Source: Norana najaformis (taxonomy: Eukaryota; Annelida; Clitellata; Crassiclitellata; Hormogastridae). Taken from it: a stretch of 64,000 bases of DNA. Of this stretch, positions 1-64,000 are shown in pieces; position 1 is the stretch's first letter; each line of letters begins with the position of its first letter. The stretch spans positions 46,503,976-46,567,975 of the forward strand of contig OZ029913.1 of NCBI GenBank assembly GCA_964023275.1. Direction: 5' to 3'. The notes under the pieces are model-generated. The model made no database searches. It saw nothing but the letters and a program-made list of their open reading frames with translations, and had not been told where the DNA came from. The translations under genes were made by a program, and so were the position numbers.

Positions 1-170
1 CATCAGAACAAGAGACAGTGAGTGATGTAGGTATGAAGTCCATTGGAGAGGATTTAGGAACAGTGTGATTAAGAAGAGACAGGACTTCAAAGTGTGTGAC
101 AGGAGGAATGTCATTAAAGACAGTAGCAGAGAAGTCAGAGTCAAGCAGCAAGTCATTCCAAATTAGATAA
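1..170 (-). mobile_element. LINE reverse transcriptase fragment (pre-RT region)
   Basis: The complement is open through about 55 codons and reads like the segment just before the RT palm of CR1/L2-type non-LTR elements (…PPVTHFEVLSLL… then PKSSPMDFIPTSL). The element continues beyond the left window edge, so only this part is seen. It is a fragment with no complete domain. Assignment rests on the characteristic K-S-S-P-x-D-x-I-P-T-x-L pattern. Confidence 0.6.
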
Positions 171-409
171 GTAGTACAATGAGCAACGTTTCAGGTTGTT
201 AATTTTGTTACAAAAAATGAACATAGTTTCTGGTTCTCTTGTTCTGAGCATTGGCAGGTGACAGCATCCTTTGAATGCTGAAGATGTTGGGAGATGTGCC
301 ATTGGTCTTGAGAGGTCTAAGTACTTTTCAGCTGGCTGGAGTAATAACAGCTCCTTGAGTCATTTATAAGCTTGTTTGTGAGGCGACATATGGATATTGC
401 TTCGTGTTG

Positions 410-600
410 CCCAGTTGTTGGTAACACATGGGCAGCCCACTTGCTGGGCCAACATGGGCTGAATATGGAACCCAGCTGGGCAGTCATTACATGCTGCCCA
501 ATTGGCACCTGTATTAGCCTGTATGGGCTACTTCTTCGGGGGCTCATATTAAGCCCTTATAAGTAAACCAGAGGGCTGCCTACATGGGGTTCATATTCAG
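410..600. repeat. Degenerate GGGCC/ATGGGC-rich repeat
   Basis: Short, imperfect units containing GGGCAGCCCA, GGGCTGAATATGG and AAACCAGAGGGCTGCC alternate here. The same vocabulary, including AAACCAGAGGGCTGCC, recurs at 5820-6190. No coding frame is credible; short frames on both strands are by-products of the repeat. Bases 171-400 show nothing recognisable. Confidence 0.45.
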
Positions 601-639
601 GTGTTTTAGTATACTATGATAATATAATTAATAAAAATA

Positions 640-1660
640 TTAAAAGATGATGATGTTGATGATGATAATGATGATGATAATAATAATAAGAAGAAGAAGA
701 ATGTGAAGAAGAATGTGAAGAAGAATGTGAAGAAGAATGCGAAGAAGAATTAGGAGAAGAATGTGAAGAATGCGAAGAAGAATGCGAAGAAGAAGAAGAA
801 TTAGAAAAGAAGAAGAAGAATGCAAAGAAGAAGAATGCAAGGAAGAAGAAGAAGAAAGTGAAAAAGAAGAAGAAGAAGAGGAAGAAGAAGAATGCGAAGA
901 ATAGAAGAAGAAGAAGAAGAATGCGAAGAAGAAGAATGCGAAGAAGAAGAATGCGAAGAAGAAGAATGCGAAGAAGAAGAAGAAGAATGCAAAGAAGAAT
1001 GCGAAAAAGAAGAAGAATGCGAAGAAGAAGAATGCGAAGAAGAAGAAGAATGTGAAGAAGAAGAAGAGGAAGAAGAAGAAGAAGCGAAGAAGAAGAGAAA
1101 GAAGAAGAATGCGAAGAAGAAGAAGAATGCGAAGAAGAAGAAGAAGAATGCAAAGAAGAAGAATGTGAGGAAGAAGAATGCAAAGAAGAATGCAAAAGAG
1201 AAGAAAAATGCGAAGAAGAATAATGCAAAGAAGAAGCATGCGAAGAAGAAGAATGCGAAGAAGAAGAAGAAGAATGTGAAGAAGAATCGAAGAAGAATGC
1301 AAAGAAGAATGTGAAAAAGAAGAAGAATGCGAAGAAGAAGAATGCGAAGAAGAAGAATGCGAAGAAGAAGAATGCGAAGAAGAAGAATGCGAAGAAGAAG
1401 AATGTGAAGAAGAATGCGAACGCAAAGAAGAAGAGTGTGTAGAAGAAGAATGCGAAGAAGAAGAATGCGAATAAGAAGAATGCGAAGAAGAAGAATGTGA
1501 AGAAGAATGCAAAGAATGCGAAGAAGAATGCGAAGAAGAAGAAGAATGCAAAGAAGAAGAAGAAGAATGAGAAGAATGCGAAGAAGGAGAAGGAGAAGGA
1601 AGAGGAGAAAGAGGAGAAGGAGGAGGAGGAGGAGGAGGAAGAAGAAGAATAAGAATAATG
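640..1660 (+). repeat. 1-kb homopurine compound microsatellite (GAA/GAAGAAGAAGAATGC)n
   Basis: The tract starts as ATG/AAT triplets (about 640-690). It becomes GAA triplets with a frequent 15-base unit GAAGAAGAAGAATGC and ends as GGA triplets (about 1590-1650). Long open frames on both strands (poly Lys/Glu/Arg or Ser/His/Leu/Phe) are consequences of the repeat, not genes. It abuts, on its right, the 3' terminus of a minus-strand non-LTR element (1660-1720), so it probably grew from that element's tail. Confidence 0.9.
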
Positions 1661-1720
1661 TGAGAAATTCTATAGCACCATTTTACTCAGTGCATCAGTC
1701 GATGTTGCTATTAAGCAACA
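1660..1720 (-). mobile_element. Non-LTR (LINE/SINE) 3' terminus
   Basis: On the complement this reads …GGTGCTATAGAATTTCTCACATTATT and runs straight into the TTC-rich tract at 640-1660. Equivalent termini with GGTGCTGTAGAA followed by ATTAGATTAG tails occur on the minus strand at about 6423-6530 and 19225-19300. This is therefore a recurrent 3' end of one family. Confidence 0.5.
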
Positions 1721-2637
1721 TCAGCGTGTAAACCAGAGAATCCAGGAAGACATGGAAACAGCCTTTGAAGAATATGAGTCAGGGAGAGAGGAGCTTTACT
1801 TGAGATCTGCAGGCCAAAACAGACTTTGCAAACTGTTGCTGGAAAAGAATTCCTGAGTCTAGAGCCAGTGACAGAAAGGACACACCTTCTGAGAGTTTGT
1901 CACTGTTCGCAGAATAGTAAGATTGAGACAGAGAATCTGGTCGATTAGGGACAAGTCTTGGGAATCAGCAAAAAGTGTAGTTAGTGAGGGTGGCTGAAAT
2001 GTAGAATCTTGTACATGATTAACCTGATCTTTAAACTTATTCACTTTTCTCTTGGTAGCCAGTACAATAGTGATAGGACTGTCGGTATATTTTTGAACTT
2101 CGGGGTTTAGTGATGGCTCTGGTCAAGGTGTTTGTAACCCTTTGAAGCTTCATCAAGTTAACTTTAAAATGCCAGTAAGAAACAAGTTACAATTGTCAAA
2201 ACAGCTAGAGATGAGAAATCAAGGCAAAAAGGGGATTGTGGCACCTAATCCTTCAGATGTAACAAATATGGTATAAGGCTCAGTTACTGAGTTCACTGAA
2301 TTCACTGAAGGATAGGTTAGAGTTAAATACAACACCGCAATTACATGCCAAACAGTGGCATTGTATGACAGATTTGCCTAGGTGGAGAGAATTTAACAAG
2401 TTACATCTGTTCAGTTACTGTGTGGTACCAGATAGTGAAAATTTGGTTTTAAATGGATTTAAGAGCAGTCCATTTTCTGTCATCCAAGACTGCACTCAGT
2501 TAAATACCCCAGATAATAGGGCAAGAGAGCTGTGTTAAGTATTAAGTTAAGTTAAGTATTGTGTTACCACCTGTCAGCAGTATATTTTATGTATTATTTG
2601 GTTAGTTCTTTTTTCAATGGCAGTAAAGTTATTTTGC
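1721..2637. other. Unassigned sequence
   Basis: No gene or element was recognised. A stretch near 2320-2540 on the + strand stays open for roughly 70 codons, but it has no start context, clear splice sites or recognisable motif. It is left unassigned. Confidence 0.4.
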
Positions 2638-2930
2638 TCAAGGCTGCACAGCACCAGCTGAGGTCCAGTATCCACGAGACTGCAAGAGCTTCATCTTTTT
2701 CTTCACTGGTTCCTCTGTATTGGTTGACTTAATGACTGTAGCAACTGACAGTGACTGAAATCGAGAAACTGACTCATTCCCATCATAATTCTGCATTTCT
2801 GTGATCACAGTATTTTTTATTTGCTCTACTTCTACTTGCTTGCACCACTGAAGTTTGAAGTGAGGATCAAGTGCAGAACTGTAGATGTAGAGGCTATCGA
2901 TGTATAGCGACATAGAGACCACTTGTCTTA
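2638..2930 (-). pseudogene. hAT transposase fragment
   Basis: About 90 open codons on the complement include ALDPHFKLQWCK, the typical hAT 'LDPRFK' region that precedes the dimerisation domain, followed by EEPVKKKMKLLQ. The catalytic core and the C-terminal dimerisation region are missing. It is a transposase remnant. The TIRs could not be found. Confidence 0.6.
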
Positions 2931-5289
2931 TACTGGGACAAGTGGCTAAGTGACGGCTGATAGGAGATTAAAGACCAGTTGCAGGCACCATGTGTCAATT
3001 TGGCTAAGCAACAGAACTGATGCAATTCTATTGCTTAACCAAAATTTGAAGTAGCCTTCTTGTTGTATCACACCAAATTACTGGATAATTTCTGCTTTAC
3101 TTTAACAGTAACAGTAACTGCTTCTTGTTTTAAAGTTGTCTGGCTTTTCAAACTAATAAAAAATAACTATGAAGTTTAGTTATCCATTCAGTGTTAGTTA
3201 TAGTCATTATACTGAAGTCATTATACTGTATATTTATGACATCATGAGTTTCAGTTATAATTAGTTATCATTATTCCTTGAGTTTTAGTTTCAGTTATAT
3301 TTAATAAAATATTTGACTTCAGTTATTATATTCTGAGTTTTAGTTAGCTTTAGTTATAGTTGTGTGAGTTGTATCTTCAGGGGTTTTCTAATTCATTTTA
3401 AGAAATGTTTTCATTTCAAGGCTTTTCAAGGCACAGTTATGTTTTATAGAGAATCTTAGTTGTAAACTGCCAAAAAAGCTAAACTTTAAAAAGCAGCTTA
3501 TTCACAGGTGCTCAAACAAAAACATAATCGATGATGCAGATATGGCCAGGTTCAATTTCAAGTCAGGATCCAAGATTTATTCTCCATACCCTAAGAATAT
3601 TCTTTTGAAGTATGTTTTTGAAATTGACACGATGAAATTCAATGCTGCTAGCAAGGAGACTATTGATGGAGGTCAAATGGTCCAACATTTACCCTAGCAC
3701 TATAGGGTGTTTTAAAAAGGAAACAATAAATTTGTAGTAATTGGGAATAATTATGCTAATGTAATATGAACTGGAAAACTCAGATTTTTGTATCTATAAT
3801 ATAAGCCTGCCAAAATTGCAAAAGAGCCAAAATTTGGATGACTGTTTTCTGCAGTGCATAAAGCAAGTTGCCAAATGCTTTATTCTGTTCAGATTGCCAA
3901 CAGGAATAAACTTTTTTCTAGCCTAGTTAAAGACAATTTTGCTACTAATACTAGTAGCATTTTCGAGCATTCTCTGGCACATTCTGTTATTCTTTAAACC
4001 ACTTAAATGTTATCCAGGTTTACCCTTGCACCGATCTGCTTAATGGATATCTCAAACTGAGAATTGGCTTATCAAATTTCTCAAAAATACATTTGCTCAT
4101 ATTTTCTTGATTATATATTTGACATGTATACTCCCTCAAACCACGTATCTTAAGTCCACCTGTAAAATTTAATTTATGCTAGCGAAACCAGTTAAACTCT
4201 AAATCAATCAACAAATACCAAAATTAAGTCACTCAGCAGCACCATAGACATTGGCATGGATGTAACACAACACAATTACTAAACTGTAACTATGACGAAA
4301 TGTTGAGTAAATAAGTAAAATGATCATGCATGAGTTTTTATTATTTGTTTTCATTGTGGTTTTCGTTATGTAATTTTGTTATTATTAGTACAGTGAGTTT
4401 TTGTATTAGTTATAATTTCACCTCTTCAACTTTTTTAAATTTTGTTATCATTATTGCCAGAGTTTTATTAAAAGTTGTAGTGATTGTTAACAAAAATTTT
4501 AAGTTTTCATAAACGATATGTTATTGTTATCCTCACTGGAAACTTCGTTAAATAACCCTTGACTTGATTTTACTCATGTTTAATAATACGAAGCAACTTT
4601 TTAAATATCTAATTCAAGTTGCTTTGGTGAAAGTTAGATAAGACTTCACTCCTCTGATCAAGACAGGTAACAAACTGCATAAGAGCAAAATGCAGTTTAA
4701 GGATGTAAGGTAACTTATAAGAAAGTAAGTAACAAGCCATTTCAAAGAAGTAAGATAACTTTTAAGGAAGTAAGTAACAAACCATGTTCAGGAAGTAAGT
4801 AACAAGCGAAGTTAAGGAAGTAAGATAACTTTTTAGTATGTAACATGGGTTGGTTTTCAGCAGTTGACAAAAATCAATAACAGCAAGACAATTACAGTTA
4901 TGTTGCTTCAATTACATGTAATTGATGGTTTCACAATTCAACTGCAATTAAACAATCAAATTTAATCAGTTATAATTGAATTACAATTACAACCAAGTCA
5001 AGCCTTATACCCTGAAACACATGATAGAAGGGAAGTCAAGAGTGATGCCAAGTGCATTCAAGTTGACTAAGGCAACATTGATTATCAGCAATTTCAGAAT
5101 TAAACAAGGCTTTGGGTCACAAATGAGAGCCTTTTTGGGTCAAAGGGGATGTGCTTATCAAGCTGCTTGGTTAGAGTAGATTGAAGTTGGCAAGAAATGA
5201 CATCTGAGTCAGAGGAAGGAATTAGCAAGCAAATGTCATTTTTAAGGTCTGTATGTCAAGTGTGTGCCAAGCCTGGAAAATAATAACAG
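2931..5289. repeat. AT-rich non-coding region with simple repeats
   Basis: 3135-3410 is rich in AGTTATAGTTAGTTTTAGT words resembling subterminal repeats of hAT-like elements. 4620-4850 holds imperfect copies of an AAGGAAGTAAGTAACAAG unit. 4900-4990 has CAATTACAATTGAATTAC words typical of transposon ends. No gene was seen. Confidence 0.45.
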
Positions 5290-5720
5290 CATATTTCAGT
5301 GATGGTTTGATAAGAAAAGAAATGGAAGCAATGACAACAAAATGATATATATGTTTCCCTAATCAAGGCATCATGAATTATGCTGCAATTGGATCTTGTC
5401 AGTAGAAGATCAAATGTACTACATCTTAGCTTATGTTGGCAAGGTTATGTGCTGGATTTGATTAAAAGAAGTTCAGAGCTCATGGAAGCTAGTAAACGTA
5501 TGATCATTTATCTTGACATGAATATTAAAGTCACCTATCATGTCTACATCAATTGGAGGAGAAATTAGAGCCTCCAAAAGAGCCTGAAAAATCTTGTGAT
5601 GCGCATGACGAAGGTCAATATATATTTTAAAATGTGATGCGTTATTGCTTGAGATCAATGTAGCCATCATATCCTCAAAACACATTGGTGGTGGTACTGG
5701 AAGGACTGATTGAGACAAGG
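5290..5720 (-). mobile_element. LINE endonuclease fragment, decayed
   Basis: The complement encodes a piece of an apurinic-type endonuclease. It has MIGDFNIHV, the GDFN(I/V)H motif that carries a catalytic Asp and Asn, then about 30 residues later a weak match to the region before D-x-V-I-T. Stop codons and frameshifts interrupt it and the RT is missing. It is a dead fragment. Confidence 0.55.
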
Positions 5721-5819
5721 ATTATCAGTTTGGTAGGGAACAATAAGTGGGAAGAGGGAATACCTTAAAAGGAAAAAAGCGTCACTAGTAGTTTTGGAAA
5801 CCAAATTACGAACAAGCAG

Positions 5820-6190
5820 GCAGCTTATACCAAAATATGGTATGAGCGACACCATTAGGGCAACTCTTACCATATAAGTTGCCAAAATGGGACCCATGTT
5901 AAGCCATGTAAGTAAACCATAGGACCCGCTTGAGACCCATGACCAAAATATCATGGAGCCCATCTGGGCTGCCAGATGGGGTCCATATTAGGCCCATGTT
6001 GGCATACCACATAGGCTACTCATATGAGGCCATATTAATCTCATAAGTAAACCAGAGGGCTGCCCGCTTAGAAACCACTTAGGGCCCACAGCTAAATATC
6101 ATGGGTCCTATCTGGGCTATATGGGACTCATTAAGTTGCCCTTATGGGGTCCACTTGGGCATGCTGGCATGGGGACTGGACTTGCTTCAG
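5820..6190. repeat. Degenerate ATGGGCC-rich repeat, second copy
   Basis: Repeated GGGCCCATGTTG, ATGGGGTCCAT and AAACCAGAGGGCTGCC words match the vocabulary of 410-600 and are partly self-complementary. It lies just upstream of a sulfotransferase exon. No coding sequence. Confidence 0.45.
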
Positions 6191-6271
6191 TTTCTGACTT
6201 TGTTACTAGTCATTTTTTTCTCATGCTGTTTGATCTGCTAAATGAAAAGTTAACATTCTGCTGTTGTTAAG

Positions 6272-6394
6272 AGGGTGTGGCTTCGCTCAGAGACTACCTG
6301 GACATATTCGATGCTGCGAGTGAGAAAATCCTAAGCAACACGTCAAGCATTGTAAAGGACGGCAAGAGTATACTGGAGCACAAGCAGGTCACAG
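6272..6394 (+). CDS. CHST15-like: CHST15-like, first exon recognised
   Basis: It encodes [20 protein letters not shown]… and ends KQVT plus one base, so the next exon's GT completes Gly. The donor is ACAG|GCAAGT, a GC donor with otherwise ideal consensus. The acceptor is TTGTTAAG at 6271, or the AG two bases later. The residues correspond to the YL-D-x-F segment upstream of the GDGS motif. Confidence 0.8.
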
Positions 6395-9300
6395 GCAAGT
6401 GACCATGACTCAAACAAGAGTTTCAGAAAGCTGTGTTTCTAATCTAATGTGGAAACTTCTACAGCACCATTAACATGGCAACACAGATGAACAATGCATC
6501 AGTCAGTTATCAGTTCTAAGCAAAACTGCATTCCAGAATCACAATTTGTTGGACAGAATCAGTTACAATGCATGAGGATCCAGAGTTTCAGCAGATTGTC
6601 CCACAAATTGCTCACCTGGCTAATCTCTGCTTTTATGAAGGTCATTTTCCCTCTGCTTTTAAAACTGCTCTTGTGACACCTCTACTAAAAAAACCTGATC
6701 TTGATAAGGACTGTCTGGCTAATTATAGGCTTATTTCCAATCCAAATAATATCTGGCTAATTATAGGCTTATTTCCAATCCAAATGATATCTGGCTAATT
6801 ATCCAATCCAAATAATATCTCCAAACTGCTTGAATGCCTATTTCTCATACATCTTCAGGGGCATGTAACATCTTCTCCTAATTTTAGTTCTTTTCAGTCG
6901 GCTTATCGTAAACATCATTCAACTGAGACTGCTCTTACTGGCACACTTAACAATATATTTAATTAAATGGATTCTGGCAAAGCATCTCTTCTTATATCTC
7001 TTGATTTGATGCTGTAGATCAAGGTATTCTGCTGTCTCGACTCTACACATCTTTTGGAATTACTGGTCTGCGCTTCACTGGATATCTTCTTATCTCAATG
7101 ATTGTTCTCATCGAGTGGTAATAAACTCATCTTGCTCTGATCCTATTGCCTGTCATTCAGGTATACCTCAGGGTTCTGTCCTTGGGCCTCTCCTATTTTC
7201 TATCTTTATTTCGCCCATTTGTCTAATTGCACGCATGCATAACACATTGGTGCAGCAATATGCTGATGATGATCAACTCTATATTGCTCTCTCTGCAACA
7301 GATCCCTCAGCTAAAACTAAACTTGAACACTGTTTGTCCTCTCTTCACACTTGGTTCTGCATTAATGATCTTGCAATCAATCCAGGTAAGTAGTCTTTCA
7401 CTTCACATTCTTCTATTGACCTTGCAAGAACCAGAATCCCACTATCAGACAAAATCAAAACTCTCGGTGTCACCCTTGACAACTCGCTCACTATGTCTTC
7501 ACACGTATCTTCGATTTGCAGGTCTTCTTTCTACCACATCAAGGCATTTCGTCACTTCAGACATTCTCTGACTAATGACATGGCTAAAACAGTGGCATGC
7601 GCACTTGTTGGTTCTCGATTAGACTATGCAAATGCAGTGTTATACGGTATATACTCTTTTAATGTAAAAAAGCTCCAGAGGGTTCAAAACTCTCTTTCTA
7701 GGGTTGTTACATGTTCCTCTTCATCAAATGCATTAGAACGCCTTTGTGAACTTCACTGGCTTCCTGTCGAGTGGCATATCAAGTTTAAAATTGCATGCTT
7801 GACCTTTAAGGCCCAGAACACTGGCCTTCCATCATATCTCAATACTTTGCTGACTCCGTATCGCCCTCCCAGATTCTTGCGTTCTTCTGATACTGGTTTG
7901 TTGCAAGAACCTAGGTTCAGGACAATTGTAGGATCACGTGCCCTTAGCTGCTGTGCTCCTCGTATTTGGAATCGTCTACCACAAAAGGCCCGACTTGCAA
8001 ACTCACTATCATCTTTTAAATCACTTGTTAAGACTCATTACTTCATCCTGGCTTTTGCATGATTCCATCTTGGCCCCTAGCAAACATACATCCGTGCCTC
8101 AGATTCAGGTGTAATGACATTGCGCACATTACAAATGCTTTGAATAAAATAAATAAATTCTATTAATTTTTGCTTGAAGAACATTTTTGTTATAATCTAA
8201 TCAGGAAACTTTTGTTGCAGTTATCGTAATGTACAAGACATCAGGGAATGGTCAATATTTTTCTGTTGCAGGTGATGGTACTAGTTCTTATCTGTGGGCG
8301 GTTGATAGATGGCGAAATCTCCCAGGTAACTTGGGAGAACTAGAACCTAAGACAACAGTTCCTGCCATCATCAAGAGACTTACGCCGAGTGCAAAGATTG
8401 TTGTGGTTCTTCGTGACCCAACAGAGAGGTACAGTTTCAAATCTGAACACATTATGATGGTGGAACATGGACACCTGCAGAAATTTTTTTAAGAGGGCAA
8501 GCAATGAAGCATAAAAAGCATGTGCATCGTCAGATAGCATGAGCATGTTTTGGCAGAAAGCCGGAGGGTATGGATTTTACAGTGGTGTGCAAAAGTCTGG
8601 AATGGGAAGGAGAAATCTTGAAAATGTTAAAGTATTTTTTCATTTTTATGCTGTAAGATGATGCTTGTACAATTCATTTAAACATCTTTGGCTATTTAGC
8701 TATGAGCTATGTTAAATATTTATAGTGGCACACGTTTGCAAGAGTTATCACGGCGTACAGGGCTATTGGTTTAAACAAACGAAAAACATGCAATTTGATT
8801 GTTTTTAGTTTTTACACTGTTTGGCCTAAGTTTTTCTTAGTAATTTTTCTTTCTTTTATGTGGTGGTCCTGAAAAGGACCTTTTGACGTGTGATAGTGAT
8901 GGCTTAGTACTTGATTGGCCATCCTTTGCTCTTGCAAACAACCTTGCACCTGGAAGGCATGGAATGAATCAGCATGATGAGATGGTGTCTGATGACAACT
9001 CAGTTCCAAGCTGCTAGTACCGACTCTATTAGCTCTCTCTTGCATTCGAGATGACACTTGCATATTTTGACAGCTGTTTTGTGCCATAAGTTTTCGATTT
9101 TCAGGTCTGGTGACTGAGCTGGCCATTCAAGGGTAATGATCCTGTTCTGTTTCTTCCATTTGACAACCAGTTTTGCATAATGGCTTGGTGCATTGTCATC
9201 TTGGAACACACATATCACCAAACAGCTGGTTTGCAGATGGAATCGTGCACTTCTGCAGAATATTGATGTATTTCATATGTTTACCATGCCCTCAGCTATG

Positions 9301-12300
9301 TGTGGGTGTCCTACTAGGGTGTGTCTTAAAATTGATGTTTCAAAATTAATATCGGCCAGGTTGTTTTTGTGTTCCACCTTGAGAAACATTGTTATTTGCC
9401 AAATTAGATGAAAATCAGAATAGATTTAGAACTTGCGCAAAGCCCCGGAAGAATTTTAACTTAGAAAGCAATGTGATACATTGTAATTTTCAAATATCTA
9501 AACAATTTCAACACTTAAATATAGAAAATAAGGCAAAATCAAAAGAAGAACATTCAGCTATTTGTCATCTATTTATTCACTTCAGTGCATTTGGAAATTT
9601 GTTTCGATGATACTCGACCACTTGCAGAAAAAATTGTTTCTCTTCCTCGTTGCGGACCAGGGCTTTGTTGAAGGACTGCATGAGAGTCATTCCTCTCTCC
9701 ACCAAATCGTTCTTCACTCTTAAGGCGGATATGATGTCTTTTGCTTCACTGTATGATTGTTCTAACTCTTATTGTTACGGGTCTCAATCAAGGAAAGCGT
9801 CATCCAATCCAAGGATCTGAAAAAGTTTGGTGGTAGAAGTGGCGAAGAAATGGGGTAGTGCTTTTGTAGTTGGATCAAATACTAAAGGTGTCGGGAAAAT
9901 GCTGTTAGGGTGACCCGTGAAACTTCCTTGTCTGGGTAAGTATGGATTGCCTTCTAGAATTGAAGGTCGTTCCTTGGAGCTTCATTGGGTTATGATCAGG
10001 TGAACCAGTACTTCACGTAGGTTGTGGTCACAAAAAGTAACACTCAAAGTAAATGATTCCACATCTGTTGAGAGTAGGATTGTGCTCCAGCATTGTTGAA
10101 TGGGAAACTGCTCTCTGCAAAGCCACATCTTGATCACATAGATTGCAGGCGCCATCCAACGTGCCCGGTGAAAATGCCTCTGGGTACCTGAACTTTACTC
10201 CTTTCGGTAGAATTCCTCCTAAGAAAGTGACTGTCAGTTCTAGTAGCTCTTCGAAGTTGTCTCTGTGGTGTTCAGTATTCAGTTGCTGCAATGCAAAGGT
10301 GAGGACTTTTTCTCAAATTTCTTTGACACGTCTTTATCCTCCACTGCTGCGCAACACTTGGCCTGATCGATTTGTGGCCAGAAGTAACGGAAATGACTGA
10401 AGGGTTCCAAGTTTGGAGAGCTTTCATAATCATTAAATGAAAACACCGTTTCCAGAACAATTTCTGAAACATGATGTCCACAGGCAAGGTTCAAGAGGTA
10501 CTTTCCTAATTCTGTTTCCAGCTTGTTGCATAAGCCGCCCTTGCAACCCGTGTTACTCGCCGCTGTGTCGAACACATGGCCACGATTCTGTCTTCCAAAC
10601 CCCAACTTGTGACCTTGGCCATACACGCATCCAGTCCCGGATTGGAGTTTGGAGATGGCCAATAGCTTGGTCACATCTTTATCAGAAAGACAATCAACAC
10701 AACCTCATCCAGTTCCTGTAAAATCTGGCATGATCTTGCCGTCCCAGATAGTAGGGGGACCTTCGGATCGAAAGATTCACAAATCTCAGCTGATAGAGCT
10801 GCATGGTTATCTTTCCTTGCTCGATGGATTGCAGATGGACTGACAATCAGCTCACCAGCTGGTGCTGCATATAGATTGGATGCAGCGAGAGCGGAAAAAT
10901 TTGAGAGGCCTTCCTACTGCTAGTTTTGGTGCAATCCAGAGCTGCTGCAACATCACGAGTAACTACAGAGATTGTTCCCCTTCGTCGCTTTGGTGGCCCA
11001 GCAGACGTTGAAGGTTCTGGCTCTTTTTATGAACAGTTCCTTTCTGATGACGCCTCTTCCTCAGATGACGTTTCCAACAGAGAAACCTCTGTCGCTACAG
11101 CTGTGCTTGCATGATATCGTTCCTCACGCAGTGCAACTGCTGCTGATCTTGCCAGCACTCTGTCTTCTTGCTTTGCAAGTTTTACATCAATGCCTGCCAT
11201 GGAACCACGTCGTCCTTTCTCACGCTGTGCTTTCAAAAACTGCCGATCCTCTTCCACCCTGATTATAGTCATTGCATCTTGATGCGCAATATCAAAGAGA
11301 TCCTGCAAGAAATCCTTGAAAGCATCACACCTTCCCTCTTCAGTGTCAGACTTCCTTGAAATACATTTTTTGAGGTTTTGCCATTCCTTGGGAAGACATC
11401 GTAGCTACCGTATAAACTCAAATATAAGTCGAGACATTTATGTCTATTTCAGGGCGACGAAAAAGGTCTTCGACTTATACCCGAGAGACAAAATAGACGG
11501 AAGATTTTCGGACTGAATATTCAACATTACTAAAATGGACTTAAACATTAAACCCTCAGTTTATTTTAGCTGTCTTTGTTTTTATATCGTTTTTCAAGAA
11601 ATATCACATTTTAACAAATTACTGACTACATGTAGATCAAAACGAAATATTCTTCTCTTAGAACAATGTTATTATATACTTCTACGATATATTTCATGCA
11701 TCGAAAGCGATGTCCTTTATTATCGCTTGCTGAGACCTCTGCCAAAAGAAATCAAATATCATGGATACGTGCAGTAATGTCGAGCAAGAGAAAGACCTAA
11801 AACATTGGTGTAGAGATGTGTGCAAAACGAGGGAGTCGGGCTGCGAGCCTAGCTGATAAACCGTTTGAAAGGGGTAAGTCGCTGCATATTACGTACGCAA
11901 TGAGGGGGGAGAGGGTGATCGGATTTAGGCGATTTTGCGTACGGGTGCGTATGGCGAGGGGGACGGGTCTCGACAAAATGTGTACGTACGCAAAATAAAT
12001 TTCCACATTAGCCTATTTATAACACTGTATTATCCTATAGTCGTCCGATGGAATTTATTACATTATATAAAAGCCATGTGCAGTTATTCTGTGCTGAGAA
12101 CCAGGTCGACCAAGGTAACTGAGTCACAGGCAGTCGGACATACAGACAGGTCGCCAGAGGGAGCGACTATAGCAAGATTTGACAGAACCCTGAAAAATTA
12201 ATGGAATGCAGGTCAGACAACTCGTATCACTGCCATCGCCATCTGGATGTCATCTTTGACCAGTCAGGCAGTACAAAGGGGTGTAAGCCGACCTGTTAAA

Positions 12301-15300
12301 TTAGTTCCTTCAGCTACAAAACCATATACATGTACCTTATGTACATATGGTTTTGTAAATATGAGGTGGATACATATATACCCATATTCGTATAGTCGCC
12401 CTTTATAATTATATTCCCCACACAGTCTCTGCATGTTAGCCGAAGAAAGCTCCCTCTGTTAAATATATGAGGGGTATGAAAATATAATTTTCTTTGCATA
12501 CGTAATATATGGATGGGCCCATATTATAAGGCTGTATATATGGGTTCGACTCATATTCGAGCCGTCGATTTTGGACGCTTTTTTTCTCAAAAAAGTACAC
12601 TTCGACTTATACTTGAATCGACTTATAGTCGCATTTATACGGTATCCCAAACATGATTCTTAGCCCTCGTTGGAATCCGTGCTCTTTCCCAAATTGGAAG
12701 TATCATAGCGACAGTTTCTTTCATGCTGTCATCCAGACTTTGATTTGTTTGTGTATGGAAATTAAACAACACCTTGAGAACCTCTCCTCGTGTAGGTAGC
12801 TTCGCATAACCGAAGTGATCTTCAATACTGCCAATCAACCAAATATCAATCCTTTTCTAGTCAAATTTGCCATCTCACCTGTGATATGACATTAATTTAA
12901 CATAATAATAAATTATTATAAGAAGAAAATCGAAAACACAAAGAACAGACATTGTAATGTCACAAATTTTGGCCAAAACGAGGAAGATCACTGCATTTCT
13001 AATTTCGGTCGGCTTGCGCAAGTCCTAAATGCTCAGCTATCAAAATATAATTTTGGATATGGAGTTTATACATAAATTGGCAATATAATTCGACCTGGCC
13101 GGTAAAAAATCTTTAAGTTGAAAATATCATGTAGTACATAAAAACACCCTAGTGTCCTACTCCACTGGTGGTCATGCACACCCAAACCATGATCTTCAAC
13201 AGATGCTTGATGGTCACATTCATGCACTCAGGTTTGTACTCTTCACCCGGAAATTGTCTCACATAAGGATGAGCTTGATCTCCAAAGAGGCAGCAAGTAC
13301 TTACGTTGGTGAAAAGCACCTTTTCTCACATCTCACAGGTCCATTCTTTCTTGCCCACTTGACTCTGCACTTCCTCTGCACAACCATCAGCAGTGGTTTC
13401 CTCCTTGCTTTACACCCCCTGAGTCCAAATTCCAGGTACCTTCTACTCACTGTCGACAATACAACTGTAATGCTGCACTTCTCATACCACTGCCTTAAGA
13501 GCTGAAATGATGTGAGCCTGCGATCAACTAGACAGGTGTGTCAGAGAGTTTGATCTTACCAGTGAGTCGATGATTGGGGACGACTGAATGTGCCCTGTCA
13601 GCCACAGATCCAGTCTCTTTCTTCTCATGTAGTATCCTGATTACTGAACTCTGACTGCAGCCAACTTATTTTGCTATCTACATGATTGAATAGCCTTCCT
13701 TGTTCATCCTTGACACACAAATATGCCGCTGCATAGACAAAAGCCTGTTTTTCTTCATATTGGATATGGACATTCAGCTTCAATGATGTTTAATCAGATG
13801 GAAGACTGACGCCAAGCTCACGTTTTATAGTATACTGCCTAGAACAACACCGCTACATGATTGGTTAACAAAGGGAATGTATTGATTGGCCAGAATTGGT
13901 CAGTTTTGATCCACTTTTGTCCAGAATCCGTCTTTATCAAAATGGTAGTATTTGGCCAATAATCAAGCGACACAGACACTGTGGAAGTAACCTGAACTGG
14001 TTGTTTTTCAGAGTAGAGCAATAGCTGAATAAAACTGAACCATTCAAGTGTCACACAGAAACAAGACATCAAGACCACACACTTTAAAACTGTATAACTG
14101 GTTGCCTATTCCAGACATTTGCACACCACTTTAGAATAATAATAATAAAAATAGTAATAACAATAATAATAACGATAATAATAATAACAATAATAAGATA
14201 CGTTTATAGTGCTGGTGTCATACCAAAACGTCAGGTCTTACCAGAAATTCAATTCACTGAGATTTCCTAGAGAGGCAATCTGCGGTGGATCAGGTGATCC
14301 AATGGATATTCTCTGTCAGCGAAACTTGGCTCAAACCTTTGGACACAACTTCCTTCATTTTGGACATAATGCCTCCCTCCTTTTCTCATAAATCAACCTT
14401 GGCCGGATGGACTGGGTGGTAGAGTTGCTTTCTTTCATAAGTCACACCTAAAACTTGCTCCTCTTTACCTATTCCAACCCCAAAGTCATTTGAAATCCTT
14501 ATCTCTACCTTAGACTCTGGAAATCAGAGCCTCACCTTTGTCAGTGTCTGTTGTCCTCCCTGTCTTTCACTTTCTGACTTTTTCATAGAATTCCAGTCCC
14601 TCCTTGAAATCCTGGTCTCTTCATCCTCTGAACTTTTAATTACAGGCAAATTCATTATCCAAGCAGACACTCCAAACTATGGTTCAAAAAAATTTCAGGA
14701 GCTCCTCTCTGGCTTTGATCGTTTACAGTGTACATCTTTCCCTGGGACACACACTTGATTGTCTTATAACCCAAGCCAGTTGTTCTGCTGTTAAAAATAT
14801 CTCTCCTTCTGAGGCATTTTTGGCTAACTTACTGCCATTACTACTCAGGTTTCTTTTCATCATAAGCACCTTCCTCGTACTCTTTCATCAATTACTGTCC
14901 TTGAAAAATGCTCAACATTTCGAACTTAGAAGCTGGCATCCTTGCCTTCCCCCTGTGTCTATGTCCAGCTCAGACTGCTACCTATCTTGCTGTCCAGCTA
15001 AAGTCAACTTTGTCTGAGATCCTAGATAAACACATTCCTGCAAGTCAAAGAGGGTTGCTACATGCCTTTCCCAGCCATGGTATAACTGACATTGCTGTTG
15101 CCAGGACGCTATGCCATTTACCTTTCCATCTCCTCAGATTTAGGTGCCAGCATTGCATTGTCTGTAAACTTTTCTAAGCAGCAAAATCCACCTTCTTCTC
15201 TCTGAGAGCTCCTCTTCTCCAAGGTTATGATGGAATGTAGTGAACAAGATCCTATATCGTGACAAATGTATTATACTGCCTAACATCTTTTCTGACAAGA

Positions 15301-18300
15301 TCTCAACCCTGAAACTTAAGTTTTCTAACATTTCTTCCTTCAGTGGCCTATCATATCCTAAATCTCCTTCACTGGGTCTCAGTCTGTTCCAACCAAAAAT
15401 CCTGATTGAGATTTGTACTTTCATTTTTTTTGTCTCATGATAAACAGTGTGCCTTTATGTTATTCATACTGCCCTTCTAAAGTAATGCTTCGATGTCTTG
15501 GGCCCAATCATAACATCCATTGTCAACTTATCTCTTGCTGAAGGCTGCTTCCTTGCCAGTTTTGCTCTTGCCATGGTTTACTCTCTTCTGAAAAGCCATC
15601 TCATTATACTGATGATCTATCAAACTATCGCCCCATCTCTACTCTCAATTTTATTTCCAAAATTCTGGAAAAGTAGTTGCATGTCATATGAGTAATCACT
15701 TTTCGTTGCACAACCCTGTATCTTCCATTTCAATCTGCCTACTGTAAATGCCATTCCACTGAAACTGCACTACTGTACTTACCATTCACAATCACATGAT
15801 CAACTCCATGGACCAAGGAAAAGTGCTCTTATTTTCCTTGATCTGTCTGCCACTTTTGATGTTGTTGATCTCAGCATACTCCTTCATCGTCTCGAACATT
15901 GGTTTGGTGTTTCCAGTCCTGCTCTCCATTGGTTTGCATCTTACCTGCACCCTTGTTCTCTTGTTCTCAGTCAGTCCCTATTAACCAACTCAATTCTGTC
16001 CCTACCGTTTTGAATTGTGGCATTCCACAAGATTCTGTTCTGGGTCCACTTCTGTTAACCATTCCACTCGGTTCACTACTTACCAACAGCTCTCTTGACT
16101 GCCATTTTTATGCTGATGATACCCAACTCTTCCTCCCATTTTATAGCTCCACATCTAATCCTGCACTCCATCTTCTTGCCTCTGTTTTTGATGATGTTCA
16201 ATCTTGGATGGATAGTAATAAATTTCTTTTGAATCCTTCTAAAACTGATTTTCACCTGCTATGTACAAGCCAACAACTCTATAATTTTGGTAGCATTTAC
16301 GTCTGTTCATTTGGATGACTTACTTATTAATCATACTAAATGTGCATGCAGTTTGAGTGTGATGTTTGATTCCAACATGTCATTTTCCAACCATGTTCGG
16401 GCTATATGCAGATCAGCTCAATTTCACTTACCAAATATTCATAGAATCAAATCTCTTTTACCTCAAACTGTCTTAATCCAACTAGCTAATGCATTGGTTT
16501 TCAGCAGGCTTGACTACTGCAACTCACTTCTTATTGGTATTACTAAGGGAGATCTGCACAAACTACAAATTGTTCAAAACTCTCTTGCCAGAACCATAAC
16601 AAAGACCCATAAATATCAGCAGTATATAGGATATATAGAAGCTGAATATTCAATCTGGTTTTAGGAAATTCCTTTCGACAGAATCACTCATCACCCGCCT
16701 TCTAGCTGACGACATCTTTCATGCCTCTGACCATGGCCATGTCACTCTTCTTGCTCTCTATGACGTCAGTGCTGCCTTCGACACTGTTGATCATTCCATT
16801 CTCCTAGAACGACTGTCTAAATCCTTTGGCCTTACTGACTCTGCTCTTCTTTGGTTTCGCTCATTTCTTTCTGATCGCTCCCTTTCTGTTATTTTTGGGC
16901 CCACTCGCTCTGCCTGGACTCACATTCCCTATGGTCTTCCCCAGGGTTCGGTACTTGCACCGCTTCTATATATCCTATACAATGCTGACCTGGCCAGTAT
17001 ACTTCTTCCCTTGGGTGTTTCGTCTCACCAATATGCTGATGATGTATGGTTCCAATAAGGCATGGAATAACAAATGAAGTTGTTACACAGCGAAGAAAGT
17101 TGCAAACGAATCAGTAAGAATCGTTAGCATCTTCGATCTCTTTTTAAATAGCTGTGCAGAGCCAGTACTGAGTTTCTCCACAACAGTTTATTACTTTATT
17201 TGTATTTTTATAATAAATACTTATGTGAAAACAGTACATATTTTTGTGGATGATTGTCTTCTTTTGTTACGTTCAAGTTTTCAATCTGCACACAAAACAC
17301 ATCTTGACGCACAAGATTTTGGCTGCTGAACCTAAATTTTGGAACTTTCTTCCCACATCTGTTTGTTTGGCTTGAAGAGATGTGTCTTAAGTTTAGACCT
17401 GAATGACATCAAAGAATTGGGAGAATGAACTGAACTGTTTGAACTGAATTGGGCAGTGAATTGCAAAGCTTGGACCAGCTACAGAGAAGGCCCACGAGCC
17501 CAACACTGTTTGGGTATAGGGCACAGCAAGAGTCACAGTGTCCATCGAGTGCAATGAATGCTAGTGTTAGGAGTAAGCATAGGATGTAGATAGGTCGGCC
17601 GATTTAAATTATGCCTTGTGAACTATAAGAGAGTTTTAAATGAATTCTTTGTTCAATGGGCAGCCAGTACAATGAACATAATGTTGGCTTAGACACTCAA
17701 TCCTTTACTCATGGCCCGGCTGCCTCAGCCACTCTGATGGTTGAGCGGATCCTTGAGGCCACCTCTGTTCTAGATCTCTGGATATCTTCTAACCGCCTCT
17801 GTCTTAATCCTGATAAGACTCAATATATCTGGCTAGGTGGCCGTGTCCAGCTTGCCAAAATTGACTTTAGTTCCCTTTCCTCTAATTTCCCTCATATCCA
17901 CTTCTCTTCCTCAGTACGTGACCTCGGAATCATCCTGGATCAAACTCTTTCTCTGAATGACCATGTAAATAATATCTCCCGCTCTTGTCTTTACCACCTA
18001 CGACAACTCCGCTCTATTCGTCACTCGCTTCCTCTTCATGCAATCACTACCTTGGTCCATGCCCTGATTTGCACTAGGATTGACTTTGGCAATGCTGCCT
18101 ATATTGGACTTTCTGCAATTAACACCTCCAAGCTTCAGTTTATACTTAATGCTGCTGCACACCTTATCGGTGGTCTTCTAAAGTCTGCCCATATATCTAC
18201 TTTTATTCGTGACTCACTTCATTGGCTTCCTGTCAGCCAAAGCATCCAGTTTAAGATTCTTATTCTTATGTGCAACTGCCTTCTAGGCTCTGCTCCATCC

Positions 18301-21300
18301 TACTTAACTTCTTTTTGTATTCCAGTTTCCTCGTTGCCTGCCCATGCCTCCCTTCACTCGCTACCCGTGGTCTCTTGGTAGTCCCTCGCGTCCGCACTAC
18401 GACTGCTCAGTCCAGGAGCTTTGCCTTTGTTGGCCCTTCCAGCTGGAATTCCCTTCCTCTTGACCTGCGGCTTCAGTTACTTAGTCTCTCTCCTACCCAG
18501 TCTCGCAAATGCCTGAAATCCTTTTTGTTTGTTCCAGTCGGGAGCGCCACTGTTTCCTAAGTGGCGCTTTATAAATGTTCGTTTACAATTACAGTTACAA
18601 AATACATGCATGCATCATTTATTGTTGCATTATTTGGGCATCACGCTATAAAACCTGAAGCCTTGACAGCATGCTGAAGCTCCAAAAGGCAGCAGTTCAA
18701 GTCATCTCCTGATCACCGTACTTGGCTCATTCTGCACCTCTTCTTTTGTATGCAAGCTGATACTAAAAATTTATTATTTGTGTTTTACATATGTAGTGAT
18801 CTTGACGTTTAAGTTTAGATGTAATATTTTTTCTCATCCATTTAAAAACTATTTTCACATTTCTTTCTTTTTGAAGTGCCACGATATTAATTTCTCATTA
18901 CAATTACAGATTACAGTTCCACTGTGCAACCAACAAAGCAAACAGTTCATAAGTAGATAAATAAACAGGTTCTGCAGTGTGCAGTCTGTGGTCTGATGGC
19001 TTAATTTTAATTAACTTTTTGTCTGCTGCATTCATTTCTGTAGGCTTTTCCTGGGTTACTTGTCACAGACAGAGAATCCATCTGCCTCAGACTTCCACTC
19101 GAAGACTGGACAAGCTCTCACCTCCATGACTTCCTGTGAACAGAAACGAAGCATTCGACCATGTGTTTACGATTCATTTTTCAATAAACGTCTTCCAGTA
19201 TGTATATTTGTATCAGTGTAATACTATGCTTATCTAATCTAATCTGAGTATTTCTACAGCACCTTTGTCATAATGTGCAAAGGCATCAATTGATGTTTGT
19301 GTCGACATAAACTACAATCCACAATCATTATACAGTGGAGAAGGCGAGTCAAAATGTAATAGTAGATAATTATTTTCTTCCATTTCGATTACCTCATCTC
19401 AGCTGCAAAGGCGACAGCAACACTGAAAGATATGGATAAAGTCTGAAAAGCAAAGCCATAAAGCTGGAGACAAAACTGAGCATTCTGAAAACATGTGTTT
19501 TCAGTAGCATGTTATATGGATGTGAGGCTTGGGTTATAACAAAAGATGTTGAAAGAAGGATACTGGCCTTTGAGAGAAAATGCTATAGGGATTATAAAAA
19601 TAGGATGGACACAAAAGATGAGCCATGCAGAACTATACAGACGGATACATCTCAAAGAGAACTTGATGCAGAAGGTAATTCAGAGGAAACTGGGATTATT
19701 TGATCCCATATGCAGAATGAGCAACGATAGGAAGATCAAGACATTAGTGTTTGGAATGATGGATGGACCAAACAAGAGAGGACGACCCCACAAAGAATGG
19801 GGTAGATGACATAAGCGAATGGTGTGGAACATCACTCCAGCCGCTGAGCCACGCCACACTGGAAAGACAACAGTGCAGTGGAAGAACATAGTGAAAATGG
19901 CATCGGACACCTATGGGCGTTGTACCCATGGTTTATGACAGTGACGATGATCTCAATTACCTACATTTCTTGCTGAAACTGCTTATTACACAGTTTCAAC
20001 CCATTTCACATCATATCTTTTTAGGTCTGTTAGATAGCCATGTTTACTGCCTTAATTTATGAGGTTCTAAAAAGGTGCTATAAATAGCCAAGTACATACC
20101 TTAATGTATTTGCGGCAGACTGTGCTATGGCATCCTTCAGCTGTGGTGGGTTTTGCAGTAGCTTTTCTTTCACTGCGTTACTTCGAAATATGGTTTGCCT
20201 TACACATATTAACTGTGATTGTTACACTATTACTTTTACATTCAATATCATGATTGTAATTGTTACATTGCATTTACGTACTGCTGCATTTGACTTTGTG
20301 CCGCAAACATTTAAAACTGCCGTAAAATGCACATGTTGAGATCAGTTAGACATGTGTGCAGCGATTTTGTGAGGTACTTAAAATGTGCTACCTTAAGTGT
20401 CTTGATAAATACATGCATATATACATATAAACACTATTATGTAATAAACACAATACAATACAACTGAAATTTACAAAGCTCATAAGTGCACATTACCTCG
20501 TAAGTGCCTTTGCACAGTACATGTATTTCTCATTGTATTATTCATTTTCCTTTGTCATGTGTAAATCTAGGTTAGGCTGCGTATTGGGATGTACTATCCC
20601 TTCGTCCAAGACTGGATAAATGTGTTTGGAACAAACCAAGTCAAGGTCATTCGCTATGAAGACTATGTCAGCAATCCAAGCGAAGTTATCAATGAAGTTT
20701 GCTCATTTCTACAACTCCGTGAGTTTGAAAAAAGTTTTTTCTGTTACATTTGTACAACCTTCAACTTACAGGTACGTTGCAGTTATGCATTACTGGTAAC
20801 CAACCAATCCATTTTACACATTAGAATTACCTTTGTCATACATCTAAGAAGGTCTTAGATGATCATAGACAGACGGCTCAGCTCAACCCATTTAAACAGC
20901 GATGCAATGCTGCCTAGATCAGTTCAAAATGGTAAATGGCGACAAACTGAAAACGCTTTTTCTATCTTCTTCACCAAAAACTTGTACATATGGCTGAACT
21001 CCAACCTTCCTCCTGTGCAGATTTGTCAGTGAGCTGCACCCTTTCCTGATGCAACTTTCCATTTCATTGCTGACCAAAGGAATCCTTCCAGCAGTTGTTC
21101 AACCTTCACTGAACAAGTTAGGACTGGATCCGGACAACATCTCCAGCTGTTGGCCTATCTCAAACCTCAGTTTCTATCAAAGCTTATTGAGAAAATAGTT
21201 ACTCAGCAGGTGGTATGCTACAGTGCAGTCCCACTTACTTGCAACCCATTTATTTATGAATCTGCTTAATGTGCAGTTACACCATGGCTTCCAACAATAC

Positions 21301-24300
21301 CTGTTTAACATGCAAGATGCGTTATCATGCAGTACAATCATTACACTTGCTGCACCAGCTAATATTCAGTCTCATCGTCATTATATTAGATAACCTCTAT
21401 TAACTGTAACAGTTGGGTAATGGGCAACAACTCAATGGGCAGCAACAGTTGCTGGCTACAGCTGGCTTTTAGCCCTGCATGGGGCAGTACAGTTCCAAAG
21501 TAAGTGAACTTAATATTGCTGCACATTTCTCCCTCCCAAATGCATAATGGAACCACACCTAGTAACAGCTGTAACTGAGATAAATTATGATATGTGTGCC
21601 TTTGCCTGCTGCCAGCAGCCCTGCACTGCTTCCCACAGGAGCTTAACTGCTCTCTCAGCCAAGATTACAAGAGCTGCATACAGATAGGCTTGGCAGTCCA
21701 AGTGATGGGACTTCACTTTTAAAATAATGTTTGGAAATAGTCAAAGTTAATGTAGGCAGAAACATAAATTGTGTGGTATTAAATCACAACCACTGTTGTC
21801 CTGACAGCAATGTGGTCTTTCAAAGTAACTGGACAATATTGTCTGGTGATAGGCTACAGTGTAAGTGCCTTCACATCAGACAGTCTATGTCTGAACTTTC
21901 TAGCCACACTAAGACTTACATAAATCATACACTACTGTATTGCACCATGGCCCTATTAACTCAAGATTAGTCAACACACGGTTGCAGTGACTTTGGCGCC
22001 CGACGATCACACATAAATGGGACTGCATTGTATGTAGAACCAAGTGACCTCATACATTTTGACCTCAAACACATAACAGAATTGATTGTAATTGTAATTG
22101 TAATCAAAAACTTATAAAACACCACTTCAAGATAAAACTCATCAGAGGCACTTCCGGCCTGATGTCCCAGAACTAATGGGGAATAATACAGTCTTCAAAC
22201 GCTTGCAGAAAAGAAAGGGGCAGAGAAATAGGAATTCCCACCGAAGGTCGTGAGACGGGTTGTTTCATGAAGCAGGGCCAACAATGGTGAAGCTGTGCCA
22301 CTGTATTTGTATTTTGTATTTGTATTTGATAACTTATATAGCGCTTCTTACAGAACAAACTACTCAGAGACGCTTCCAGCTTGAGAGCCCCTGGGAAATA
22401 AGAACATCTTTAAACAACGAGCTGACTGAGCTCTATTAACAACAGTGACCCTAGCACGAAGCGATAGCGGAAGTTCATTCCATAGAGATGGGCCAACAAC
22501 AGCAAAAGCCCTCTGCTGAGCAAGAGAGGACTTAACACAAGGAACAAATAGATCCATACGATCTAAAGAACGTAAAGGGCGGGATGAGGTACTAGAGTGT
22601 GGAGGCCGAACAAGATCACAGAGATATTTTGGAGCCTGGCCCATGCAAGCTGTTATTACCAGTGACAATAGTTTAAACTGAATAAGAGATTGGATAGGGA
22701 GCCAATGAAGTTGCTCAATGATGTAATCAGAGATATGAGAGAAACGAGGAAGACGTGATATTAACCTGACCACAGAATTTAGCACTGATTGAAGGGAAGA
22801 CAGCCAAACCTTAGGCAAACCAGCAAGTACAAAGTTGCAGTAATCAGTGCGACAGCATATCATGGCATGAATCATAGTAGTAAAGACAGAGGAAGAAACA
22901 GAACGATGAACAACTCTTAAGCACCTTAATTGGTAGTAACAAGACCGAGTCAAACTAGAGCAATTATTTGTAAAGGTATAGTTACAGTCAAGTATAACTC
23001 CCAGATTACGAACACTAGACGAAAACATAAAAGAGGGGAAAGCTTCAGATAAGCAAGAATAGTCAAGCTGAGCAAGACAGTATTTAGAACCAAACCAGAT
23101 CAACTGAGTCTTAGCAGGATTAAGGCAAAGACGATTGCAGGACATCCAGTGTTGAATATCGTGAGTCAGGGCATCAATCTTACCAACAAGAGCAAGTTGC
23201 GCAGATGGAGGTCCCTGAACAAAAGCCTGGACATCATCAGCGTACAAATGACCAAAAGCCAAGTGTTTAGTAAAGAGGGAAGTAGTGCGGTGGTAGTGCA
23301 GACCATAGGGACCACCAGGTCTCCCTGAACAGCCGATTGCAACAGTCAGTGACCAGGGACAGTAGAAACAGGTACAGAAAGTTCCCATAGGTAAATCAGA
23401 GCACAGCCAACAAGGCAGCTGTGCACAAAGAACAGAATTTTAAAGAGAATGCGCTCTAAAATTGGAAGCCAGTGAAGTTTTTCCAACATGAATGAAGAGA
23501 TATGGCCAAATGGCCAAACTCAGGAATGCCCCAATCAAGCGAGCTGCAGCATTTAGGACAGACTGAGTTGGAAAAGGGAGGAGGATCCAAGACCAGCAAA
23601 AACCATATTTCCATTGTGATAGCACGGTGGTGGAGATCTAGCATCAGGAACTGTAGAGCCTACCAGTGTAAGTCCACCATTCAAAACAATCAATCATGAT
23701 ATTTTAATTACACATCTTGGAACCTCTTATGAAACTGGCGGACCACCTATGGACTGGCTTCATTCCTTTCTGTATAGATGAACAGACTGCAAGGCTTGGA
23801 CAGCATTCGACATGGTCAGTTATGATATCTTAATTATGCATCTTGGACCTCTTACAGAATTGGTGGATGACCCATGGACTGGTGTCGCTCCTTCTTTGAT
23901 GGACAAATCATAGGCTTAGACTGCACAGCTCTGAAACCAGTGCCATTTGGTGTCCCACAAGGCTTAGTAGTCTGACCTCTTGTGTTGATCTTATACACAG
24001 TTTCGCAAGCGCCTGAAGTCTGTATTATTTGCCAGTGGTTTCACTGGTTCGGGTCGGGAGCGCTTCTGATGAGTCTATTCTTGAAGTGGCGCTTTATAAA
24101 TGTCAGATTACAATTACAATTACAGCTGACCTCACTTAGCTGATCACTGCTTTTGGAGCATGGGTCGACCGATATGCTGATGGCATCCAACTTTATTCTA
24201 CCTGCCATCCATCTGATGCACTTGCTCTTATATCTTCTATTCTGTTCCTAGATTTTTGTGCCTCCTATTCTGTTCCTAGCTTTTTGAACTTTATTCCTGT

Positions 24301-27300
24301 TTGTGTTTATTTAGCTCAGCCGCTTGTGTAATCTCATTCTTTACTTAAGACTTATCTTTGTCAAATTGCTTACCTGCCATAGGCTGCCTTTCTGTCTCAG
24401 TGGACTGATCTTCTGGATATTGACCTGATTGCGGCTTGATTATGATATGCTATTTGTTGATGCCTAGTGCATTTGATACCAGCGAGATAGAAGTTCTTAA
24501 TTAACTATCAACAATTCTGCAGGCCATTGTAGCAAAAGTGCAGAATGGATATCTTCAGATTTTCCTGCAGCCCAATCCAACAAAGACAGTGAATATTTGG
24601 CTGGGCACACACCAGATAATGTAAAGAATTGACAAAGAATCGATTACATCACGATACCCTGACTGGAATTAACAACTTGTGGTCCGCAACCAGAGTGTGC
24701 TTCTGGATGGAGGCTTATCAGTGGCACACCATGTGAACTTCCTTTGCAGGCCCTGCCTTTGCCAGCTGCACTATAAGGGTTCATGTGGTATAATATGTCA
24801 TTCAGTGCTGCAGTGACTCTTGTTCATTCATTCATCATGATGCACTTGGATTACTGCAATTCAATCTTAGGAGGCCTGCCAAAGTTTTATTTTCACCAGC
24901 TCCAGTCCTGTCTCAACTGACCTGCTTGAGTTGTAGCCAAAATATATCAGAATATAAAGTACTACACTGTCTTCCTGTTGCAGAGCAAAGAGCATTCAAG
25001 ATCATCCTGCTGGCTTGTTGGCATTACCCTGCATCACGATAGCTGATGGGTTAGAGCTCTCGGCTCGTAACTCAGAGATTAAGGGTTCAAGCCTCTCCTG
25101 TGTAGGGACCTTGAGCAGTTGAGGCTTAGTCATTAGATAGTGGCACTTAATTATTGCAGTAATAAAAAGTATACATCAGGGAGCTGTGTTCCAGTCTCAT
25201 CAGTAGGGTCGTTGATCATTTCACTCTGCTGCTGATGGAGATGTGCAGATATTCCACACTTCGACTTGAGCCCATTGTGCTTTCTCATGTGTTGAACCAT
25301 CCTCTGGCAATAGTTTCCCATTGCATTTAGGTACTGTTGTGTCTGACTCTGCTACACACATATTTTTAAACTGTCTTAAGATGCACTTGTTAGACTGGTT
25401 AGATACTTGTGTGCAGCGCTTTTGAGAGGTAATTAAAATGTGCTATATTAGGTGTCTCGATATATGTATACTGTACATTACCCTTGTTATACAACAAGTT
25501 GTGAGGACATAATTCTTTGTTTTTACTTGAAAGGAGTGTTCCAGCTATCACTTAACCCTCACTTTACTTGTGCCTGCCAACATATTTTGCCATTATTCAG
25601 TGGCTTTTCAGCCTATATGACCACTCCTGAATGATGCCCTTTTGAAGAATTTGAATCATTCTTTAAAGGCCCATTTACAATGCAGTACATTTACACCACA
25701 TAAGACTGCTTCACAGGAACACTGAGAATCTACTGCAGAGTTATCATTTGTGTGAATAGAATGATTATATTGGTAGGAGTTAAATAATCTTACTTTGCCT
25801 AGTGAAGAGCCTTTCCTTCTGTGAGGCTCAAAAGGTGCCATGTAAATGTATGTATGTTATGTGTATATGTATGTGTCAAGACACTTAATCTGGTGCCTTT
25901 TAAGTGCCTCTCAAAAGTGTTGCGGTCACTTGCCTAAGTGGTGTTAAAGTTCACAAAGAGCAAATAGTTCATCTGTAAGCAAATAATGCTCAGTTAACTG
26001 CGAAAGTCACCACTGGCAGTAAAGTCAAAATATTCGGTTTTACTGTAGCACCATATCCAACGAAGGACCTGGAATTGATGGAAAAGATGATCAAGGACAC
26101 TGAGAAGAAACGCAAGGCCAACCAGAAGATGAGGATGCTGTCAGCCACAAGAGCAATGCTCAAAGAATTTCACAAGAAGCTGAACCAACAGCTGGCTAAC
26201 CTTCTACAGGATGTCAAGTTCACCTGGCCCGAATTTGCAGTTGACCCAGATCTGACTAAGGAACAGGCAAGTACATAAGCATGGTTTCCAGAGTGCCACA
26301 GAACATTTTACTCTTCACCACCTATGTTAGATGTCTATGTATTATATATAGTAATTGGTAATACCTGGTTACAATACAGACTTGGTGATTAGTTTGAAAA
26401 GGTAGCTTTGTGTCTATGTGTGTGTGTGTGCAAGTCCATGCCTTGAAGAAGAGTTCAGCTTTAAGTGATGTTTTAAATTTTATATCTTTTAATATTAAAA
26501 TCAGTAAACCTCAGTGTTCTAGCTACATTCAGATTAGTGTTTACCAATTGGTCAGATACACAGACTTTGAGGTTACATGCAACACTTCTTTTTGCTTCTC
26601 ACACTTGAGTTATACCATAACAGATCTTATGTACACCAAAAATTTTATTCGTTCGGGTAAAAAGTGGGGCCTTACCAATTTTCGAGTGGAGGCCATGTTT
26701 TCAGCATGGATTGTAAAATGGTGTGTACCTTAGCTCTATCACAGTTTTTGCATTTCTTCTCCATATTTGGTGGCTGACCCAGGTCTGAGTAAGGAACAGG
26801 TCTTTCAGTCCTACACACTTGACAACTAAAGTCTGGAAACAGCAGACACTAAAGTAGCCAGAACTATGTATGTTTATATCTGGAAATTGATACAGTGCCT
26901 TTTAAGAACCTCTCAGAAAGTCCTTGAAGGTGGAATGAATGAATTAATGAATGACTGCTGAATGAAACAAAATAGCAGTTTTATACTGTTACTACATATG
27001 TATGTGTATTTATTTATTTATATTCACTTAGTTTTATTTATTTTCTTTATATAAATTTATTTTAATTTTTTACCCAAGATAACAATGATCCATCAGGATT
27101 TAAATTACAAGTGCTCAAGATAAAAAAATAAACTAGATTCTAGAACAGCTAGAACTCATCAAAAGTATTGCAGAAGGCAATGGCGTTGAAGCACTGGATT
27201 GTGGTGTCACTGTGCTGAAAAAGATGACTGGTTTCCATCGTGTCACCAGTTGCACAAGTTCAGACAGCACCCCAACTCTGCACGAAAAGCTAGGCCTTTG

Positions 27301-28247
27301 TAATTAATTTATTTCTGAGTTTGAATATTTGTAACTGAAGCCTGTAAATTTGCTTACAGTTGGCACCTACTGAAGCCCAGCAGCAAGAGCTGGATGAAAG
27401 GCAGCGTCAGGAGAGAGAAAAACTAGCAAGAGAACAGCAGGAGAGAGAAAGACTAGCATTACAACAGGACAGAGAAAAACTAGCAAGAGAACAGCAGGAG
27501 AGAGAAAGATTAGCAAGGGAACAGCAGGCCAGAGAAAAACTAGCAAGAGAACAGCAGGAGAGAGAAAGACTAACAGGAGAACAGCAAGAGAGAGAAAGAC
27601 TAGCAAGAGAACAGCAAGAGAGAGAAAGATTAGCAAGAGAACAGCAGGAGAGAGATAGATTAGCAAGAGAACAGCAGGAGAGAGATAGACTAACAAGAGA
27701 ACAGCAGGCCAGAGAACAACAGCTGAAAGAAGAACTACAGAGGGTTCAGATTCAGAGAGAACAGCAACAGAAAGAACTACAGCAGAGGAAACAGCAGCAG
27801 AGAGAGCAACAACAGCAGAGGGAACAACAGCAGAGGCAATTGCAACTCGACCAGCAGAGGGCACAGCAGAATCAAGCAAATCAACAGATGCAACAACAAC
27901 AGCAGCAGAACCAGCAACAACAGGGACAACAGAACCAAAAACAAGTACAAGAGGAACAGAGACTGCAGTTTCAGGCACAACAGAATCAGCAACAACAGCA
28001 ACATAATCAGCAGCAACAGCAACTGAATCAGCAGCAACAGAATCAGCAGCAACAGAATCAGCAGCAACAGAATCAGCAGCAACAGAATCAGCAGCAACTG
28101 AATCAGCAGCAACAGAATCAGCAGCAACAGAATCAGCAGCAACAGAATCAGCAGCAACAGAATCAGCAGCAACAGAATCAGCAGCAACAGAATCAGCAGC
28201 AACAGAATCAGCAACAAGGTCAACCAGTTCAGCAAAGAGCACCATAA
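6272..28247 (+). CDS. CHST15-like: Carbohydrate sulfotransferase 15-like gene, 5' incomplete, with Q/N-rich C-terminal extension
   Basis: Six exons join in one frame: 6272(or 6274)-6394, 8272-8428, 19044-19197, 20571-20718, 26049-26266 and 27360-28247. Junction phases are 1, 2, 0, 1 and 0, and every donor/acceptor pair agrees. In order the protein shows [23 protein letters not shown] (the GDxSPS-like segment), VVVLRDP (start of the 3'-phosphate site), [34 protein letters not shown] and a final [16 protein letters not shown]…FTW. This order is that of CHST15 (GalNAc4S-6-O-sulfotransferase) homologues, Golgi enzymes that transfer sulfate from PAPS to glycosaminoglycans. The PAPS 5' loop and membrane anchor should be in upstream exons not found here. 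The last exon adds about 295 repeat-rich residues that the family normally lacks. Introns are loaded with transposons. The family assignment is firm; exact orthology and substrate are not. Confidence 0.85.
6423..6540 (-). mobile_element. Non-LTR 3' terminus in sulfotransferase intron
   Basis: The complement reads …AATGGTGCTGTAGAAGTTTCCACATTAGATTAG, the same end type as at 1660-1720 and 19225-19300. The body is short and non-coding, so this is a truncated copy or a SINE using that LINE tail. Confidence 0.45.
6560..8165 (+). mobile_element. CR1-like LINE, RT region, decayed
   Basis: The reverse transcriptase is broken over several frames: [22 protein letters not shown] (6650-6710), [13 protein letters not shown] (6900), [13 protein letters not shown] (7160-7195), YADDDQLY (7258-7280), then [15 protein letters not shown] and the thumb/C-terminal part ending [10 protein letters not shown] (8040). 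A tandem duplication of about 60 bases lies near 6715-6800. It ends in an AATAAAATAAATAAATT tail at 8143-8160. It is inserted in the intron between the first two recognised sulfotransferase exons, in sense. It is dead, with several frameshifts and stops. Confidence 0.8.
8272..8428 (+). CDS. CHST15-like: CHST15-like exon, GDGT motif to 3'-phosphate site
   Basis: The acceptor TTTCTGTTGCAG precedes a two-base start that completes Gly, giving [11 protein letters not shown]. The exon ends [14 protein letters not shown] plus AG at the donor GAGAG|GTACAG, and the next exon's G completes Arg. The LRDP core is the usual start of the PAPS 3'-phosphate-binding motif. Confidence 0.88.
9600..12838 (-). 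pseudogene. Transposase-like protein of uncharacterised 'FDTxxSNTG' family, broken
   Basis: Pieces follow family order on the complement: an N-terminal part (12838-12645, then 11405-11027, including [20 protein letters not shown] and acidic SSEEEASSE), GPPKRRR and [10 protein letters not shown] (about 11000-10900), [11 protein letters not shown] (about 10746), [16 protein letters not shown] (about 10575), [19 protein letters not shown] (about 10480), [12 protein letters not shown] (about 10240) and [17 protein letters not shown]…[16 protein letters not shown] (about 9740-9610). I recognise this order from proteins that are multi-copy in many aquatic invertebrate genomes; no biochemical role is known to me. 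The conserved Asp residues of WDGK and FDT, and the HH, are candidate catalytic positions by inference. Frameshifts, stops and a 1.2-kb insertion disable this copy. Confidence 0.65.
11408..12642. mobile_element. TA-flanked MITE-like element with ATAAGTCG terminal repeats
   Basis: The ends are CCGTATAAACTCAAATATAAG and, inverted, CCGTATAAATGCGACTATAAG, with 21 of the first 25 bases shared. They are flanked by TA at 11406-11407 and 12643-12644. Extra ATAAGTCGA words sit inside both ends. No transposase frame was seen. A strong hairpin (ACAAAACCATAT…ATATGGTTTTGT) lies at 12316-12356. It is inserted into the coding part of the 9315-13151 element, so it is younger. TA duplication and termini suggest a Tc/mariner (pogo/Tigger-like) non-autonomous family. 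Confidence 0.75.
14134..14215 (-). mobile_element. Non-LTR 3' tail, (TTATTATTG)n
   Basis: The complement ends …CCAGCACTATAAACGTATC followed by TTATTATTGTTATTATT. This is the CACTATAAA-plus-simple-repeat end typical of the LINE/SINE families in this window. It abuts the right terminus of the Tc1 element. Confidence 0.45.
14400..16645 (+). mobile_element. CR1/L2-like LINE with endonuclease and RT, heavily decayed
   Basis: Endonuclease traces occur near 14500-14720 (a GDFNI-like motif reading [11 protein letters not shown]) and an SDH-region scrap near 14800. RT traces follow: [17 protein letters not shown]-like text broken at 15620-15670, FDVVDLS at 15850, [12 protein letters not shown] at 16018-16055, FYADDTQLF at 16107-16134 and [10 protein letters not shown] at 16512-16540, ending near ARTITKTH. 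Many frameshifts and stops interrupt it. A younger LINE interrupts it at about 16648. It lies in sense inside the 10.6-kb sulfotransferase intron. Confidence 0.7.
16648..18610 (+). mobile_element. LINE family A copy, 5' truncated, split by an insertion in the YADD motif
   Basis: RT sequence: [61 protein letters not shown] up to 17040; then 17692 onward TQSFTHG…[58 protein letters not shown] and, after a frameshift near 18370, [20 protein letters not shown]. It ends GTGGCGCTTTATAAATG plus ACAATTACAGTTAC. The copy at 63365-64000 is uninterrupted at the same place and very similar, which defines the inserted segment. It is dead because of the insertion and the frameshift. Confidence 0.85.
17042..17690 (-). 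mobile_element. Fragment of another LINE nested in the RT active-site codons of family A
   Basis: By comparison with 63930, about 650 bases are inserted after YAD. On the complement the right part reads as a LINE C-terminus ([13 protein letters not shown], then [10 protein letters not shown] near 17400). 17045-17240 is AT-rich and unassigned. The exact ends and any target duplication are unclear. Confidence 0.6.
18611..19043 (+). other. Intron end with a small LINE scrap
   Basis: 18665-18765 reads [11 protein letters not shown]…[10 protein letters not shown], a C-terminal scrap of a different LINE type. The rest is AT-rich intron leading to a good polypyrimidine tract and acceptor at 19043. 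No gene. Confidence 0.45.
19044..19197 (+). CDS. CHST15-like: CHST15-like exon, middle of catalytic domain
   Basis: The first base completes Arg of RDPTER. The exon reads [20 protein letters not shown]…[22 protein letters not shown] and ends in phase 0 at CCA|GTATGT. The PSAxDFHxK and CVY segments match the CHST15 family, and the Cys residues fit its conserved disulfides. At the position where the family usually has RDPxERLYSDYLYF, this copy has [13 protein letters not shown], so the usual Ser is replaced by Leu. The exon is shorter than any frame a simple scan would list. Confidence 0.88.
19225..19300 (-). mobile_element. Non-LTR 3' terminus with ATTAGATTAG tail
   Basis: The complement reads …AAAGGTGCTGTAGAAATACTCAGATTAGATTAG, the same end as at 1660-1720 and 6423-6540. 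Only the tail region is recognisable. Confidence 0.45.
19431..19935 (+). mobile_element. Non-LTR element C-terminus (endonuclease-RT type different from the CR1/L2 copies)
   Basis: Across two frames the + strand reads [58 protein letters not shown] and DISEWCG…ATLERQQW. This is the common C-terminal region after the RT in endonuclease-type LINEs (CETW…GRP…EW..DI..W pattern). At least two frameshifts. It lies within the sulfotransferase intron 19198-20570. Confidence 0.7.
19950..20420 (+). mobile_element. Two LINE/SINE 3' ends in tandem
   Basis: TTAGATAGCCATG…AAAAAGGTGCTATAAATAG (20030-20095) and TTAGACATGTGTGCAGCGATTTTGTGAGGTACTTAAAATGTGCTA (20345-20395) are related terminal segments. Others are at 25385-25455 and 54385-54470. 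No coding content. Confidence 0.5.
20571..20718 (+). CDS. CHST15-like: CHST15-like exon, [14 protein letters not shown] to FLQL
   Basis: Starting in phase 0 after AAATCTAG it reads [20 protein letters not shown], then [20 protein letters not shown] and CSFLQL plus one base at CTCC|GTGAGT. The next exon's CA completes Pro. The IG(M/L)Y…W…VF and (V/L)(R/L)xEDY patterns are hallmarks of the CHST15/heparan-sulfotransferase-like fold. Confidence 0.92.
20880..21250 (+). mobile_element. Decayed LINE RT fragment
   Basis: The + strand reads [21 protein letters not shown] then [12 protein letters not shown] and a scrap of the LIEKIV-type segment, i.e. the start of the RT palm, with stops. 21250-22080 shows nothing recognisable. 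Confidence 0.5.
22081..23680 (-). mobile_element. LINE family A copy (minus), interrupted by a family B LINE
   Basis: Entering from 23680 the complement reads [17 protein letters not shown]…[11 protein letters not shown]. After skipping 23290-22316 it resumes at about 22310 with [10 protein letters not shown] and KRLKTVLFP, ending GTGGTGTTTTATAAG plus a (GATTACAATTACAATTACA) tail at 22081-22105. That tail and end match 18560-18600, 24080-24120 and 54310-54340. Confidence 0.75.
22316..23290 (-). mobile_element. LINE family B copy, 5' truncated, C-terminal half of RT
   Basis: A 342-codon open frame (23388-22360) contains [75 protein letters not shown] and [20 protein letters not shown]. It ends GCGCTATATAAGTTATC with an AAATACAAATACAAAATAC tail at 22300-22330. 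It is nearly identical over its length to 47988-48965, implying recent activity of this family. It is 5' truncated just before the YADD motif. Confidence 0.85.
23690..24120 (+). mobile_element. LINE family A RT scraps and 3' end
   Basis: Two partly duplicated segments of the AFD…ILI…HL region (23690-23900) are followed by a weak [11 protein letters not shown] segment. The 3' end is KRLKSVLF…GSGRERF…, with CTTGAAGTGGCGCTTTATAAATGT and ATTACAATTACAATTACA. Stops are frequent. Confidence 0.6.
24130..25460 (+). mobile_element. Decayed LINE with a nested LINE 3' end and a nested SINE
   Basis: Readable parts are [13 protein letters not shown] (24170), [14 protein letters not shown] (24565), [14 protein letters not shown] (24720) and [18 protein letters not shown] (24810-24870). 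24245-24490 is a foreign LINE 3' end matching 61550-61760 (SGLIFWILT…). 25035-25190 is tRNA-like SINE material. The end 25385-25460 has the GCGCTTTTGAGAGGTAATTAAAATGTGCTA terminus. No intact frame. Confidence 0.6.
25040..25110 (+). repeat. tRNA-derived SINE head
   Basis: GATGGGTTAGAGCTCTCGG resembles an RNA polymerase III A box, and GGGTTCAAGCC about 40 bases later matches the B box GGTTCAANNCC. No closing acceptor stem, so a SINE rather than a tRNA gene. Confidence 0.5.
26049..26266 (+). CDS. CHST15-like: CHST15-like exon, end of sulfotransferase domain
   Basis: CA completes Pro; the exon reads [16 protein letters not shown]…, then [24 protein letters not shown] and [17 protein letters not shown]. 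The L-x-x-F-x-x-x-L-N-x-x-L-A-x-L-L…F-x-W pattern is the usual C-terminus of the family, where most members stop. The donor is AACAG|GCAAGT, a GC donor, and a run-on would give only three codons before a stop. Phase 0. Confidence 0.9.
26267..27359 (+). other. GC-AG intron
   Basis: It starts GCAAGT and ends TTTGCTTACAG. It contains a short GT microsatellite near 26420, a minus-strand LINE 3' scrap (26885-26930) and AT-rich sequence. No coding exon was recognised inside. Confidence 0.7.
27360..28247 (+). CDS. CHST15-like: CHST15-like terminal exon: REQQ-repeat helix and Q/N-rich tail
   Basis: In phase 0 it continues [17 protein letters not shown]. About residues 15-130 are roughly ten copies of a 10-residue unit [10 protein letters not shown], highly charged and heptad-like, which suggests a long single alpha-helix or coiled coil. 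Residues 130-200 are Q-rich with charged spacers. Residues 200-290 are QQQQN units from a 15-base DNA repeat (CAGCAGCAACAGAAT), nearly perfect from 28020 to 28215. It ends QPVQQRAP and TAA at 28245. There is no in-frame Met near its start, so it needs the splice. Long frames on the opposite strand are repeat artefacts. A separate small gene is the alternative, but the exact phase fit argues against it. Confidence 0.8.
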   Translation: MAPTEAQQQELDERQRQEREKLAREQQERERLALQQDREKLAREQQERERLAREQQAREKLAREQQERERLTGEQQERERLAREQQERERLAREQQERDRLAREQQERDRLTREQQAREQQLKEELQRVQIQREQQQKELQQRKQQQREQQQQREQQQRQLQLDQQRAQQNQANQQMQQQQQQNQQQQGQQNQKQVQEEQRLQFQAQQNQQQQQHNQQQQQLNQQQQNQQQQNQQQQNQQQQNQQQLNQQQQNQQQQNQQQQNQQQQNQQQQNQQQQNQQQQNQQQGQPVQQRAP

Positions 28248-28361
28248 ACTGAGCTAACACTCGCTCAAAACCTCCTGAAAACAGCTGAGAATTCACCCAC
28301 ATGAGCACCACTTATTTTGGTGTCCCTTAGTACAGCTCAATAGATGAATATTCCTCTTCAC

Positions 28362-30100
28362 CAGTGGCTTAGCTAGGTACTTTTGCTTCCCCCATTAAAA
28401 TTTTGATTTTTACGAAAAACAGCAATACAGAGAAACGTCATGTGTTGAACATCATTTAATGACAATACTATCAAACCAAAAATTCAAAGCAAAAGTTTTA
28501 TAGCCTTGATAGCTGCAAAGTCTTTGGGAACTTCACCAAAACTGATGGAAGTGGCTACTTTATTCTCAACAAAAAAGAAAAGTAAGGTTTGTTAGTCTCT
28601 TGTGATGCTGTAGACCATAAAAGTGATTTGATAAGTTTGAATTCATTTTGCTGAATGAACGTTCACAAGACGCTACTGAGGCTGGTCATTTCAACAGAAT
28701 CTGAAGCTGTGGTCAAAAGTCTCATATGCCTCTAAACCCATTCATGAAATGTACTTGAGCAGACCAGTTGGAGAATAATCCAAACTGTCCCGTTTTCTTT
28801 TGCTGTTTTGATGGAGGCAATTATATCTGTATAGTACTGGTACAATTCCATTCATTCAAATCTTTTGAGTAATGCTTTGCCAGATTGTTATATTTAGTTT
28901 GAAGTTTGATATCCAGCCGATTCTTCATTAGAAAGAAAACCAAAGCAGCTCTCCAATTCTGGTAAATTGTGAAAAACAATTGGAAATTCCAAATACAAGT
29001 TAGTAAAGAAATTTTCTTGGAGAACAACTTCCAGCATAGTCAATCCAGCAGCTGATGCATTTTCACCAGGCATAAAATGTTTCCTTCTAATTCGCCTGCA
29101 CACAGTCACATCCCATTCACTGCAAAAGTTTCTCATTATCACTGCTGATTGCTGCACAGAGGTCTTTTTTCCAGTTTTTAGTTAGGTCCGTCAGAATTCC
29201 CAGGTGATTCAGTGCCTGATGAGAAGTTGTTTTCTTAACGTATAGACTCTTCTGAAATTGATTAGTTGAAGAGACAACGTCTGACCAGAAGAACTGCAGA
29301 GCTACAAATTCGAATTTTTCAATTCCACTGAGGATTAGAGCTGCATTGTTACAGGTATCCAGCATCTCAAATTGGAGTCTTGTGCTGATGTTCAATGCAG
29401 CAGTCACATTTTCAAACTGACTTGAAATGGCTTTTACAGACTCTGCTTTTTGAGCTCCATCTAGTGTCAGAACATTGTAATCAAACAAGAGAAATAGACA
29501 TCACCTCACTGAACTTCCCCAAGGCCAGCCTTGGTCTTAGGGAAAGGTCAGCAAGGTGACTGCCTGCATGGCCTCTTGCCTTATACTAGAACCTGAATTT
29601 GGTTCTGAAAACTATAATTGGTATAAATTTGGTCGCTGAAAGATAGATTTCTTCTTTATTAATCTGGAAAGGGATGAAGTTTTGATATGACATGCACAAT
29701 GTTTCATCTTGCAAGACAGACAGAGGGCAGAGCAATGGGGAGAGAGTGGTTGGGTAGAGAGGAGATATCTAGAGGGCTACTTTGACGGCAGTGACTGATA
29801 AGCTGAAATGTATAATACATGGGTGCGGGAAATTTCAGATGGAGAGAGAGACTGTGTCAGTTCAACTCCAGCAGGATAGACCACATTGTGTACAGTAGGC
29901 CTATCAAGTCTCAAGTTTGTCATCAGCACAATCCTTGGATCTGAGACATAGGCTCTTATTGTCATTTATGTGATCCCCATTGAAATTTTGGGTGCAGATG
30001 ATAAAAAGAAATTTAAAATTTTTATTTGCCACCCCTTGGACTGTGCCGCACAGGGTGGCCACACCACTGGCGCACCCCTCCCTCCGCTAGTACACCACTG
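28362..30100 (-). mobile_element. hAT (ZMYM1-like) transposon relic with perfect 8-bp target duplication
   Basis: It starts CAGTGGCTTAGCTAGG and, on the other strand, CAGTGGTGTACTAGCGGAGG. The flanks are identical 8-mers CTCTTCAC at 28354-28361 and 30101-30108. Minus-strand transposase pieces are 29488-29117 (FEFVALQFFWSDVVSSTNQF, then a KDLCAAI segment), 29157-28894 (EWDVTVCRRIRRKHFMPGENA and LEVVLQENFFTNLYLEFPIV) and a dimerisation scrap near 28670-28560 (ERSFSKMNSNLSNHF then RLTNLTFL). This resembles the zf-MYM/hAT transposase family. Frameshifts and stops make it inactive. It sits 115 bases past the sulfotransferase stop. Confidence 0.88.
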
Positions 30101-30108
30101 CTCTTCAC

Positions 30109-30808
30109 TCACATTTTAAATTCTGTGACTACATCACAAAGCTGCATTTGTATTGTCGAAATATTGTACAGATATCATTAATACTGAAATTCTAAGCTGC
30201 AGTGCTCAGGGTTTGTTGCAACGTTGAGCATCAAGAAAACAAAACTGACTCGGCTGGTTGTAGATTTTTATCTAAGGGCCTTTTTCACTTGTATCTGTTT
30301 CTGTTATGGTTGTTATTCTGTGTGACTCAGCTTTCAGCATCTTGAATCTATCAGAGTAACATTTTACTGCCGGTAAATTTAGTGTTGTATCTGTGTTTAA
30401 CATTTGTTCTGAATTAATTTATTCTGCCAAAGCCTCCTCATAATATGCATCCAAAATTTATTTAACATCAGATTGTGATCTTGTTCTAGCCTCATCGCAA
30501 CGCCGTTACTGACACGAGTGTAAAAGATGGCATTATAGAGGTTCCCAGATCATATAACTGGATGTAATCACGTATAGCATCAGAACACTTTCAGGAAGTT
30601 TTAAATAGCTTTGCTCTTTTTATAACAAACTAGGCAAGCTGTAAAGCTGCTTGAGCCTAGAAAATGGTTCCATGTGTAGTGTTGTTGGGTGATTAATTCA
30701 TACTGATATCATGCACCAGTGCTACAGAAGTTGAGACATTAACATTATAAAGTACATCACTCTGCAACCAGACATTTATGTAGCACCATTATGAAGCTCA
30801 GCAGGTAT
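30109..30808. other. Intergenic, nothing recognised
   Basis: AT-rich sequence between two DNA transposon relics. The first part may be displaced 3' untranslated sequence of the sulfotransferase gene, but no polyadenylation signal close to the stop could be assigned. Confidence 0.4.
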
Positions 30809-30816
30809 TGTCTGCA

Positions 30817-32804
30817 GGATCCGGACAAATCCCTCCTTGACATTTCCACCCGGACTTTTCCCCCAGTCATCTCCCCTGGATTTCATCCCCTGGGCGTTTC
30901 AATAGGATAAACCCCCTGGATATTTCCCCCAAATGTCCACAACTCACTTTGATGCTTATAGTAAATGTTTAATAAAGTTTTGATATTTACTCAATCTGTT
31001 GCTACATAATCTGCCATGAATTTGTTAAAACAGAAAGACAGACTATTAATGCACTGACGTTAATAGAGCAACAGATTGGGTAAACATCCCAATTTTATTA
31101 GACATTTACTTTATTTAATTGTTGAAATTTAATTGTTGAACAACCAAGCTTTTAATGCTTTGAGTCTTACTTAATTAATGTTTACTCACTCTGATGCTTA
31201 AAGTAAATGTTTAATAAAGTTTTGATATTTACTCAATCTGTTGGTAGTTGAAAAAACCATAGAGAGTCTGAAACTGTAGCTAGTATACGTGGAAAAAACA
31301 AAGTTATTTTAAATGGTTTTGTTCATGTTAAACAAAAAATTAGCAAATAACGTAATTAGTTATGAGTGCGAACATCGTAGAGGTGCAGAGACAAATTTAA
31401 GTGAGTGTAAAGCAAAGGTCAAATTAAATGAAGATCTATCAGTTGTTAGTTACCTGCATGAACACACTCATGCTGCTGATTCGGTTCATGTAGAGGTCAT
31501 GTGAACGTCCGGGCAAGTATTAAACGAAAGGCGGAGGAAACTGAAGAAACACCACAGCAAATTCTGGGTCAAGAAGTACAGCAACTCAGTCAGCAAGCTG
31601 CTGTTCAGATGATACCGATACAACATTTGAGACGAAACATTAGAAGAGTTAAACAGAAGAAGTGTGGTTCATCCTAATCCAACCAACCGCACATTTGAAA
31701 TTCCTGATGAGTACAAGCATTTACTTGATGGAGAAAATTTTCTACTGTACAACAGCGGCTGCGATGATCTCAACAGATTCATCATACTTGGAACAGAACG
31801 TAAGATAACACTGCTCGAAGATTCAGAACATTGGTTCGTGGATGGAACATTTAAGGTCGTACCTGAACTGTTTTTTCAGCTGTACACAATACAAGTTCTT
31901 GTGTTTTGATCGATTGTACCATGTTTGTGCATTCTCCTTCCGAACAAGGAACCTCAGAAAAGTTTAAGCCATTGGACTGCAGGAGATACCAGAATGACGA
32001 AGCCTTGTCATTGTCAATACGGGTGCTTCCTTGCATTAGCATTCGTTCCAATGGATAAGGTTCTCATAGCATTCGAATCACTTCAGGACTCACTGCCTGA
32101 AGAAATCTCTACTGTCATTGATTACTTTGAAGATAACCACATCGGTCATCTTAGGCGCAATCGTCGAGCAATTCCAGTGTTCAATAAAAGCATTTGGAAT
32201 GTGCAATCGTGTGTGGCCAACGACTTGCCATTTACAAACAATGCTGTTGAGGGTTGGAATCAAAAGATGCAGTCTGCTATGTCTTGTCATCATCCAAATA
32301 TCTGGAAATTCCTTTTGCATCCTTAAGCATGAACAGAGTCTGAAGAACGTCAACTTGAACCAGCTCTTCGGCAGACATAAGCCACAACAACCCAAGAAGA
32401 AGTACAAAGATTGTTCTACAAGAATCTCAAATATCATTACAGACTTCGATAAACGTGATATCAAAGACTACTTGAAAGCAGTTGCTTTTAACATTAGTCT
32501 GTGAACACAGTCTCTCTGAGTGTTGCTTTTAAACTAAACTTAAACCTAACACTAAAAACCTTTTCTATAAACACAAGTACTAATTAACTGTTATTTTTTT
32601 ACCTGATATCACTTAATTTAATTTTTAAAATATTGTTCTTTTTATTTGTGACCTATATAAAACTAATTGTAATGTTTGTTGATATAAAATATATGACTTG
32701 GGGGAAATGTCCGGGGGCCTTTACCCGAGGGAAAAATCCATGGGGGGAGATAGCGGGGGAAGTGTCCAGGGGCATTTACCTGGGAGGATATCTCCTAGAC
32801 TCAC
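30817..32804 (+). mobile_element. FLYWCH-type Mutator-like element (MULE) relic
   Basis: The ends are C-rich long inverted repeats of about 115 bases built from GGAYATTTCCCCC-like units (30817-30932 and the complement of 32697-32804). The flanks share TGTCTGCA (30809-30816 and 32805-32812), or 8 of 9 bases if extended, fitting the 8-10 bp duplication of MULEs. Both ends look like several degenerate copies of one 20-25 base unit. The coding remnant is described separately. Confidence 0.75.
31313..32504 (+). pseudogene. FLYWCH zinc finger plus MULE transposase, broken
   Basis: 31340-31490 gives a FLYWCH finger (YECEHRRGAETNLSECKAKV then EHTHAAD). After a stop, 31664-31909 reads EIPDEYKHLL…FLLYNSGCDDLNRFIILGTERKI then LEDSEHWFVDGTFKVVPELF, the DGTFK motif holding the first catalytic Asp of MULE transposases. 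31985-32326 reads GCFLALAFVPMDKVLIAFESL, IDYFEDNHIG and TNNAVEGWNQKMQ…HPNIWKFL, the C-terminal core. 32330-32504 is a Lys-rich tail. Stops and frameshifts occur at about 31501, 31909 and 32326. The middle of the catalytic core appears deleted near 31920. Confidence 0.85.
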
Positions 32805-32812
32805 TGTCTGCA

Positions 32813-34900
32813 TAATCAAAATGTTGATAACCATTTCCTTTGTGTTTATGTCTCTAATGAAGAGCCCAGATTACAGGAGGAAAGGTAGATCAATCAAAAA
32901 GTAGGAAACTGGGTCAAAGCATACCCAATGCATGCTGGTCCTAAAGTACAGTGGAAACCATAGCAACCAAGTGTTATATTTAAATCCAATCAATCAAGAA
33001 ATAGTATCACTCTAAGCCAACCAATCATGGTCGCCGCAGCCAAATTTGTGCGAACACGCTCCTTCTATTCATAATCTTGGCAATAATGTCTCTCACGATA
33101 CAGTGGGATGTAGGGGAAGCACTTATGTCCTGCTTTTAGGTCTTTGAGCCAACAGTGGGGATGTGCAGTAATCTAGTGGTTCAAACTGGAATGTCAATCC
33201 AGATGGTTCAAATCCATGCTTAAACAGAAAGATAAATTCAAGAATAGTGACCTCAGCTATAAGACATTATTATTTGGCTGCCTCTTCAAGGCTTAAAGCA
33301 GCTGCCATTTGTTTCTGAGCAGGCACTGGACAATTCTCAAGGTTATGGTCATCATGAATAAAAGACCAGCACATGTATGGTTAGAGTAATAACTAAATAC
33401 ATCAAGATATTAGCATATAATCCCTCTAATTAACAACAGTACTGCTACCAAAACCCTTAAGAGAATCAAGACCTCAAAAGGAAGAACCAAGTCCATACAT
33501 AATCTATGACTTGGCAGATTCTTCCATTTCAGGCCTCAATTTCTTCACTCAAATGTGGGTATAACCATAAACAAGAACAGTTTCAAACAAGGAAACCAAC
33601 TTTTAAGCCAAAAGAAACTGATGAGCTTATATTGTTTATTCTTGTCAGCAGCAAAACCTTACATTTCAGCCACCCATTGCATGAATACTCAAATAAGCAT
33701 CTTCATACTTAAACAGGCTCAGAATGCCACATAGACCTAAAGTTACAAGACTATTTAAACCAAAGCAAGTTAATAGTGAAAGCAAAATATGTAACAAACC
33801 TACACAAGTACTCAAAGAAAATCTTAACTCAAAACTCAATATGTAAAATATAAGAAACTGTCACATCAGTATATAGTAGTGGTATTACCAAATATCACTT
33901 TGCCAGAAAGTGTCAATAAAACTTAAAACCGAGATCATAAACAATCGAACAAGTTCTCTGCAGCCATATATCACTGATTTCTGGAAAGTATTGTGCAACC
34001 ATAGTTTGCACAAGATATACTGATGGTGAGGTTCTCAGCCATCTAAATGCTGTATCAACTACCAACCACAGACATCACTGCAGTAGCAATGTGTTACAAG
34101 TGTGCAAGCCTTTGCTAGCATCACCATTTTGTACATTTCAAAGCATCATTTGACTGTGGTCAAGCTGGACACTATAATCATGTAGCTATGTTAGGTGCAA
34201 GATAAGCATACCCTTTATCTGAAGCCCTTGTGACTGAACTCCAATCATGTGTAACCAAGGCTCAAAAAATTAATCCATATGATACAAACTATTGCTACAT
34301 GTATAGTAAATACCTAAGAAAATTAGAAAAAATCAAATCAAATAAATACAATAAAAACACCTACTTGGTTTCTGAAAAGCAAGATTCAGTTATATAATAT
34401 GAATCTTGAAAGGAAATGAGTGCAGGTGTTCAACTGTCAATAGGACTTCCGTTAAACGCACAAATTCCAGCTGCAATTCTTACTGATCAAATGGTTTTGG
34501 ATCATATTCATAGCCTGCACAGACTCGAAAAGACAATGCAATGATCAAATATAAAGACACTGATGATTAGCATAGCCACACAAAAAACATCTCAAGGTCC
34601 ATTTGCAACTTAAAATCAAAACTTTCAGCCAAAAAGAATTCAATCTGGCAGTATGTTACAATCATATCAGTATATTGTTAACAGTAAAGAGCAGACATTA
34701 GTCAGACTAGAAATGCTTGCAGACATTAGCTGTCTGGTGCCAAAACACATCATTGCCATCTGTCACCCACAATTTTGTCTAATCATATCACAAGGCCACA
34801 GTATTGTCTGGCTACAGGCCTCAGTGACTGCTTTTTCTAGACAATTTATGTCTATGTGCGTGCAAGTTACGATAGGGTCTGCTTATTGTACAAGTGTACA
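32813..34900. other. Intergenic; one tRNA-like SINE trace
   Basis: No gene was recognised. Around 33170-33230 AATCTAGTGGTTCAAACTGG and GGTTCAAATCC resemble SINE A/B boxes. The rest is AT-rich with short random frames. Confidence 0.4.
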
Positions 34901-34904
34901 ACAG

Positions 34905-35520
34905 TGACATTTTCATTAACGTTAAGTAAAATTAGAACTGAATATACTGATTTCGGTTAAATATATATATAACACTAACTGAAATTATTTTACGAACGAA
35001 AACTGAAATAGAACAAAATCTAACACACTAAACGAAAATTAGAATAAAAACAAAAAATAATTTTTGAACGGAAATTAATAAAAAAGTTTGAAAGTCTGCG
35101 AGTTTTTGCGGCACAGTTATGTTTTCTTTAGTGTCTTTGGCCTTGCACTTCTGGACATTGCCCCACTTGCAGAAGATCTTGCAGTTCTGGCTTCCCAAGC
35201 TTGCATAGAAAGAATATTTTCCGTGTGTGGACCAAAGTCGAACAAATGGGCAAAGGAATCACACCCAAAACTCACTGGAAATGAGAGTTTTAAAAAATAA
35301 ATATATGTATCTTAAAAAGAAATCGTCCAAATTTGGTTTAAGTTGACACTACTGAATAAAGAAGTATAACTAAAATTATTCTAAAACAAGAACTGAAATT
35401 ATTCTTAAAACTGTAATTAGAATTATAACTTACTTTTTTAAGAACTGTAATTGAAATTAGAACTGAAACTGAGGACATCTGAACTGAAATAGAAGTAAAA
35501 TGACAATTATTTGCTGAAGT
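34905..35520 (+). pseudogene. Fossil hAT element: dimerisation-domain scrap
   Basis: 35100-35300 encodes LLDIAPLAEDLAVLASQACI then ERIFSVCG, the hAT C-terminal dimerisation signature (A-S-x-x-x-x-E-R-x-F-S). It is embedded between AACTGAAATTAGAAC-rich stretches at 34905-35090 and 35340-35515 that resemble transposon ends. No target duplication was identified. Confidence 0.6.
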
Positions 35521-35769
35521 AAAATAACACTGGTGTACAAAGAACCACAAGAACCTATGCACACAAGGTCTTAGTCTACCAGTACAACTGAAACATATTT
35601 TACAAGAAAATTAGATAAAGCAGCACAAAAAGACCACAGCAATTGCATGCTGGAACATCCTTACAACCCAAATTAGTCTCCAACAGCCATATAATGTACC
35701 ACAGTTTTAAAAGGTTCTGTTATAATTAGATTCTTTTTTGTGGTGCTAATCTTGAACTCTTTATACCAT

Positions 35770-35845
35770 AGTAGGATTTGAACCTCCATCCTCTCAATTG
35801 GTAGTCCAGAACACTGACCACTAGACTACTGCAAGATGGAAACAA
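35770..35845 (-). repeat. tRNA-derived SINE head
   Basis: The complement reads GCAGTAGTCTAGTGGTCAG (A box) and GGAGGTTCAAATCCTAC (B box) at tRNA spacing, but the would-be acceptor ends do not pair. It is best read as a SINE. Similar scraps lie at 33170, 39390, 39570 and 45690. Confidence 0.55.
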
Positions 35846-36269
35846 AATAAGTAAAAAATCAAATCAACTTCAGATGAAGCAAAACTATGAAATTGCTGAC
35901 TCAAACTTTAAAGACATCTTCGTTTGATAATGTTTTCGATTATTTAGAGCACTGAAAAAGCACCGACCACATGGCATCTTGTGACACCAACAATAATGTC
36001 TGATAACAGCAGGCAATAATATGGCAAGGACACCCATGAAGCACATGTTAGCATTTACTATTTACCAAAATGTCCAACTCAACAGCAGATGTTTCCAATG
36101 AAACAGAAATGAAATGACTAATGCAAACTGTTCCACTATTTCAGCCAATAAACTAACTAGCGTGTAAAACACTTGTGTGGAAATTGGTCTTAGAATTTTT
36201 TTTACCCGAGGTAGAAATGATCTCTCAGGAACTAAAAAAATTAAGTTAGGAGTATAAAATGATCTCTGA

Positions 36270-36626
36270 GAAATCAGGCCTCGTCCCAGTAGTTTTCACA
36301 GCTGTCTGAAAATATGTCTCTGAATGCAATGGCACTGTAGCACTGGACACAGGTAGAGAGTCGCTGGAAAAAGAAACGAGTCTCACGGTCGTCTCTGGCG
36401 ACTACAGAAATGCAACGCCCAACTCTGAAAGAAATTCTGTACCTTCAGCATTTATTGGACCAAGGGTCTCAAAGGCAATGGGAACAAACTTGTGGTTTGT
36501 AGGCAGAAGTGCATATTTTGCAGACTTATGGGTTGCTGCTTCTTCTGCTGCAGAACCTGCTGAAATCGCTGTCTGTGACAAGTAGGAGGTGGCACAAGTA
36601 TAGACCACTGTAGCATCCCAGGTCAT
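36270..36626 (-). pseudogene. Retroelement-associated C-terminal module
   Basis: The complement reads MTWDATVVYTCATSYLSQTA, SAAEEAATHKSAKYALL and HKFVPIAFETLGPINAEG. After a frameshift it reads ARDDRETRFFFQRLSTCVQ. I know this W-D-x-T…S-Y…A-A-x-x-K-x-x-K-Y…F-V-P-x-x-x-E-T-x-G…FQRLS arrangement as a segment that recurs downstream of reverse transcriptases in many aquatic invertebrate sequences. Its function is not known to me. No RT was seen upstream, so this copy is truncated. Confidence 0.5.
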
Positions 36627-36901
36627 AGAATTAGTACTAGTATTAGTATTATTGTCTAAAACTGATTAACTGTATGCTGAAACCTCCTTGTAATTGTAGT
36701 TTTAAAAAGACATTGCTCTGTATAATAAATCATTTTCTAAACCTGAATTTAAGTTGGGATTACGTTCATGACATAGCAGAATTTGCATCACAATGATGCA
36801 TGTTATAAAGAAGTTCCAGTGTGAACTGAGAAAAAATCTTTAACTTCAAAGAGCACTACACCTCAACTTGCAAAATTTTCAAACCTAGCATCCCTAAATG
36901 C

Positions 36902-38960
36902 CAGTGGTACGCAGCACTTAGTTAACTACCGTAGTTAACAACTAGTAATTAAACTACTTCTCAAGAAGCTAAAAAGTAGCTAAATGTAGTTATAGTTAAA
37001 AATATCAACCTGTAGTTAACTATGTTTTCTAACTACTTTTTCAGCAGCAGTTTTCTTGCCAACTTGTCTCCAGTGTCTCTAAGTTATTTTTGTCACAGTT
37101 GGCAACCCTGTTTTTTTATTACGATATAATATTTCTATTATAGAATAGCCCTCTGATTAAGATTTAATAAAGTAATAATATATAGTTTAATACTTCATCA
37201 TTGCTACACAGAAGTAGCTAAACAAATTAAAATGCAGAAAAAATTTACAGCTGCAAGCATTTACTGTTCCAAGAAAATTTCTAGATATCTGTCAAACTTC
37301 TCCATGGTACTGCTTCAAGTGTGATTCTAAGTATGACAATCACTATTCAGACATTGCCACTGATTTATGGACTTAACTAATAGTGAAAGTGGCATGTGTA
37401 AGCAGCTCATTGTTTTGAAATGCTTCCTCACTGTCCTGTCAATGACACGACATTTTAATAGATGTATACATACAACACTGAATATCATGTAGTGTTGCAT
37501 GCTGTTTTATTTTAAGGTGAAGATAATCAATTGCACTGTTATCCAACAACTCAGTTCCCAGCTTAAGGCATATGCAAATGTAGTTAAAAGGAGTTTAAAA
37601 AGTAGTTAACTACTTTTCTAACACTTTTTACTAACTATCAGTTAAACTTCTTAAAAATCAGTTAAAAAGTAGTTATAGTTAAATGTAGTGAGTCGTCCTC
37701 TTTAATCCGCATTTGCTTTGTAATCTTGAAATACTTACTTGACTAGTTTTATATCTAGCTGACTAGTTATCATAATTGGTTAGCAATTAGTGAAGAATAA
37801 TTAGATTTAGTGTTAGCTTAAGCCAGTCAGCAATAATACAAGTAAATAGTTAAATGGAGAAGGCCAGTTAAGCTAATTTGTGAATATTAAGTAGGTTTGA
37901 CTGGGGGTTTGCTGTGTATTGACTAAGCACGCCCATCAAAATCCATTGTTCAATGAGAACAGTTTTAACCATGACAAGGCAAATTTGAACGGCAGCCATA
38001 ACTCACCAAGCGATCGGTCTGACCGTTGAAACTGCAAGGTCGAGCATGACAGTAAAGAAATTTGAACATTCTGACATCATCAGCAAATGATCTTCTGCAA
38101 AGAATTTAATCGTGAAACAGTTGAAATTCGACAGTCGTACGAAAGGTAGCAGACGTGATGGTCATTGTGGATGCCTCATAATTCTCGAGTTGTGGTCTAT
38201 TCTGTCGATTTGATGGTACTAAGTCGGCGTTTAAGACTTGTAGAATCGAAGTCCAACTGTAAGGAGCAGTCTTAAAGACTTACCATTCGAAGTGTGTCGA
38301 ACTGGAAGCTAAATCGTTCGAACGTGTCTTTGTTCGTGAAACTTTGGACTAACTCATCATCGAGTTTGGTCGTCGAAACAAGTAACTTTCGATCAACAAT
38401 CATCGAAATAACAGTGACTGCTTGTCTACCAAGTAGTAATCCAGCGTGGTTTAGAGGAATCGCCATATTGCCTCTTTATATTGAACGACTCTGGGAAAAT
38501 CGCACTGCCACATGAAAGATGGAAACGGATCCATACTTCTGTTGAAGGACTTTGGAGAATCTGACATGGAGAAGCTCATCTTGGGAAAGTTAAATTATAT
38601 GTTATCTTTAGCATAGATAACTGCTGGCCTTCTAAGTAAGATAGTTGGATTCTGTCATTGTATAAATGTAAATGGACTGCTGGATATATTACATTTTTTG
38701 TCTTTAATAAAACTTTTGAAATAGATATCTAACGAGCCATAAACTATTTATAAACTGATGATAACAGTTAATACTTGAGTAAGGTGAACAACAACATATG
38801 ATCAATGTCTGTATCACGTAGCGGGCTCAAGTAATTATATAGCAATCCCTAGACACCTAATTTAAATTAGTAAGTAATCACTACAGATAAAGAGATATTA
38901 AGTTAAAATGAAAGTAACTGCTACATTAAACTACTTTAGAAGTAGTTTGTGCCATTACTG
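36902..38960. mobile_element. hAT relic, probably with a later insertion
   Basis: It starts CAGTGGTACGCAGCACTTAG and ends GTGCCATTACTG. The flanks CTAAATGC (36894-36901) and CTAAACGC (38961-38968) match at 7 of 8 positions. Subterminal words of the TAGTTAACTACTTTT type fill 36920-37060, 37570-37690 and 38880-38945. A trace of the transposase (DIATDLW, about 37345-37370, + strand) is visible. 37880-38720 differs in composition and ends in AATAAAAC, so it may be a separate insert. Confidence 0.55.
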
Positions 38961-39211
38961 CTAAACGCTGGCACCAAACGACACTGCCACTGAAATTTAG
39001 TGGGCATCTTGTGATACAGAAGGAGCTGCACAACAAGGCAGGACAGAAATACAGAATTAACAGCCTACCAATCAACTCTACAGTCTACACACACCACAAG
39101 AGAAAAGAATTTCAAAGTGTACAGGGACACAAAAAATTTGTGACCAGAGATAATGTGTCCTGCACAACAACAGCATCCTGTTGCACACAGGAACACCTAT
39201 TGATGGCTTAT

Positions 39212-39333
39212 CTATTTGTTTTTAAAACTACTGTCTCGAATGAATTCCGATCTCTGTGCTTCTGCGTCACTTGGTTCATCTTTTTCAGTGCAGTGAATTC
39301 CCTCGCGAAGAACTGGCGTTCCTTTGTCTTTGC
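39212..39333 (-). CDS. ADISSP: ADISSP last coding exon
   Basis: After acceptor GTTGTTGTAG it completes Gly and reads KDKGTPVLREGIHCTEKDEP…, stopping at TAG (39214-39212). GTPxLxxGxxC is the conserved C-terminal segment. The acidic tail is typical of the family. Confidence 0.87.
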
Positions 39334-42300
39334 CTACAACAACATCCATGTCCACAGGCATTTTACACATGGGTGACATGGTTGCAGATCGCCAATGCAC
39401 TTGCCTTCCACCTCCAAGTCCAGGGTTCAAATTCTTATTGCACTGTCAAATTCCATATAACTTCAGAGACCATCTTCAATATAGTGCCTCCTTAAATACA
39501 ACACGCATGCACACATGCACTAGTGTCTGTGTGTGGCAGTTGCCATTGCATTTGCCTATCACTTGTGTGTACAGGGTTTGAATCTAAAAACTACTCAAGC
39601 AACTGGTAAGGAAAGATTGTCCCATTGTTGGATCACAGTAGTCATGTTCGTGCTTCAGCTGAAAGATCCTCCAACCCAATACCCACTCCTCTTAGGACAA
39701 ATGTTGCTCAAGGCATTTAATAAACGAGCAAAATTTTTACTTATTCATACCTTGTCAGTTCTAGAGCATTCTTTTACTAAGGACTTCTTTTGACAAATAA
39801 GGAACAAATAAATGAAACTGTTCCTCCAGTTCAAATTAAAAGCTTAAACGAGTTGAGTACATAAACAAAGCCGCCCATGCTCTTATATGGAAAGTGTTAA
39901 TTTCCTTTTCTTAGGCTGTGAGCTATCAAGGGACAAATTACACAGTTCACAACAATGCAGTCAAGATAACTAGCTTGCTCCCTGGAACTAGGTTGTAGTC
40001 GTCTTGTTTCGTGATAGTGTTTTATTTTAAGTCAAATGTGCCATTAGAAAGGTTCCTAAAAGATGCTACATACTGTACAGTATATTCATACATATAACCT
40101 GCACATGCATAAAACCCACACACATATATCCCGTAGAAATTTGCCAAACGTGTAAAAAGTTTGGTATAACCTGCACACACGCATACTCTGCAAACTCGCA
40201 AGATACAAGGAACAGACCATAAACACTAACCCAAGCAAGTATTAAAATGCCTAAACTGGTACACACAATCTATTTTTTCAGCATTCTCATATTGCACTGA
40301 GAATTTTTAACCCTTCTCTTGTTAACATAACAATGTTTTATTGCTACAAGACTGTTGCTTTGTTTTGGTCTATACCCTGCTTGCTTCTGGTGATAAAAAG
40401 AATATCTCCAGATAAGAGATTGCATCAGACGCAATCACAGGACACATTTGCTTTCATAGCACAGATCCATTGATCATTATAAATATACTGACAACTCTCC
40501 TAATCGTAAACTCAAAAATGTCTGCAGTGCTACTAAAAAGATAGCATCAACTTATTCATGAGCCAGGCCAGACTGTAATGGACAGACCTGGGGTTTAAGG
40601 CTGGGTAAAGGAAGCACAAAGGTCGTTTAAATGACATGACCAAACCACTGCTGTGACAGACATTCAGTAGCCTGGCCAGCAATACCACTGACGCTGTGTT
40701 GCTAAAATAGGCCAAACAAACGATCCTCCCATCAACAGGCAGATACCGGATGAGCCACGTTTTCAAGCTCATATAGCAATGCAGAGTGGCGTAGCCTCTA
40801 CAAGAATCTATTATCTTAAATTTTATAATTGTTGTTCCCCATCGTCTCTAGAATTAACTTCGTTCTCACTAATACTGTAGTTCCTGACAGCCAAGTTAGT
40901 TGGGTCTACAACTGACTTAATAGTTTGCAAGTGCATTCTATGTAGTATCTTTGGTTGTTATACTTAGATTTCTTGGGTTGGTTTTAAAACTGTAAAGTAG
41001 TGTCATGAAATCAAATCTGATAAAAATGTAACACAACAAAATTAACACACCTAAGACCCTGGCATGTAAGATCAGCGTCACATGATGATCATTTTTAGAA
41101 TTGCTAAGAACAAGTTCCTCAGTCACAAGTTTCTCTTCATTTGATTTGAAGTCTAAGGTCACCTCGTGACTTTCTCGGCCTTCAGCTGTGCACAGATACA
41201 CACAAAAACACATCTACAATTAGATCAGTGACACTAGGTGCACAAAAATGTTCACCGAACTTGGCTACCTTGCACAGTATATGTCAGTTTTCTTGCTTTT
41301 AATGGATTAGTTTAACATTGTTGCAGATATTTTCCTGGATAAAGTGCTATGGACTCACTGAAGTGAATCATTTAGTTACGCCTTTGTGATGATATAACAA
41401 ATTTTGAACTTGAGCTGGTGCCTGGCGTGGCATGGACATGCCTCCATGAGTCTACAGTTCGGATGCATTGAGGCCACTCAACTGTGATGGTCTGATAGTA
41501 AAATGTGCGGTAACAAATCTGTTCCCAGAAACTCCGCCTATCAATACAGACACCAAGTCCTTTTGTACAACTCGATAAGCTGGCTGTAAAACACAACATG
41601 CTGGCTGTACAGTGCAAAAGTGCCTTTGGGCTGACAAGCTGGCTGTATGGTGCAAAGGGCTGTATGGCAGCTTCAGGTGTGGAATGCTCAGAGTCTCAGC
41701 AGAAAAATGCAATGCAACAGCTGACACCATCACCAGCCATGATCCAATATCAGCACCTGCAAGTGCTCATATAGCGTAGTTTCATCACATTGTAATTCTG
41801 ACCTTACATCTTGCTCTTGTGGTGGCAGGATCACTGTCTTCCACTGGAAAATTGTGCGTATGAAGTGTATGGAACTTGATATGACCTTTACCACCTTTGA
41901 GGTTCTACACAGTTCCTTTGGAACAGCATGCAGGACAATCACCATTGCTATCATCTACCAAATAATAATAATAAGACAATTTATATAGCGCCATCGCACA
42001 GCCGAGGCCGAAGAAAAGGGCGCTGTACAAGGGTTCAAAAATCAACTGCAGTCATAAGATATCCTAAAAAGATGTGTCTTGAGTCGTGACTTGAATGTGT
42101 CCAGCGATGGGGCATTCGTCACATTCTCAGGAATACTGTTCCATGCAGTGGGTCCGGCGACAGTGAAGGAACGTTCGCCGAACTTCGTGGAAGAACGCGG
42201 GACATGCAGTTGATTCCTCGATGAGGACCGTAGCTGATGTGTTCTGGTTGTCGGCTGTTCGAATACAGAAGTTGGATATATAGTCTGGTAGAAGACCATT

Positions 42301-45300
42301 AAGAGCCTTGTATGTAATTAGGCACAGTTTGTAGGTGATCCGCTGAGGAATACGCAACCAGTGCAGGTTGTCGCGCAGCAGATCAGTGACGTGATTGAAT
42401 GGTGTCCGACCATAGATGAGGTGGGCAGCAGAGTTTAGCACTGACTGTATCCGCTCTAGCTGACAAGTCGGCAGACCTGCCAGCAGGCTATTGCAGTAAT
42501 CAACCCTGGAGATGATGAAACTGTTGACCAGAGTGACAGCGGTTGAGGTGGGAATGAATCTGCGGATCGATTTAATGCGACGCAACTGATAGAAGCAACC
42601 TCGTACAAGTTGATTCACATGGGCCGACATGGTCATGCAGCTGTCAAACCGGACCCCAAGGATGCGAACGGTGTCAGCTGGTCGAACTTCGGAATCACCG
42701 AGGGCAAAGGTACTGTCGTCGAGTAGATGGCAACGTCGGAGGGTGGTGCACCATAGAAAGTCAGACTTTGATGGATTAAGTCTGAGGCGGTTGGACGCCA
42801 TCCACTCTGAAATGCACTCGATACACAGCATCACTCTCTGTTTCAGCTCAGCGGTTTCTGATGGCTCACAGAAGAAGTAAAGCTGTGTATCATCCGCATA
42901 GCAGCGGTGAAGGAGTCCATGCGCTTGTATAATTCTCTCCACATCGGCCGTGTATAATAAGAAGAGGAGGGGGCCCAACACTGAGCCTTGTGGAACGCCA
43001 CAGGTGACCAGCCTAGGTGATGTCACCTCCCCCGCCAAGTGGACAGATTGCGTGCGCCCCTTCACGTAGGATTCAAGCCAACAGAGAGCTTTTTCTCTGA
43101 CTCCAAACGACCGAGATAGTCGTTGAAGCAGGATGTCGTGGTCGACTGTATCGAATGCAGCCAACATATCGAGAAGCGACAGAAGCGCTAGTTGGCTTGA
43201 ATCGATGGAATCGATTATGTCGGAGAAGACTTTGAGGAGCGCAGTCTCGGTCGAGTGGCTGCGCCTGTAAGCAGATTGAAATCGAGGAAGGAGGCAATAT
43301 TCAGACAGGTACTCAATGAGTTGTTGGTTCATTATGCGCTCAAGCACTTTTGAGACGAAAGTTAAGTTAGATACCGGTCTGAAGTTCGCCGGTGATGACT
43401 CGTCGATCCCATCTTTCTTAGGGAGTGGCGTGACCAGTGCGTGTTTCCATTTTGACGGAAAGCGGCCGGTGGCAAATGAATGGTTAAACATCCGAGCAAA
43501 GAAATGCGCCAGCAGCGGAGCCGCCTCCTTCATCAGCCATGCTGGAAGTGTGTCAAGAGAGCATTGTTTCGCTGGTGACGAAATCGTTACCTTAATTACG
43601 TCCTCCGCCGTAATCGGTCTAAACTCGGAGAATTCCGGAGAAGGGCTATCGGTGAATATTGCCCCGCTAGCATCGCATGTCGATGCTCGGATGTCTGCGA
43701 TTTTTGTTTCCAGGTAATCATGGTAGGTGGCAGCAGGGAAAGACCCGGATCTTGAAGTATCTTTACCTCCGCCAAGCAGCTGGTGAACTGATTGCCACAT
43801 GCGTCGCTGATTGGTTCCAGCAGTCATTATTTTTGACTTCCAGTAATCAGAGGCTTTCTGATGCGACAGTTTCCTGGCCGAACGCAAGGCTGTGCGCCAA
43901 GCTTGTTTACTCTCAATGCTAGCAGCATTGGTCTGAGAACGTCGGGCAAGACGTCGAGCCTTCCGCCTAGCTTCGCGACATTCGTTGTCGAACCAAGGCT
44001 GATGAGAGCGCTGTCGCACAGTAAACTCCAAAATGGGAGCATGCTTATCAAGCAGGCCGCTGATTACTGAGTCAAAGATATCTGCAAGATCATCTGCAGA
44101 GATATCGGTCGTCAGGCCACCAATCGTGCAGAGTTCCGACTTTGAGAGTTCGTCCAGGAAGGCGGCGGTGTCGAAGTGCTGCCACTTGCGCCTAGCAATC
44201 TTCTCGTAAGTCGGAGCTGGTGGTGTCATATTGATGGACCATGAAACTAGCATGTGGTCCGAGAGACCCACATCGGTGACCCGGACTTCGAATTGCGATG
44301 CGCTCTTGGAAGTGATCACATGGTCCAGCAGGCCGCCGTGCCGATGAGTTGGAGACTTCACCTCCTGCCGGAAACCGTATGTCAATAAGATTTCATTATA
44401 TTTTATGGTTTCTGGCTCCAGCTCTCGCTCAAGGTGTATATTAAAGTCTCCGGTGATGGTGACAGGCAGAGACATACTGGCGAGAGCTGCCAAAAGTGAG
44501 GAAAGTTCTTCAAAAAACTTCGGCCTGATTACTTCTGACCCGGGCCGGTATAGGACGACGAAGACGTGGCTGCTACCCCCCGTGGTCGTCCGACAGCATA
44601 GGTATTCAAACGATGTAACGTTCTGCCTCAGGTCAATTTTGGATAGGGCGATACCTTGCGTGGCGACGATGGCAATGCCGCCATGGTTCACAAATTTGGC
44701 CTTGCCCTGGCGCCGCTTGTCATCTATTGGTCTGGCAGCCTCAAGAAGGTTTAATCCCAGCCCAAACTGGACCTCAGCTGCCATTTGTGATATTCATTTT
44801 TAGAGTCCTTCTTGAAACCTGGTCACATATAATAGTCAGTTTGTTGTAAATGGAGATCATGACATCTGTGCAGAAGATCCAGGTTGTCTTTGGGCTGACC
44901 AGCTTTATTATGAAGCAACATGTCACTGCACATCAATGGCAGCTGTCTAGATATGATCATCACACGAGATGACAGCAGCCCAATCACAGTCAGCTTTGAG
45001 CCTCCATAGATTTCCAATCATGGCCTGCTAACCTACAACATTCAGTTGCTTTACTGCTGCTCGCTCATCAAAGAGGTCACAGTGCCAACATGGCATTCAC
45101 TTCACTGGAAAGCCTTGCACCAGAGCCTGCTCAGCAGTCGTTTTTGTTGACTCCCGCAGAAGCTGATCTCACCTGTGCAGAGCTGTCAACTTGCATAGAT
45201 CTATGCTCAGCTCTACCATTAACCATCTGCTTCTGTCATGTTCTGTTCACATCAGATACAACCAACTCCCTCCATGGTGTGACTTAGACAGCCAACCAAT

Positions 45301-48300
45301 GCAAAGGACAGTTAGGCAAGCCCAGAGCTGTTTCAAGAGAACAGGGTTAGACAATGACCACAGTGAATGCATTTGAATGTAATCAGCTTCTGAGAAAAAT
45401 CACTCCGGCTACAAAATGGTATGTCAACACTTCAGGGCCATAAGTGCACATCACAGAATCCATTGTTTACCACACAGCATTACTTGCACCATACAACTAA
45501 GAAGGTCTTAAGATGTCTGTGCTCAGCCCCACCCTTGTACTCAACAACGAAATGCCATCTAGTTCAGTTTGAAATGGAGAATGGTGATGAACACAACTCA
45601 CTTTTTTCTCTACTCGACACATCCCCACCTTCCTCCTTCACAAATTTATCAACAAGCTGCTCCATTTCCTCATATTGGTGGTCTATTTGGTTAGCATGCT
45701 GGACATATAATCAAAAGGTTGCAGGTTTATGCCTGCTGAGAGGATTCATATAATTACCCTGTGCAAACTGTTTATGCACAAGTGTCTGTCACAAAGCAGT
45801 ATAATTTTGTACCTGCACAAAGCTAGGAAGTGAAGAAGTCATACAAAGCACTGGCCATTTGTCCAGGACCTTGGAATTCGCCCCTTACTGGCTCATCAAA
45901 GGCCGAGGAGCAGGAAATGAGAGACTCCCTACATTCCATTAAGAATATGGGAGCTTTAATTTTTTACTTTACTTTCTTTGTGCAACCTCTGGACATCACC
46001 AACTACCATCCTAAAACAAATCTCTCATTTCTATCCAAGGTTATTGAAGAAACAGTCACTCAGCACATGGTACTCTATAGTGTGAACTCACTAATGAGAA
46101 ATTGTCGTGGAAAGGCCACCAAAACCATGTGTAAACCAGACCACTCGTAAATAAGATAATGCTCAAATAACCTAAAATATCTCCTACCACCTTAACTAAA
46201 TTCTCTAGCTATACCCCTAGTAAAGTAGGCCTATCCATCCATGCACCATCACTCTGTTTCATTTAAAAACATTTTGCATGTAGATTGTGATCTTATTTTA
46301 AAATACAAAAAAGCAAAATACTAATATTTGATAAAATTTAACAATAAATTCAAATTTAAAACTCAAAATAATTAACACAGCAGAATGTTCTTAAATTAAT
46401 TGCACGGGCAGTACACCATCTGGTACACGATTCAACAGTGAACAGACTTGTAAATATTTAAAGATTGTATATTTATAGGCTATACATTTCAAGGCTGAGT
46501 ATAAATGTACATATTTCAAAGGATGTACATAATATGTTGCAGCTTGGCAGTCCATGGCAGGAACAGGAAAACCAGTTTAACGAATGTCTGAAGTTCATTT
46601 GTGACACTCATGGTGCTGACACGTATTCATCTAAACACACACATATATATATACCATATTTTCCAGACTAAGTCATAGCTTTGTTACATGAACTTCTAGG
46701 GATGCGCCTTATTGAAATGTGCGACTTTTTGTGAGAAAATTTCAAAAATTTTCCGAATAAGGAATGTTTAGCAAAGATCAATAACAAACGAATTAAATTA
46801 AATCACATTTATTACAACCAAAATTTGCGTAGTGAATGCAGTACTACACTTACCATAGCACTCCGCTGGTCAGATAAATAAGGTCTATTTTGTTGATTTG
46901 GATTAAACTTGCAACTGCTGATCATGTAGATCTGCAGTAGGTTTACTTAACACTGTCTGATAACTAATAAAAAATAGACTACAATTTACAACCAGTATTT
47001 GTATTAAATAATAGCCCAAATAGACAATATTTACTGTAACAAGTGACATCATACTGCACATCTGGATATGTAGCAGTAGATGAAACTCTAACAGATTTTA
47101 AATTTCAAACACTACCAAGTTCTGCACATTAAATTTCTATTCTACTTACTAATAAATGTACGAATTATACACGTTTAACATTTATTTAGTGATTGTTTAC
47201 AGGAATACTGGGATGAAATTCAGGTTATAATTGCCTTTCTTTCAAAGCCACACTCGGTTTTTGATGCAATACCTATTAGACCTTCAACTACTTAGCATAA
47301 TAAATCACTTCAGCATGTTGTTTGCTTTTAATCTTTCCAGAGATGCCAAAATCGTTTTCACATGTATTGTTAACTATTGGGTCTCAGTTTTTTAGCGGCT
47401 AGAATGACAGCTGCAAACAGCAGCTTGGAGCAGCTAGATTATCAAAAGTAGCCATCCCAGATTGCAAGAGAAAATACAGCACTGCTCCCTCCACAGGAAT
47501 TAATAAATTGTTTGTATGTATGTATGTATGTGTGTATCTCTAAATTTATAAAGCGCCTTTTAAGTAACTCACAAAGGCGCTGCAACACGGCTACCTAATG
47601 GTCTATATATAGGAACGTCTTGAGACGGGTAGAAAATGTTTCTTGAACTGCTGAACAGGCAAGAGATTGGATGTCTGGTGGAAGTGTTCCAGAAAGATGG
47701 CCCCACAGTGGAGAAGGCGCAGCCTGCCCAAGCAGACGTACGAGAACGCGGTACAATGAGTTGAGCCAATGTAGGGTATCTCGTATGTAGGTGGAAATAT
47801 GCGAGAATCTGGACTTACCAGCGACGAGCCGAGCAGCACAGTTGAGGACAGACTGGAGCTGACGGATGCGGAATTTAGGCAGGCCGACCAGGATGGAGTT
47901 GCAGTAGTCCAGACGCATGATGATGAAGGAATGGACGAGCGTGACAGCCGCGCTATAGGACAGGTTTCGACGTATAGCCCATGTCCCCCAATTATATAGC
48001 ACTTCTTACAGAACAAACTACTCAGAGGTGCTTCCAGCATGAAAGCCCCTGAGAAATAAGAACGTCTTTAAACAACGAGCTGACTGATTCTATCACCAAC
48101 AGTGACCCTTGCACGAAACGATAGCGGAAGTTCATTCCATAGAGAAGCGACAACAACAGCAAAAGCCCTCTGCTGAGCAAGAGAGAACTTAACATGAGGA
48201 ACAAATAGATCCATACGATCTAAAGAACGTAAAGGACGGGATGAGGTACTAGAGTGTGGAGGCCGAATAAGATCACAAAGATATTTTGGAGCCTGGCCCA

Positions 48301-51300
48301 TGCGAGCTGTTATTACCAGTGATAATAGTTTAAACTGAATACAAGATTGGATAGGGAGCCAATGAAGTTGCTCAATGATGTAATCAGAGATATGAGAGAA
48401 ACGAGGAAGACGTGATATTAACCTGGCCACAGAATTTAGCACTGATTGAAGGGAAGACAGCCAAACCTTAGGCAAACCAGCAAGTACAGAGTTGCAGTAA
48501 TCAATGCAACATCATATCATGGCATAAATCATAGTTGTAAAGACAGAGGAAGAAACAGAACGATGAACAACTCTTAAGCGCCTTAACTGGTAGTAACAAG
48601 ACCTAGTCAAACTAGAGACATGGTTTGTGAAGGTAAGGTTACAGTCAAGTATAACGCCCAGATTACAAACACTAGACAAAAACATAAAAGAGGGGAAAGC
48701 TTCGGATAAACAAGAATAGTCAAGCTGAGCAAGATGGTATTTAGAACCAAACCAGATCAACTGAGTCTTAGCAGGATTAAGGCGAAGACGATTGCAGGAC
48801 ATCCAATGTTGAATATCATGAGCCAGGGCATCAATCTTACCAACAAGAGCAAGCTGTGCAGATGGAGGTCCCTGAACAAAAGCCTGGACATCATCAACGT
48901 ACAAATGACCAACAGCCAAGTGTTTTGCAAAGAGGGAAGGGATATCAGCAGTATACAAAATGTATAAAAGAGGACCAAGGACCGAGCCCTGGGGAACACC
49001 AATATCAACTTTAACCCAGGATGTACGGAAGTCCCCAAGAATAACCATCTGTGTTCGACCGCTAAGATAAGAACGAAACCAGTGAAAAGGAGGACCATGG
49101 AGGCCAAAAGATAGCTCAAGACAGTGTAACAAAATATTGCGATCAACCGTGTCAAAGGCAGCGGAGACACCATAGAGTGCAAGGAGGGTAATATGAGACT
49201 GATCAATGGCTGAATAAATGTCTGAGAGGAGGGACAAAAGAACAGATTCAGTAGAGTGATACGCCTAAAACCAGACTGACCAGGAGGCGTAAGTACTGAA
49301 TCTTCAAGATAGGATAACAATTGAAGAGAAACAAGTCTCTCAAGAGTTTTAGAGAGAAAAGAGAGATTGGAAATAGGGTGATAATTATGAAGGTCATTAG
49401 GATCTAGATTAGGTTTTTTAAGAGATGGGAAAATGATAGCCCACTTTTGTGGTTCAGGGAGATGCCCCTCCAGAAGAGATCTATTAAACATGTACTATAA
49501 ATATGGTGATAAAACATCTAAAATGTCCAAAATAACAAATGGAGGAAGAGGATCAAGTTCACATGACTTCATATTAGATAATAGAATAATCTGGAATAGC
49601 TCAAACTCCATTATTGGACAAAAGGCATTGAAGACGGATGCAGTAACGGAGAACTGCGGAGGGGGGACCTCGCAGCAGCTGCACAAACTTCTCAGTTTGG
49701 AAGGTAAGAAAGTCACTAGAGGTGAATGATGGCATACCAAAAGAACGAGTAGAGCAGCCCGATAGACCCAAAATAGATGACCAAAGATGCTTTGGGTCCT
49801 TTTCGTGACGGGTGACTTTCATCTCCCAGTATTCAGCTTCCTTCCGTCAGTATAAACGATGGAGAGATCTCAGTTGAGTAGTCCATTCCGAGCAATGGAC
49901 AGGGTCCCTTGTACGACGGAAATGTCGCTCCAGACAACGCGTCCGCCTGTGAAGTCGACGACAGTCACCATCGAACCAGGCAGCGAGAGGGCGATGCCTC
50001 GATTTGACGAACTGTGGAAGAAGTATCTTATTCAAAAGATCAGTCATAGTAGTTGAGCATAAGTTGAATAGTTCATCAATGGACAAGATATCATGTGTAC
50101 GGGGATCAGCACAAAGAGGAGTGCAGTGACGGGCCCCTGCAAATTCTTGCCGATTCAATGATCTCCATCCCCGGATACGAAGTAACGTGTGAATAGGGAG
50201 CAGATGAAGATGAGGAAGTCCGAATTCGATCAATGCATGGTCCGAAGCGACAGGCAGATGAATTCGGATGTCGTGAAGAAAGCAGTCATCACAAGTAATA
50301 ACTAAGTCCAAGATGCCTCAGTGAAGGTGTGTAGGTTCTTTAATATGTTGATACAAGCCAAATTGATTCATTAAATCAAGACACTCCTTGGAATGAAGAG
50401 ACGGTTTCTCAAGGTGATATATTTCCCAATATTGATCCACTGCACAATGCTGCAATACTAAATGTAAGCCTGTCTCTGATTACAGCCCTACTAACCATCT
50501 TGATCTTGGAGGTCATCTCCAGGTTATGTGTTGCCCAAAGTGCAATGAGGTGAAATCATCCTCCACTGACCAAATCCAAGTGCACCTGGGCCGACAGGTA
50601 TCTTAAAGCTACTAGGGTGCTGGAAATCAAGGTTCAGAGAGCCCTGGCATAGTCCTGCCTACTTTTGTGCGAAGTGTCCAAACAAGCAATTATTGTGGGT
50701 TTTAAGAAGACACAAAGATGACAGAAGATGCTAACAACACAGATGAAGAAAGTAAAGACCGTACATAAGATTTCCTACAACCCCTACCAGGACAGTTTCA
50801 AAGTGATACAGAAGACACAGACTTTGATAAACAAACACAAGTAAACACTTTTGGTAAATTTAGTCTAATTGTTACAAACAACTTCTAAACTCTGGACTTA
50901 TTAACATATTTATTCAATTAATAGTTAACAAAGCCTTACTATCATTCAATATATTATCATTGGGAGCCTTCAGCTGGCTGGATTTATTTATAGAACCACA
51001 TAATAACTAAATTACTATCAAATCACATATAACAACAAATTTGGAAATCTTTAAATCAAAAGTGCAAAATAATTTTAATTAACCAAAGTTATTTTTGAGC
51101 AGTTATTTGCTAATGATGACTTGCTTTACTGCCATCATCAGCAAATGCAATTATACGTACCGTGACCAAAAAACTATATGCCAATGCGACCTACGTATTG
51201 ACTTTACAAACTTTTGCAGTTTTCACGTCACTGCGTCTTATACTAAGGAGTCTAAGGAGACTATAGTCCAGAAAATAAAGCATACATCTAGATGCTGGCC

Positions 51301-54300
51301 ATTATATACTTAATTCATTACCGACCGCATGATACTGAAAGGTACTAATGGCAGCTGACCACACAGTACCAAATGGTACTAGGTGGGGCTACTCATATCG
51401 TAGCCTCTTGTCAATTCACAGGCCTTATAATTTAGTATTCTACATCATTTAGGTAACTAGGCATAATTTTAACCTACATAAATCATTGGATCCCCTGGAA
51501 AACACCTCAATATATAAAAAGCAACTAATCAAAATGGGCATTTAAATCGGTCAGCATATATATAGCTAAAATGGACATTTAAATGACCCAAAATGGCGAA
51601 CTGTTTGTTATCTATAGGAGAAAGAAGTTCGGCACTGATTGATGAATGGTCATCCACTGACAACAGTTGTAATTCTTCCAATGCAGAAAATGTGTCAGAT
51701 GGATCACACAAGTCTGTTGGTAATGTGAGGTGAACGAGTCGTACATTGATACGGAATTTGATGACAATGGCATCCGCTACATGCTTGCCGAGGGCGATGC
51801 GAGTCTGACCCAGAGCAGCAGAAGCTGACAACAGCATTGGGACAGAGTGGACTAAAAAAGCATCGAATTTTCCTTGTTTGCCCCAGAGACTAACCTGTAT
51901 GGTCATTGTTGTACTTGCATTTTATATTAAAAAAATACAATCAAGATTGCCCTGGCTGTTCCAAGATGACTCAGTTTGAATGTGAAGCATGAAAAGTTAC
52001 TTTGCGCAAAGTTTGATGCTTCCACATTTATCAAAAACAAACTATATTAGGGTTTTAGGATGCAGTCTTCAGTAAGTAAAAAACTGTGGAGAGCAAATAA
52101 GTAATGAAGCACATCAAAGCAACTGTTCAAAATTTTATTACAAAATTTTCCTCCCAAAACTCTTCAGTCCATTCTGTTTCCTTCCAAAACTCTTCAGTCC
52201 ACTCTGATCCAGCAACATCCAGCATTCTCCAACATAATCATCTACAGTCAATCCAGAAAGCTGTCATCCGAAACCTTCTTCGATCTACACACTTCTGTTG
52301 GCTTACAAAAATGAATAAAAAAACTAATTGACAGAGGAGAAAACCTTCCAAAACACATTTCAGTCTGCTTCTGCCATTGATGCAGCAAGCTACAGTCTTC
52401 TAGAATATTATGACTAGTATGATCATCTGGTCACCGCTATGTTGAACTTCAAGTTGACTCATTTCTTACATAAATTAACAACCAAATGACAGGACAGAAA
52501 GTACTAATGGATTATCCTCATCTAAAATCGGTAGATCTACAACTGATTTGAAAACCTGGAAGTTTAATATTGTCTGTTTTTGCTCCTTTTATTGTAATTT
52601 ACATACGAGTTTTATGACACCAGTCTAAGTAATAACAAATGTATTTTCCTCATTTATGAAAATATTTCTAAAAACTGGGTTTCTTGCTTTGTCTGGTAAT
52701 AATTTCTGTACATTTTATGCTCTAAAAGCATAATTTTTCACCAAGAAGTTTTGAGCAATAGGTCTCGAGCATTAAAGTAGGCCTACTTTAGTTTTATGGG
52801 GTATAGGTTTTGGGGCATTTTCAGTTATCCAAAAAAATGTTGAGTTAAAAATGGAATTCACAGATGGAAGAGAAGATAAAATGATAAAGAATGATGTTTA
52901 CCATATGTCTAACAGAGATATCACAAGTTCAATTTGTTTTACTCTTACCAATTTTTCTTTAATATTCTTCAGTTTTCATGGCAACATTCTAAATACTAAA
53001 AATTTTGTATTTCTTTCATCTATGAAAATATTTTTAACATTTCTTTTCAATTCTACCTGGCACCAATTTCTGCACATTTTTTGTGGTACATAACATATGT
53101 TGCCACTGAAAATTTTTTTTTAGACTGTCTTGAAGATAAAAATATAACAAATATTTTGGGGGTACAGTTTGGGACAACTTTGGTACCCTAAAATTTCTTT
53201 TTTCAAAAACTGGACAGATGAATGAAAAGAGGAGATAAAATGTTAAAGAATGGTGCTTACCTTATGTCTTCATGTCAAAAACTGACAGAGATATCACACA
53301 TTCAAAATTTATTTTTTGGCCATTTTTGCCAAAAATGTGTGGTCTTGAGGGGGTAGATGAAAAACATTCTGTGGTCATTAAAGCATTAAACATATATCTA
53401 CATCACACCTAGTAATAATCTCCATAAACAAAAAACAAGCTAACATATGTAATGTAGTTAAAATGCAAACACAATGAAAATCTCTACACATGCAAGGACA
53501 GCATTTGTGCTCCTGTACAGCAATTTGGACATAATGTGCTCTCATGCATTGATACATCCATCTAGCACAATTTTTCACTCAATTTTGAACTTCACCATCT
53601 GAAACCCTGGTAAGATTCAGTTCATCTGGCTAGGTAGCCATGTCGAACTCCAAAACTGACCTACTAGGCTCTTCCCTCATGTCTCCTCTTCAGTTCATGA
53701 CCCGGGAGTGACTTTGGATCAGGAGCTTACACTGCTGCAGCATGTGAAGAGTGTTTCTTGAACGTGCTTTTACCATCTGCGCCACACACTATACCTCACG
53801 ACCCAGGCTACAACCACTCTAATTCATGCATTCTTCTCCTCTAGGATTGTCTATGGTAATGTCTTCGCAGGCTTAGGTCTTTCTTGCATCTCGCAGCTCC
53901 AGTCTGTCTTAAATGCTGCTGCTCGCCCGACTGAAGGTATCCCTAGGTTTGGCCACATCTCGGAAGCGTATTCAATTCAAAATTCTGGCTCTTGTATGTA
54001 ACTGCCTCACTTAAAGAGCCCCACTCTACCTAAGGGAGCTTTGTGTTCTGACCTCTGTATCCGGCCGCCGCTCTGTTCAGCAGTTCAGGGTGACTTGCTT
54101 GTCCCGTTTACTCGAACAGCCACGGCTCAACATAGATTTTGCTGTGGCTGGTCCTAGATCTTGGAAATGCCTGTCTGGTGACCTGTGGCATAACTTCTCA
54201 GCCTTTCTCCCCCTCTGTACTGCGAGTGCTTGAAAATCTACTTGTTCCCCAGTGATTCTGGGTCGTCTGGCAGGCAGCATCTCTGATGAGTATACCTGGA

Positions 54301-54797
54301 AGTGGCTCTTTTTAAATTCTTGATTACGATTACGATTATGATTAAATTAGCTTAAGAAACATTTTCAGCTTTATCTTAAGATGCATTATTTAGATTATTT
54401 AGATACATTAGATAGCAATGTTTCAGCACTTTGTGAGGTTTTTAAAAGGTGCTACATAAAAGTTCAACTATATACATGTATAAATACAAACCAATCGGCA
54501 AACCATCTCATTACTTCATGAAAATAAAAAACCTACCACAAGAAGATGGCTTAACTTCTACCACATGGGCAAATCTTCCAGCAGAATTATTCCATGTGAT
54601 GGTGGTACCCAAGGCATCTTCAATTGCAAACTTGATCCCATAGCGATGGTTCAGCTGAAGGAAACCAAGATGGACATGTAGCTCTGTATCTGACAATCCT
54701 CTCTTGATCACAATCTCTGAGTCATGTTGCTGGACCTGTTCATCTGGGAAATGGACACGGCTCTCCCGGTGTGGAACATTTAGAATTGGGCTTCCTC
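39212..54797 (-). CDS. ADISSP: ADISSP (C20orf27 / UPF0687) orthologue, 5' incomplete
   Basis: Three exons on the complement join in one frame: 54797-54537, 41185-41051 and 39333-39212. Both junctions are phase 1 and complete Ala and Gly codons exactly. The protein reads SRVHFPDEQVQQHDSEI, VHLGFLQLNHRYGIKF, VVEVKPSSCAEGRESHEV, LVTEELVLSNSKNDHHVTLI, HARVLGKDKGTPVLREGIHC and ends FIRDSSFKNK. The order F-D-E…V-x-V-G-F-L-x-x-x-H-R-Y-x-I-x-F…E-E…A-R-V…G-T-P-x-L-x-x-G-x-x-C matches vertebrate C20orf27, now named adipose-secreted signaling protein. It is a small conserved beta-rich protein. Its role in an invertebrate is unknown. The first exon (Met and a few residues) was not found. Introns of 13.4 and 1.7 kb are filled with repeats. 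Confidence 0.85.
39340..39600 (+). repeat. Two tRNA-derived SINE copies
   Basis: GCCAATGCACTTGCC…CAGGGTTCAAATTC (about 39385-39435) and GCCATTGCATTTGCC…CAGGGTTTGAATCT (about 39540-39592) are diverged copies with a B-box-like core. They lie in an ADISSP intron in antisense. Confidence 0.5.
39600..41050. other. ADISSP intron, nothing recognised
   Basis: AT-rich sequence with no gene. A short GC-richer stretch at 40530-40780 gives random frames on the complement without motifs. Confidence 0.4.
41051..41185 (-). CDS. ADISSP: ADISSP internal exon
   Basis: After GTATCTGTGCACAG the exon completes Ala and reads EGRESHEVTLDFKSNEEKL, then VTEELVL, HHVTLILHARVL plus one base at TTAG|GTGTGT. It corresponds to the EGxxKEEI…VTVQARV segment of the vertebrate protein. 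Confidence 0.87.
41186..41957. other. ADISSP intron with small tandem duplications
   Basis: 41575-41665 contains imperfect repeats of GCTGGCTGTANNGTGCAAA. 41730-41954 is open on the complement without a recognisable motif. It borders the 3' end of the next LINE. Confidence 0.35.
41958..44790 (-). mobile_element. LINE family F: nearly intact endonuclease-RT retrotransposon
   Basis: This is the best preserved element here. An 885-codon frame (44784-42127) has endonuclease motifs TITGDFNIHLE (110-119), DHVIT (154-158) and LSDH (174-177). RT motifs are KHALVTPLPKKDG, FRPVSNLTFVSKVLE (468-482), [14 protein letters not shown] (536-549), [15 protein letters not shown] (594-608) and YADDTQLYF (629-637), then LRLNPSKSDFLWC and [10 protein letters not shown]-like text. 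A frameshift near 42250-42300 moves the last 60 residues (ERSFTVAGPTAWNSIPEN…FKSRLKTHLFRI) to another frame. The 3' end is TGGCGCTATATAAATTG plus TTATTATTATT at 41958-41980. The first endonuclease strands are missing, so it is 5' truncated. CR1/L2-like, sense in the ADISSP intron. Confidence 0.9.
45190..46110 (+). mobile_element. Decayed LINE fragment with embedded SINE
   Basis: 45210-45370 resembles the linker before the RT (YNQLPPWCDLDSQPMQRTVR…). 45990-46090 reads LDITNYHPKTNLSFLSKVIEE, the start of the RT palm. 45690-45740 carries TTGGTTAGCATGCTGG and GGTTGCAGGTTTATGCC, a SINE-like A/B box pair. Stops in all frames. Confidence 0.5.
46150..47515. other. AT-rich intron with a possible MITE end
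   Basis: 46653 onward reads ACCATATTTTCCAGACTAAG…GGGATGCGCCTTATTG, resembling the terminal repeat of a widespread Tc/mariner-type MITE (CATATTTTCCGGACTATAAG). The partner end was not located. No gene. Confidence 0.35.
47520..47985 (-). mobile_element. LINE C-terminal fragment with CATA tail
   Basis: The complement reads [37 protein letters not shown] and FSHISTYIRDTLHW, then in another frame FSTVGPSFWN. It ends GGCGCTTTATAAATTTAGAG plus CATACATACATAC. It abuts the family B copy at 47988. Confidence 0.75.
47988..50430 (-). mobile_element. LINE family B, long copy with endonuclease and RT
   Basis: Endonuclease C-terminus at 50311-49850 (LDLVITCDDCFLHDIRIHLP, VASDHALIEF, AAWFDGDCRRLHRRTRCLER). 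RT palm at 49490-49270 (KKPNLDPNDLHNYHPISNLSF), 49237-48512 ([51 protein letters not shown]). Thumb and C-terminus at 48475-48068. In this copy the active-site YADD reads YVDD. At least four frameshifts separate the pieces. The C-terminal kilobase is nearly identical to 22340-23270. It ends GTGCTATATAATT at 47988. Confidence 0.85.
50431..51309. other. ADISSP intron, nothing recognised
   Basis: No gene or element ends were identified. Composition shifts from mixed to AT-rich toward the right. Confidence 0.4.
51310..53389 (+). mobile_element. piggyBac derivative 1 (decayed)
   Basis: TTAA lies at 51310-51313 and 53386-53389. The ends TTCATTACCGACC and, inverted, TGCTTTAATGACC share 9 of 13 bases and resemble the CCCTTTAATGAC-type terminus. 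51594 onward encodes an acidic N-terminus (MANCLLSIGERSSALIDEWS…), and 51970-52030 has a decayed C-terminal zinc-finger segment (FECEA…KVTLRKV…CFHIY). The catalytic domain is missing. The right third holds two copies of a block containing GAGGAGATAAAATGTTAAAG (about 52865 and 53230) that also occurs, inverted, in piggyBac derivative 2. Confidence 0.7.
53600..54340 (+). mobile_element. LINE family A 3' fragment
   Basis: Readable parts: [57 protein letters not shown] and FAVAGPRSWKCLSGDL, broken by stops. The end GAAGTGGCTCTTTTTAAATTC plus TTGATTACGATTACGATTA matches the family A terminus. 54345-54470 adds another LINE/SINE 3' end (TTTCAGCACTTTGTGAGG). Confidence 0.7.
54537..54797 (-). CDS. ADISSP: ADISSP exon with the conserved beta-strand core
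   Basis: After acceptor CCTTTTCCAG two bases complete a codon; the exon reads GSPILNVPHRESRVHFPDEQ, then SEIVIKRGLSDTELHVHLG, FLQLNHRYGIKF and VVEVKPSSC plus one base at TGTG|GTAGGT. VHFPDE and VxxGFLxxxHRYxIxF are the family's strongest motifs. Confidence 0.88.
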
Positions 54798-54961
54798 CTG
54801 GAAAAGGTCAGAAAAACTGCAGTACAGATAGGCGGCCTTGCCTGAGCTTCTGTCTACATACAAAAAATAAATCTCATCTGCACTAGCAGTCAAGAACAGA
54901 AGAAATGCTCCTTCCTTAAGATTTTAAATCCTCATGAACTTAGGTCAGACACTAACTACAG

Positions 54962-56741
54962 TTAACCCTTAACTGACGAGGTAATTTTTTCCACCTAGGC
55001 CCTGATGACGAGCGATTTTACCGGAAAACGTCCTATTAATTAAAAGTTTTCAACTTGTTATATCTCAGTCAGTTCTTGACCTACAGACATGAGGTTACCT
55101 TTAGCATTTTATCTCCTCTTCCCATCCATCCATCTAGTTTTTGATACAAAAATTTTGGGGTACCCAAAGTTGCCCCAAATGGTACCCCACCCCATTTAAA
55201 ACATTTTTTCATGTTCAGGCCCCTATAGAAAACATTTTCAGCAAAAACATCGTGCAGAAATCACTACAAGACAAAACCTCCCAAAAATTTTGAAAATATT
55301 TTCATAAATGAAGGAGAAACAATATTTTTAGTAAGCAGACAGTAGTCATAGAATCGGAATAATAAGAAATGCCTAAAAAGTAAGAAATTTTTAACTTATC
55401 AGATCTTGGTAATTTTTGACATACAGACTTGAGGTTAACATCATTCTTTAACATTTTATCTCCTCTTTCAATCCTTCTGTCCAGTTTTTGATAGAAAAAT
55501 TCTGTGGCACTCAAAGTTGCCTACTCACCCCAACACTTCCCAAACACATACACAACAATACAACCACAACATCTAAAACACTGCAATATGCACACCAACA
55601 GGACAACAACAGTAACATTACAACAAGCCAGACACACAGAGAGGCAAACACACTGACATTTGTTTCCTTTTCAAATATTTGGTAGCTCTCAAAAGAGCCA
55701 TTTTTATGAATGCATGAGTGCACTGGATGGTCACGCTGAAGATGGGTGAAGCCTTCTGAATCGACTCCTCTTTCTCAATAGACTGAGAGGACAATTCAGA
55801 ATGGAAATGTTAACAGTTGTATCTATGTGCTATATTGCTTACCTTCCTTACATTCCACATGACCACTATCTGATTTTGTTCGTTGTAAATGTGGAAGCAT
55901 AGAACTTTGAACAAAGCAACTTTGCATGCTTCACATTCATACCGAGTCTTCTTGGGGCAGCCTTTGAAAATCTTGATCTTATTCTCTAAACATAAGATGC
56001 AAGAGGAGATGTAGGTTTCCATTTTATTCTGTGGGGTTTACCTGCCTTCTGTGCATTTGACCTACTCTGCTCAGCATGCAGGCCTAGTCTGTTCAACTAG
56101 CACATCAAAAAAACTTATCCAAAAGCAGTTAGAAAAAGTTCAAAAATGGTGCATCAGGGGCTGGTCAGCCACAGACGCTTGTAAATGGAACAGTTAGGGG
56201 TCAAATGGGAAAATCTGAAACCTGTTCTGTCCTGTCTATCTCGCCCAAGTCATCCGCCTGACCCAGTTTGATGGTCCCATAGCATGTATCGGCAGCCATC
56301 TGAACTCGGAGTCGATGTCAGAATGTTCTTTAGCCAAAACCACTTTATCTTCTTCACTGGTAGCAAAAGACAGGTTTTTACTGTCAGATGAGTCAAAACT
56401 GTCATCACCTGATGAAAATTCATCAAGAATTTGCCGAATTTTGTTGTCGGTAAGGCCACAACAACAACAAGTCGCCATTTTGGGTTATTTAAATTCGTGA
56501 TTTAAATGTCCGATTTGATTGGTTGATTTTTATGTTTATGACCGAATTCTAAAAATATCTTCCACTTATTTCTGTGCTTAATTATATTATCTTGGCCTAA
56601 TTGATGTAAGGTTTCAAAAATATAACGTCTGCGATAGGCTGAGAGCTGCCTACATAATAGTACTCGCCCACTACCATTTACTACCATCTCGTCGTGACCC
56701 CTAGAGTACCATTCACTACATACGCGTCTGTATTGGGTTAA
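54962..56741 (-). mobile_element. piggyBac derivative 2
   Basis: TTAA lies at 54962-54965 and 56738-56741. The ends CCCTTAACTGACG and, inverted, CCCAATACAGACG share 9 of 13 bases. On the complement 56478-56236 encodes an acidic N-terminus (MATCCCCGLTDNKIRQILDE then SSGDDSFDSSDSKN). 56022-55810 encodes the Cys-rich C-terminus (KKTRYECEACKVALFKVLCF), the piggyBac zinc finger. The DDD catalytic domain between them is deleted. 55065-55160 and 55400-55515 are two copies of a subterminal block (AACATTTTATCTCCTCTTT) shared with derivative 1 in opposite orientation. Confidence 0.8.
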
Positions 56742-56856
56742 AGATCAGAGTTCACCTCTGAACCACTTTATTTTATTGACATGTGATCATCACAATTTAT
56801 GGATGGCAACAGATTAGTATTCTCTAAGGCCAGGAAAGGTAAAGAATCAACTAGCA

Positions 56857-58086
56857 CAGTGTATTGCAAACTGTGTGCCGTGGCACATTAGTGTGCCGTG
56901 CGAGATTTCAGGTGTGCCGCGAGAGAAACCTAAAATTCGCTAGTCTCTTTAATTGACTTTATAAGAAAATAGTTCATAAATACAATTTTCGGCTTTTTAA
57001 TGTTTTCATTTTAAAGAATAGTTTCTCATGAATGTTTTCATTTTAAAGAATAGTTTCTCATTCACAGTTATTCGATGTCAGGTTATCAAAAGTAAAAACT
57101 CTAGTGACATTAATTTATTCTGTTATTTATGTGTTCACCCTCCTCTCGACGTCATTATTACGGAGATACCAGCATAATTATATCTATGACTTCTGGTTTT
57201 GAATTTCTTCACGACGACATTTGGTGGCTTAATAATTTGGCTAGCATAATTTGAAGTGACAATCCTCAACGACCTTTTCGAAAGGTTGAACACCTTAAAT
57301 TTGAGTCTTCAAGGTGCAAAAAAAAACATAATCTCAGTCATGGGGAAACTGAAGGCATTCAACAAAAAGTTGCAACTGTGGATTAAGAATACAAGCAATT
57401 CACAGCTTGATTGTTTTCCAGGTATTGATGCTTCTCCACATAAGAGCATAATAATGGGGAAAATTAGGGAGACGCTGGAAAATCTCGCTTTAGCATTCAC
57501 CAAATACTTTCCTTCACTGGAAACAAAAGAGTTTGAATGTGTCATCAATTCATTCGTAAACCACAAATGTACCGTTTTGTCGATGGCTGAAGAAGAGAGT
57601 CTCATCGATTTTAAGAACGATCTGGTTCACAAAGGCTCTTTTGCTGATCAAGAGTCGTCAGCATTTTGGATCTCAATTGTAAGCAAATATCCAGACTTGA
57701 GCATGCAAGCAATCAAGTATTTGCTGCCGTTTAGATCTTCGTATTTCTGCAAAGTTACATTTTCTGTTCTAACAGAAATGAAATCGAAAAAACGAGAGCA
57801 ACTACAGATGGTTGATGATGAAATGCGTGTCTGCTTGTCGGCTATCGAACCGCGTCTTGAGTTAATATGCTCTCATAAACAAGCTCATTCAGCACATTAG
57901 TGATGATTAGTCAATTAAAAATCTGCTTTAGTTTCGCTATTACTGGATTCAAATGACAAGCTTAAAATATGACAAGCTGAAATTATTGCTGTTGATTTTG
58001 TAATTTTAATAAATGTTAATTGGTGTGCCGCAATAAAAATTTGCTGTGATGAGTGTGCGGGAGTTTAAAAAGTTTGCGAGACACTG
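56857..58086 (+). mobile_element. Young 1.23-kb hAT element with perfect 8-bp target duplication
   Basis: The termini CAGTGTATTGCAAACT and, inverted, CAGTGTCTCGCAAACT match at 14 of 16 positions. The flanks are identical: AACTAGCA at 56849-56856 and 58087-58094. GTGTGCCG words repeat inside both ends. A short duplication (ATGTTTTCATTTTAAAGAAT) lies at 57000-57060. Too small for a full hAT transposase gene, it looks like an internally deleted copy that kept the 3' coding half. Confidence 0.92.
57250..57900 (+). CDS. hAT transposase C-terminal half (ZBED5/FAM200-like)
   Basis: An uninterrupted frame of about 216 codons opens right after a TAA at 57247 and ends TAG at 57900. It lacks an ATG at its start, so it is the tail of a longer ancestral gene. 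Motifs are LNTLNLSLQGAKKNIISVMG, KLKAFNKKLQLW, FPSLETKEFECVINSF, SAFWISIVSKYPDLSMQAIK, YLLPFRSSYFCKVTFSVLTE and LSAIEPRLELICSHKQAH. These belong to the hAT transposase family that includes domesticated vertebrate ZBED5 and FAM200 proteins. The BED finger and the first catalytic residues are absent. The lack of stops suggests a recent deletion event. Confidence 0.85.
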   Translation, partial: FEVTILNDLFERLNTLNLSLQGAKKNIISVMGKLKAFNKKLQLWIKNTSNSQLDCFPGIDASPHKSIIMGKIRETLENLALAFTKYFPSLETKEFECVINSFVNHKCTVLSMAEEESLIDFKNDLVHKGSFADQESSAFWISIVSKYPDLSMQAIKYLLPFRSSYFCKVTFSVLTEMKSKKREQLQMVDDEMRVCLSAIEPRLELICSHKQAHSAH

Positions 58087-58149
58087 AACTAGCAGAACGA
58101 ATTCCACAACGAATCCAGGTCATGTGCCATAAACAGTGGCAAAAGCTGC

Positions 58150-58283
58150 AGACCCTGACATGCCATGTTCTACCTCTGTGCTAGACCTGGGCATTATTCT
58201 CAAGCAAGAGCTTACACTGGACAAAAAATTTTTACAAAAGTCATGTTACTGAAATGAAATTAGTCAGTTCTTATCAATTTGTA
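58150..58283 (+). mobile_element. LINE RT scrap
   Basis: It reads STSVLDLGIILKQELTLDKKFL, the post-palm segment seen in other copies ([16 protein letters not shown]), and is cut off by the next element. Confidence 0.5.
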
Positions 58284-58425
58284 TGTGCTGAACACGAATA
58301 TGACAGTGAAAATGCCGAATTGGCTCTAGTTTTTTTGTAATCTGAAATGAAGTAATTTTATATCGCACAATGCATGCCAATAGTGATACACTTACAGTTA
58401 ATATTTGTAAAAACCAGGTCATAGA

Positions 58426-60118
58426 CTAGTTCTTAGATTTTTTTGCCTGTCTCTTGTACAGCTGTTCAGAAGCATCTCTGCGGAGTGTCCAGCAGTAGTC
58501 AGCCAACATTGTAGTGGACCATTTTCCCTGGTACCTTTGCTCCATTGTTGCGATATCTTGATGAAAACGTTCGCCATGTTCGTCACTAACCATACCACAG
58601 TTGTCAGGGAAGAAATCCAGATGGGAATGAAGGAAATGCATCTTCAGAGACATATTGCAGCGAAATTTCTGGTACTGCTTGAGCATGTCTTCTACTAGTT
58701 CCTTGTAGTTTTCTGCCCTAACATTCCCCAGAAAGTCTGTAGACACTAGACGAAAAGCATTCCATGCTTGTTTCGCATCACCCTCCAGCAAGTTGTTGAA
58801 GCGGTCATCTTTGAAGAGTTCTCTAATCTGAGGACCCACAAAAACTCCCTCTTTAATCTTTGCTTCGCTGAGTCGAGGGAATTTTTCATGCAGGTATCGG
58901 AAAGCTGGCGAAGTGCGGTCCATGGCTTTCACGAAGTTCTTCACCAAACCTAGTTTGATGTGAAGGGGTGGTAGTAGGATTTTGTGAGCCTCGACCAGAG
59001 CTGGGTGCTGGATATTCTTCTGTCCAACTGCCATGTTTTGTCTGGGAGTCCATTCCTTCCGCAAGTAGTGCAACTCTCTTGCTCGGCTATCCCACTCACA
59101 CAAGAAACACATATATTTTGTATATCCTTGCTGCAGTCCCATTAAAATGGCAACTACCTTCAAATCACCACACAGGTGCCATTTGTACCTGTTATAGTCA
59201 ATGGAATGCAGTAGCTGTTTTAGGTTATCGTATGCCTCTTTCATGTGGACAGCATGCGCTAATGGAATAGACGGTTTCCATTGTGCAAACGCACAGCCTT
59301 AAGACTCAGTGTTGAAGAGTCTACAAAGAGTCTCCATTCTTGTGGGTCATGAGTGATCTGTAAGGCATTCATGAGGTCGTCAATATTGGAAGAGAATACC
59401 AGATTACCTTCCTTCATAAAGAAAGGTTCCAACTGCTGATGGCGCTTTCTATATGAAGTAATTGTGACATCTTCTTCTAGAAGATTCCATTGTTGGAGTC
59501 TTGATCCTAGCAATTCTGCCTTGTTTTTGGATAAGTCCAAATCACAAACAAGGTCATTTAGTTCTTCCTGTGTTATTCTGTGTGGGGTTGATGATGCACC
59601 ACAGTGAAAATCGGGATCACTGCACGCTGACGGACCAGGAGAAGAACATGTCGGCTCACCCTTGTCCTCATCAGATGAATCAAGGAAAATATATTCTGCT
59701 GGAGGTTCTGGAATAGGAAGTCCATCACCATGTGGAACTGGTCTCAATGCTGACGGAATGTTTGGGTAGACTATTGTCGACTTCTTTTGCTTCGTTATTC
59801 CACCGGAAAGAGGGAAAGAGGAGGAACCAAGCAGAAGTAACAGTCATCTACGTGGTTGCTTTGCTCTCTCCACACCATGGGAACTGCAAATGGCATTGAT
59901 GGTCTTTTGCCATTCAACCACTGTGAAAGCTGTGTTGTACATGTAGCACAGCATATATGCGGGGCCCATGGCTTGTCTTGGTCACCAACCTTGCATTCGA
60001 AGTAAGCATGATATGCCTTCTTGACTTGATAAGTGATACTTTTCTTCTGGTTGGCAAATGTCACTTCCCCACAAATGTAACAAAAGTTGTCCACAGTATT
60101 TACGCACTTCCGAGGCAT
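58426..60118 (-). pseudogene. Conserved 'KWHLCGDLKVV / DEHGERFHQDI' protein family, two frameshifts
   Basis: Three pieces on the complement follow one another. 60118-59795 is a Cys-rich N-terminus (MPRKCVNTVDNFCYICGEVT, CKVGDQDKPWAPHICCATC, KRPSMPFAVPMVWRE and CYFCL). 59747-59259 is a linker (YPNIPSALRPVPHGDGLPIP, ITQEELNDLVCDLDLSKNKA, ELLGSRLQQW). 59244-58426 is the C-terminal domain (KWHLCGDLKVVAILMGLQQG, YTKYMCFLCEWDSRARELHY, PPLHIKLGLVKNFVKAMD, DEHGERFHQDIATMEQRYQG, LADYCW). The family usually runs through as one protein of about 560 residues. Here about one-base shifts at roughly 59805 and 59268 break it. It is multi-copy in arthropods and other invertebrates with no known function. Conserved Cys/His and Asp/Glu residues suggest metal-dependent nucleic-acid chemistry, by inference only. 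Confidence 0.75.
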
Positions 60119-60232
60119 TACTGTTCTGTATTGTATCTAAATGGATAAAGTAATAATAGTTTTATAAAACAGTAACTTAAACTGTCTCGCACAAAGTCTG
60201 TAATATTGTAAATGCTCAACCGTTCCGACTCG

Positions 60233-60314
60233 CTTTATATAGTACACTGCTGACGTCATCTTACGTCAGCAGCCGACTGGCTGTAGTTTTACATTGCATC
60301 AGAAAATGACGTAA
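60233..60314 (-). promoter_or_regulatory. TATA box with upstream CRE sites
   Basis: On the complement CTATATAAAG (60242-60233) lies about 115 bases before the ATG at 60118. Just upstream are TGACGTCA (60251-60258), a second CGTCA core (60264-60268) in a perfect GCTGACGT/ACGTCAGC inverted repeat (60249-60270), and TGACGTAA-type (60307-60314). These are textbook cAMP-response-element sequences, and their placement fits a core promoter inside the transposon. Confidence 0.6.
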
Positions 60315-60509
60315 TCAACTGTGCATGATGTGTCCATGATGGGATTATGCAATGAGGTGGAATATTACATCATTCTAGACTTATTTAGGATATTGTCGCA
60401 GTCCTACTGCATAAATTTACATGGTGAAACATAAAAAATGAACTATATGAAATATTTTCAAAACGAGAGCCAATAAAAAATTTTTATGGTTATATTCGTG
60501 TTCAGCACA

Positions 60510-61310
60510 CCAAGATGCTACACATTAGGGCCTTTTCCAGTCAGTAACGATTTCTATGTTGACCAGTGTTATCAGCAAAAAAAGGTCAAAAATTTACTGG
60601 CAAGCTCTTGGGTAGCACAGAACATGCCAAAAGATGAATTTATTTTCTCTCTGCGTAGTCATTTATTCAAAGCCATCCACAGAGTTTTTGGAGATTTCGG
60701 CAATTAAATTAGTTAAATATTCTGATTTTGCTGAAGAAACAAGTTTGTGCACAAGTTTGCACTGTTGCTTAAACCTACTGAGATCTGAGGGAAGTCGAGA
60801 GTGGCGCCACCAACGCTCTAACTGACTTCTGTGACACCTAGCATCGGAAATGGCAGAGTTGAACCAAGGCTGTGGTGTGCGCTCTTCTACTCTTTTAGTT
60901 CTAAAAGGAATTTGTCTGTCAAGAAGCTCAGATAAAGTAGACTGGAACTGCATAGCCAGTTCACTAGCAGTTTGTGCAGGAGATAACCACAATGGAGATG
61001 TTAAGATATCATGCTTCAACTTATTTAAATCAATTTTATGCCAAGGACGAAATTTAATAGTTTTATAATTTGAGGGTGGTTTTCAAAGAAGTCAAATTTT
61101 GAGGAAATTGAAATATGATCTGATAAATAAGACTCAAGTGGCGAGACAGAATGAAGTGATTCTGAGTCAGAACGAGTTATCAAAACATCTAAGGTGTGGC
61201 CTTTATTATGTGTAGGAAAGGCAACAAGTTGTTTCATGTCAAACCCTTCTAACATATCAAGAAATGAGGAGGAATAATGACCAGCTGTATCAATATGAAT
61301 ATTAAAGTAA
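60510..61310 (-). mobile_element. LINE endonuclease and linker, decayed
   Basis: The complement reads HNKGHTLDVLITRSDSESLH then SPLESYLSDHISI (endonuclease D-x-x-I-T and SDH motifs), QPWFNSAISDARCHRSQLER, WWRHSRLPSDLSRFKQQC and, in another frame, ELASKFLTFFADNT. The RT is missing. It ends where the TIR element begins at 60509. Confidence 0.7.
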
Positions 61311-61464
61311 CTGTGTCACACAATTCTGTTAAATATAACATTTTTTGGCCTAATTTTTGTTAATATTCGCATTGCCTTAACAAATTGTCCAGTTCCTATT
61401 GATTCATGAACATTTTCATCGGTTAAGTGTCTTAGAAATTTGAGTTATTGAATATTTCATTGCG

Positions 61465-62186
61465 ATTTCGCCAGATGGCAGTACAGAAACCCGGAATCCG
61501 TGTTTGTATCCGCTGGTAGGTTTTTCTACGTGCTTTATCGGTTGCTGGAACGAAATTTTGGAATTCTTTTTCCTGCATGTGCGTTATGCCCAGTCTCATG
61601 TCATTTCGTTCTCGACTTCAGACTTACCTTGTTAGGCTGACTCTCGGTCTTAGTGGACTGATCTTCTGGGTTTTGACCTGAATGCGGCTTAAATCTGATG
61701 CGCCATCGGTTGATGCCTTGTGCATTAGACACCGGCGCTCTAGAAGTTTCTAATTAATAATAATAACATACTTTACCTGTTGCCATTACACAAGCAAAGC
61801 TGTCTGCCTTTTAAGAATCTAACGCTTAAAATTAAATTCTAAAACGGCATAGTTTAGACAGACTCCGCGAAGCGTTTACGGGCTGAAACCTGAAACCTGC
61901 TAAACAATTCCCTTGACTGTTTAAAGTCAGCAAATATTAAGCACTAATATTTTAAATATGCTAACAACCAACGAATTTATATTTAGAGGAATGGTAACTG
62001 AGGCAAATTAGTTGTATATCCGGTTTGAAAAGTGAAGCGTGGCGACACCAAGTAAATCTTGGATGCCTAGAATTTAAATTGCAGACATGTACTCGTCAGA
62101 GACGCGGCGAAACCTATCAACAAATACAAATACAAATATATAGACATATCCGGATTCCGGGTTTCTAGAGCGCCACCTAGCGAAAT
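61465..62186. repeat. 36-bp inverted repeat pair around a LINE 3' end
   Basis: 61465-61500 and the complement of 62151-62186 match at 30 of 36 positions, sharing AGAAACCCGGAATCCG. Between them, 61550-61765 is a LINE 3' end on the + strand (GLSGLIFWVLT…GGCGCTCTAGAAGTTTC plus TAATAATAATAA), matching 24245-24490. It may be a MITE-like or foldback unit. Confidence 0.45.
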
Positions 62187-62264
62187 CTAATATTTCACAT
62201 AAAACGAATAACGCGCGTCATCAATTAAAAAGTTCACAAAATAATTGGAACTGGATTATTCGCG

Positions 62265-63330
62265 AATGGATATGGAACCCATACACAGCCCGTATGGGTC
62301 TCATCATATGTATATATTTGCACCCTGGCAGTCACACTCCTCGTATACAGATTCCCCAAATTCCGGAAAATCAGCATATACAAACACAGATTCGCCTTCC
62401 AATAGATGTCTCATGCGAGGCTAGATTCACACAACGTCGCTCTTCTACTGCTGTTAAACGGTGAAAACCAGCACTACTCAGCCGTGGACACCTGCTGGGC
62501 GTATATGAGCAGAACAAGACCAACGTGAGACTTCGGGACACGAAAAAGTGGATAGCGCCAGAAGGAGTCAAAACGGGGGCATACGGGTACTATCTCACCG
62601 AGCGTGAATGTCAAGGGCGAAAAAACACGACGCAGATAGTATTATAGGATGACGGATGTCCGCTCTATCCGGTCAACGTCCATCCCGAACAGCGACTTTG
62701 CCGACACAAGCAGGACGTCTTTCTTCTCACTCTTAGAGGCGACTAGGCAGTGCGGGGAAGTACTTGAACTACAGCAGGTCAATACGCATTTCATGAGACC
62801 CTTAAGGGCCATGTATGGGTTCCTTATGAACCCATATATGACTACACTTGCCTGAGTTGTGCATTTTCTCGATATAGGCGAATCTGTATTTGTATATACT
62901 GAATTTCCGGAATTTCGCGAATCTGTATTTGAATCTGTATTCAAGGAGTGTGACTGCCAGAGTGCAACTAGATTCATTTTATGACACCCATATGGACCAA
63001 GTATAGTTCCCGTATGGATCCTTATGACCATCCTGGCCTGAGTTGTGCATTCTGCTTATATCGACGAATCTGTATTTGTTTATGCAGAATTTCCGGATTT
63101 TGGCGAATCTGTATTTGAATCTGTATACGAGGAGTGCGGCTGCCAGAGTGCAAATATATCCATTTGATGAGAACCATATGGACCACGTATGGGTTCTTTA
63201 TGTACCCTCATGACCATCCTGGCCTAAATTGTGCATTCTGCTTCTATAGGCGAATCTGTATTTGTATATGCATATTTTCCGGATTTTGGCGAATCTGTAT
63301 TTGAATCTGTATTCGAGGAGTGCAAATATA
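62265..63330. repeat. 186-bp tandem array with an inverted arm
   Basis: Units start at about 62853, 63039 and 63225 (TGAGTTGTGCATT…GGCGAATCTGTATTTG), exactly 186 bases apart. Each contains CGAATCTGTATTTGAATCTG, TTTCCGGA and an ATATGGACC segment. 62280-62400 holds the same words in inverse orientation (AGATTCGCC, TTCCGGAAAAT, CACACTCCTCG). 62400-62790 is a spacer without a convincing gene; frames there on the complement overlap the array. Confidence 0.65.
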
Positions 63331-63364
63331 TACATTTATTTATTATGTAATTCGTCAATGAGTC

Positions 63365-64000
63365 AGGGTTCCATTCCAGCGTCACATAAAAGGGCAGTTG
63401 TTTTTCCCTCCCTCAAGCGCCAAGGCCTGGACCCTAACTCTCCTTCTAACTATCGTCCTATTTCTAACCTTTCCTTCCTCTCGAAGCTCCTTGAAAGATG
63501 TATCTCTCTTCAACTGGTTGAATACCTTGAATCTAATTCTCTCATGCCTCCCCTTCAATCTGGTTTTAGGAAATTCCATTCGACAGAATCACTCATCACC
63601 CGCCTTCTAGCTGACATCTTTCATGCCTTTGACCATGGCCATGTCACTCTTCTTGCTCTCTATGACGTTAGTGCTGCCTTCGACACTGTTGATCATTCCA
63701 TTCTTCTAGAACGACTGTCTAAATCCTTTGGCCTTACTGACTCTGCTCTTCTTTGGTTTCGTTCATTTCTTTCTGGTCGCTCCCTTTCTGTTATTTTTGG
63801 GCCCACTCGCTCTGCCTGGACTCACATTCCCTATGGTCTTCCCCAGGGTTCGGTACTTGCACCTCTTCTATATATCCTGTATACTGCCAGCATACTTCTT
63901 CCCTTGGGTGTTTCATCTCACCAATATGCTGATGACACTCAATCCTTTACTCATGGCTCGGCTGCCTCAGCCACTCTGATGGTTGAGCGGATCCTTGAGG
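63365..64000 (+). mobile_element. LINE family A copy, RT palm, runs off the window
   Basis: A largely open [113 protein letters not shown]. It carries an in-frame 9-base deletion relative to 16981-17005 (NADLASI shortened to TASI). It is 5' truncated at about 63365 and shows the uninterrupted form of the site split at 17042. The catalytic YADD is intact. Confidence 0.85.

Follow-up and report, generated by a model that had tools for sequence, protein, structure and literature searches.

What kind of gene lies between the inverted repeats at the two ends of a 2,226-bp unit (58284-60509) in the 64,000-nucleotide stretch of Norana najaformis DNA analysed here (the window)? The gene is the only one in the unit, is read from the minus strand, and belongs to a family that we take to be widespread in invertebrate genomes as intronless 'hypothetical' genes. 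The first-pass annotation had proposed that this family is the transposase, or the cargo, of its own mobile element, rather than a host gene.

The two terminal inverted repeats (TIRs) are identical over their outer tips (18/18) and match overall at 39/49 and 40/50 positions. The 50-bp pair spans 2,126 bp of interior and was recovered by BLAST of the region against the window with E = 4.7e-06, confirming the earlier description of a gene framed by inverted repeats about 80% identical over 49 bases. The statement that nothing else stands between the repeats was likewise borne out, in that no other recognised coding sequence was found inside 58284-60509 besides the single gene. The repeats stand 92 and 341 bp off the ends of the reading frame and are best kept at positions 1-18 and about 36-50, a pattern that would be expected if both blocks were protein-binding sites. 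The 18-mer tip occurs twice in the window at ≤3 mismatches, compared to an expected mean of 0.11, and none of 100 shuffles gave two occurrences. No third copy of the tip was found in the 64 kb at this threshold, and a blastn search of the window gave no further hit to the repeat that scored comparably. When the whole window was simulated with a Markov model, 1/100 runs produced one or more exact 18-bp inverted repeats within 5 kb. In the actual sequence, about six places carry exact 18-mer inverted pairs, some of which stem from repeats, the pair at 22087/24124 among them. The repeat-made pairs imply that the simulations understate the background, and, given about six such pairs, the TIR bracket taken alone would be moderate evidence.

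The gene runs from 60118 to 58426 and is split by two frameshifts over three overlapping frames, P0003, P0002, and P0001 (Table 1). The overlap of the P0002 frame with both of its neighbours places one frameshift on each side. No in-frame stop is present in 559 codons. In a simple substitution model, the probability of zero stops decreases from 0.23 at 2% change to 0.052 at 5% and 0.002 at 8%. The improbability of zero stops at higher divergence implies either that the copy lost constraint recently or that the frameshifts are assembly errors, and these two alternatives look alike in the data. Through its two frameshifts the copy is dead, or looks so. No second copy of the gene was found in the window by tblastn with all three pieces; within this scope, the claim that this is the only copy of the family holds. 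The N-terminal piece contains C13-x2-C16, C57-x2-C60, and H89-x3-C93-x2-C96, and this Cys-rich region is predicted to bind zinc and is likely DNA-binding.

Table 1. Positions in the window of the inverted repeats, gene pieces, and candidate catalytic and zinc residues.
Feature	Position	Strand	Remark
Left terminal inverted repeat	58284..58333	+	On the side of the 3' end of the gene; 40/50 match to 60460-60509, first 18 identical
Right terminal inverted repeat	60460..60509	-	On the side of the 5' end of the gene
P0003, N-terminal piece	59795..60118	-	Starts MPRKC; last residues run beyond a frameshift
P0002, middle piece	59259..59825	-	Ends at candidate first catalytic D; frame overlaps both neighbours
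P0001, C-terminal piece, 282 aa	58426..59274	-	Contains second D, CxxC, HxxxxH, and E
Candidate first catalytic Asp (FVDSS)	59319..59321	-	Picked by eye only
Candidate second catalytic Asp, P0001 D37 (CGDLK)	59164..59166	-	Aligned by BLASTP with RAG1 D708
CFLC, P0001 C56 and C59	59098..59109	-	Putative C(2)C zinc pair, 19 residues past D2
P0001 H105 (LHIKLG)	58960..58962	-	Counterpart of RAG1 H795 (LHCDIG)
HFLHSH, P0001 H213 and H218	58621..58638	-	H(4)H motif ahead of E
Candidate catalytic Glu, P0001 E232 (DEHGER)	58579..58581	-	Counterpart of RAG1 E962 (NESGNK)

The C-terminal piece carries, in this order, D37 (CGDLK), C56-x2-C59, H105 (LHIKLG), H213-x4-H218, and E232 (DEHGER), where the H213-x4-H218 pair lies 14 residues ahead of E232. 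The C(2)C and H(3-4)H spacings appeared together in 8/20000 shuffles, and a less strict version of the full motif pattern appeared in 44/5000 shuffles and in 1 of the 10 window ORFs of at least 250 aa, which was P0001 itself; these shuffle figures, like those of the RAG1 comparison below, are guides, because the motifs were sought and the spacings compared only after the protein was read. The [CD]xxH (C/DxxH) signature of hAT, P, MuDR, Kolobok, and Dada occurs nowhere in P0001.

The same order of residues is found in CACTA/Mirage/Chapaev/Transib transposases and in RAG1, the V(D)J recombinase that cuts antibody genes. The best BLASTP match of P0001 to RAG1 695-1007 set D37-E60 on D708-D731, ungapped, with 9/24 identical residues (E 0.006). 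This match spans catalytic D708 to C730 of RAG1, and C56 and C59 fall on C727 and C730. Shuffled versions of P0001 reached E 0.0065 or better in 10 of 2000 cases. When 20 window ORFs of at least 150 aa (two of them frames of this gene) were compared to RAG1, 15 matched at E ≤10; the best match was from this gene's own frame, and the best from another ORF had E 0.16. We then held the motif residues fixed and shuffled the rest of each block (n=20000). The D2-CxxC block, with the D and both C fixed, was scored as well by 3/20000 shuffles. The block setting E232 on E962 was equalled by 72/20000 shuffles, compared to 5372 when E235 was used in place of E232, and the block setting H105 on H795 by 227/20000, H105 being the best of five His tried. 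The HxxxxH block gained no support against RAG1 beyond its two His (7916/20000 shuffles as good), and the first-D block gained none against RAG1 D600 (19326/20000 shuffles scored at least as high as the real block). Thus, within the D, D, E triad, the D2 and E blocks are supported and the D1 block is not. The whole-length local alignment of P0001 with RAG1 is weak (46/1000 shuffles as high), and similarity beyond the motif blocks is at noise level. In published reports, the corresponding residues of pig RAG1 are given as D711, C730/C733, H940/H945, and E965 (PMC13056857), and mouse H795 is described as an active-site residue (PMC7204232). H795 would be the third H of the group.

The first-pass annotation had suggested predicting the fold of the C-terminal domain. 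Single-sequence AlphaFold models, with no alignment behind either, were of too low confidence to be used, both for P0001 (pLDDT 44.1) and for P0003 (pLDDT 39.1). No Pfam family reached its cut-off for the gene pieces or the read-through. The matches below the cut-off to PRKCSH-like (E 0.0036), Retrotrans_gag (0.038), and FdtA (0.12) were judged to be chance; the read-through of the gene again gave PRKCSH-like and Retrotrans_gag below the cut-off. Among PDB sequences, nothing was found below E 0.89 (best 1yk9), with five more at E 0.95-1.5. The prokaryote, phage, plasmid, and viral collections yielded no relative; five phage records (best E 2) and four plasmid records (best E 0.8) were returned. 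A 23-residue match in an Arthrobacter stretch (L001; E 0.006) lies in an Arg-rich frame of a GC-rich contig and was judged to be chance. Viral contig stretches L002-L005 gave tblastn matches of ≤24 residues to P0001 near the motif, L006 and L007 gave none, and translation showed L002 and L003 to be stop-rich at the matching site. Six further viral contig stretches from a pattern search did not contain a relative. In the text of papers, neither the family's peptide sequences nor the 18-bp tip was matched, so that the family may still be described in figures, supplements, or Repbase; no paper recognisable as describing it was found by other literature searches. The family may already be in Repbase under some name.

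The ends of the element are 5'-TG..CA-3' (TGT..ACA), flanked by TTGTA on one side and CCAAG on the other. The collection of target duplications had also been suggested; at the tips, none with a length of 2-30 bp could be seen. At this single copy, the tips match at 0/2, 1/3, 1/4, and 0/5 positions for duplication lengths of 2, 3, 4, and 5; for every length from 2 to 8 bp at most one position agrees, and 5/10 is the closest fit at any length up to 30 bp. Shifting the boundaries independently by ≤12 bases gave three 4-base matches and nothing longer, even with 20% mismatch allowed from 8 bases, and by arithmetic about three 4-base matches are also expected by chance (625 boundary pairs x 1/256). 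A CAC sits 10 bp inside the TIR, and no duplication occurs at that boundary either. The reading frame is only slightly decayed, which makes loss of a duplication by point mutation unlikely. Either the element inserts without a duplication, or one flank of this single copy has been rearranged. The right flank is a decayed LINE. For the left flank (58085-58283), the match to LINEs was not significant, at 18.5 bits (E 0.73). Its nucleotide alignment to one LINE copy scored 16.5, above the 95% point of shuffles (16.0) and below their maximum (19.0), with the order right and the spacing off by about 127 bases, and its alignments to two other LINE copies fell under the 95% point of shuffles.

The window as a whole is repeat-rich and has the character of eukaryotic, most likely animal, DNA, with LINE reverse transcriptases and one histone 3' stem-loop. 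A LINE at 42127-44784, which is presumably CR1-like, keeps an open, uninterrupted frame of 885 aa that encodes an endonuclease domain and a reverse transcriptase domain (E 7.5e-31). At 22087-24124, a LINE piece is flanked by copies of a repeat in inverted orientation, alike at about 77% over 128 bp, and the arrangement mimics a TIR element; further copies of this repeat lie near 18559 and at 54204-54338. Inverted stretches about 1.9-3.9 kb apart and 77-82% alike at 51914-56003 suggest a partly palindromic repeat region. By contrast with the unit at 58284-60509, a small hAT-like neighbour at 56857-58086, with CAGTG..CACTG ends (16/20 identical), still has a perfect 8-bp duplication, AACTAGCA, on its two sides (56849-56856 and 58087-58094); the hAT dimerisation match in its ORF stays below threshold (E 0.032). 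The window also contains a Gln/Arg-rich tandem-repeat frame of QQQQN units at 27360-28247, with internal repeats about 73-80% alike, and, on the minus strand at 8839-8885, the stem-loop of a histone 3' UTR (Rfam RF00032, E 3e-08).

We consider it likely that the unit at 58284-60509 represents a single copy of a DNA transposon of the cut-and-paste kind and that its only gene encodes its transposase, with a catalytic region of the RAG1/Transib/CMCT type. The TIR bracket, the lack of another recognised gene, and the RAG1/CMC-type C-terminal motifs together support placing the gene in a mobile element of its own, and the motifs favour a transposase over cargo. The original proposal is thereby supported in part, with the first of its two options preferred; it was right on structure and probably right on meaning. 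The best reading of the copy's inactivation is that it is recent. In the likely course of movement, the transposase would bind both 50-bp ends, probably through its N-terminal region with the CxxC pairs. A DDE/D site, presumably in an RNase H fold with a RAG1-type insertion stapled by zinc and including the candidate first D, would be completed by the last catalytic E; the zinc ion, bound at CxxC and HxxxxH, may position that residue. The enzyme would cut at the ends to free the element and insert it at a new site, and this joining may be direct, without a duplication.

That the unit is mobile and the gene is cargo or an accessory, with the transposase supplied by another element, is in our judgement unlikely. 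This explanation draws on the lack of a Pfam transposase match, on the unsupported first catalytic D, and on the absence of a target-site duplication that would link the element to known integration chemistry. It is opposed by the extent of the gene, which fills 58426-60118 of the 2,226-bp unit, and by the D2-CxxC-H-HxxxxH-E order that P0001 shares with RAG1, where the D2-CxxC match is significant. A domesticated host gene of transposase ancestry, recently broken, with the old element ends surviving, would also account for tips without a duplication, because a long-selected ORF could remain stop-free while the duplication decayed. However, the remaining 18/18 identity of the tips speaks against great age, two frameshifts interrupt the copy, and the surroundings are LINE and hAT-like repeats with no gene context; we regard domestication as quite improbable.

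Chance placement of two copies of an unrelated dispersed repeat around a retro-copied or orphan gene has a precedent in the window, in the bracket around the LINE piece at 22087-24124. The uniqueness of the 18-mer tip and of the blastn match in the window and the 92- and 341-bp distances of the TIRs from the reading frame all speak against it, and we judge such a coincidence very unlikely. Just as hard to credit is membership of a superfamily outside CMCT, with the resemblance to RAG1 arising by chance. According to published descriptions, IS481EU of Histomonas resembles the element in its TGT..ACA ends, in TIRs around 50 bp or shorter, and in encoding one protein, and Spy, of the PHIS group, resembles it in making no target-site duplication. 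By the same descriptions, IS481EU makes duplications of ~4, ~15, or ~25 bp, whereas none up to 30 bp is present here, and Spy inserts between AAA and TTT, in contrast to the TTGTA and CCAAG flanks. The gene has no Pfam integrase or DDE match, and nothing of PHIS type, neither a motif nor a Pfam match, was detected in it. The TTAA duplication of Kolobok is also absent, since the flanks read TGTA and CCAA. Moreover, the D2-CxxC match to RAG1 is itself unlikely by chance.

If the transposase interpretation is true, the unnamed family serves as transposase for an element that is complete in itself, and its members should be masked as transposons and not counted as host genes. A wider proposal, which we offer tentatively and hold to be rather more doubtful than probable, is that the family represents a lineage of animal transposons not yet described, of RAG1/Transib/CMC type, with TG..CA ends and duplication-free insertion, so that many unnamed 'hypothetical' animal genes are RAG1-like transposases. 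By carrying RAG1-type catalytic motifs outside Transib, such a lineage would aid in tracing the origin of the V(D)J recombinase. An enzyme of CMCT type that inserts without duplicating its target site would be exceptional in its mechanism.

In motif order and across the D2-CxxC stretch, the C-terminal piece is like RAG1/Transib/CMC transposases, while the element's ends and target site depart from the published group. Descriptions of CMCT (CACTA/EnSpm, Mirage, Chapaev, Transib, RAG1) give mostly 5'-CA..TG-3' ends and 2-5 bp duplications, and for Chapaev 5'-CAC..GTG-3' ends and 3-4 bp duplications. The element differs from both in having 5'-TG..CA-3' ends and, at the single copy examined, no duplication. 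It shares with CACTA/EnSpm, Mirage, Chapaev, and the wider CMCT group a TIR-bounded structure with the transposase gene inside, and, between the second D and the E, C(2)C (C56-x2-C59) and H(3-4)H (H213-x4-H218). We therefore file the gene product as one predicted from its sequence to work like a CMCT transposase and, because two of the features tested were absent, do not claim full membership. The likeness to Transib is drawn via the RAG1 sequence and published motif descriptions, and the TG..CA ends and lack of a duplication separate the element from RAG1/Transib. Between the proteins, D1-D2 is 108 residues in RAG1 (D600, D708) and about 50 here, counted across a frameshift, D2-E is 254 in RAG1 compared to 195 in P0001, and the last H to E distance is 20 in RAG1 compared to 14. 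By contrast, the distance from D2 to the first C is 19 in both, the HxxxxH spacing is the same, and P0001 and RAG1 have in common a GLxxxxxxYxCxLC stretch, LHxxxGxxxxFxK around H795, and a glutamate set in ExGx[KR].
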